Origin: Devosia sp.
Lineage (GTDB): Bacteria > Pseudomonadota > Alphaproteobacteria > Rhizobiales > Devosiaceae
Length of the DNA stretch: 34,142 nucleotides
Direction of reading: 5' to 3'
Assembly (NCBI GenBank): GCA_026126125.1
Contig: JAHCJW010000022.1
Location: 1 to 34,142, forward strand
Below are positions 1-34,142 of the stretch, one piece after another. The notes under the pieces were generated by a model that worked only from the letters and a program-made list of their open reading frames with translations, was not told where the DNA came from and did not search any database. Made by a program: the position numbers and the translations under genes. Position 1 is the stretch's first letter, and each line of letters begins with the position of its first letter.

Positions 1-2070
1 CCGCACGACTGCCCCAGCACCTGCGCGCTGGAGGTCGAGAAGCTCGACGCGCATCGCATCGGCAAGGTGCGGGGCGCGGCGGCGAACAGCTACACGTCGG
101 GGGTGATCTGCGCCAAGGTCTCGCGCTACGCCGAGCGCGTGCACCACCCGCTGCGGCTTAAGAGGCCCCTGAAGCGGGTGGGCGACAAGGGCCAGGGCCG
201 CGACGCCTTCGTCGAGATCGGTTGGGACGAGGCGCTGGACATCACCGCGGACGCGATGAAGCGCGCGGCGGCGAAGGACGGCAGCGAGGCGGTGTGGCCC
301 TACTACTACGCCGGCACGATGGGGCTGGTGCAGCGCGACGGCATCGAGCGCCTGCGCGCGGCACGCGGTTATTCGCACCAATACGACACCATCTGCGTCG
401 GCGTTGCCTGGCCCGGCTATATCGCCGGAACAGGGCTTTTGGGCGGGGTCAATCCCGAGCAGATGGCGGAAAGCGATTGCGTCATCATCTGGGGCACCAA
501 TGCGGTGCATACCCAGGTCAACGTCATGACCCACGCCATGCGGGCCCGCAAAACCCGGGGCGCGAAAATCGTCGTTATCGACATCTATCGCAACGCCACC
601 ATGGACCAGGCCGATCTGGGCCTCGTCCTCCGCCCCGGCACCGATGGGGCGCTGGCGGTGGCGGTCATGCACATTCTCCTGCGTGATGGTCTGGCCGATC
701 GGGCCTATATGGAGAAATACACCGATTTCTCCCCCCAGTTCGAAGCCCATCTCAAGACCCGCACACCCGAATGGGCCGCCGAAATCACCGGTCTCGCCGT
801 CGCCGAAATCGAAGCCTTCGCCCATCTGGTGGGCACCACGCCGCGCTCCTTCTTCCGTCTTGGCTATGGCTTTTCCCGCCAGACCAACGGCGCCACCGCC
901 ATGCACGCGGCCCTCTCCATCCCCGCCATGACCGGGGCCTGGCAGCATCGCGGCGGCGGCGCCTTTCATTCCAATTCCGGCACCTGGGGCCTCGACAAAT
1001 CCCGCCTCGAAGGCGCCCATCTGCAAAAGGGCACGCCGCGCCTCCTCGACATGTCCGAGATCGGCCCCATCCTCACCGGCGACAAGGCAGCCCTGCAGGG
1101 CGGGGGGCCCGTCCATGCCATGATCGTGCAGAACACCAACCCAGCCTGCGTCGCCCCCAACCAGACTTTGGTGCATCGCGGCCTCATGCGCGACGATCTG
1201 TTCCTCGTCGTCCACGAGCAGTTCATGACCGAAACGGCGGAACTGGCCGACATCGTCCTGCCCGCCACCATGTTCCTCGAGCACAACGACTATTATACAC
1301 GGGGCGGCCACACCCGCATCCTCTACGGTCCTACCGTTCTTGAGCGGCCCGGCGAGGCGCGCTCCAATCACGAGGTCATCAACGCCATCGCCCAGCGCCT
1401 CGGCAGCGCCGATCCGGTCTTTGCCATCAGCGATCGCGAGGTCGTCGCCGACACCTTCGCCCGCTCCGGCCTGCCGCCGCTCGAAGAGGTGGAAAAGACC
1501 GGCTATATCGACAAGGAACGCCCTGATGATGTGGCTCGCTTCGCCAAGGGGTTCGGCTGGCCCGATGGTCGCTTCCGCTTCGCTCCGGATTGGGATGCGG
1601 TGGCAAAGCGCAAGGGCTATCGCTGGGTCTGCGACCCCTCGATCATGCCCCGCTTTGCCGACCATTGGGCGGTCAACGAAGCAACTGATGCCGAGCACCC
1701 GTTCAAGCTCGCCACCAGTCCCGCCCGCGCCTTTCTCAACTCATCCTTCAACCAGACCGCCGGCAGCCTCAAGCGCGAGGGCGAGCCTTCCGTCTTCATT
1801 CATCCCGCCGATGCCGTCCGGCTCGACCTTGCCGATGGCGAGGCGGTGACGCTGGGCAATCGGCGCGGATCTGTGGAGCTCACGCTGCGCGTCACCGACA
1901 TTTTGCCTACCGGCGTCCTCATTGCCGAAGGTCTTCACAAAAATTCCGCACATCGCGGCCGAAACGGTATCAATGCGCTAACCAACTCGGCACCTGTACC
2001 CCCCTTTGGCGGTGCCGCTTTTCACGACGCGGCGGTGTGGATCAGACGCTCGTCTTCCCTTCTCCCTTAA
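1..2070 (+). CDS. Molybdopterin oxidoreductase (DMSO reductase superfamily), 5' truncated by window edge
   Basis: The reading frame is open from base 1 and has lost only its first codons. Visible at the start is HDCPSTC, then about 30 residues later GVIC: three of the four cysteines of an N-terminal [4Fe-4S] site (CxxCxxxC-x~27-C), with the first cysteine probably just upstream. Further motifs typical of bis-MGD enzymes are a WDEAL segment, an IIWGTN segment, a P-G-T-D-G-A-L segment and a C-terminal molydopterin-dinucleotide-binding domain with ASPARAFLN-like and HPADA elements (residues about 560-680). The 689 codons present fit the BisC/anaerobic-dehydrogenase group of soluble Mo enzymes. 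The substrate cannot be read from sequence. The stop codon lies in the loop of a hairpin shared with the end of the convergent permease gene. The link to the Mo-related genes near 19.7-23.2 kb is inference only. Confidence 0.9.
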   Translation, partial: PHDCPSTCALEVEKLDAHRIGKVRGAAANSYTSGVICAKVSRYAERVHHPLRLKRPLKRVGDKGQGRDAFVEIGWDEALDITADAMKRAAAKDGSEAVWPYYYAGTMGLVQRDGIERLRAARGYSHQYDTICVGVAWPGYIAGTGLLGGVNPEQMAESDCVIIWGTNAVHTQVNVMTHAMRARKTRGAKIVVIDIYRNATMDQADLGLVLRPGTDGALAVAVMHILLRDGLADRAYMEKYTDFSPQFEAHLKTRTPEWAAEITGLAVAEIEAFAHLVGTTPRSFFRLGYGFSRQTNGATAMHAALSIPAMTGAWQHRGGGAFHSNSGTWGLDKSRLEGAHLQKGTPRLLDMSEIGPILTGDKAALQGGGPVHAMIVQNTNPACVAPNQTLVHRGLMRDDLFLVVHEQFMTETAELADIVLPATMFLEHNDYYTRGGHTRILYGPTVLERPGEARSNHEVINAIAQRLGSADPVFAISDREVVADTFARSGLPPLEEVEKTGYIDKERPDDVARFAKGFGWPDGRFRFAPDWDAVAKRKGYRWVCDPSIMPRFADHWAVNEATDAEHPFKLATSPARAFLNSSFNQTAGSLKREGEPSVFIHPADAVRLDLADGEAVTLGNRRGSVELTLRVTDILPTGVLIAEGLHKNSAHRGRNGINALTNSAPVPPFGGAAFHDAAVWIRRSSSLLP

Positions 2071-2079
2071 GGGGAGAAG
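2059..2079. terminator. Hairpin between convergent genes
   Basis: An 8-bp inverted repeat (CTTCTCCC / GGGGAGAAG with a TTAA-centred loop) sits exactly over the stop codon of the molybdopterin oxidoreductase and 40 bp beyond the end of the convergent permease. It lacks a clear U-tract, so a bidirectional terminator or a short palindromic repeat element are both possible. Confidence 0.45.
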
Positions 2080-2120
2080 AGGGCCCGCAGCGTGAGACGA
2101 GGGGCTGAAGGGGCAGTATT

Positions 2121-2888
2121 TCAGGCGAAATATGCCGTCCAGAAGAAATACAGCGTCATCCCGATTCCATAGACGATCACCCCCATCCGGATCCAGGCCG
2201 TGGGAATATGCCGGGCCAGCCGTGCCGCCACATAGCCGCCGATGGTCACCCCCACCAGCGCGATCGAGCCATGGTAGAAATCGATGGTTTCCCCGAGCGC
2301 GAACCGCACCACCGCCACCAGCGCAACGATCGAGGAAATATAGAGTTTCAGCCCGTTCATGGCGTGAATATCGGTCATTCCCGCCATGGCCAGAAACGCC
2401 AGCAGCAGAATGCCGAGCCCGGCATTGAAGAAGCCGCCATAGACGCAGACCGCCGCCAGCAGCGCCAGCAGCAGCACCGCGCCCAGCGCCCTCATGCCCC
2501 GCCGCTCGCCGCCCCGGGCCCGTAGCGCGGCATTGATCTGATTGCCGAAAATGAACAGCGCCACGGCAAAAGCCATAAGCCACGGCACCACCTTGGAAAA
2601 CTGCTCGTCCGAGACCACCAGCAATAGCTCCGCGCCCGCATAGCCGAACAACGCCGCGATCAAACCATAGATGATCAGCCGATCCTTGTAGGCGGCCATG
2701 GCTTTCCAGTAGCCAAGGACGCCCGAGGCGTAGCCGGGCAGGGCGGCATAGGTGTTGGAGGCATTGGCGAGGACCGGAGGCACCCCTGTGAACAGCAGGG
2801 CAGGGAACACGATGAACGAGCCGCCTCCGGCAAGAGAATTGACCGCGCCCCCGATAAGCCCAGCCAGCAGCAGCAGAATTTCGTTCAT
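2121..2888 (-). CDS. TSUP family (TauE/SafE) membrane permease
   Basis: 255 residues, almost wholly hydrophobic, with about seven to eight predicted membrane segments. It has the family hallmarks: an N-terminal half with LIGGAVNSLAGGGS followed by a PALL segment, and a C-terminal half repeating the glycine-rich pattern (YGGFFNAGLGILL). TSUP proteins export or import small sulfur- or carbon-containing anions such as sulfite, sulfoacetate or taurine-derived products; the substrate here is unknown. The ATG at 2888 was chosen because a GGAG lies 9 nt upstream and the first membrane segment starts right after it; upstream in-frame codons give a non-hydrophobic extension. It stands alone, convergent with the oxidoreductase and divergent from the gene at 3175, so its promoter lies in the 286-bp gap. 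Confidence 0.88.
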   Translation of the reverse strand: MNEILLLLAGLIGGAVNSLAGGGSFIVFPALLFTGVPPVLANASNTYAALPGYASGVLGYWKAMAAYKDRLIIYGLIAALFGYAGAELLLVVSDEQFSKVVPWLMAFAVALFIFGNQINAALRARGGERRGMRALGAVLLLALLAAVCVYGGFFNAGLGILLLAFLAMAGMTDIHAMNGLKLYISSIVALVAVVRFALGETIDFYHGSIALVGVTIGGYVAARLARHIPTAWIRMGVIVYGIGMTLYFFWTAYFA

Positions 2889-3174
2889 CTTCTCTTTCTC
2901 CACACGCGACGCAATCGCGTTAGCCTTACGACACTCGCGCGGGCCGGCCCAATGCATTTGTCTGCTGGCTTTATCACAACACCTCATCGGCACTTGACTG
3001 GAAAGGCTCGAAGGATCATTTAGCGCTCGGTTGCCGACACCTGCCGTCCGCGGGACATGTGTCCTTTGGTGAAGTTCGGCCACGATATGAAGTGATCGCT
3101 GTTTTCTCCGAGGCGCATCATGGCAAAGCGGGCTCCCATGGACCAGACGCCTCCTCCTTCGGAGAGGACATGCC

Positions 3175-3615
3175 ATGACTTTTTCGCTTGATACCCCCTC
3201 TGCGCAGACGCTGAAATCGGAAGCGCGCGCCCTGCGCGACGAGCACAGACGCGCCGGCGAGGATCTTTCTCATAGCGCCGCGCTCGAACAGGTCGCTCGC
3301 CGCCACGGATATCGCGACTGGAATACGGCGCGCGCCGCCTTGCCCGACCGTGTGGCCGTGCCGTTTCAGGTGGGCATGCGCGTCAAGGGCTTCTACCTCG
3401 AACAGCCCTTTCGCGGCCGGCTGATCGGCGTGCAATTGCTGGGAAACATGCAGCACTATACCGTGACGGTCATGTTCGATGAGCCGGTCAACGTCACGCC
3501 CAACTTCATGTTCGCCGCTCATCGCCAGCGGGTCACCGCCACGCTCGATATAAACGGCGTCTCGCCGGCCCTGCGGGGCAATGGCGCCCCGCAAATGCGG
3601 CTGCTGCGGGAATAA
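3175..3615 (+). CDS. Glyoxalase superfamily (Glyoxalase_8-type) protein
   Basis: 146 residues. Residues about 10-60 carry the signature LKSEARALRDE...LSHSAALEQVARRHGYRDWN, and the second half carries VGMRVKGFYLEQPFRGRLIG followed by QHYTVTVMFDEPV and RQRVTATLD, as in the small proteins annotated as glyoxalase superfamily (PF20066, recalled). None of the usual metal-binding glyoxalase residues are obvious, so an enzymatic role is not claimed. GGAG about ten bases upstream supports the ATG at 3175. A weak promoter candidate (TTGACT at 2994 and CATTTA at 3017) lies upstream. A strong hairpin follows the stop codon. Confidence 0.75.
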   Translation: MTFSLDTPSAQTLKSEARALRDEHRRAGEDLSHSAALEQVARRHGYRDWNTARAALPDRVAVPFQVGMRVKGFYLEQPFRGRLIGVQLLGNMQHYTVTVMFDEPVNVTPNFMFAAHRQRVTATLDINGVSPALRGNGAPQMRLLRE

Positions 3616-3626
3616 CATGCACAAGC

Positions 3627-3662
3627 GGCATCGGAGAGCGCATAACTTTGCTCTCCGGTGCC
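3627..3662 (+). terminator. Rho-independent-like terminator after the Glyoxalase_8 gene
   Basis: A 13-bp stem (GGCATCGGAGAGC / GCTCTCCGGTGCC, one G-U pair) with a 10-nt loop starts 11 nt after the stop codon and is followed by TTGTCT. A second small hairpin (ATCGGC/GCCGAT, 3672-3687) lies in the leader of the next gene. Confidence 0.65.
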
Positions 3663-3723
3663 TTGTCTATCATCGGCATTTGCCGATAGAGTGCACCCCA
3701 TCCAATCAAGGGGCGCCTCTGCA

Positions 3724-4359
3724 ATGACTACCCAGACCAAGCCGATCGAAGTCTATTCCCTGCCGACACCGAACGGGCAAAAGGTGCACATCCTGCTCGA
3801 AGAGCTTGGCGTGCCGTGGAATTATCACCGTATCGACATCGGCAAGGGCGAGCAGTTTACCCCTGAATTTCTGGCCATTTCGCCCAACAACAAGATCCCC
3901 GCCATTGTCGATCCCGAAGGTCCGGGCGGCGCGCCGATCTCGATCTTCGAATCCGGCGCCATCCTGAAATACCTCGCGCAAAAATTCGGCAAATTCTATC
4001 CCACCGATCCGCGTGCCCAGGTCAAGGTCGATGAATGGCTGTTCTGGCAGGTCGGCGGTTTCGGCCCGATGCTGGGCCAGAACAATCACTTCTCGGTGTA
4101 TGCGCCCGAAAAGATCCCCTACGCCATCAAGCGCTATAGCGATGAAACTCTTCGCCTTTTTGGTGTGCTGAACAAGCAGTTGGCCGATAAGGACTATATT
4201 GCCGGCGATTATTCCATCGCCGACATGGCCTCGATCGGCTGGGCTCAGTCCTGGGAGCGCTATGGCGCCACCAAGGCCGAATATCCCCATGTCCACGCCT
4301 GGCTCGAACGCCTCGCCGCTCGCCCCGCCGTGGTCAAGGGCCTCGATTTCGGCAAATAG
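3724..4359 (+). CDS. Glutathione S-transferase, YfcG/Ure2-like
   Basis: 211 residues with a thioredoxin-fold N-terminal domain (residues 1-85; YSLPTPNGQKVHILLEELG, then SPNNKIPAIVDPEG with the conserved cis-proline, then the FESGAILKYLA glutathione gamma-glutamyl contact) and an all-helical C-terminal domain (GGFGPMLGQNNHF, YAPEKIPYAIKRY, GDYSIADMA). This pattern is that of the E. coli YfcG/YghU group, which act as glutathione-dependent disulfide reductases rather than classical conjugating enzymes. The ATG at 3724 is chosen because family members begin a few residues before IEVYS; an in-frame ATG at 3658 would add 22 residues unlike the family. It is monocistronic, bounded by hairpins. Confidence 0.9.
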   Translation: MTTQTKPIEVYSLPTPNGQKVHILLEELGVPWNYHRIDIGKGEQFTPEFLAISPNNKIPAIVDPEGPGGAPISIFESGAILKYLAQKFGKFYPTDPRAQVKVDEWLFWQVGGFGPMLGQNNHFSVYAPEKIPYAIKRYSDETLRLFGVLNKQLADKDYIAGDYSIADMASIGWAQSWERYGATKAEYPHVHAWLERLAARPAVVKGLDFGK

Positions 4360-4366
4360 ACTTTCT

Positions 4367-4406
4367 GCATGTCTCCCAATAGTGGCCCGCACTTTGGGAG
4401 ACATGC
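4367..4406. terminator. Long near-perfect hairpin between convergent genes
   Basis: A perfect 13-nt inverted repeat (GCATGTCTCCCAA / TTGGGAGACATGC) encloses a further 4-bp stem (AGTG/CACT) with a GCCCG loop; only T4380 is unpaired. It fills the 69-bp gap between the glutathione transferase and the LysR gene and could end transcription from both sides. No U-tract follows on either strand. Confidence 0.55.
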
Positions 4407-4428
4407 CGCCGCCAAAGCGAAAAGGCGC

Positions 4429-5349
4429 TCAATCCACCCATGCCATGGCGGGATCGACCGTGGCGCAAAACTGCGCCGCGCTCATGCGCGCCTGCTCCAC
4501 CACGCGCCGGATCAACTCCACCTGCGCCGTTGCCTGATAGGTGCCGATGATGGGCATGGCGGGAAAGCGTTTGGAGACCCGGATCTGGTGCAATAACCCC
4601 ATCTTGAGTTCGCGTTTGATCGTCACGGTGGGAATGGCGCCGACACCGAACCCGTCAATGAGAAGATTGATGATCGAATAAAGCGAATTCGAGCTGGTCA
4701 GCTTGTTCGCCAGCACCTGCTCGTCCTGAAAATAGGGCGCGATCATCCGATAGGGCGGGGTGTCCTTGGGGAAGGTGATGATCGGCATATGCGCCAGATC
4801 GTCGACGCTGTAGACCCGGTCGGGATCGATCATCTTGGGCGATCCGACCCAGCTCATCTGCAGGACGCAGGACGTGAAGCTGCGGAAATTGTCGCCGATG
4901 GCCGGATCCAGGGCGAAGATGACGTCGAACTCCCCCTTGTTCATGCCATCGATCAGGTTCTTCGTCCCCTCCACCGTGATTTCGATCTTGAGGGTCGGGA
5001 AGGTGTCGTGCAGCGCTTCGACGAACGGGGTCAGCCAGGTCGAGGACACCGAGTCGATGCCGCCGATCCGCACGACCTTGCCGTGCAAGGCGTCGCCATC
5101 GGCCAGTTCGTGCTTGAGATCCTCATAGCTCGACAGGATCGCCTGGAACGTCGCCAAGACCCGCTCGCCGGCCGGGGTCAGGGCGAAGTCCCGCCCGGCC
5201 CGGTGCAACAGTTTTGTACCAAACTCCTGCTCCATGGCGGCAAGGCGAATGGAAATGGCGGGCTGGGTCGTATGCATTTCCTGTGCGGCCCGGCCAAAGT
5301 GCCGGTGCCGCGCCAGGGCGACAAAGGTCGTCATGTCGAGGATGCGCAT
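4429..5349 (-). CDS. LysR-family transcriptional regulator
   Basis: 306 residues. Residues 1-60 form the winged HTH (MTTFVALARHRHFGRAAQEM, then TTQPAISIRLAAMEQEFG and the wing with ALTPAGERV). The rest is a periplasmic-binding-like effector domain (VRIGGIDSVSSTWL onward; INLLIDGFGVGAIPT near residue 245). The ATG at 5349 has GAGGAAG about 5 nt upstream. The gene is the last of the minus-strand block and starts 51 bp after the aldehyde dehydrogenase, so it may be co-transcribed with it. That suggests, without proving, that it controls the polyamine/GABA-type genes upstream. Effector unknown. Confidence 0.9.
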   Translation of the reverse strand: MRILDMTTFVALARHRHFGRAAQEMHTTQPAISIRLAAMEQEFGTKLLHRAGRDFALTPAGERVLATFQAILSSYEDLKHELADGDALHGKVVRIGGIDSVSSTWLTPFVEALHDTFPTLKIEITVEGTKNLIDGMNKGEFDVIFALDPAIGDNFRSFTSCVLQMSWVGSPKMIDPDRVYSVDDLAHMPIITFPKDTPPYRMIAPYFQDEQVLANKLTSSNSLYSIINLLIDGFGVGAIPTVTIKRELKMGLLHQIRVSKRFPAMPIIGTYQATAQVELIRRVVEQARMSAAQFCATVDPAMAWVD

Positions 5350-5399
5350 GGCGCTTCCTCTATCAGACTTGCCCGTCTTTTGCAGGTCTTTTAGTTCGC

Positions 5400-6830
5400 T
5401 CACGAGGCCAGCATGATGTGACGCGCCTGCGTATAGTCCAGCAGCGACTGCATGGAGAGGTCCGAGCCATAGCCCGAATTCTTCATGCCGCCATGCGGCA
5501 TCTCGGTGGCGAATACGCCATGGGTATTGACCCAGGTGACGCCGTATTCGAGCCTGTTGGCGATGTGCATGGCCCGGTTGGCATCTCGCGACCAAACCGA
5601 GGAGGCCAGACCATATTCAGAGGCATTGGCCCAGCCGAGCGCGGTTTCCGGCGTGTCGAACGGAGTAATGGTCACCACCGGCCCGAACACTTCCTTCTGC
5701 ACGATTTCAGCGTCTATCGGCGCGGCTACCAGCGTCGGCTCGTAATAATAACCCTCGCGATCCGGCGCCTTGCCGCCCGCGACGATCTCGGCGCCCGCCT
5801 CGCGTGCCCGCTCGACAAAGCCGGAGATGCGCTCGCGCTGGGCGGCGGTGATCACCGGGCCGAACTCCGCGTCATTCTGCTTTGGCGCACCATAGACCAG
5901 CGAGCCGATCATGGTGGCGAGCTTGTCGGTGACCTTGTCGGCGATCGATCGATCGACGAACACCCGACAGGCCGCGGTGCAATCCTGCCCGGCATTGTAG
6001 AAGCTGGCCTCGCGCAGGGTTTCCACCAGCGTATCGATATCGGCATCGTCGCAGACGATTACCGGCGCCTTGCCGCCCAGTTCGAGATGGGTGCGCTTGA
6101 TGCTTTCGCCCGCTGCCGCTTTCAACACGGCGCGGCCGGTGCGCACGTCGCCGGTCAGGGAAATCATCCGCACCAGGGGGTGGGTGATCAGCGTCTGCCC
6201 CACGTCCGGCCCATTGCCGCAAATGACGTTGACCACGCCTTCGGGCAGGAATTCGCCGAGAATCGAGGCGAGCAGCAACAGGCTCAGCGGCGTATTTTCC
6301 GAAGGCTTGATCACCACCGCATTGCCCGCCGCGACTGCCGGAGCGATCTTCCAGGCCGCCATCAGCAGCGGATAGTTCCAGGGCGCGATCGAGGCGATGA
6401 CCCCGATCGGATCGCGACGCAGCAGGCTCGTATGCCGGTTGGAGCGATAGCCGTTGGCGGCGGTGGCTGGCATATTGCGCACGGCGGTGCCGAAAAAGCG
6501 GAAGACGTCGGCGACATTGGCCAATTCGCCGGCCTTGACATAGCGCCAGGGTTTTCCGGCATTGGCGGCCTCGACATCGGCCAGGCTTTCGGCATGGGTT
6601 TCGATCGCGTCGGCGATGCGCAGGAGCGCCAGGCTCCGCGCCTTGGGCGTGGTCTGGCTCCAGCCCTGATAGGCCGCATGCGCGGCACGCACGGCCTTGT
6701 CGATCTGGCCCGCATCGGCCGAAGCGACATTGGCGAGCAACTGGCCCGTCGCCGGTTCATGGGCCGGAAAGCTTTCGCCCTGACCGGCCTCATAGGCGCC
6801 GTTGATGAAGAGATTTGTCTGATACGTCAT
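5400..6830 (-). CDS. patD: Gamma-aminobutyraldehyde dehydrogenase (PatD/YdcW-like)
   Basis: 476 residues, full length for the NAD-dependent aldehyde dehydrogenase superfamily. Key residues are Asn152 (APWNYP), the general base Glu250 (LELGGKAP) and the nucleophile Cys284 (NAGQDCTAAC). Long stretches resemble E. coli YdcW from memory (RRDPIGVIASIAPWNYPL, YYNAGQDC-like, YGLASSVW, EMPHGG). YdcW oxidises 4-aminobutanal, made from putrescine, to 4-aminobutyrate in the cytosol. The gene is directly downstream (19 bp) of the ABC ATPase, matching the E. coli ydcSTUV-ydcW order, which strengthens the assignment. A betaine-aldehyde-type substrate cannot be excluded. The ATG at 6830 is the natural start (MTYQTNLFINGAY). 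Confidence 0.85.
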   Translation of the reverse strand: MTYQTNLFINGAYEAGQGESFPAHEPATGQLLANVASADAGQIDKAVRAAHAAYQGWSQTTPKARSLALLRIADAIETHAESLADVEAANAGKPWRYVKAGELANVADVFRFFGTAVRNMPATAANGYRSNRHTSLLRRDPIGVIASIAPWNYPLLMAAWKIAPAVAAGNAVVIKPSENTPLSLLLLASILGEFLPEGVVNVICGNGPDVGQTLITHPLVRMISLTGDVRTGRAVLKAAAGESIKRTHLELGGKAPVIVCDDADIDTLVETLREASFYNAGQDCTAACRVFVDRSIADKVTDKLATMIGSLVYGAPKQNDAEFGPVITAAQRERISGFVERAREAGAEIVAGGKAPDREGYYYEPTLVAAPIDAEIVQKEVFGPVVTITPFDTPETALGWANASEYGLASSVWSRDANRAMHIANRLEYGVTWVNTHGVFATEMPHGGMKNSGYGSDLSMQSLLDYTQARHIMLAS

Positions 6831-6849
6831 GTCAACTGTTCCGAAAAAT

Positions 6850-7893
6850 TCAGCCGCGGATCACGCGGATGCGGGCCGGCTCGACGGTCAGGCGCACTTC
6901 GGCACCGTCCGCGAGCACAACGTCATTGGGGGTGAGCGCGCGCAGCGTCTCGCCGGCGAGGGTCATCACATAGCGGTTGCGCGCGCCAAGAAAGACGCGG
7001 GTGCGGATCTTCGCCGCCGGGCCGGCCCCGCTCGTGGTCAGCGACAAATCTTCCTGCCGAATGGCCAGTGTCGCTGTTCCGCGCGCGGTTTCTCCCGTCG
7101 CCAACGCCAGTTCCTGCCCGTCTCCGAGCCTCGCCACCGGCCCCTGGGGGCCATCGACGATCTCTGCGGGCACGAGGTTGGCCGAGCCGATGAAATTGGA
7201 CGCGAAGCTGGTCGCGGGCTGGTTGTAGATCTCGTCCGGCGTGCCTTGCTGCTCGATACGGCCGGCATTGAGCAGCACGATCCGGTCGGAAAGGCTCAGC
7301 GCCTCCTCCTGATCATGCGTCACGAAGATGGTCGTCAATGCCAGCCGGCGGTGGATTTCGATCAGTTCCACCTGCATGTCCTCGCGCAGGCGCGCATCGA
7401 GATTGGAAAGCGGCTCGTCGAGCAGCAGCACCTTGGGATTGGAGACGATGGCGCGCGCCAGCGCCACGCGCTGCTGCTGCCCACCCGAAAGCTGGCGCGG
7501 CTTGCGCTCCGCGAGATGGCCCAATTGCACCGTTTCGAGCGCCGCCCTGACCTTTTCCGCCTGTTCGTCGCGATTGCCGATGCCGCGCATGCGCAGCGGG
7601 AACCGCACATTTTCCGCCACGCTCAGATGCGGCAGCAGAGCATAGGACTGGAACATCATGGCGATGTCGCGCTTTTCGGGCGCCAGGCTGGTGACGTCGC
7701 GCCCGTCGATCTCGACCCGGCCCTCGGTCACGCCTTCGAGGCCGGCGACGATGCGCAGCAGGGTCGTCTTGCCACAGCCGGAGGCGCCCAGCAGCGAAAT
7801 GAACTCACCCGATCTGATGTCGAGCGAAATCCCATGCAGCACGGCGGTCTTGTTGAACGACTTGCGGATGGTTTGGAGGCGAACTTCGGCCAT
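6850..7893 (-). CDS. ABC transporter ATP-binding protein, polyamine/YdcT type
   Basis: 347 residues. Walker A is at 36-44 (GASGCGKTT), followed by a Q-loop (MMFQSYALLPH), the signature LSGGQQQR, Walker B VLLLDEP, D-loop LSNLDA and the switch histidine in FVTHDQEEA. A TOBE domain occupies about residues 280-347. This layout is that of the PotA/MalK-like importer ATPases that energise spermidine/putrescine transporters. It starts 3 bp after the stop of the second permease and precedes the aldehyde dehydrogenase, so it belongs to one operon with them. The start is the ATG at 7893. Confidence 0.92.
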   Translation of the reverse strand: MAEVRLQTIRKSFNKTAVLHGISLDIRSGEFISLLGASGCGKTTLLRIVAGLEGVTEGRVEIDGRDVTSLAPEKRDIAMMFQSYALLPHLSVAENVRFPLRMRGIGNRDEQAEKVRAALETVQLGHLAERKPRQLSGGQQQRVALARAIVSNPKVLLLDEPLSNLDARLREDMQVELIEIHRRLALTTIFVTHDQEEALSLSDRIVLLNAGRIEQQGTPDEIYNQPATSFASNFIGSANLVPAEIVDGPQGPVARLGDGQELALATGETARGTATLAIRQEDLSLTTSGAGPAAKIRTRVFLGARNRYVMTLAGETLRALTPNDVVLADGAEVRLTVEPARIRVIRG

Positions 7894-7896
7894 GGG

Positions 7897-8700
7897 TCAA
7901 GCACTCGCGAACTTGGTGAGGCCCAGCATGCGATCGATGATGACGATCAGCGCGATGGTAAGGGCGATCATGATGGTGGAAACGGCGGCAACCGAAGGAT
8001 CGGGCGAGAATTCGAGCTGGCCGTAGATCTGCACCGGCAGGGTGGTGAGGTTCGGACCGCGCAGGAACAGCGACAAAACCGCCTCGTCAAAGGAGATGTT
8101 GAAGGCGAAGAACGCCCCCGCCGCCAGCCCCGGAACGCATTGCGGCACGACGACGAACCACAGCCTTTGCAGCCGATTGGCGCCCATGGTGCGTGCCGCC
8201 TCTTCGAGATAGGGGTTGGACTCGGACAACACCGCCAAGGTCGTGCGCACCACATAGGGCAGGGCGATGACGGTGTGGCTGAGCGCCAGCACCACCGGAT
8301 TGACCGGCCCGAACGCCGCGCTCCAGAACATCAGCATGCCGATGGCATAGATGATGGTCGGCAGAACCAGCGGCGACAGGAACACGGTGGCCCAAAGCTC
8401 GGAAAACGGCAATTGCCGCCTGTGGATGGCGATGGCCGCTGCTCCGCCGATTAGCGTCGCCAGCACCGTTACCAGCAGGGCGATCTGCAGGCTGATCCAG
8501 CCGGCATTGAGATAGGCGTTGGATGAGAGCACCTGGCTATACCAGCGCAGGCTCAGCCCATTGGGCGGAAAGGCGATGAACTGGCTTTCCGAAACCGAAA
8601 CGCCGACAACCACCACCAGCGGGGCGAGCAGCAACAGGGCGGTGAACGCCAGGAACACACCAGCCAGAACCCGCAGCCAGAACGGAACCGCTTTAACCAT
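7897..8700 (-). CDS. ABC transporter permease, YdcV/PotC-like
   Basis: 267 residues with about six membrane segments. The EAA loop that docks on the ATPase is visible as YLEEAARTMGANRLQRLWF (residues about 165-185). Sequence character fits the second permease of polyamine-type importers. Its ATG overlaps the end of the preceding permease by 8 nt, which implies translational coupling. The substrate is inferred from the linked aldehyde dehydrogenase and PuuD-like gene, not from this protein. Confidence 0.9.
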   Translation of the reverse strand: MVKAVPFWLRVLAGVFLAFTALLLLAPLVVVVGVSVSESQFIAFPPNGLSLRWYSQVLSSNAYLNAGWISLQIALLVTVLATLIGGAAAIAIHRRQLPFSELWATVFLSPLVLPTIIYAIGMLMFWSAAFGPVNPVVLALSHTVIALPYVVRTTLAVLSESNPYLEEAARTMGANRLQRLWFVVVPQCVPGLAAGAFFAFNISFDEAVLSLFLRGPNLTTLPVQIYGQLEFSPDPSVAAVSTIMIALTIALIVIIDRMLGLTKFASA

Positions 8701-9514
8701 TCTTGCCTCCCGTCAGCTTGATATAGGGCAGCAGCACCAGCAGAATGCCGACGAACAGGATCACCGCCTGCGCCGCCGCGAAGGGCCAGTCCGGCGCGCT
8801 GGTAACCGAGCGATAGATCGAGGCGGCCAAGACCTGGATGCGCGAGCCGCCCAGAAGGTTCGGCGTCACGAAAGAACTGGCCGACAGGGTGAAGCATAGC
8901 AGCGATCCGGCGACGATCCCGGGCAGCGCCAGCGGCAGCACCACCGTGCGGACGGTTTGCAGGAAAGAGCAGCCCATGGTCCGCGCGGCCTCTTCCAGCC
9001 GGCCATCGATACGGGTCAGTACACCCAGAATGGAGAGCGTCATGAAGGGCAGCAGCACCTGCACCATGCCCACCACGATGGCGATCTCGGTCTGCATCAG
9101 GGCAAAATTCCGTCCTACGAGGTCGAAATCGCGCAGCATCTGCGGGATCAACCCGCTGCGGCTCAGCAGCACCATCCAGCCGAATGTGCGCACGACAACG
9201 CTCGTCATCAGCGGCAGGATGACCATCACCACCAGCCACAGCCGCAGGCGAGGGCCGACCTTGGTCATGATATAGGCCAGAGGAAAGCCGATGGCGCCGC
9301 AGATCAGGGTGATGAGAAACGACAGCCGCACCGTGCGCCACAAGACGCCCAGATAATATGGGTCGGACAGGAACCGCACGAAATGGTCGAGGGTCGGGCC
9401 GTCGGGACCGGAAATGCTCAGCGCCAGCATCTGCCCGATGGGCAGCAAGAAGGCCAGCGCCAGCAGCAACAGCCCCGGAAGCGCCAGCAGCAGGTTTTCT
9501 GTGCGGTCATTCAT
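8693..9514 (-). CDS. ABC transporter permease, YdcU/PotB-like
   Basis: About 273 residues with six membrane segments and the EAA loop LEEAARTMGCSFLQTVRTVV (about residues 170-190), pairing with the next permease. Neither the ATG at 9514 nor the GTG at 9523 (three residues longer) has a convincing ribosome binding site. Translation initiation may therefore depend on the structured leader just upstream, where an attenuator separates it from the binding-protein gene. Confidence 0.88.
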   Translation of the reverse strand: MNDRTENLLLALPGLLLLALAFLLPIGQMLALSISGPDGPTLDHFVRFLSDPYYLGVLWRTVRLSFLITLICGAIGFPLAYIMTKVGPRLRLWLVVMVILPLMTSVVVRTFGWMVLLSRSGLIPQMLRDFDLVGRNFALMQTEIAIVVGMVQVLLPFMTLSILGVLTRIDGRLEEAARTMGCSFLQTVRTVVLPLALPGIVAGSLLCFTLSASSFVTPNLLGGSRIQVLAASIYRSVTSAPDWPFAAAQAVILFVGILLVLLPYIKLTGGKNG

Positions 9515-9620
9515 GGTTTGCACGCTTTGTCAGGATGGGCATAGGCAACCCACCATATCGCCCTTTGGGCTGTGGTGCGATGCTAAGTCGGAATTGCAAC
9601 CGCCCGCTGGGGCGCGGCGC

Positions 9621-9666
9621 GAAAAGAAACGGTTCGGCCGGTCGAGGGAGGCCCCGGCCGAACCGT
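9621..9666 (-). terminator. Intra-operon terminator/attenuator after the binding-protein gene
   Basis: On the minus strand a perfect 13-bp stem (ACGGTTCGGCCGG / CCGGCCGAACCGT, 12-nt loop, 9629-9666) is followed by TTCTTTTC. This is a good rho-independent terminator. It lies between the binding-protein gene and its permeases, so only part of the transcripts should read on. That is a common way to make more binding protein than membrane subunits. Confidence 0.75.
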
Positions 9667-9669
9667 GAA

Positions 9670-9780
9670 CCGGCGGGGTCTAGGAGGAGAAACCCGCCGG
9701 AAATTATTGTCGAAGACCGCGGCGCCTTTTTGGGTGCTTCTGGGACAGCACCGCTGCGACCCCGTACCGGCCTTCGACAA
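9670..9780 (-). promoter_or_regulatory. Nested inverted repeats in the 277-bp gap of the operon
   Basis: Upstream of the terminator in the same transcript lie an 8-bp stem (CCGGCGGG/CCCGCCGG, 9670-9700) and a 9-nt perfect inverted repeat (TTGTCGAAG/CTTCGACAA, 9707-9715 and 9772-9780), with a small GGTGCT/AGCACC hairpin inside it. These can protect the 3' end of the binding-protein mRNA or fold as alternatives to the terminator. No open frame of coding quality is present in the gap. Confidence 0.45.
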
Positions 9781-9800
9781 CCTCGTTTGGGCAGGCCGGA

Positions 9801-10835
9801 TTACTGGGCGATCGCCCGGTTCCATTCCTCGACCCAGGCCGAGCGGTTGGCTTCGATCACGCTCGGATCGAACCGGAGCAGGCCGGCAACGCCTTCTTCA
9901 CCGTAAGCGACGTCGGCGGCAACCTCGGGGCTCAACTCGGCCTTGGCATTGGTCGGCGAATAGCGCAGCGCTTCGGCAAAGCAGGTCTGCGCCTCAGCCG
10001 AGATCGACTGGTCGATGAACTTCAGCGCCAATTCGGTGTTCGGACGACCGGCCACCAAATTGGCGGTGATGAGGCTGGCCGGGGTGCCTTCCGCGCCCTG
10101 GACGAAGCCGGAGGGCAGGCCGGCCTTGCGCAGCGTGAACGCATAGTCCGAAGCATAGGGGGCGATCAGCGCGCCGTTCTGGGCGAATTCCTGCTGGATT
10201 TCCGGCGAGGTCGCCACCACGGTGGCGCCAGCTTCGAGCAGGGTCTTCACCGCATCCAGACCGGGCTGGATATTGTTCAGATCGCCGCCTTGCACCTGGT
10301 TCAGCATCAGGAAGCTCAGCATACCATAGCCGTTGGAAATATCGGTCAGCACCAGGCCTTCGCTGAATTCAGGATTGAGCAGGTCGGTCCACTTGCTCGG
10401 CGGGGTGGTCAGCTTTTCATTGTTGTAGACGAGGCCGATGGCCGCGATGGAATAGGCCGGGCCTTCACCCTTGGCCAGGTTTGCCTTGGCAAAGGGGTAG
10501 ACATCGGCAGCATTGGTCAGCGCCGCTTCGTCGATCGGGGCGAGCAGGCCTTCGGCGGCACCGACGATTTCCTGGCCACCGGAGAAGTGGATGACGTCGA
10601 ACTGCGGCGCATCTTTCTGGGCGCGCAACTGGGCGAACGCGTCGGCCGAATAGGCGGTGACGACGTTGACCTTGGCGCCGGTCGCCGCTTCGAACGGGCC
10701 GATGATGCAGGCGCGGTGCGCCTCTTCATAAGCGCCACCAAACGAGTTGATGGTCAGCGTGTTGTCCTGCGCGAAGGCCGTGGTGCCCATCAGGGCCGAA
10801 AGGCCGAGCAGGGCGGTGGCAAATTGAGCTTTCAT
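9801..10835 (-). CDS. Periplasmic binding protein of polyamine-type ABC transporter (YdcS/PotD-like)
   Basis: 344 residues with a Sec signal peptide (about residues 1-22, ending ...TTAFA-QD). The mature protein begins with LTINSFGGAYEEAHRACI and has the family-1/8 extracellular solute-binding pattern (FDVIHFSGGQE, YSIAAIGLVYNNEKL, PNTELALKFIDQ). It should capture the substrate in the periplasm for the permeases encoded downstream. The start ATG at 10835 has GGAAGG-like sequence upstream. A GC-rich hairpin precedes the gene and a terminator-like structure follows it, consistent with separate control of its level. The ligand (putrescine, GABA or a related amine) is inferred from neighbours. Confidence 0.9.
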   Translation of the reverse strand: MKAQFATALLGLSALMGTTAFAQDNTLTINSFGGAYEEAHRACIIGPFEAATGAKVNVVTAYSADAFAQLRAQKDAPQFDVIHFSGGQEIVGAAEGLLAPIDEAALTNAADVYPFAKANLAKGEGPAYSIAAIGLVYNNEKLTTPPSKWTDLLNPEFSEGLVLTDISNGYGMLSFLMLNQVQGGDLNNIQPGLDAVKTLLEAGATVVATSPEIQQEFAQNGALIAPYASDYAFTLRKAGLPSGFVQGAEGTPASLITANLVAGRPNTELALKFIDQSISAEAQTCFAEALRYSPTNAKAELSPEVAADVAYGEEGVAGLLRFDPSVIEANRSAWVEEWNRAIAQ

Positions 10836-10862
10836 CAGACGTTCCCTTCCTGATTGCAGAAT

Positions 10863-10883
10863 GGCCGGGCTTTGCGCCCGGCC
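10863..10883 (-). terminator. GC-rich hairpin between DUF3830 and binding-protein genes
   Basis: A perfect 8-bp stem GGCCGGGC/GCCCGGCC with a 5-nt loop occupies the 55-bp gap between the two genes. There is no U-tract, so it may act as a pause or mRNA-stability element rather than a terminator. Confidence 0.4.
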
Positions 10884-10890
10884 GATTGGC

Positions 10891-11367
10891 TTATGCCAGG
10901 CGACCGATCTCCACGGTCTTGGCGCCCTCGATGCGGATCAGGCGGCATTGTTCCGCCACGGCGTCGAGGTTTTCGGTCATTTTGCCGAAATAGGTGCAGG
11001 GGATCCAACCGGTGGGGCCGAAGGTGCGGCCGCCCACGCCGTAGAACATGCCGATTTCCCAAAATTCGGTGGGATCGATCTTGAAGAAGTTCTTCGGCTG
11101 GTAGAACCAGAGCAACTCACCCGGCTCGGGAATGATGGTCTGGTTTTCCGGCGGCAGCGCGGTCGGATCGAAGTTGCGATGCGTCTCGGGCAGGCCCATC
11201 ATGATCTCGGGACCCGAGAACATGGCGTGCGTCGCCTGCCATTGAAACGGTTTTTCCAGCGCGTTCCACAGGGCTTCGCACGTCTTGGGCGCATGGTCCC
11301 AATAAAGCGTAATGATGCCCTGGACATTGGCATCGACGAATTTGAGATAGAATTTTTTGTTGGACAT
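10891..11367 (-). CDS. DUF3830-type (cyclophilin-like) protein
   Basis: 158 residues, no signal peptide or membrane segment. Visible features are TLYWDHAPKTCEALWNAL near the N-terminus, PPENQTIIPEPGELLWFY in the middle, and a C-terminal EIGMFYGVGGRTFGPTG and PCTYFGKM. These agree with my recollection of DUF3830 proteins, which have a cyclophilin-like fold and are often encoded beside transporters for amines or nucleobase-like compounds. Biochemical role unknown. It sits between the PuuD-like hydrolase and the binding-protein gene on the same strand, so it probably belongs to the uptake/degradation operon. The start is ATG 11367 or GTG 11376; neither has a strong ribosome binding site. Confidence 0.7.
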   Translation of the reverse strand: MSNKKFYLKFVDANVQGIITLYWDHAPKTCEALWNALEKPFQWQATHAMFSGPEIMMGLPETHRNFDPTALPPENQTIIPEPGELLWFYQPKNFFKIDPTEFWEIGMFYGVGGRTFGPTGWIPCTYFGKMTENLDAVAEQCRLIRIEGAKTVEIGRLA

Positions 11368-11457
11368 GGTCGCCACTGCTTAGTTTGATTGCGGTAATCA
11401 AGGACTTTGCGGCGACGTTGTCCAATTCCAATTCAAAATTCAATCGATAATGGAATT

Positions 11458-12207
11458 TTATCGAACGGTGGATTTTCGCGCGATGCGCCCGATCTCTCTC
11501 CAGAAGGCCAGATCGTGCGGGCGGTTGTCGGGCCGCCACTCGGGATGCCATTGCACCGCCAGGATCGGCGAAGCGCCGGGCGACGAGGAAATGGCTTCGA
11601 TCACCCCATCCGAAGCCTTGGCATTGGCGATCAGCCCTGGCGCCAGCGTGCCGATGGCCTGGTAGTGGACGCTGTTCACAGCGATCGGTTCCGAACCCAC
11701 AATATCGGCCAGAAGCGAACCGGGGACTGCTTCGACGCGATGCCCGAAGGCGAACATGTCATCGAGCCCCGCATCGTCGGGCGCATGATGGGGAAAACCG
11801 TGCTCGCCGCCATCGCGATGGTCCTGCAGCGTGCCGCCCAGCGCCACATTGATCTCCTGCAAGCCCCGGCAAATGCCGAACACCGGCTTTCCCACAACGG
11901 TTGCGGCGGCAATCAGCGCGGCCGACATGCCGTCTCGATTCGCGTCATAGGGGCCGCGGCCATCGCGCGCGCCATAGCGCCGGGGTTCGATATTGGAATT
12001 GCTGCCCGTCAGCAGAATTGCATCGAGCCGCTCGACGACCAGCGCGGCATTCGAACTGTCCTCAAGGCTCGGACAGATCAGCGGCACGGCATCGGCATAA
12101 CGAGCCACCGCGTCGACATAGCGGTTCTTGACCGTATAGGCGCTCTCGCCCTCGACGATTCGATTACAGGAAATGATCCCGATAACGGGTTTGCGCGAAC
12201 TGGACAT
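11458..12207 (-). CDS. Gamma-glutamyl-GABA hydrolase-like peptidase C26 (PuuD-like)
   Basis: 249 residues of class I glutamine-amidotransferase fold. The catalytic triad is visible: Cys113 in FGICRGLQ, His221 and Glu223 in AVQWHPEW. The N-terminus (PVIGIISCNR) and the LLTGSNSNIEPRRYG segment fit the C26 family that includes PuuD, which releases GABA from gamma-glutamyl-GABA in putrescine breakdown. Its companions PuuA, PuuB and PuuC are absent from the window, so the substrate could be another gamma-glutamyl amide. It is the first gene of the minus-strand block; a promoter candidate lies about 190-215 bp upstream. Confidence 0.85.
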   Translation of the reverse strand: MSSSRKPVIGIISCNRIVEGESAYTVKNRYVDAVARYADAVPLICPSLEDSSNAALVVERLDAILLTGSNSNIEPRRYGARDGRGPYDANRDGMSAALIAAATVVGKPVFGICRGLQEINVALGGTLQDHRDGGEHGFPHHAPDDAGLDDMFAFGHRVEAVPGSLLADIVGSEPIAVNSVHYQAIGTLAPGLIANAKASDGVIEAISSSPGASPILAVQWHPEWRPDNRPHDLAFWREIGRIARKSTVR

Positions 12208-12395
12208 GATGGAAAATCGGTTGGGAAGACACTGCGCTAAACCTTGGCCCGAAGCCTGTCTCCGTCAACCCGCACAATGCCGAAAGAGCCTCTGGACATG
12301 ACGGGGCAGGGCCCCAAAATCACGCGCGCCCGCACACGCGCAAGAACGCGACAAAAAGTGGCGGAGAGGAAGAGAAATAATATTGTTCAATGAAA

Positions 12396-12425
12396 AAAAT
12401 ATTTGACGGGAAATTTGTCAGTCAA
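12396..12425 (-). promoter_or_regulatory. Candidate promoter of the polyamine-type block
   Basis: Minus-strand TTGACT (12425-12420) and TATTTT (12401-12396) are 18 bp apart inside an AT-rich island that contrasts with the GC-rich surroundings. Next to it lies GTCAC-CTTTT-GTGAC (12430-12444), a possible operator. Position and direction fit transcription of the PuuD-like gene, but the -10 match is only partial. Confidence 0.3.
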
Positions 12426-12511
12426 TTTTGTCACCTTTTGTGACTGCATTTTCATCGCCAAGTTCAGGAAAACCTTGCCTCCAAAATACATCTGCGGACG
12501 CTCGGAAGCGT

Positions 12512-12637
12512 TTACGCATATCCGTCAGCGCCTTGCGACAAAGCATCGAATATCCGCTTGAAAACATTGGCCTCACGCCAATCGCGGAACCGCCGAAATG
12601 CCGTGCTCCAGTCGCCAGAGGAGGCGGGAAGATCATG
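12512..12637 (-). pseudogene. IS5-family transposase remnant
   Basis: In one minus-strand frame between two stop codons the translation reads HDLPASSGDWSTAFRRF and continues RDWREANVFKRIFDALS. This is the well-conserved early part of IS5-family transposases (the WxxxFRRFRDWxxxxVFxRxF pattern). Only about 34 recognisable residues remain, with no start codon and no other transposase domains, so it is a dead fragment. It fills much of the gene-free stretch 12208-12648 between the PuuD-like gene and the MarR gene. Confidence 0.75.
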
Positions 12638-12648
12638 GGACTAAACAT

Positions 12649-13146
12649 CTAGTCGGACCCCACGGGTGCGGCGATAACCGGCAGGCCATTGTTAAGCCGA
12701 GTGTCGCGCAGCTGGTCCCGGGTGTTGCGCAGCAGATCGGTGACAAAGCGGCGGATAATCGCCAGCTCCTCGGGCGAATAGGACTCGATAACCTTGCGGT
12801 TCATCTTGTGGAAGTAGTCGCGCACATTGTCGAGGCTGGCCGATCGCGTGGCGGGGCCGAGATTGAGCAGCACGCCCCGTCGGTCGGTGGGATGCGGGTG
12901 GCGCTCGATGAAGCCCGCCGCCTCGAGCCGGTTGAGCATGATTGCGGTGGCGCCGCTGGTTATGCCCAGATGTTCGGAGACCCCCTTGGGCGTTGCCCGG
13001 GACCCCGCAGTTCTGAGAAATGTCAGGCACATCAGGTCGGACTGATTGATGCCCGCCTGCTCGGCGAGCCAGCGATACACGTGCATGACCTCATTGCTGA
13101 GTTCCCGCACGAGGTCATCCAGTTCAGGCGTTGCGTCGGTGGCCAT
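12649..13146 (-). CDS. MarR-family transcriptional regulator
   Basis: 165 residues with a winged HTH at about 45-110: INQSDLMCLTFLRTAG, TPKGVSEHLGITSGATAIML (recognition helix), NRLEAAGFIERHPHPTDRR with the wing arginines, then dimerisation helices. MarR proteins usually repress a neighbouring efflux gene and are released by an aromatic ligand. The gene is divergent from the HlyD/DUF2955 pair across a 95-bp gap containing a perfect palindrome, which strongly suggests it regulates them and itself. Confidence 0.9.
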   Translation of the reverse strand: MATDATPELDDLVRELSNEVMHVYRWLAEQAGINQSDLMCLTFLRTAGSRATPKGVSEHLGITSGATAIMLNRLEAAGFIERHPHPTDRRGVLLNLGPATRSASLDNVRDYFHKMNRKVIESYSPEELAIIRRFVTDLLRNTRDQLRDTRLNNGLPVIAAPVGSD

Positions 13147-13164
13147 TCCATACTCGCAATTTAG

Positions 13165-13193
13165 CTATGCAACAAAGTATCTATATTGCATAG
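13165..13193. promoter_or_regulatory. Palindromic MarR-type operator
   Basis: Perfect 8-bp inverted repeat CTATGCAA / TTGCATAG with a 13-bp spacer, located in the divergent intergenic region, 19 bp from the MarR start and 49 bp from the HlyD start. The AT-rich palindrome and position suit a MarR dimer site overlapping both promoters. Confidence 0.6.
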
Positions 13194-13241
13194 GTAGATT
13201 TGTCATCCTAAATGCCAAGGACGACGGAACTGGAGCGGACT

Positions 13242-14486
13242 ATGTCACAGGCAAGCGCAACCTTGGATCACAAAGACGACGTGAAGCGGCACGAAGCCGG
13301 CGGGCTGCTGGCCGTGGCGCGTGCGGGCGGCGAGGCCGTGGTCAGCGAGCCGGTGGCACGAGCGGTGGAAACCGCGCCCGCCGCGCAGGAGCCGACCGTG
13401 ATCGAGCAGCCGGCGGCACCGAACAAGAAGCGCAAGAAAGCGAGGGCCCTCGGGCTGGGCCTGCTGGTGGTGGTCGGCGCCATCGTGGCTTGGTACCCGC
13501 TGTCGGACCATTACGCTCCATTCGCCAGCGGCGCCTCAGTCACGGCGAAGGTAACGCAGATCGCGCCGCGCATCTCGGGCCCGGTCAAGCAATTGCTGAT
13601 CTCCGACAATGCCGAGGTTAAGGCGGGACAGCCGCTGTTCGAGATCGACGACACGACCTTTTTGATGGACGTGGCTCAGGCCCGGGCGCAGCTCGATCAG
13701 GCGATAAACAGCGTTACCTCGGGCGTGGCGGCCATTCCGGCTTCGGAAGCCAAGGTCGAGCAGGCAAATGTGGCGCTGCAGACTGCCGAGCAGGAGCTTG
13801 AGCGCACACGCAAGCTGCTGGAACAGGGGATCGTAACCCAGGCCAGGTTCATCACCGTCGAGTCCAGCTACCGGAATGCCAGGCTCAGCGTCGAGGCGGC
13901 CCAGGCCGATCTCGACCGGATGAAAGTTGCTGCCAGCACCGCCGACGAGAATAATCCGAGCATCCGCGCTGCACGCGCTGCCGTCGACAAGGCCGAATTC
14001 GCGCTCGCTCAAACCACGGTGGTTGCGCCGGCCGACGGCTATGTCACCAACCTATCGCTGGCTGAAGGCCAGTTCGTGGCGGCTGGCTCGCCGGCGCTCA
14101 CCTTCATCAATCCCGCGACGCAGATGATCATCGCCGACCTGCGCGAGAACCAATTGCTCAATGTCGAACCAGGCGACAGGGCCGTCGTCATGTTCGAGGC
14201 CGCGCCGGGCCGCCAGTTCGAGGCAACGGTCGACAGCATCGCCTGGGGCATCAATGCGCGCCCCAACACGGTGAACGGCCTCGCCCAGCCCACCACCGAC
14301 ACCCGCTGGTTCCCGCCGGCCCGCAAGATCCCGGTGCGTGTCACCCTCGACAATCGCGAAGCGCTGCCCGCCAATGTGCGGCTCGGCTCGGAGGCCAGCG
14401 TGCTGATAATTCCCGAAGACGGCATCATTCCGGCCATTGCCCACACGCTGTTAGGCTTTGGCGGCATGATGTCGGGCTTCAACTGA
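13242..14486 (+). CDS. HlyD/EmrA-family membrane fusion protein
   Basis: 414 residues. A cytosolic N-terminal tail of about 65 residues rich in Ala/Glu is followed by KKRKKAR and one membrane anchor (about 68-86). Then come the barrel-sandwich lipoyl half (VTAKVTQIAPRISGPVKQLL, about 100-120), a long alpha-helical hairpin (about 145-255), the second lipoyl half (TTVVAPADGYVTNLSLAEGQ) and a C-terminal beta-barrel. It would link an inner-membrane pump to an outer-membrane channel. GGAG six bases upstream supports the ATG at 13242. It is followed after 13 bp by the DUF2955 permease. Confidence 0.9.
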   Translation: MSQASATLDHKDDVKRHEAGGLLAVARAGGEAVVSEPVARAVETAPAAQEPTVIEQPAAPNKKRKKARALGLGLLVVVGAIVAWYPLSDHYAPFASGASVTAKVTQIAPRISGPVKQLLISDNAEVKAGQPLFEIDDTTFLMDVAQARAQLDQAINSVTSGVAAIPASEAKVEQANVALQTAEQELERTRKLLEQGIVTQARFITVESSYRNARLSVEAAQADLDRMKVAASTADENNPSIRAARAAVDKAEFALAQTTVVAPADGYVTNLSLAEGQFVAAGSPALTFINPATQMIIADLRENQLLNVEPGDRAVVMFEAAPGRQFEATVDSIAWGINARPNTVNGLAQPTTDTRWFPPARKIPVRVTLDNREALPANVRLGSEASVLIIPEDGIIPAIAHTLLGFGGMMSGFN

Positions 14487-14499
14487 GGCTGGCCAAAAA

Positions 14500-15555
14500 A
14501 TGGAAGAGCTGCCGCGGGTAGATCCCAACGAAGACCCCTATCTGGCGGTGCGCACCGCATTGGGGGTGATCCTCTGCCTCGTCCTGGCCGAGCCACTGGG
14601 CGTGACCATGCCGATGCTGCCGGCGCTGATGGTGATGAGCATCATGTCCGGCCAGCGCGGCGCGCTGAACCCACGCACCTTCGCTGCCCCTGTCATCATG
14701 CCGATCATCGCCGTGGTTTTCAGCTGGATCGCGGCGGCAACGCTCAGCGAACCGCTGATCTTCGTGATCGTCAACTTCGCTATGAGCATCGGTGGTCTGG
14801 CGCTGATGCTCTTCCGCGGCTCGCGCGGCGGCATGATGCTGACGGTATTTCCACTGATGATGGCCATGTCAGGCCTCTACAACGACCAGGTGCTGGCGGT
14901 GATGCGCGACAGCATGGTGTGGGGCGGCGTGGCCATGGGCATAGCCGTCGTTACGCTGAACCTGATATTTCCGCCCACGACCAAGCGCGTGCACGAAGAA
15001 GTGGTGCAGCCGCTGGTTTCGAAACAGGCGGGGCGACATCTCTTGATCCGCTGCGCCGTATACCTGCCGGTGCTGCTGTTGATCTTCGCCTCGGGCGACA
15101 TGAACATGCTGATCGTGCCGATCATGGTGCTGTTCGTGGTGGCCGAACCGCGGCGCGGCACACAGATGCGGCAGGTAATCGACCGCGGCGGCGGCACCAT
15201 CATCGGTGCCCTCTGGGCGACGGGCGCGCTGGCGCTCTACAGCGTGGTGCCGGACAAGTGGGTGCTGATCTTCAGCTGCGGGGCGATCACCTTCTTGCTC
15301 ATCGACAAGATGATCACGGGCAAGCGGCGACCGCTGACCTATCAGTACACCTGCTCGGCGGCACTGGCGATGATCCTGTCATCGACCTCGAGTGCGACGG
15401 GTGCAACGGCTCGCGGCGCACTCGAAGTGGTGCTGCAGCGCGTTACGATCACCACCGTCGCCATGGTGGGCGCGATCCTGCTGCTAGCGCTGCTCGAAGC
15501 GATTTTCCTCGATCCCGAAGACGATGCGCCCATCCAGATCCCAGCCACCGTCTGA
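14500..15555 (+). CDS. DUF2955 (FUSC-like) inner-membrane efflux component
   Basis: 351 residues with about nine to ten predicted membrane segments. The start (PYLAVRTALGVILCLVLAEP), the GGLALMLFRGSRGG region and a cytosolic-side ERR/RGGGTIIGALWATGALALY segment match the DUF2955 family as I recall it, relatives of the AaeB/YccS (FUSC) pumps. These occur beside HlyD proteins, as here, and are thought to export aromatic acids or related toxic compounds. The substrate is unknown. No obvious terminator was found in the 269 bp after the stop, and that gap shows no coding frame I recognise. Confidence 0.82.
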   Translation: MEELPRVDPNEDPYLAVRTALGVILCLVLAEPLGVTMPMLPALMVMSIMSGQRGALNPRTFAAPVIMPIIAVVFSWIAAATLSEPLIFVIVNFAMSIGGLALMLFRGSRGGMMLTVFPLMMAMSGLYNDQVLAVMRDSMVWGGVAMGIAVVTLNLIFPPTTKRVHEEVVQPLVSKQAGRHLLIRCAVYLPVLLLIFASGDMNMLIVPIMVLFVVAEPRRGTQMRQVIDRGGGTIIGALWATGALALYSVVPDKWVLIFSCGAITFLLIDKMITGKRRPLTYQYTCSAALAMILSSTSSATGATARGALEVVLQRVTITTVAMVGAILLLALLEAIFLDPEDDAPIQIPATV

Positions 15556-15824
15556 CGCTGGCCTCATCCAATTCCAGCCCAGGAAGGTGACGTCACGAAG
15601 GAACAAGACCAGCCTTCCGCCAGTCCGATCCCGCGGTCGATCGAATATGCTTGAGAACTCTTTAGCGTGGTCGGATACAGCCTGTCGCGGCGTAAGCGTT
15701 CACCGCCCCAATGTCGGGCGTCTGCTGTGCCAGCTTTGCCCCAGTCCCAAAGAAGACCCTACAGGCCAGCCAGCAGCGCCGCCCACAGCAATGCAGAAAC
15801 TTCTTCAAAGCCGCAGGATAGGGG

Positions 15825-17174
15825 CTATTCAGGCCCCGTTGGGCGGAAGAGCGTTGAAAAGCCGGCTTCGGCAACCAGGGTTTCGTAGCGCTCATTGCCA
15901 TGCAGGCCGATCAGCGCAGGCTCGAGCCTGATGCCCAGAATGTCCTGTTCGCGCCGCTGGATTGACTGCTCCAGGAATTCGAACGCAGCGGCTTCGTCGC
16001 CCAGCATGGCTGCGGTCAGTGCCAACTTGAAGGCCGGTTCACCGTCCAGAGCGTGCTGGCGCTGCTGTTCGGCAAACATGCGCTTGAGCATTTCCTCGCG
16101 GCCACCCGCGCGCAAACCGGCCTCGGCCGCGGTGGCAATGGTCAGGGCGGGACGGTTGCCTCCTATCTCCGCCGCCAGCCGGTATGCGCGCAGGAAGTCG
16201 CTGTTCCGTCCGCTGGCCAGATAAATGGTGGCAAGATAAGCAGGTGGTGAGAGCAGATTGGGTTCGCTTTGGCCGAGCGGCCGCAGAATATCCAATGCTT
16301 CCTGGGTCTGGCCGGCATGGAACAGGATCAGCCCTTTGTTGGCCAGAATGGAAGGGGCATAGGGATCGAGCCGTTGGGCGATGGAGATCTGATCAAGCGC
16401 TATTTCGAAATCGCGATTCTGCATGGCTATCAGCGCGTACCAGTGATGCGCCCGAGCATTGGTCGGGTCGAGCGCAATGGATTTTTGCATCAGCGCCATC
16501 GCCGCGTCGGGGTCGCGGCCATGATAGAAGGTATTGAAGCCCAGCGCAGCATGCGCAGGGCCGCTCCGGGGATCGAGGGCAATCGCGCGTTCGGCAGCCG
16601 CTCGCGCCTTGGGGTAGCTCTCCTCGGCGCGAGCCGGAGTATACTGGCTGACCAGATTATAGGCGTCGGCGAGGCCGACATAGGCGGGAGCGAATCCGGG
16701 ATCGGCAAGGATGGTCTGGGCGAACAGGCCCAGCGATCGGGCGATACCTCAGCAGTCCTTGTCTCCAGGTGATAGAGGCCGTCGAGATAGAGGCTTTCGG
16801 CGCTTGAGACCGCCACGGCTGGTGGCAGGCCCGGGGGAGGTTGCAGCAGGCGCCAGCCCATTGTCCCGAGAAAGCCGAGCCCCTAGGCAAAGCGAGCAAA
16901 GGGCTGCGATCCATCGGGTGCCGCGCCGCCTGCTGGCGGGTGGTTCTACAGGCGGGCTCTCCATCATATGGCTGTGGCTGACCAGCCAGCGGTTGAGGTC
17001 AGCGACATAGGCAAAGACCGAGCTCCTGTCGCCCTTCACCCGATGTACCGGCAAACCCCGATTAGCGGCCCAACGGCGAACGGTGCGCTCATCCTTGCCG
17101 AAATAGCCGGCAATAGCTTTCCAGCCCGTTAGGGGGCGATTTGCCTCGCCTCCCGCGCCATCAAGATTTGCCAT
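15825..17174 (-). pseudogene. HTH-TPR protein gene with two compensating frameshifts
   Basis: Read through, this would be a protein of about 450 residues. Residues about 10-60 are a MerR/excisionase-like HTH (LTGWKAIAGYFGKDERTVRR, then WAANRGLPVHRV), next a membrane segment near residue 90-110, then a TPR region to the end (YVGLADAYNL, ERAIALDPRSGPAHAALGF, HHWYALIAMQNRDF). The frame moves by +1 at a G4 run (minus strand, 16880-16883) and back by -1 at 16747-16748, right beside an in-frame TGA (16749-16751). Each piece is open and well conserved in character, so the damage is recent or a sequencing error. HTH-membrane-TPR proteins of this sort are thought to be regulators; the gene is divergent from the exported-protein cassette at 17294. 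Confidence 0.75.
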
Positions 17175-17293
17175 CTGCCAATGCCCGCTTTTGCCCCGCC
17201 ATGTCCGCATATGTCCGGTTGTCCGGGCACAATGCACCGCTAGCTTAACAGAAGGGCCATGTACTCGGAAGGCGTGGGGCAGAAGGGTTCGAT

Positions 17294-17710
17294 ATGGAGC
17301 ACGGTAGCAGCAGGCGAAACGGGGACGGCGGCAGATGCGTCGGAAGCATGGCCATGGTCCTGATGGTCGCCGCCCTGCCTGCCGCACCGGCCCAGGCACA
17401 ATATCTGAGGCTGGGCGGTGACGGTATGGATGCCTGTGCTTCCAATGGGCTTGTCGTCGGAACCACGGCGGGTGGCGACGATTTCCTGGCAGTCCGCGCC
17501 GGGCCGGGCGCCGACTACGCGAAAATCGACCAGTTACATGAGGGCGACGCGATCTTTCTCTGCACAGCCGCCGGTGCATGGGCGGGTATCGTCTATGGCG
17601 GTGGACGCGAATGTGGCGTGAATAGCCCTATAGTGCCCGCGCGGCTTTATGCGGGTCCATGCAAATCCGGCTGGGTGCATCGGAACGTTATCGAGGTCAC
17701 AGCAGGATGA
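17294..17710 (+). CDS. Exported SH3-domain protein
   Basis: 138 residues. A signal peptide is present around MVLMVAALPAAPAQAQ (about 21-36), preceded by a charged tail if the ATG at 17294 is used; that start has AAGGG at good spacing, while the ATG at 17348 is weaker. The mature part contains a bacterial SH3 domain: FLAVRAGPGADYAKIDQL, GDAIFLC, GAWAGIVYGG and a final GWVHRNVIEV. Four cysteines (two in the ECGV...GPCKSGW region) may form disulfides in the periplasm. Such domains usually bind peptidoglycan or proteins. Its stop overlaps the next ATG by 4 nt (ATGA), so the two are translationally coupled. Confidence 0.75.
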   Translation: MEHGSSRRNGDGGRCVGSMAMVLMVAALPAAPAQAQYLRLGGDGMDACASNGLVVGTTAGGDDFLAVRAGPGADYAKIDQLHEGDAIFLCTAAGAWAGIVYGGGRECGVNSPIVPARLYAGPCKSGWVHRNVIEVTAG

Positions 17711-18816
17711 GTACCCTGGGATATATCATCGCCGCTCTGCTTGGTGTGCTGCTCGCGCTGCCGGTTGCGGCGCAGCAGAACGGGTTGCATGTGATGCCGA
17801 CCGTGCTGATGCACTCGGACATGGCCGCGCTGCGCGGCTTCATTCCCGCCGGCTGGCGAAGCGAGGGCGGGCTGATCTGGGGCGATCCGTGCAACAGCTA
17901 TGGCTATAATATCAACTGGACGGCCCAGTCGCCCGATGGGGGGTATGGCGTGGGCTATTTTCCTAGCCTGGGCTGGGGGCTCGGCGAATTCTCCAATTGC
18001 CGGCAGACGCCGTTCACCTCGCTGGAAGAGCTGTTGACCTGGGAAGCGCGGACGATCTGGCCCGATGCCCGCATGATCGATTTTCGCCGCCGCCCCGATA
18101 TCGTGGGCGGCCAGGCGGTTCCCGTCGAGTTGGTTGGGCTCGGCATCGATATGCCCGGCCTCACCATGCAAAGTTGGCTTGACGCTGGCGAAGCCATGTT
18201 TTCCTTCACCGGCTCGCGCAGACAGGAGATGCGTGGTGTTATCCAGGGCAGCGCATTGTTCCGCAGGTCGGTGCTCGATCCGGCGGCACCCGGGCTGATG
18301 ATCGATCCTTCGCTCTTTCCGGACCTGCCAAGGCCACCCCCACCGCCCGCCCAGACATTTCTGGCCGGGAGTAGCGAATGGAGCTTCGTCGTCTGGGCTC
18401 CTGCCGGTCATCTCGATCTTGCTGCCAGCGAAGCGATCCGCAAATCCTTCATGCCGACGGGCGAATGGTCCGACTTCATCCTTCAGCATCGCGCCGTCAT
18501 TGACGGGCAGAATGCCCGGGGCGTTGCCGAACGTGCCGAAATCCGCCGCCAGACCAATGCAGAAATCGGCAACATGATCGTTAGTGGCTACAACGAGCGC
18601 ATGGCTATCCAGGATCGCACGCACCGTGAAACAATGGAAGCGGTGCGGGGCGTCGAGACCTATCTCAATACCTCCGGGCAGCCTGTTCAGCTCGATTACA
18701 CTTACCGCAATGCCTGGCAATTGTCGGATGGCACCTATTTTCTCACCAACGACGCCAATTTCAATCCCAATGCCACATTCAATATGGAGGGCAGCCTCTT
18801 GCAGGCCGCGCCCTGA
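17707..18816 (+). CDS. Exported protein of unknown function
   Basis: 369 residues with a signal peptide (about 1-22, ...LALPVAA-QQ). I do not assign a named family. Visible are an N-terminal globular part rich in Trp/Gly/Tyr (NINWTAQSPDGGYGVGYFPS, two Cys at CNSYGY and NCRQTP), a proline linker (PRPPPPPAQ, near residue 215), a helical segment likely to coil (about 265-320; NARGVAERAEIRRQ) and a C-terminal Trp/Tyr/Asn-rich part (YRNAWQLSDGTYFLTNDANF). I recall uncharacterised proteins of this layout in several proteobacteria. It overlaps the SH3 gene by 4 nt and is followed after 16 bp by the rhodanese-like gene: one operon. Confidence 0.65.
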   Translation: MSTLGYIIAALLGVLLALPVAAQQNGLHVMPTVLMHSDMAALRGFIPAGWRSEGGLIWGDPCNSYGYNINWTAQSPDGGYGVGYFPSLGWGLGEFSNCRQTPFTSLEELLTWEARTIWPDARMIDFRRRPDIVGGQAVPVELVGLGIDMPGLTMQSWLDAGEAMFSFTGSRRQEMRGVIQGSALFRRSVLDPAAPGLMIDPSLFPDLPRPPPPPAQTFLAGSSEWSFVVWAPAGHLDLAASEAIRKSFMPTGEWSDFILQHRAVIDGQNARGVAERAEIRRQTNAEIGNMIVSGYNERMAIQDRTHRETMEAVRGVETYLNTSGQPVQLDYTYRNAWQLSDGTYFLTNDANFNPNATFNMEGSLLQAAP

Positions 18817-18832
18817 CGAGGAGGATTTTGTC

Positions 18833-19651
18833 GTGAAGATAGCCCTTTGCTTTGCGTTTGCTCTGGCTCTTGCAATGAGCCAGCCGACATTGGCCCAGAA
18901 CGGCTTCGGCCAGATGCCGGCCAACAATGGTGGCTTCAGCGGGGGTACGATGGGGGGCTTTGGAGGCGCCACGACTCCACCCCCACACAATCCGGGTGGC
19001 CTGGGTACAGGAGGCGGCACGCCGCTCACCCCTGCCAATCCGGGCGGCTTTGGAGGCGGCGGCGGCACAATGATGCCAGCACCCAATACGGGCGGCGGTA
19101 ATCCCGGCGTTGGCGGTGGCGCGCAGCAGCCTGACCCTAATGCCGCGATAATCCAACAACTCCAGCAGATGGCCCAGCTCGAATTGCAGGACTATGGCGT
19201 CCAACCCACCCAGCAATTGCATGACGGCGCCATGCACGGTCCCACGCCCAGTTCGATACCTGGTGCCCGCGTTACCACCACGGCCGAACTGTTCCAACTG
19301 GTGATGAGCAACCAGCAGCCCTATCTGTTGTTCGACGTGCTTGGCGGCGACCAGACCCTCCCGGGCGCGATTCCGGCGGTCAATGCAGCCCAGCCCGGTT
19401 CGTTCCAAGACCAGGCCCAGCAGGGGTTTAGCCAATTTTTGCAACAGGTTACGGGCGGAAGACAGGATGCTGCCCTGATATTTTATTGTGCCTCGACCCA
19501 GTGCTGGATGTCTTACAATGCCGCGCTCCGCGCCGCCAATCTGGGCTATCGCAACGTGCTGTGGTATCGCGGCGGGCTGGAAGCCTGGAACTATGCCGGC
19601 CTGCCCACCATGCCCGCCGGTGGCGGCGTGATGCAGCCCATGGGCAATTGA
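18833..19651 (+). CDS. Exported rhodanese-like protein with Gly-rich linker
   Basis: 272 residues starting at GTG 18833 (GAGGAGG 8 nt upstream). A signal peptide covers about 1-21. Residues 23-98 are a low-complexity Gly/Pro/Asn linker, then a rhodanese-type domain (about 145-258): TTAELFQLV, YLLFDVLGGD, LIFYCASTQCWMSYNA with Cys219 and Cys224-Trp225, and NVLWYRGGLEAWNYAGLP. The CxxxxCW motif is one step away from the CxxCW rhodanese proteins linked to PQQ-dependent catabolism, so a periplasmic sulfur or disulfide role is possible but not shown. It ends the three-gene cassette. Confidence 0.75.
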   Translation: MKIALCFAFALALAMSQPTLAQNGFGQMPANNGGFSGGTMGGFGGATTPPPHNPGGLGTGGGTPLTPANPGGFGGGGGTMMPAPNTGGGNPGVGGGAQQPDPNAAIIQQLQQMAQLELQDYGVQPTQQLHDGAMHGPTPSSIPGARVTTTAELFQLVMSNQQPYLLFDVLGGDQTLPGAIPAVNAAQPGSFQDQAQQGFSQFLQQVTGGRQDAALIFYCASTQCWMSYNAALRAANLGYRNVLWYRGGLEAWNYAGLPTMPAGGGVMQPMGN

Positions 19652-19703
19652 TGGTTTCGAGGAGGACATGGGGCAGCCGCTGTCCACTCCCACCAGGTGT
19701 CTC

Positions 19704-19910
19704 ATGAAGATCAGTGCTCGAAACCAGTTCAAGGGAAAAGTGATCGAGGTGACCAAGGGTGCCACCACCGCCCATGTCAAACTCGATATCGGTGGTGCCA
19801 TCGTCACCGCCTCGATCACGAACGAGGCGGTCGATGACCTGCGTCTTGAAGTCGGCAAGCCGGCTTATGCTGTGGTCAAGGCTTCCGACATCATGATTGC
19901 AGTGGACTGA
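19704..19910 (+). CDS. mop: Mop-type molybdate-binding protein (molbindin)
   Basis: 68 residues, a single Mop/TOBE domain: MKISARNQFKGKVIEV, GATTAHVKLDIGG, ASITNEAVDDL, GKPAYAVVKASDIMIAVD. These small cytosolic proteins form hexamers that bind molybdate or tungstate and are thought to buffer the ion. The start follows the family start (MKISARN); an in-frame ATG at 19668 with a GAGG five bases upstream would add 12 residues and cannot be ruled out. Its 3' end overlaps the end of the convergent trmO gene by 20 bp. Confidence 0.9.
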   Translation: MKISARNQFKGKVIEVTKGATTAHVKLDIGGAIVTASITNEAVDDLRLEVGKPAYAVVKASDIMIAVD

Positions 19911-20403
19911 CGTCACCCACCTGAAAGTCGCCCTTCTGCGCAGCGGCCAGGGGCGAGAACAGCGTGCGGTCCGGCTTGATGTCGAGCAGCGGTGTGCCGT
20001 TGAGGCAGTCCATGCCCCGCACATAGAGCATGTTGCCTTCGATCCGCTCGAATTTGACGATGGACGTGGCGATCGGGTTGGGCCGCACCGGAGAGCGAAT
20101 GGAGAAGACTCCTCGCACCGAGCCATCGATTTTGGGACTTTGCAGCACGAGATCGCGGCGGGAATGGTCGAGCCAATAGAGCAGTTCCAGCCGTTCGTAG
20201 AGTTGGATGTCCTGCAAGCCTGCAACCCAGGGCTCGAAGATCTCGATGCGGCAGAGCGGCCCGTCATGCCGGCCCTGGCGCGGACATTCGAGGCGCGAGG
20301 TCCAGGGGGTCTCGATGCGGCCGATATAGAAAAGGCCGGCATCCGAGCGATCCGGTACCTCGACCTGCATCTCGCCGGGACGAATTTCCTGTTCACGCAC
20401 CAT
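19891..20403 (-). CDS. trmO: tRNA (t6A37) N6-methyltransferase TrmO (TsaA)
   Basis: 170 residues with the TsaA/TrmO hallmarks: FYIGRIETPW at the start of the beta-barrel, a LYWLDHSRRD segment, the SAM-site RSPVRPNPIATS, and the C-terminal DCLNGTPLLDIKPD. The enzyme methylates N6-threonylcarbamoyladenosine at position 37 of some tRNAs. It starts inside the end of the ABC ATPase gene (11-nt overlap), so it is translated as the last member of the importer operon, an unexpected setting for a tRNA-modification gene. The end of the gene overlaps that of mop on the opposite strand. Confidence 0.88.
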   Translation of the reverse strand: MVREQEIRPGEMQVEVPDRSDAGLFYIGRIETPWTSRLECPRQGRHDGPLCRIEIFEPWVAGLQDIQLYERLELLYWLDHSRRDLVLQSPKIDGSVRGVFSIRSPVRPNPIATSIVKFERIEGNMLYVRGMDCLNGTPLLDIKPDRTLFSPLAAAQKGDFQVGDVSPLQS

Positions 20404-21187
20404 TTGGGTGCTCCTTTGATCTGGGGGCAATGGAAGAGGAGGCGGCGCCGGGCAGGGCGCCGATCACGACATCGACGCCATAAACCATGCGCATCATATC
20501 GGCGGTCAGCACGTCTCGCGGCGTACCGTGTGCATGAAGCCGCCCATTGAAGATCAGGGCTACGGCATCGCCGATGCGCAAGGCGTGGTCGGGATGGTGG
20601 GTGGATAGCAGTACGGTCATTCCATCGTCGGCCAACGCGCGGACCTGATCGAGGACGCGCATCTGGTTGCCATAGTCAAGGCTGGCCGTCGGCTCGTCCA
20701 TGATCAGGATGCGCGGTTTTTGCGCCAGCGCCCGCGCGATCAGCACGAGTTGCCGCTCGCCGCCCGAGAGTTCGGTATAAGCGCGGTCGGCCAGTCCGAG
20801 CAGGCCAAGCCTATCCAGGCTTTGGCGGGCAATGTCTTCGTCGGCGCCGGAGGGACTTCGATAGGAAGCAAGATGCGGCGTGCGGCCCATCAGCACCACT
20901 TCCAGCACCGAGAAGGGAAACAGGGCCGCATGGGCCTGGGGTACATAGCCCATGGTTTGCGCCAGGTCCTTGCGCCGCCATTCCGACAACGGCCGATCGA
21001 GCAGTCGCATCTTTCCCGATGCATACGGCAGCAGTCCCAGCATGGATTTGAACAGCGTGGTCTTGCCGGCGCCATTGGGGCCGAGCAGGCATGTCACCCC
21101 CTCGGCGATGTCCAGCGTGACATCCGAGACGATCGGGGCGTCGCGATAGCCGACGCTCACCGTGTCGAGGGCGAACGCTACTGCCAC
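20393..21187 (-). CDS. ABC transporter ATP-binding protein, FecE/BtuD type
   Basis: 264 residues from the GTG at 21187, preceded by GGAGG at 5 nt; a GTG at 21214 would add nine residues. Walker A GPNGAGKTT (about 37-45), Q-loop YVPQAH, signature LSGGERQ, Walker B ILIMDEP, D-loop ASLD and switch STHHPDH are intact. This is the single-domain ATPase of importers with FecCD-type permeases (iron-siderophore, cobalamin, and the MolBCA molybdate group). The start overlaps the permease stop by 10 nt and its end overlaps trmO, so all are coupled. Confidence 0.92.
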   Translation of the reverse strand: MAVAFALDTVSVGYRDAPIVSDVTLDIAEGVTCLLGPNGAGKTTLFKSMLGLLPYASGKMRLLDRPLSEWRRKDLAQTMGYVPQAHAALFPFSVLEVVLMGRTPHLASYRSPSGADEDIARQSLDRLGLLGLADRAYTELSGGERQLVLIARALAQKPRILIMDEPTASLDYGNQMRVLDQVRALADDGMTVLLSTHHPDHALRIGDAVALIFNGRLHAHGTPRDVLTADMMRMVYGVDVVIGALPGAASSSIAPRSKEHPNGA

Positions 21188-22188
21188 CCCCGCCTCCCGC
21201 TGGCCAGCAGCCACAAGAAGAAGGGTGCGCCGATAGCCGCCGTCAGAATGCCGAGCGGCACTTCCACACTGGCTATGGTGCGCGCCGCAATATCGACCAC
21301 CAACAGAAACATCGCCCCGAGCAGCATCGAAGCCGGCAGCAGGCGCCGGAAGTCCGGGCCGACCAGCAGCCGGGCGATATGAGGGATGACGAGGCCGATC
21401 CAGCCGATTACCCCGGCTATGGACACCGAGGCGGCGGTGACCAGCGTCGCCGCCGCGATGAGAATGGTCCGCAATAGCCGCGTATTGACCCCCAGGGCCT
21501 TGGCTTCCTCGTCACCCAGGGACATGAGGTTGACCTGCCAGCGCAGCACGAAGAGCGGGACCAAGCCTAGCAGCATCGCCGGCAGGATGGACAGGGCGTC
21601 GCCACGCGTGACGGCGGTCAGGCTGCCCAGCAGCCAATAGGTGATCGCCGGCAGTTGATCATAGGGATCGGCCAGAATTTTGATGAGGGATATGCCGGCA
21701 CCGGCTATGGCGCTGATGGCGACCCCCGCCAGCACCAGCGTCAGCACCGGGTCACGATGCCGGATGGCAAGGCCGATCGAATAGACCGCCAATACGGCAA
21801 GAATGCCGCCGACGAAACTGGTCAGTTGAATCAGGATGACGGGCAGCGAGAGAAAAATGCCGAGCACAGCCCCAAGGCTCGCGCCGGTGGACACGCCCAA
21901 TATGTCCGGCGCCACCAGCGGATTGCGGAACAGCGCCTGAAAAGTCGCGCCAGCCGCAGCCAGCGCCGCCCCGATCAGCAGCCCAGCAATGACCCGAGGG
22001 AAGCGGACATTCCAGATGACGGTCTCGATCCGGGGGTCGAGCGCTTCGTTGCCCCAGGCCCAGCCGAGCCATGCATCGGCAAGCTGCCCCGGGGTGAGCG
22101 GGAACTTGCCGATGACCATGGCAAGGATGATGGCGGCGAGCAGACCCGCGGCCATCATCCAGAGCGATAGTCTATCCCTTGCCGCCAC
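21178..22188 (-). CDS. FecCD-type ABC transporter permease
   Basis: 336 residues with about ten membrane segments. Family marks are FPRVIAGLLIGAALAAAGAT, FRNPLVAPDILGVSTGASLG, the ATPase-contacting loop with GVNTRLLRT, and AGVIGWIGLVIPHIARLLVG. The start is a GTG at 22188, 5 nt after the stop of the binding-protein gene, with coupling likely. The family carries iron chelates, cobalamin, heme or, in the H. influenzae MolB type, molybdate; the protein alone does not say which. Confidence 0.92.
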   Translation of the reverse strand: MAARDRLSLWMMAAGLLAAIILAMVIGKFPLTPGQLADAWLGWAWGNEALDPRIETVIWNVRFPRVIAGLLIGAALAAAGATFQALFRNPLVAPDILGVSTGASLGAVLGIFLSLPVILIQLTSFVGGILAVLAVYSIGLAIRHRDPVLTLVLAGVAISAIAGAGISLIKILADPYDQLPAITYWLLGSLTAVTRGDALSILPAMLLGLVPLFVLRWQVNLMSLGDEEAKALGVNTRLLRTILIAAATLVTAASVSIAGVIGWIGLVIPHIARLLVGPDFRRLLPASMLLGAMFLLVVDIAARTIASVEVPLGILTAAIGAPFFLWLLASGRRGWQ

Positions 22189-22193
22189 GATTA

Positions 22194-23225
22194 TCAGTCT
22201 TCGGCCGGCAAAGCCCTTGCCAGCAGCTTGTCCACCTGCGTGTCACTGATGTCGACGCCATAGAACAGGCTGAAGAATGCCTTGGTATCAGCGCGCAGGT
22301 CGATGTCGACGGCTTCGGGATAAAACAGTTCTTGCAGCCAGCGCACGCCGATCAAGCGATTGGCCGAAGGGGGCGTGTCGATCCAGCCGAACGGCAGCGA
22401 GGGCGCGACATAGACGGCGCCATCGGTGACAGCCTTGAGCGAAGCCCAGTCCGGATTGCTCAAGGCCGCTTCGGCGAAGCTGGCGCGGGCGGCAATGATG
22501 ATATCGGGGTTCCAGTCCAGGATCTGTTCGAGCGACACGTCGGTCAGCCCGCCCTCGCCAGCAGCAGCGGCCGCATTGGCGGCGCCGGCCGCTTCCAGAA
22601 TTTCGACATTGATAGAGCCGGACATCCCGGTTTCCAGCCCTTCGTCGCCACGACCGTAATAGGCGGTCGGACGCTGATCCGCCGGCACCTTTGCGAGCGT
22701 CGTTTCCAATTGCGCCAGCGTCTCGTCGGCGTAACTGGCCAGGAGCTCGGCCCTTGCCTCTTCCCCGAGCAAGTCGCCGAGCAGCCGATAGGTTTCGCCC
22801 GTTGTCTCGAAGCTGCCATCGATCAGGATGTAGGGAACCCCGGTCTGTTCCTGCACCTTGTTGGCCAGATCGATATAGGTGGCGTTGACGGTGCCGACAT
22901 CGATGATGACATCCGGCTTGGCTTGCAGCACCACTTCCATATTGGCGTCCCCGCCACGGCCGGTGAGGCGGCCATAAGTGGGCAGCGCCACAGCCTCCGG
23001 CAGCAGGAACTCAGCCGCTGCTCCGCTTGGTTCTGTCACCCACCCGGCGAGCTTGCCGGGAGAAAGCGTATAAACAAGGACGGCTGCCGGCGGACCGGCC
23101 GGCAAAACCACACCAATCTCATCGGGAATGTCGATGACCCGGCCCCCTGCATCTGTGAACTCCCGCGCATCGAGTGCTGTGGTGCCGAGGGCAAGGGCAG
23201 TTAAAGTCAGCAGACGTCCGAGCAT
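22194..23225 (-). CDS. Periplasmic binding protein of FecCD-type importer, possibly for molybdate
   Basis: 343 residues from the ATG at 23225, which has GGAG 6 nt upstream; upstream ATGs at 23237 and 23249 lack this. The signal peptide is about residues 1-20. The fold is the helical-backbone Peripla_BP_2 type: EFTDAGGRVIDIPDEI at the start, VVLQAKPDVIIDVG, SLEQILDWNPDIII, WASLKAVTDGAVYVAP and FGWIDTPPSANRLIGVRWL near the end. I see most likeness to MolA-like and iron-complex binding proteins. Neighbouring mop and the Mo-box-like palindrome 42 bp upstream favour molybdate or tungstate; an iron chelate remains the main alternative. Confidence 0.85.
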   Translation of the reverse strand: MLGRLLTLTALALGTTALDAREFTDAGGRVIDIPDEIGVVLPAGPPAAVLVYTLSPGKLAGWVTEPSGAAAEFLLPEAVALPTYGRLTGRGGDANMEVVLQAKPDVIIDVGTVNATYIDLANKVQEQTGVPYILIDGSFETTGETYRLLGDLLGEEARAELLASYADETLAQLETTLAKVPADQRPTAYYGRGDEGLETGMSGSINVEILEAAGAANAAAAAGEGGLTDVSLEQILDWNPDIIIAARASFAEAALSNPDWASLKAVTDGAVYVAPSLPFGWIDTPPSANRLIGVRWLQELFYPEAVDIDLRADTKAFFSLFYGVDISDTQVDKLLARALPAED

Positions 23226-23266
23226 TCGAGTCTCCATTGTGGTCCGCATCGAGTAGTAGGCCACAA

Positions 23267-23290
23267 CGATATGTGTGGCAAAACATATCG
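23267..23290. promoter_or_regulatory. Palindrome resembling a ModE-type molybdate box
   Basis: A perfect 8-bp inverted repeat CGATATGT / ACATATCG with an 8-bp spacer lies 42 bp upstream of the binding-protein start. Each half differs by one base from the CGNTATAT half-site that I recall for ModE/MopA boxes. Position suits a repressor site at the importer promoter. Identity as a Mo box is inference. Confidence 0.45.
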
Positions 23291-23446
23291 AGCATGCACT
23301 CATAGAAAGTGGCTCGGACCATGATAATGCCGGCGCTGGGCCGCAGGATCGGCGCATTCGGCGGGGCAGGACGGCCTTCGATCGTGTCCCTTGGCGTGGT
23401 GTAACTGAGGCAGGGCCTCCACGCATATCCGGCTCGGCCGGGTTGG

Positions 23447-23640
23447 TCAGCGTGCGGGGACTGCCGGCAAGCTAACGAGAGGATCATCGCTCAATGTGGC
23501 GACGGATTCCAGCGTCATGTATCTGGCGCGCTGGACTGCCCACTCATCGTTCTGCTCGAGCAGGATAGCGCCGACCAGCCGGAGGATGGCGTCTTCGTTG
23601 GGAAAGATGCCCACGACCTCGGTCCGGCGCTTCATCACGG
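23447..23640 (-). pseudogene. IS256-family transposase C-terminal remnant
   Basis: About 64 residues match the conserved C-terminus of IS256-family Mutator-type transposases: [40 protein letters not shown] and a final SDDPLVSLP. Sequence before KRR does not resemble the transposase, and no catalytic domain or inverted repeats were found, so only the tail of the element survives. It sits between the importer promoter region and the end of the peptide transporter operon. Confidence 0.85.
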
Positions 23641-23745
23641 TGCGTGTGGGTTGTTCAGTTCGGCCAGGTTCGCAAACTGCCAGAGCCACCGCGTGTTCGA
23701 GCCAGGAGGCGACGCACGCTGTTGAACTGGCATCGCGTCGCTCTC

Positions 23746-24750
23746 CTACTGAACCGCCATTGCCTGGTGCAGCGAGAAGGCGCGGCCTTCGGCGACGGCG
23801 TGGCAGGCAACGCGCGTGGGGCCGACAGCGGTCAACGCGGGCAATTCGGCCTTGCAGCGGTCGTTGGCGAGGGGGCAGCGCGGGTGGAACGGGCAGCCGC
23901 TTGGCGGATTCAGCGGCGATGGCAGTTCGCCAGCTAGCCGCAGGCGTTTTCCACGCTGGTCCGGATCGGCGACAGGCGTCGCCGAGAGCAGGGCTTGCGA
24001 ATAGGGATGGTGGGGGTTGGCAAACAGCGTCGCTGCCGGGGCCACTTCCACGATATGGCCCAGATACATCACCATCACATCGTCGGCGATGTGGCGAACC
24101 ACTGCGAGATTGTGGGAGATGAACATCATGGTGAGGTTGAGCTGTTTCTTCAGCAGGCGCAGCAGGTTCAGGATCTGCGCCTGAACGGAAACGTCGAGCG
24201 CGGATGTCGGCTCGTCGCAGACCAGCAGTTCGGGCTCAAGGATAAGCGCGCGAGCGATGCCGATGCGCTGGCGCTGACCGCCGGAAAATTCATGCGGATA
24301 GCGATCGGCTGCCTGTGCCGGCAGGCCCACACGCTGCAGGATTTCTCCGACTGCCTGGCGCTGGCTAGCGGCGTCGCCAATGCCATGCACGACGAGGCCT
24401 TCGGCGATCGACGCGCCGACCGGCACACGCGGGTCGAGGGACGAGTACGGGTCCTGGAACACCATCTGGATCCGGCGGGTGGAGGCAACGTCAATGCCGG
24501 AGGTGGCGTTGTTGATCTGCTTGCCGTCAAAGATGATCTGGCCGCCACTGGCCGGGTGCAGCCCGACAACGACCCGCGCCAGGGTCGATTTTCCGCACCC
24601 GCTTTCACCGACCACGCCCAGGGTACGCCCCCGCTCGATAGACAGATCGATGTCGGTGACCGCGTTGACGCGGCCGACGACCCGCTGAAGGGCACCGCCC
24701 CTGATCACGAATTCCTTGCGGACGCCGCGCAGTTCCAGCAAAGCGCTCAT
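23746..24750 (-). CDS. Di/oligopeptide ABC transporter ATPase, DppF/OppF type
   Basis: 334 residues. Walker A is at 48-56 (GESGCGKST), then [13 protein letters not shown] (Q-loop), signature FSGGQRQR, Walker [13 protein letters not shown] and switch FISHNLAVV. The C-terminal oligopeptide-transporter extension has [13 protein letters not shown] and a cysteine group ([10 protein letters not shown]...DRC) as in the family. The ATG at 24750 overlaps the stop of the partner ATPase as ATGA. It is the last gene of the transporter operon. Confidence 0.92.
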
Positions 24751-25763
24751 ACCAGTTCGACCTCTCTTGAGGATTCGTCTGCCGACGGTGCCGTCAGCCA
24801 GCACCGGCAATGGTGTCCCGGTCCGACGCGGAGCAGGTCGGGGGTGATTGTGGTGCAGCGTGACTCATCGGCAGTGCGTCGGACAGCGCAACGAGGCGCA
24901 AACAGGCACCCCTCGGGCAGATTGGTCAATTGGGGCACCCGCCCCTCGATTACTTCAAGCATGTCCTGGCTGGCGCCCATGCTGGGGACCGAGCGCAGCA
25001 GGGCCTGCGTGTAGGGGTGCTTGGGCGACTTGAACAGCGTGCGCACGTCTGCGTATTCGACGATCTGCCCGGCATACATCACCGCTACATGGTCTGCCAT
25101 TTCGGCGACGACACCAAGGTCGTGCGTGATCAGGATGATGGCGGTGCCGAAATCCTTCTGCAGTTGGCGCATGAGCTCGAGAATCTGCGCCTGGATGGTG
25201 ACGTCGAGGGCAGTGGTCGGCTCGTCGGCGATGAGAACCTCGGGTTGGCAGGCGAGCGCCATGGCGATCATGATGCGCTGCGCCATGCCGCCGGACATCT
25301 CATGGGGATAGGCCTTCATGCGCCGCTGCGGATCGGGAATACCCACAGCGCCAAGCAGTTCGACGGCGGCGGCTTCGGCCTGCTTGGCATCCATGCCCTT
25401 ATGCAGCCGGTAGACCTCGGCAATCTGCTTGCCGACAGTATGGACGGGATTGAGCGCCGAGGATGGGTCCTGGAAGATCATCGACAAACGATTGCCGCGT
25501 ACCTTTGCGGTTTCGGCCGGCGTCATCTTGCGCAGGTCGGCGCCGGTCAGGAGCACTTCGCCGCCCACAACCTTGCCCGGATAGGGCACCAGCCCGGCCA
25601 CGCTCAACGCCGTGATCGATTTACCGCAACCGCTCTCTCCAACGATGCACAGCGTTTCCCCTGCGTTCAGATCGAGAGTGACCGCGTCTACGGCCAGTGC
25701 GTCGCCGGCCCTGGTGGAAAAGACCGTGCTGAGATTGCGGATTTGAAGGATAGGCTCGCTCAT
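24747..25763 (-). CDS. Di/oligopeptide ABC transporter ATPase, DppD/OppD type
   Basis: 338 residues with Walker A at 42-50 (GESGCGKSI), Q-loop [13 protein letters not shown], signature MSGGMAQR, Walker [13 protein letters not shown] and switch LITHDLGVV, plus the C-terminal [12 protein letters not shown] extension and cysteine cluster (GCLFAPRC). It pairs with the DppF-type subunit as a heterodimer. The ATG at 25763 has a GGGG nearby; an ATG at 25781 overlapping the upstream permease stop is an alternative. Confidence 0.92.
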
Positions 25764-25773
25764 CGCAACCCCG

Positions 25774-26727
25774 TCAGGCATTCAGGCGCGGATCAAGCGC
25801 GTCGCGCAGACCGTCGCCGAGAAGGTTGAAACCGAGCACCGTGATAACGATCGCGATGCCAGGGAAGAACACCAGATGGGGAGACGAGAAGATCTGATCC
25901 TTCTCGCTGCCCAGCATCGTGCCCCACTCGGCCATCGGCGGCTGTGCGCCAAGCCCCAGGAAGCTGAGCCCTGCCGCTTCGAGAATGCCGCCGGCGATAC
26001 CCATGGTCGCCAGGACGACGATGGGGGTCAGTGCATTTGGCAGCACCCGGGTGAACAATATCCGCCACTTGCTGGCGCCCAGCACGCGGCTGGCCGACAC
26101 GAAGTCCTGAGACTTTACCGACAACACGCTGGCTCTGGTGACACGGGCATAGCCTGGCACTGACACCACGGAGATGGCGAGCAGGGCGTTGACGATACCC
26201 GGCCCGAGCACCGCCACGATGGCGATGGCCAAGAGCAGCGACGGAAAGCCCAGGATCACATCCATCACGCGCATGATCAAATTATCCAGCCAGCCGCCGA
26301 AGAAGCCGGCGATCGCTCCCAGAAACACGCCCATCACCAGCGCCGCCGACACGGTGATGACACCGATCATCAGGCTGATCCGTGAGCCGTACACGAGCCT
26401 CGAGAACACATCGCGCGCATTGCCATCGATCCCCATGATATGCTGTGGCTTGGCCACATCGCAGCCCAACAGGTGCACACAGGGGGCCTCACGGCGCTTG
26501 ATGTCCTCGACCCCGATCAGGACCTGGTTCGGATCATATGGGGCAATGATCGGGGCGAAGATCGCCACCAGTATCATAAAGCCGATAAAGATCATGCCGA
26601 CCTGCGCGGAGCGCTTGCGCAGCAGGCGCTTCCACGTCTGCTTCCACAGCGGCACCGGATTGCCGAGCAGGCCATCCTCGATAACAATTTCGGCCGCTCT
26701 GGCGGTAGCAGCATCGAGACTCGTCAT
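25774..26727 (-). CDS. Di/oligopeptide ABC transporter permease, DppC type
   Basis: 317 residues. A cytosolic N-terminal region (about 1-35, RLLRKRSAQVG) precedes the first membrane segment, then a periplasmic loop with two cysteines (APCVHLLGCD), the ...GTDANARDVFSRLVYGSR-like segment (here GIDGNARDVFSRLVYGSRIS), five further membrane segments and the EAA-type loop around ASRVLGASKWRILFTRVLPN. All are typical of the DppC subunit, which pairs with DppB. It starts 9 bp after the DppB-type gene. Confidence 0.92.
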   Translation of the reverse strand: MTSLDAATARAAEIVIEDGLLGNPVPLWKQTWKRLLRKRSAQVGMIFIGFMILVAIFAPIIAPYDPNQVLIGVEDIKRREAPCVHLLGCDVAKPQHIMGIDGNARDVFSRLVYGSRISLMIGVITVSAALVMGVFLGAIAGFFGGWLDNLIMRVMDVILGFPSLLLAIAIVAVLGPGIVNALLAISVVSVPGYARVTRASVLSVKSQDFVSASRVLGASKWRILFTRVLPNALTPIVVLATMGIAGGILEAAGLSFLGLGAQPPMAEWGTMLGSEKDQIFSSPHLVFFPGIAIVITVLGFNLLGDGLRDALDPRLNA

Positions 26728-26736
26728 ATTGTGGTC

Positions 26737-27816
26737 CTATTGAGGCCGAACGCGTGGGTCGAGATAGGTGTAGGAGAGGTCCACGATCAGATTCACGACG
26801 ACATAGATGGTGGCGATCAGTACGGTGAAGCCCTGCACGATCGGATAGTCACGGGCAAAGATCGCTTCGACCAGCATGCGTCCTACCCCGGCTAAGCCGA
26901 ACACGGTCTCGGTCAACACCGCGCCACTGAGCAAGGCGCCCATCTGCAGCCCCAGAATGGTCACCACCGGCAGCATGGCGTTGCCCAGCGCGTGGCGTTG
27001 AACCACCTTGTTGTCAGGCACGCCCTTGGCCCGGGCGGTTCGGACATAGTCGCGTCCCAGCACGTCGAGCAGCGATGAGCGGGTCATGCGCGCGATCACC
27101 GCCATCGGAATGGTGGCCACGGTCAGCGCCGGCAGAATCATGTGCCGGATCGCATCATTGAAGACGGCCCAGTTGAAGGTGATCAGTGCATTGAAAATAT
27201 AGAAATTGGAGATGAACTCGGCGAACTGGGCCCCGAAGGTCCCCTTCGCCATCTGCCAGCCCCAAACATCGTAGAACGGCACCGAAACCAGTCCTGCCGT
27301 CAGTCGGCCGGATGGTGGCAGCCAGAGCGGTGTGCCTTTCAGCGCCACGCCGAAGACATAGGCCATCATCAGGCCGAGCCAGAATACCGGCATGGCGATG
27401 CCGACATTGGCGATCGCCATCGTGCCGACGTCACCAGCGGTATTGTGCCGTCGCGCCGCGAAGATACCAATGGCAATACCGCAGATAGTGGCGACGATCA
27501 GCGCCAAAAACGCCAGTTCAATGGTCATCGGCAGGCGCTCGATGATGATTTGTGACACCGGCCGCGAGAAGCGGATGGAATTGCCGAAATTGCCCTGGGC
27601 CACGTCGCGCAGATAATAAAAGAACTGCACCCAGATGGGTTGGTCCAGCCCAAAATTGCGGGCGAACTCGGCGCAGGTTGCCTCACTGACCTTGTCGCCC
27701 AGCATGGCTTTGCACGGGTCGCCGGGGATCAGGCGAGCGAGGGAAAAGGTGACCACAAGGATGCCAAACAACACGGGAATGGCGCTGAGTAGTCGTTTGA
27801 TCGCGTATCCGAGCAT
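26737..27816 (-). CDS. Di/oligopeptide ABC transporter permease, DppB type
   Basis: 359 residues, longer than E. coli DppB by roughly twenty because of an extended central loop (about residues 190-225). The N-terminus AIKRLLSAIPVLFGILVVTF is the family start, followed by RLIPGDPC, then GNFGNSIRFSRPV, and the EAA loop YVRTARAKGVPDNKVVQRHA and ETVFGLAGVGRML. Two cysteines lie in the first periplasmic loop (PCKAMLGDKVSEATC). It forms the channel with the DppC-type subunit. The gap to the binding-protein gene (73 bp) contains a hairpin. Confidence 0.92.
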   Translation of the reverse strand: MLGYAIKRLLSAIPVLFGILVVTFSLARLIPGDPCKAMLGDKVSEATCAEFARNFGLDQPIWVQFFYYLRDVAQGNFGNSIRFSRPVSQIIIERLPMTIELAFLALIVATICGIAIGIFAARRHNTAGDVGTMAIANVGIAMPVFWLGLMMAYVFGVALKGTPLWLPPSGRLTAGLVSVPFYDVWGWQMAKGTFGAQFAEFISNFYIFNALITFNWAVFNDAIRHMILPALTVATIPMAVIARMTRSSLLDVLGRDYVRTARAKGVPDNKVVQRHALGNAMLPVVTILGLQMGALLSGAVLTETVFGLAGVGRMLVEAIFARDYPIVQGFTVLIATIYVVVNLIVDLSYTYLDPRVRPQ

Positions 27817-27845
27817 TGGGCTTTTCTAAATGGATTGGGAGCGTT

Positions 27846-27871
27846 GAAGCGGACGCCGGAGCGCCCGCTTC
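27846..27871 (-). terminator. Hairpin between binding-protein and permease genes
   Basis: A 7-bp stem GAAGCGG/CCGCTTC with a 12-nt GC-rich loop lies in the 73-bp gap after the binding-protein stop codon. It may stabilise the upstream mRNA end or reduce read-through into the permease genes. No U-tract. Confidence 0.4.
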
Positions 27872-27889
27872 GCTTGGGCATGTTGCCGC

Positions 27890-29509
27890 TTAATTGGTGG
27901 CGGCGTTCATCAGGCCCCAGAGCGACGAGAAGTAATCGAACGCACCGGTGTTACCAAGGTGCGACGGGTTGGTCACATCGAGGCCGGCAGCATAGGAGGC
28001 AACCACGTCATTGGCGTCGAAATCCGAACCGTCGGTGAACTTCACGCCCTGGCGGAGGTGGCAGGTCCACGCGGTGGCATCGTCGTTCGGATCACAGCTG
28101 GTCGCAAGACCACCCACGACAGAGCCGCTATCCTGCGCATAGTCAAGCAGGGTTTCGGTGATCTGCGTGCACACCAGGGTCGACTCGCCGTCGGATTCGT
28201 CACCGCAGTAGAGGCTGATCGGCTCAGCGTTCTGCATGACCACCATGGTGTCCTTGCCCGGATCGGCCAAGCCGAACTGCTTGGCGCCGAATGGACGGTA
28301 GCCGGCGTTCTTTACATAGTCGCGCGCTGCGGAACCGGCCGCGGCGTGCGAGATCGGCACCATCGGCACCAACTCGCGAATGGCGTTGTTGACCTGCTCA
28401 TACACCGGCTTGGCTAGCTCGACGTCGGCAATCTGGGAGCCCTTGATCAGCGGTTCGTAGATCGCCGGGAGGGATTCACCAAACTGCTTCACGTCCTTGC
28501 CGAAATGATAGTCGAGGAAGTTGGTGATGTGCGGGTAGTCCGCGCCCCAACCGAGCATGTAGAGGCCATCGAGGTTGCCGGCGCTGGCTTGGCCGATGAA
28601 ATCGCCCGATTCGAGCGGAACGACCTCTGCGTCGATGCCAAGATTGGCCTTCAACTGCGCCTGGAATTCCACCGCAAAGGTGGTCGGTTCCGGCAGGTAG
28701 ACGCGGAATACGTCACGCAGGTAGATCTTGGTCTTGAAGCCATCGGGGTAGCCAGCTTCAGCCAGCAATTGCTTGGCAGCAGCCGGATCGAAATCGTACC
28801 AAGACTCGCCCGCACAACCGTTGGGAATAGTGCACGGCGTGAAGTAGTCGGCGACTTCCGAACCTTCGGGGAGGTAGTTGTTGACGATGCGCTGGCGGTC
28901 GATGCCCATCGCGATGGCCTGGCGCACTTTCACATTGTCGAAAGGCGGAAAGGTGTTGGTCATGCCCAAATACAGAACGTTCGGGCCAGACTGCGGCAGG
29001 AACTGCAGATCGGCATCGTTCTGGACGGCGCTGAAATCGTCGGGGCTCAACGTGCTGATCTGGTCGACGGTGCCTGAGCGGAGCTCGTTCAACTGGTTGG
29101 CGCCGGAGGTGCTCCAACGGAACACCAGCGTCTCGTAGGCAGGCTTGTCGCCCCAATAGTCGTCATTGCGTTTCAGGATGATGGAATCGCCGCGATTCCA
29201 CGACTCGAGCTTGAAGGGGCCCGTCCCGATCGGATTGGTCAGGATGTCCTTGGTCGTGCCAACGGTCTTGATGTGCTCAGACGGCTGAATCCCAAAGGAA
29301 ACGAATGCAACCTTGGGCTCGAATGCCGGATCTGCAGAGCACATTTCAAAGGATACGGTGTGCTCATCGATAGCGCGGATTGCGCTGATCTTCCCGCCGT
29401 AATCACAGTTGGGAGCAACGAGCGAGTCTCCTTCGAAACTCATGGCCGAACCCATCGACATCGCTGTCATTGTGAGCGCAGTCGCGCTCATGAATACTAT
29501 TCGCCTCAT
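27890..29509 (-). CDS. Circularly permuted family-5 peptide-binding protein
   Basis: 539 residues from ATG 29509 (GAGGAA 8 nt upstream), with a signal peptide (about 1-24). The mature start is not that of DppA/OppA. It enters the fold in the middle (ISAIRAIDEHTVSFEM, then NPIGTGPFK at 92-100, RNDDYWG to 120, FDNVKVRQAIAMGID, LLAEAGYPDG), runs to the usual C-terminal region (RELVPMVPISHAA), and then adds at 427-539 the part normally found at the N-terminus (NAEPISLYCGDESDGES, ITETLLDY, TCHLRQGVKFTDGSDFDA-like, ANDVVASY). All pieces are present once, in rotated order. Eight cysteines fall in close pairs (35/57, 435/447, 472/483 and one central pair), suggesting disulfides. It is the first gene of the transporter operon. 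Confidence 0.9.
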   Translation of the reverse strand: MRRIVFMSATALTMTAMSMGSAMSFEGDSLVAPNCDYGGKISAIRAIDEHTVSFEMCSADPAFEPKVAFVSFGIQPSEHIKTVGTTKDILTNPIGTGPFKLESWNRGDSIILKRNDDYWGDKPAYETLVFRWSTSGANQLNELRSGTVDQISTLSPDDFSAVQNDADLQFLPQSGPNVLYLGMTNTFPPFDNVKVRQAIAMGIDRQRIVNNYLPEGSEVADYFTPCTIPNGCAGESWYDFDPAAAKQLLAEAGYPDGFKTKIYLRDVFRVYLPEPTTFAVEFQAQLKANLGIDAEVVPLESGDFIGQASAGNLDGLYMLGWGADYPHITNFLDYHFGKDVKQFGESLPAIYEPLIKGSQIADVELAKPVYEQVNNAIRELVPMVPISHAAAGSAARDYVKNAGYRPFGAKQFGLADPGKDTMVVMQNAEPISLYCGDESDGESTLVCTQITETLLDYAQDSGSVVGGLATSCDPNDDATAWTCHLRQGVKFTDGSDFDANDVVASYAAGLDVTNPSHLGNTGAFDYFSSLWGLMNAATN

Positions 29510-29932
29510 CAATCAGATTCCTCTTATCCAGTTGTGGGGATTGAAAATTCCGGCAAATTTCCGCCCAGGCGCAGACACGGTCTATTATCATGCCCAGTAT
29601 TCTAAATCGTTCGGATGGTGCTCTATTGCTACCCTGCCGTTTGGCCTCCAGCGGCATCTGCGCCCAAGAACGCCGGAGCCTAAGTCGGTTCCATTCCTCC
29701 CCTTTGGAACGGTCGGATGTCAGACAATTGTATGTCGGGCGGCCTGTCAAGCCCGCGAACCGGACTTGGGGCGGGGAAATGGGTAAACGGCCCCTCCCGA
29801 TAATTGACCCTGATCGCTGCAGCCGACAGGCGAGGCACTCTTGCTTACTGACTGAGCCTGGGGTTCTTATGCGACGCGGCAATCGCGCGCCGAGAACCGA
29901 AACCTCTCATACCAGCAGCAGATACGGTGCCA
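29510..29932. other. 423-bp divergent intergenic region of the peptide-use locus
   Basis: No coding frame of quality was found. The region must hold promoters for the transporter operon (leftward) and the peptidases (rightward). A TAGAAT on the minus strand about 100 bp from the binding-protein start could be a -10 element but lacks a clear -35. The most notable element is the palindrome at 29719-29736. Confidence 0.5.
29719..29736. promoter_or_regulatory. Imperfect palindrome, candidate GntR/FCD operator
   Basis: GTCAGACAA/TTGTATGTC matches at 7 of 9 positions around a perfect ACAATTGT core. FCD-type GntR regulators often bind short TTGT..ACAA palindromes. A GntR/FCD gene (now broken) lies at the far side of the two peptidase genes. 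Assignment is inference. Confidence 0.3.
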
Positions 29933-31324
29933 ATGTCTGACCTCGAACCTGTCCTCAACCAGGCGGAAACCAATCTCGAATCAAGTCTGCAGACTCTGTT
30001 CGAGCTGGTACGCATCCCCTCGATCTCGACCGATCCGGCCCATGCAGGCGACTGCCAAAACGCGGCGCAACTGCTGTCGGATTATCTTGCCACGCTGGGG
30101 TTTGACGCTTCGGTGCGTGAAACGATCGGACACCCGATGGTGGTGGCGCATCATGACGGCGCGACGCCGGACAGCCCGCACTTTTTGTTCTACGGGCACT
30201 ATGACGTTCAACCCGTCGATCCACTGCACCTGTGGACCCATCCCCCGTTCGAGCCCGCCATCCGCATCGGCGCCAAGGGCCAGAAGATCATTTCCGGTCG
30301 CGGTACTTGCGATGACAAGGCGCAGCTTATGACCTTCCTGGAAGCGGTGCGCGCTTTCAAGGAAGTGCGCGGGACCCTGCCAGCCCGTATCTCGATCATA
30401 TTCGAAGGTGAGGAAGAATGCGGCTCGCCCTCTGCCCGCCCTTTCCTTGAAGCCAACAAGGAGGAACTGAAGGCCGATTACGTGCTGGTTTGCGATACCG
30501 GCATGTGGGACGAGGACACCCCCTCGATCTGTGCCGGATTACGCGGCCTGGTCGGTGAAGAGATCAAGATCTATGCCGCCAGCCACGATCTGCATTCGGG
30601 TGGTTTTGGTGGTATCGCCGCCAATCCACTGCATATTATCAGCGATATCCTTGCCGGTCTTCACGCTAAGGACGGTACCGTTACCCTGCCGGGCTTCTAC
30701 GACGGCGTCCGCGAAACGCCCGCGGAGCTCAAAAAAGTCTGGGATGAACTCGAGCGCTCGAAGCCGCATGTGCTCGATCAGGTTGGCCTTTCGATCCCCG
30801 TGGGCGAAAAGAACCGCTCCATGCTGGAGCTCAACTGGGCTCGCCCGACCGCTGAAGTGAACGGCATCAGTGGTGGCTATGCCGGCGAGGGCTTCAAGAC
30901 GGTGATTCCGGCGGAAGCTACTGCCAAGGTCTCATTCCGCCTGGTGCACGACCAGGATCCGCTCAAGATCCGCGAGAGCTTTCGCGCCTATGTCCGCTCG
31001 AAGGTGCCGGCCGACTGCCGCGTGGAATTCGTGGACCATGGCGCTGCGCCAGCTGTGCAGCTGCCGTATGACGCGCCCATCCTCGACAAGGCCAAACGGG
31101 CGCTGCTCGGTGAGTGGTCGAATCCGGCCATCGTCACTGGCGGTGGCGGGTCGATCCCAATCGTCGGCGATTTCGGCACCATCCTGGGCATGGATGCGCT
31201 GCTGGTGGGCTGGGGCAATGCCGACGACCGCGGTCACTCGCCGAACGAGAAGTACAATCTGAGCTCGTTCGAAAAGGGTATTCGCGGCTGGATCCGCATC
31301 CTCGACGCCATCACCACCCCATAA
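29933..31324 (+). CDS. M20-family metallopeptidase (dipeptidase)
   Basis: 463 residues, cytosolic (no signal). The two-zinc site is visible: His89 and Asp91 (FYGHYDVQ), Asp127 (GRGTCDDKAQ), catalytic and metal glutamates near 160-161 (FEGEEECGS), Asp in VCDTGMW, and a final His in DRGHSPNEKY. The lid/dimerisation domain contains DLHSGGFGG. This is the pattern of nonspecific dipeptidases of the CNDP/PepV-like group. It is divergent from the peptide transporter operon and likely cleaves imported peptides. The ATG at 29933 gives the usual short N-terminus; GTG 29927 is possible. Confidence 0.9.
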   Translation: MSDLEPVLNQAETNLESSLQTLFELVRIPSISTDPAHAGDCQNAAQLLSDYLATLGFDASVRETIGHPMVVAHHDGATPDSPHFLFYGHYDVQPVDPLHLWTHPPFEPAIRIGAKGQKIISGRGTCDDKAQLMTFLEAVRAFKEVRGTLPARISIIFEGEEECGSPSARPFLEANKEELKADYVLVCDTGMWDEDTPSICAGLRGLVGEEIKIYAASHDLHSGGFGGIAANPLHIISDILAGLHAKDGTVTLPGFYDGVRETPAELKKVWDELERSKPHVLDQVGLSIPVGEKNRSMLELNWARPTAEVNGISGGYAGEGFKTVIPAEATAKVSFRLVHDQDPLKIRESFRAYVRSKVPADCRVEFVDHGAAPAVQLPYDAPILDKAKRALLGEWSNPAIVTGGGGSIPIVGDFGTILGMDALLVGWGNADDRGHSPNEKYNLSSFEKGIRGWIRILDAITTP

Positions 31325-31463
31325 GTCGCACCGCGACGCTCCAACGGATGTGACCGATGATCGATGGCAGCGGGTCACGAGCCCGCATCCGGCGAAACCA
31401 GCACGGTCTACCGCTCCGGAGCGGCGGCAGGGCCGAAATGAAGATCCCCGAAGGAGGACGACT

Positions 31464-32570
31464 GTGACTGTTGATACCAAGGCAAGGCTCGCCGAGTTGC
31501 GCGAGCGGATGAGCGCGCAGGGCGTCGATCTGGTCGCCCTCGCGCCGAGCCCGCATATGGACTGGCTTGTGGGCTTTCATCCCATGCTGTGCGAACGCCC
31601 TTGCCTGCTGCTTGTCGGGCCGGAGCACGAGGCGTTCCTGATGCCTGCACTCAACGCCGAGGGCGCGCGCGAGTCGACGGCGATCCCGTTTTACGTGTGG
31701 TCCGATGATGTCGGTCCGCGCGCTGCCTTTGCCGAGGCCCTCGCGAATGTCGGTGGCACCGCCGCACGCCATGTCGCGTTCGATGAGACCATGCGCATTG
31801 ATTTCGCGATGCTGTTGCTCGACGCCCTGCCTGGCGCCAAGCGGAGTTTCACCGACGATACGCTCGGCTATCTGCGCATGCGCAAGGATGAGCGCGAATA
31901 TGCGGCGTTGAAAAAGAATGCGCTCATCGCCGATCGGGCGATGCAGGCGGGATTTGCGGCGATACGCCCTGGCATGACCGAGAGCGAGCTGGCGGCCATC
32001 ATCAGCGATCATTTTAGTGCCGAAGGCGCACCGATGCAGTTCGCGGTCGTCGCCACCGGGCCCAATGGCGCCTTCCCGCATCACCACACTGGCGACCGAA
32101 AGTTGGCTGAAGGCGATGCCGTGGTCATGGATATCGGGGGACGGACCGACGGCTTCCCCAGCGACATCACGCGCATGGCAGTTGTCGGCCGCGCGCCCGA
32201 GGGCTACGGCGAGATTCACTCCATCGTCGAGCGCGCCGTGCAGGCCGCCCTCAAGGCAGCACGACCAGGTGTTCTGGCCCGCGATGTCGACGCCGCGGCC
32301 CGCAAAGTCATCACCGATGCCGGGTATGGCGAGTATTTCGTCCACCGTACTGGCCACGGCATGGGCATTGGCGGGCATGAGCCGCCCTACATCACGGCAA
32401 CCTCCGACACCGAGCTTGCCGAAGGCATGGTGTTCTCGATCGAGCCGGGCATCTACATCCCGGGTCGGTTCGGCATCAGGCTCGAAGATATCGTAATCCT
32501 GCGCGCGGACGGGCCGGAGATCCTCTCTGGGCTGTCGCGCGACGTGTATGGAGCGGCAATCCCCGGGTAG
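31464..32570 (+). CDS. M24-family Xaa-Pro peptidase
   Basis: 368 residues from the GTG at 31464, preceded by AAGGAGG at 6 nt. An N-terminal creatinase-like domain (1-135) is followed by the pita-bread domain with all metal ligands: Asp223 (VVMDIGG), Asp234 (PSDITR), His298 (HRTGHGMG), Glu327 (FSIEPGIY) and Glu341 (IRLEDI). It would remove N-terminal residues before proline or split Xaa-Pro dipeptides in the cytosol. It follows the M20 gene by 139 bp, a gap that contains the 14-nt palindrome CCGCTCCGGAGCGG (31411-31424), so the two may or may not share a transcript. Confidence 0.9.
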   Translation: MTVDTKARLAELRERMSAQGVDLVALAPSPHMDWLVGFHPMLCERPCLLLVGPEHEAFLMPALNAEGARESTAIPFYVWSDDVGPRAAFAEALANVGGTAARHVAFDETMRIDFAMLLLDALPGAKRSFTDDTLGYLRMRKDEREYAALKKNALIADRAMQAGFAAIRPGMTESELAAIISDHFSAEGAPMQFAVVATGPNGAFPHHHTGDRKLAEGDAVVMDIGGRTDGFPSDITRMAVVGRAPEGYGEIHSIVERAVQAALKAARPGVLARDVDAAARKVITDAGYGEYFVHRTGHGMGIGGHEPPYITATSDTELAEGMVFSIEPGIYIPGRFGIRLEDIVILRADGPEILSGLSRDVYGAAIPG

Positions 32571-32612
32571 GGTAGGGGAGTTGCGGCACCACATCCACGC
32601 ATGCTGCAAAGG

Positions 32613-33072
32613 CTAGCCTGGCTTGTTACCGTGGATGATGGCCTGCACCTCGCGCTCGACCACATCGATGATCCGACCGATGGCGTCGACGGCGCCGTCG
32701 GGGCTTTGCGCAAGAATGGCGTCGGCGAGATCGCGGTGAAGCGGGAAGGAATCGACACTGAAGACGTCGGCAGCAAAGGGAGACGACGCGTCGCGTTTGA
32801 GGGCGTCGTCGAGATTGACCAGCAATTATCCATACATCGGATTGCCCGACGCATCATAGATGGCGCCATAGAAGGCATGATCGGCCTGGCGCCAGGGCCG
32901 GCCGGCATAGACCTCGGTGAGGAGCACGTCGCATAGGCGGGAGATGGTGTTGAGCTGCGACAGTGACGCCTTGAGCGTGGCCTTGCGCACCACATCATAT
33001 TCCAGTGTACGACGGATCTCGAATAGGCGCAGCAAGGCCTCGCCTTCGACATTTACCATGGTGGGTACGAGG
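32613..33072 (-). pseudogene. GntR-family (FCD domain) regulator, truncated and with in-frame stop
   Basis: The frame encodes an FCD ligand-binding domain (LLRLFEIRRTLEYDVVRKAT, HAFYGAIYDASGNPMYG, and HRDLADAILAQSPDGAVDAI near the end) but stops at TAA 32826-32828, where CAA (Gln) would restore it; the frame then continues for 70 codons. The N-terminal winged-HTH domain is missing and its place is taken by an IS3-family fragment. The product could not bind DNA even with the stop suppressed. Before decay it probably regulated the adjacent peptide-use genes. Confidence 0.8.
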
Positions 33073-33074
33073 CC

Positions 33075-33297
33075 GCGCGAGGTGCAGTGCCCGGTTCTCG
33101 AACTGTACCGGGCTTTGGGAGTTGGGGGCGAGTGTCGCCTGACAGGACTGTAGAAGCCGATAATATAGCGGCAATGGTCCGCTCAGCATCCTGTCTTGTC
33201 TGGAAGCGTGTGCGCCAGATCAGCTCAGATTTGATGGTCTTGAGGAAGGCCTCGACCATGGCGTTATCGTAGCAATTTCCCTTTCCCGATACTCCCG
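33075..33297 (-). pseudogene. IS3-family transposase (OrfB) C-terminal remnant
   Basis: The catalytic-core end GVSGKGNCYDNAMVEAF, followed by KTIKSELIWRTRFQTR, is clear. The rest is split over two more frames: IIGFYSPVRRHS (shift near 33170) and then SQSPVQFENRAL (shift near 33130). At least two frameshifts and loss of the N-terminal part show an old, inactive copy. It abuts the GntR/FCD fragment and has probably replaced its HTH-coding part. Confidence 0.85.
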
Positions 33298-33583
33298 CCG
33301 CCGCAGAGGCTTTTGCCCATTTATCCCATCTGCCCATCGATCCCGCCAATTATGACGATGAAGTCTTCGCAGGCGGCCGTATGGAGCGCCGCTGCCCGCA
33401 AGTCCGGAGATGCGTCGGCGGCAGCCAGGGTCTCGGCGACCGTGCTGCTGAACAGCATGGTATGGTGGGGCGAAACCATGACGGCCGTGCGGCAGGCACG
33501 GGGGGAGGTCCTGTCCAGAGGCGCCATGGCTCTCGGACAATGGTAGCGCCCACATTGCCAGGCAGACCGCGCAAGTGGCCGCC
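33298..33583. other. Gene-free stretch between two IS remnants
   Basis: Short overlapping frames exist on both strands (for example 33313-33546 plus and 33321-33527 minus) but none shows a family I recognise, a ribosome binding site or a complete domain. It may be degraded sequence from a lost gene or element. Confidence 0.4.
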
Positions 33584-33676
33584 GTTTTGCGCATCAGCCT
33601 GCTTTTCACGCCGGTCCGAAGCCCAAAGAGCAATGGGATGTTCGAGGCCTTCGTCAAAACCCTCAAAAGGGACTAA
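33584..33676 (+). pseudogene. Second IS3-family transposase fragment
   Basis: About 30 residues ending at a stop read LLFTPVRSPKSNGMFEAF followed by VKTLKRD. They match the TPxxSPxSNGMAEAFVKTxKRDY block near the C-terminus of another IS3 subgroup. It is in the opposite orientation to the fragment at 33075-33297 and differs from it, so two separate elements decayed here. Confidence 0.75.
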
Positions 33677-33817
33677 ACAACTAACCGCTGATATCGTGGG
33701 CGATTGCGGGTTCAACGCGGGAAATCACGCTAAGTTAATGAAAGGTAGTAGATTATCGAAAAATTAAGGCAAAATATTCATCGTTAAAATACTGAACTCC
33801 ATTGCAGAGGTGTCGTT

Positions 33818-34142
33818 GTGTTCATCCGCAATTCCAAGAAGGTTTCACTGGGTGCATTTTCAGCCAGCGACCGCCAGTTGGCAGACGCACTTCACCGCGC
33901 TCAAGCAATCATCGAGTTTCGGCTAGATGGTACTATTGTTGCAGCGAATGAAAGTTTTCTGACGTGCATGGATTACCGCCTCGATGAAATCGTTGGCTGT
34001 CATCACTCGATTTTTGTCGACGCGACCTACGCAAAATCCTCCGAATATGCGGCCTTCTGGAATAGTCTGGCAAAAGGCGAGTATCATTCGGCTGACTATC
34101 GGCGAATGGCCAAAGCTGGACGAGCTGTCTGGATTCAAGCGA
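33818..34142 (+). CDS. PAS-domain methyl-accepting chemotaxis protein, 3' truncated by window edge
   Basis: The first 108 codons of a gene that runs out of the window. The GTG at 33818 has AGAGG 7 nt upstream. The protein starts VFIRNSKK, then a PAS domain: ALHRAQAIIEFRLDGTIVAA, NESFLTCMDYRLDEIVGCHH, SIFVDATYAKSSEYAAFWNS, and KGEYHSADYRRMAKAGRAVW. This is the PAS start common in soluble alphaproteobacterial chemoreceptors; the signalling domain would lie outside the window. The upstream 140 bp are AT-rich and probably hold the promoter. Confidence 0.85.
   Translation, partial: MFIRNSKKVSLGAFSASDRQLADALHRAQAIIEFRLDGTIVAANESFLTCMDYRLDEIVGCHHSIFVDATYAKSSEYAAFWNSLAKGEYHSADYRRMAKAGRAVWIQA

Follow-up and report, generated by a model that had tools for sequence, protein, structure and literature searches.

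The stretch of DNA analyzed here, which we call the window, comprises 34,142 nucleotides of a contig from Devosia sp. (JAHCJW010000022.1, assembly GCA_026126125.1). Its reverse strand encodes a family-5 (SBP_bac_5, DppA-type) binding protein in which the blocks of the fold stand in a permuted order, and downstream of it follow genes for two permeases and two oligo_HPY ATPases, the composition of a DppBCDF importer (Table 1). An alternative TTG start would place the binding protein frame at 27890-29512 (-). A preliminary description of this DNA had called the DppBCDF-type partners intact, and the Pfam domains of all four genes confirm it. Divergent genes for M20- and M24-family peptidases adjoin the binding protein gene, an arrangement seen in the window and at four other loci (L009, L010, L155, and L156); at L154, from the window's family, the operon is present without adjoining peptidase genes. 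Where they occur, these peptidases fit peptide uptake followed by hydrolysis. Next downstream of the DppF-type gene, at 20393-23426 (-), lies a further uptake set made up of Peripla_BP_2, a FecCD permease, and an ABC ATPase, families with an iron or vitamin B12 type of role.

Table 1. Features of the permuted binding protein and its neighborhood in the window.
Feature	Position	Strand	Basis or remarks
Permuted SBP_bac_5 (DppA-type) binding protein	27890..29509	-	539 aa + stop, ATG start
Signal peptide, residues ~1-23, type I-like, no lipobox	29441..29509	-	Sequence reading; rough lipobox pattern scan
Main block, now first (canonical profile positions 62 onward)	28256..29440	-	
Old N-terminal block, now last (profile positions 2-57)	27893..28255	-	Pfam, phmmer, block profile
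Cys35/Cys57 pair, beside the new N-terminus	29339..29407	-	78-row alignment, Cys35 sought within 15 columns; both in 76/78 rows, neither in 1, one in 1
Cys226/Cys232 pair	28814..28834	-	Both in 69/78 rows, neither in 9, one in 0
Arg269 (E. coli DppA R355 mature, R383 precursor)	28703..28705	-	phmmer alignment, hand-counted
Asp324 (E. coli DppA D408 mature, D436 precursor)	28538..28540	-	phmmer alignment, hand-counted
Cys435/Cys447 pair, beside the old N-terminus	28169..28207	-	Both in 76/78 rows, neither in 1, one in 1
Cys472/Cys483 pair	28061..28096	-	Both in 60/78 rows, neither in 18, one in 0
DppB-type permease	26737..27816	-	PF00528, PF19300
DppB scoop loop, Cys35...Cys48 with D41-K42 charge pair	27673..27714	-	DppB alignment; loop role from excerpts of PMC12136057
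DppC-type permease	25774..26727	-	PF00528, PF12911
DppD-type ATPase	24747..25781	-	PF00005, PF08352
DppF-type ATPase	23746..24810	-	PF00005, PF08352
M20-family peptidase, divergent	29927..31324	+	PF01546, PF07687
M24-family peptidase	31350..32570	+	PF00557, PF01321

Block Order and Predicted Fold

The preliminary description held that the block normally found first in this family stands last here, and PF00496, E. coli DppA, and a profile of the block itself all align in this swapped order. PF00496 covers the protein in two stretches, profile positions 2-57 and 62-364 of 368, with a total of 272.5 bits against a Pfam cut-off of 32.4. With the two parts searched separately, residues 38-339 of the fragment 1-426 matched profile positions 62-364 (E 5.3e-65) and the last 113 residues matched positions 2-57 (E 5.3e-15); positions 62-364 thus precede 2-57, in violation of the N-to-C order of the profile. 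By phmmer, residues 41-412 correspond to residues 124-501 of E. coli DppA (1dpe) and residues 453-530 to residues 35-118. A profile built from the last 127 residues of 19 permuted sequences matched 82 solved sequences, the 60 displayed all near their N-termini; the best match among those listed was 3m8u (residues 13-126, E 4.2e-17), and DppA 1dpp was matched at residues 32-118 (E 4.3e-14). The matches listed from Pfam, PDB sequence, Foldseek, and superposition searches were all family-5 binding proteins, with no cluster B protein among them. Against NF043070, the DppA equivalog, the protein scored 181.1 bits, below the NCBIfam cut-off of 1005.

Each canonical block is present once, as had been proposed: a scripted scan of the permuted loci found no ORF with two old N-terminal blocks. 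The old block does lie at the C-terminus, but by the block split it begins near residue 419 (nt 28255), a little ahead of the residue 427 first suggested, and only a short linker separates it from residue 412, the equivalent of DppA 501. In L028-like canonical rows, the nearest by the FastTree tree, the new termini fall between YYWQTVFGGF and YESCEATDESTV, and the breakpoint position is a loop in canonical relatives. As read from these alignments, the protein is a circular permutant, with all blocks present once, their order rotated, and the breakpoint in a loop; it differs from DppA-type proteins in block order, not in content.

An AlphaFold model of the permuted protein reached a pLDDT of 87.3 and a pTM of 0.84, and the best Foldseek match a TM of 0.69. 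The main block could be superposed on DppA-like structures in alignments limited to model residues 3-396, so that for the C-terminal block the fold is supported by sequence and model confidence. Folded alone, that block is poor (pLDDT 46.6), and within the whole chain it is better (ten-residue mean pLDDT 69-97), behavior in keeping with a segment of a larger lobe. By sequence, the chain starts in the loop that canonically follows the old N-terminal block, continues through the remainder of the fold, and ends, past the short linker, with the old N-terminal block itself; it would form the same two-lobed fold as a canonical binding protein.

Putative Ligand Residues and Permease Contacts, and Cysteine Pairs

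According to excerpts of PMC12136057, R383 and D436 of the E. coli DppA precursor bind the carboxyl and amino groups of the dipeptide, no binding is detected once both are changed, and the two residues form pairs with E41 and R42, which belong to the scoop loop of DppB. The equivalents of Arg269 and Asp324 were kept in 77 and 78, respectively, of the 78 permuted rows of our first set. In the larger set of 134 rows (138 permuted ORFs minus 4 short ones), the arginine was kept in 131, the exceptions being L136, L217, and L218, and the aspartate in 133, with L217 as the exception. Asp324 and Arg269 would clamp the two ends of a dipeptide, the amino and the carboxyl group, respectively.

DppB lies directly downstream of the permuted gene in 68 of 81 ORFs. 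For the 13 others, the room available was under 500 bases in 3, about 1500 in 3, and over 5000 in 7 (L027, L135, L136, L137, L138 twice, and L147); L135 has DppB/C on the opposite strand and L137 is the first of a tandem pair. Two permuted genes stand in tandem at L137 and L138 (G889), and a radical SAM gene was found just upstream of the permuted gene at L015, L151, and L152 (3 of 10 neighboring ORFs scanned). In permuted-locus DppB rows, the acid and the base of the scoop loop were each kept in 66 of 68, and canonical DppB rows had them in 10/11 and 11/11. Because the charge pair is kept in canonical DppB as well, it points to the ordinary Dpp mechanism and not to a special one. The two cysteines around the loop, Cys35 and Cys48, were both present in 67 of the 68 permuted-locus rows and at neither position in 11/11 canonical DppB rows.

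The binding protein itself has four closely spaced cysteine pairs. In nearly all of the 78 rows the two members of a pair are either both present or both absent, and we infer that they form disulfides. An earlier suggestion that such pairs may staple the new termini finds partial support in this joint conservation; Cys35/Cys57 sits beside the new N-terminus and Cys435/Cys447 beside the old one.

That the permuted protein still works is supported by its conserved ligand residues and its partner permease, and it is very probably a functioning family-5 binding protein of a Dpp-type importer. We infer closure of the fold, docking, and transport by this system: the protein would dock on the DppBC pair of its own operon, the scoop loop of DppB would reach into the cleft, DppBCDF would import the peptide, and the adjoining M20 and M24 peptidases would then cut it. 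A dipeptide is the likely substrate, a reading that the conserved arginine and aspartate alone do not prove.

Distribution and Phylogeny of the Permuted Family

Searches for relatives with the same order returned 81 distinct permuted ORFs, and 138 after targeted fetching, a set that includes ORFs from 40 regions fetched for long open frames; the 78-row comparisons use the 81 ORFs without L022, L146, and L166, which are short. The family ranges over Devosiaceae, Actinomycetota, and above all Chloroflexota. A scan of genome contigs kept 80 loci, 19 of them (L009-L027) with permuted ORFs and the remainder with canonical ones, apart from L063, which yielded only the main block. The permuted protein occurs at E 1e-100 in 7 of the 136 genomes of the window's family, a count that includes the window's own genome and two single-contig genomes, and in the sample of its class, the window's own genome is the one positive among 385. 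Permuted proteins were present in 54 of 400 genomes of the Chloroflexota sample (phylum of G524), in 124 of 298 genomes of the class sample of G722 (phylum of G524), and in 4 of 296 genomes of the actinobacterial phylum sample (phylum of G529); 72,556 plasmid records gave no tblastn match at E 1e-50. The many permuted ORFs, forming one clade, bear out the preliminary view of an unrecognized subfamily as opposed to a unique protein.

In a FastTree tree of re-ordered rows, a branch with support 99 separates the permuted sequences from the canonical ones (78 permuted vs. 71 canonical rows). A mixture-model tree of hand-picked rows recovered a single permuted clade at 100/99 from the main block (36 permuted and 25 canonical rows), and a tree of the old N-terminal block, also from hand-picked rows (26 permuted and 27 canonical), likewise gave one at 100/99. 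In the FastTree tree, the permuted rows group with 20 actinobacterial canonical rows (support 99), and the nearest canonical row in the main-block tree is L061, which is long-branched (89/58). The free tree of the old N-terminal block does not hold the permuted clade together with actinobacterial canonical rows; constraining it to do so was not rejected (AU p 0.108). The simplest account is that the rotation arose once, as far as the trees show. Devosiaceae-family rows nest among Chloroflexota and Actinomycetota rows in the main-block tree. Together with the scattered occurrence of the protein within the window's family, this nesting makes it probable that Devosiaceae acquired the operon horizontally, with Chloroflexota or Actinomycetota as the donor.

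N-Terminal Fusions and Composite Clusters in Chloroflexota

The new N-terminus of Chloroflexota members often carries extra binding domains. Among the 138 permuted ORFs, 37 score as fusions with SBP_bac_3 and 7 as fusions with Peripla_BP_6, counts that are not frequencies, as the set is enriched for long open frames. An open frame of at least 750 aa was counted by hand in 51 of 131 matches from the G722 class sample; a long frame does not equal a domain, and 8 long ORFs of the 138-ORF set have no assigned domain. Up to three binding domains occur in one chain. By Pfam, L206 (1140 aa, 4621-8040 (-)) joins Peripla_BP_6, SBP_bac_3, and the permuted SBP_bac_5, and is the sole one of the seven Peripla_BP_6 fusions that also has SBP_bac_3; L238 (1337 aa, 6266-10276 (+)) has two Peripla_BP_6 stretches. 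Further fusions of the permuted domain with SBP_bac_3 and/or Peripla_BP_6 occur at L025, L020, L126, L101, L179, and L237. One FastTree tree implies 8 gains or losses of the fused state, 6 of which are required by well-supported branches.

Gene labels in other genomes (HisM, GlnQ, LivG, LivF, DppB, and the like) were assigned by phmmer to seeds, and Pfam confirmation covers the representatives scanned. A HisM-type permease lies downstream of DppC in 20 of the 35 loci displayed. Four of eight loci with longer flanks (L240, L241, L242, and L246) have a composite same-strand cluster in the order Peripla_BP_6 gene, two hydrophobic ORFs, LivG, LivF, SBP_bac_3-permuted SBP_bac_5 fusion, DppB, DppC, HisM, GlnQ; the gene families of the L240 cluster were confirmed by Pfam. 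No DppD or DppF was labeled inside or right after these four clusters, and L242 has a DppF-like ORF (249 bits) at the upstream edge of its stretch. L239 and L245 showed no Liv genes upstream within the stretch examined, the Peripla_BP_6 fusions of L243 and L244 are accompanied by DppB and DppC, and at L222, an SBP_bac_3 fusion, DppD and DppF follow DppC. A DppBC pair lacking DppD and DppF may borrow the ATPases of neighboring systems. We tentatively raise a further idea, for which the odds are somewhat unfavorable, that the permuted domain could be the hub of multi-headed Chloroflexota receptors, so that a single chain would serve two or more of the permeases in a composite cluster.

One frame at L201 (1908-5165 (+)) encodes the permuted SBP_bac_5 preceded, in this order, by a caspase domain (Peptidase_C14), an FHA domain, and a hydrophobic helix. 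To judge by these domains, the protein resembles a solute sensor that spans the membrane and has its protease part in the cytoplasm; no DppB was labeled in the 9 kb of this locus.

Alternative Explanations

Several other readings of the block order were weighed. Were the C-terminal block an unrelated extra domain, a normal N-lobe start should lie elsewhere in the chain; the chain holds no second old N-terminal block, and the PF00496 alignment and the block profile, which matches the N-termini of DppA-like structures down to E 4.2e-17, refute this scarcely credible reading. An assembly or frameshift artefact, a thought invited by the 302 contigs of the window's own assembly, is equally far-fetched, as the same order recurs on other contigs, among them the single-contig genomes G052 and G104 and a 2.7 Mb Devosia contig (L009), and in 81 distinct ORFs; this reading too is refuted. 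Domain shuffling, by which the N-terminal block was lost and that of another family-5 gene added C-terminally, would give the same final order. It draws on the tree of the old N-terminal block, which leaves the sister group unfixed, and the authors of the MglB-2 study raised the same option for their protein (excerpts of PMC4990184). We consider it unlikely, since each block is present once per ORF and yields a single permuted clade at 100/99 in both trees, and tandem duplication with trimming of one gene is simpler. A rotation of one gene is accordingly favored in our reading of the sequences over a swapped-in block.

With regard to function, a ligand other than a dipeptide, or a role chiefly as a sensor in part of the family, is possible but improbable, though about twice as likely as domain shuffling. 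Family-5 proteins bind many solutes, to judge by the titles of the matched structures, in some permuted relatives the gene that comes next is not DppB, and the domain combination of L201 would suit a sensor; against this, the DppA arginine and aspartate and the charge pair of the DppB scoop are kept, and in Devosia-type loci DppBCDF and peptidase genes are adjacent. Membrane anchoring was also considered as the reason for the permutation and rejected: a rough pattern finds a lipobox-like signal in 65 of 81 permuted ORFs, and it is absent in the 7 Devosiaceae-family rows (L001, L009, L010, and L092-L095).

Relation to Known Systems

The permuted system resembles E. coli DppA/DppABCDF in having all blocks of the fold, the dipeptide-clamping arginine and aspartate, and a DppBCDF operon, and resembles E. 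coli DppB in the scoop loop with its acid-base pair. It differs from E. coli DppA in chain order and in the clade-typical cysteine pairs of the binding protein, with one more in the DppB scoop. Our search of the open-access literature, aimed at permutation and covering few subscription papers, found no permuted DppA/OppA-type protein among the titles listed and met one natural permutation of an importer binding protein, MglB-2 (Tp0684) of Treponema pallidum. Excerpts of PMC4990184 describe MglB-2 as a permuted glucose-binding protein, proposed as "Type Ic / Cluster Bc." Like the present family, it is a binding protein of an ABC importer that has been circularly permuted in nature, with the old N-terminal strands at the end; as far as these excerpts go, it is unlike the family in belonging to cluster B and binding a sugar, and its fold, breakpoint, and ligand are different. 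The permuted family-5 protein is best read as the cluster C counterpart of permuted MglB-2. The SBP_bac_3 and Peripla_BP_6 fusions recall the tandem substrate-binding domains of GlnPQ, with more than one binding domain per chain; in GlnPQ, according to excerpts of PMC8025302, the permease has the tandem domains attached to it, whereas the fusions join binding domains of different Pfam families and their permeases are separate genes.

What emerges is a large single-clade family that extends across phyla and has its own permease signature. With so many natural permuted relatives at hand, comparisons could show what moving the termini does to anchor point, disulfides, and fusion point. The fusions hint at a use of the new N-terminus in building multi-substrate receptors, which, if true, would change the view of peptide and amino acid uptake in Chloroflexota.
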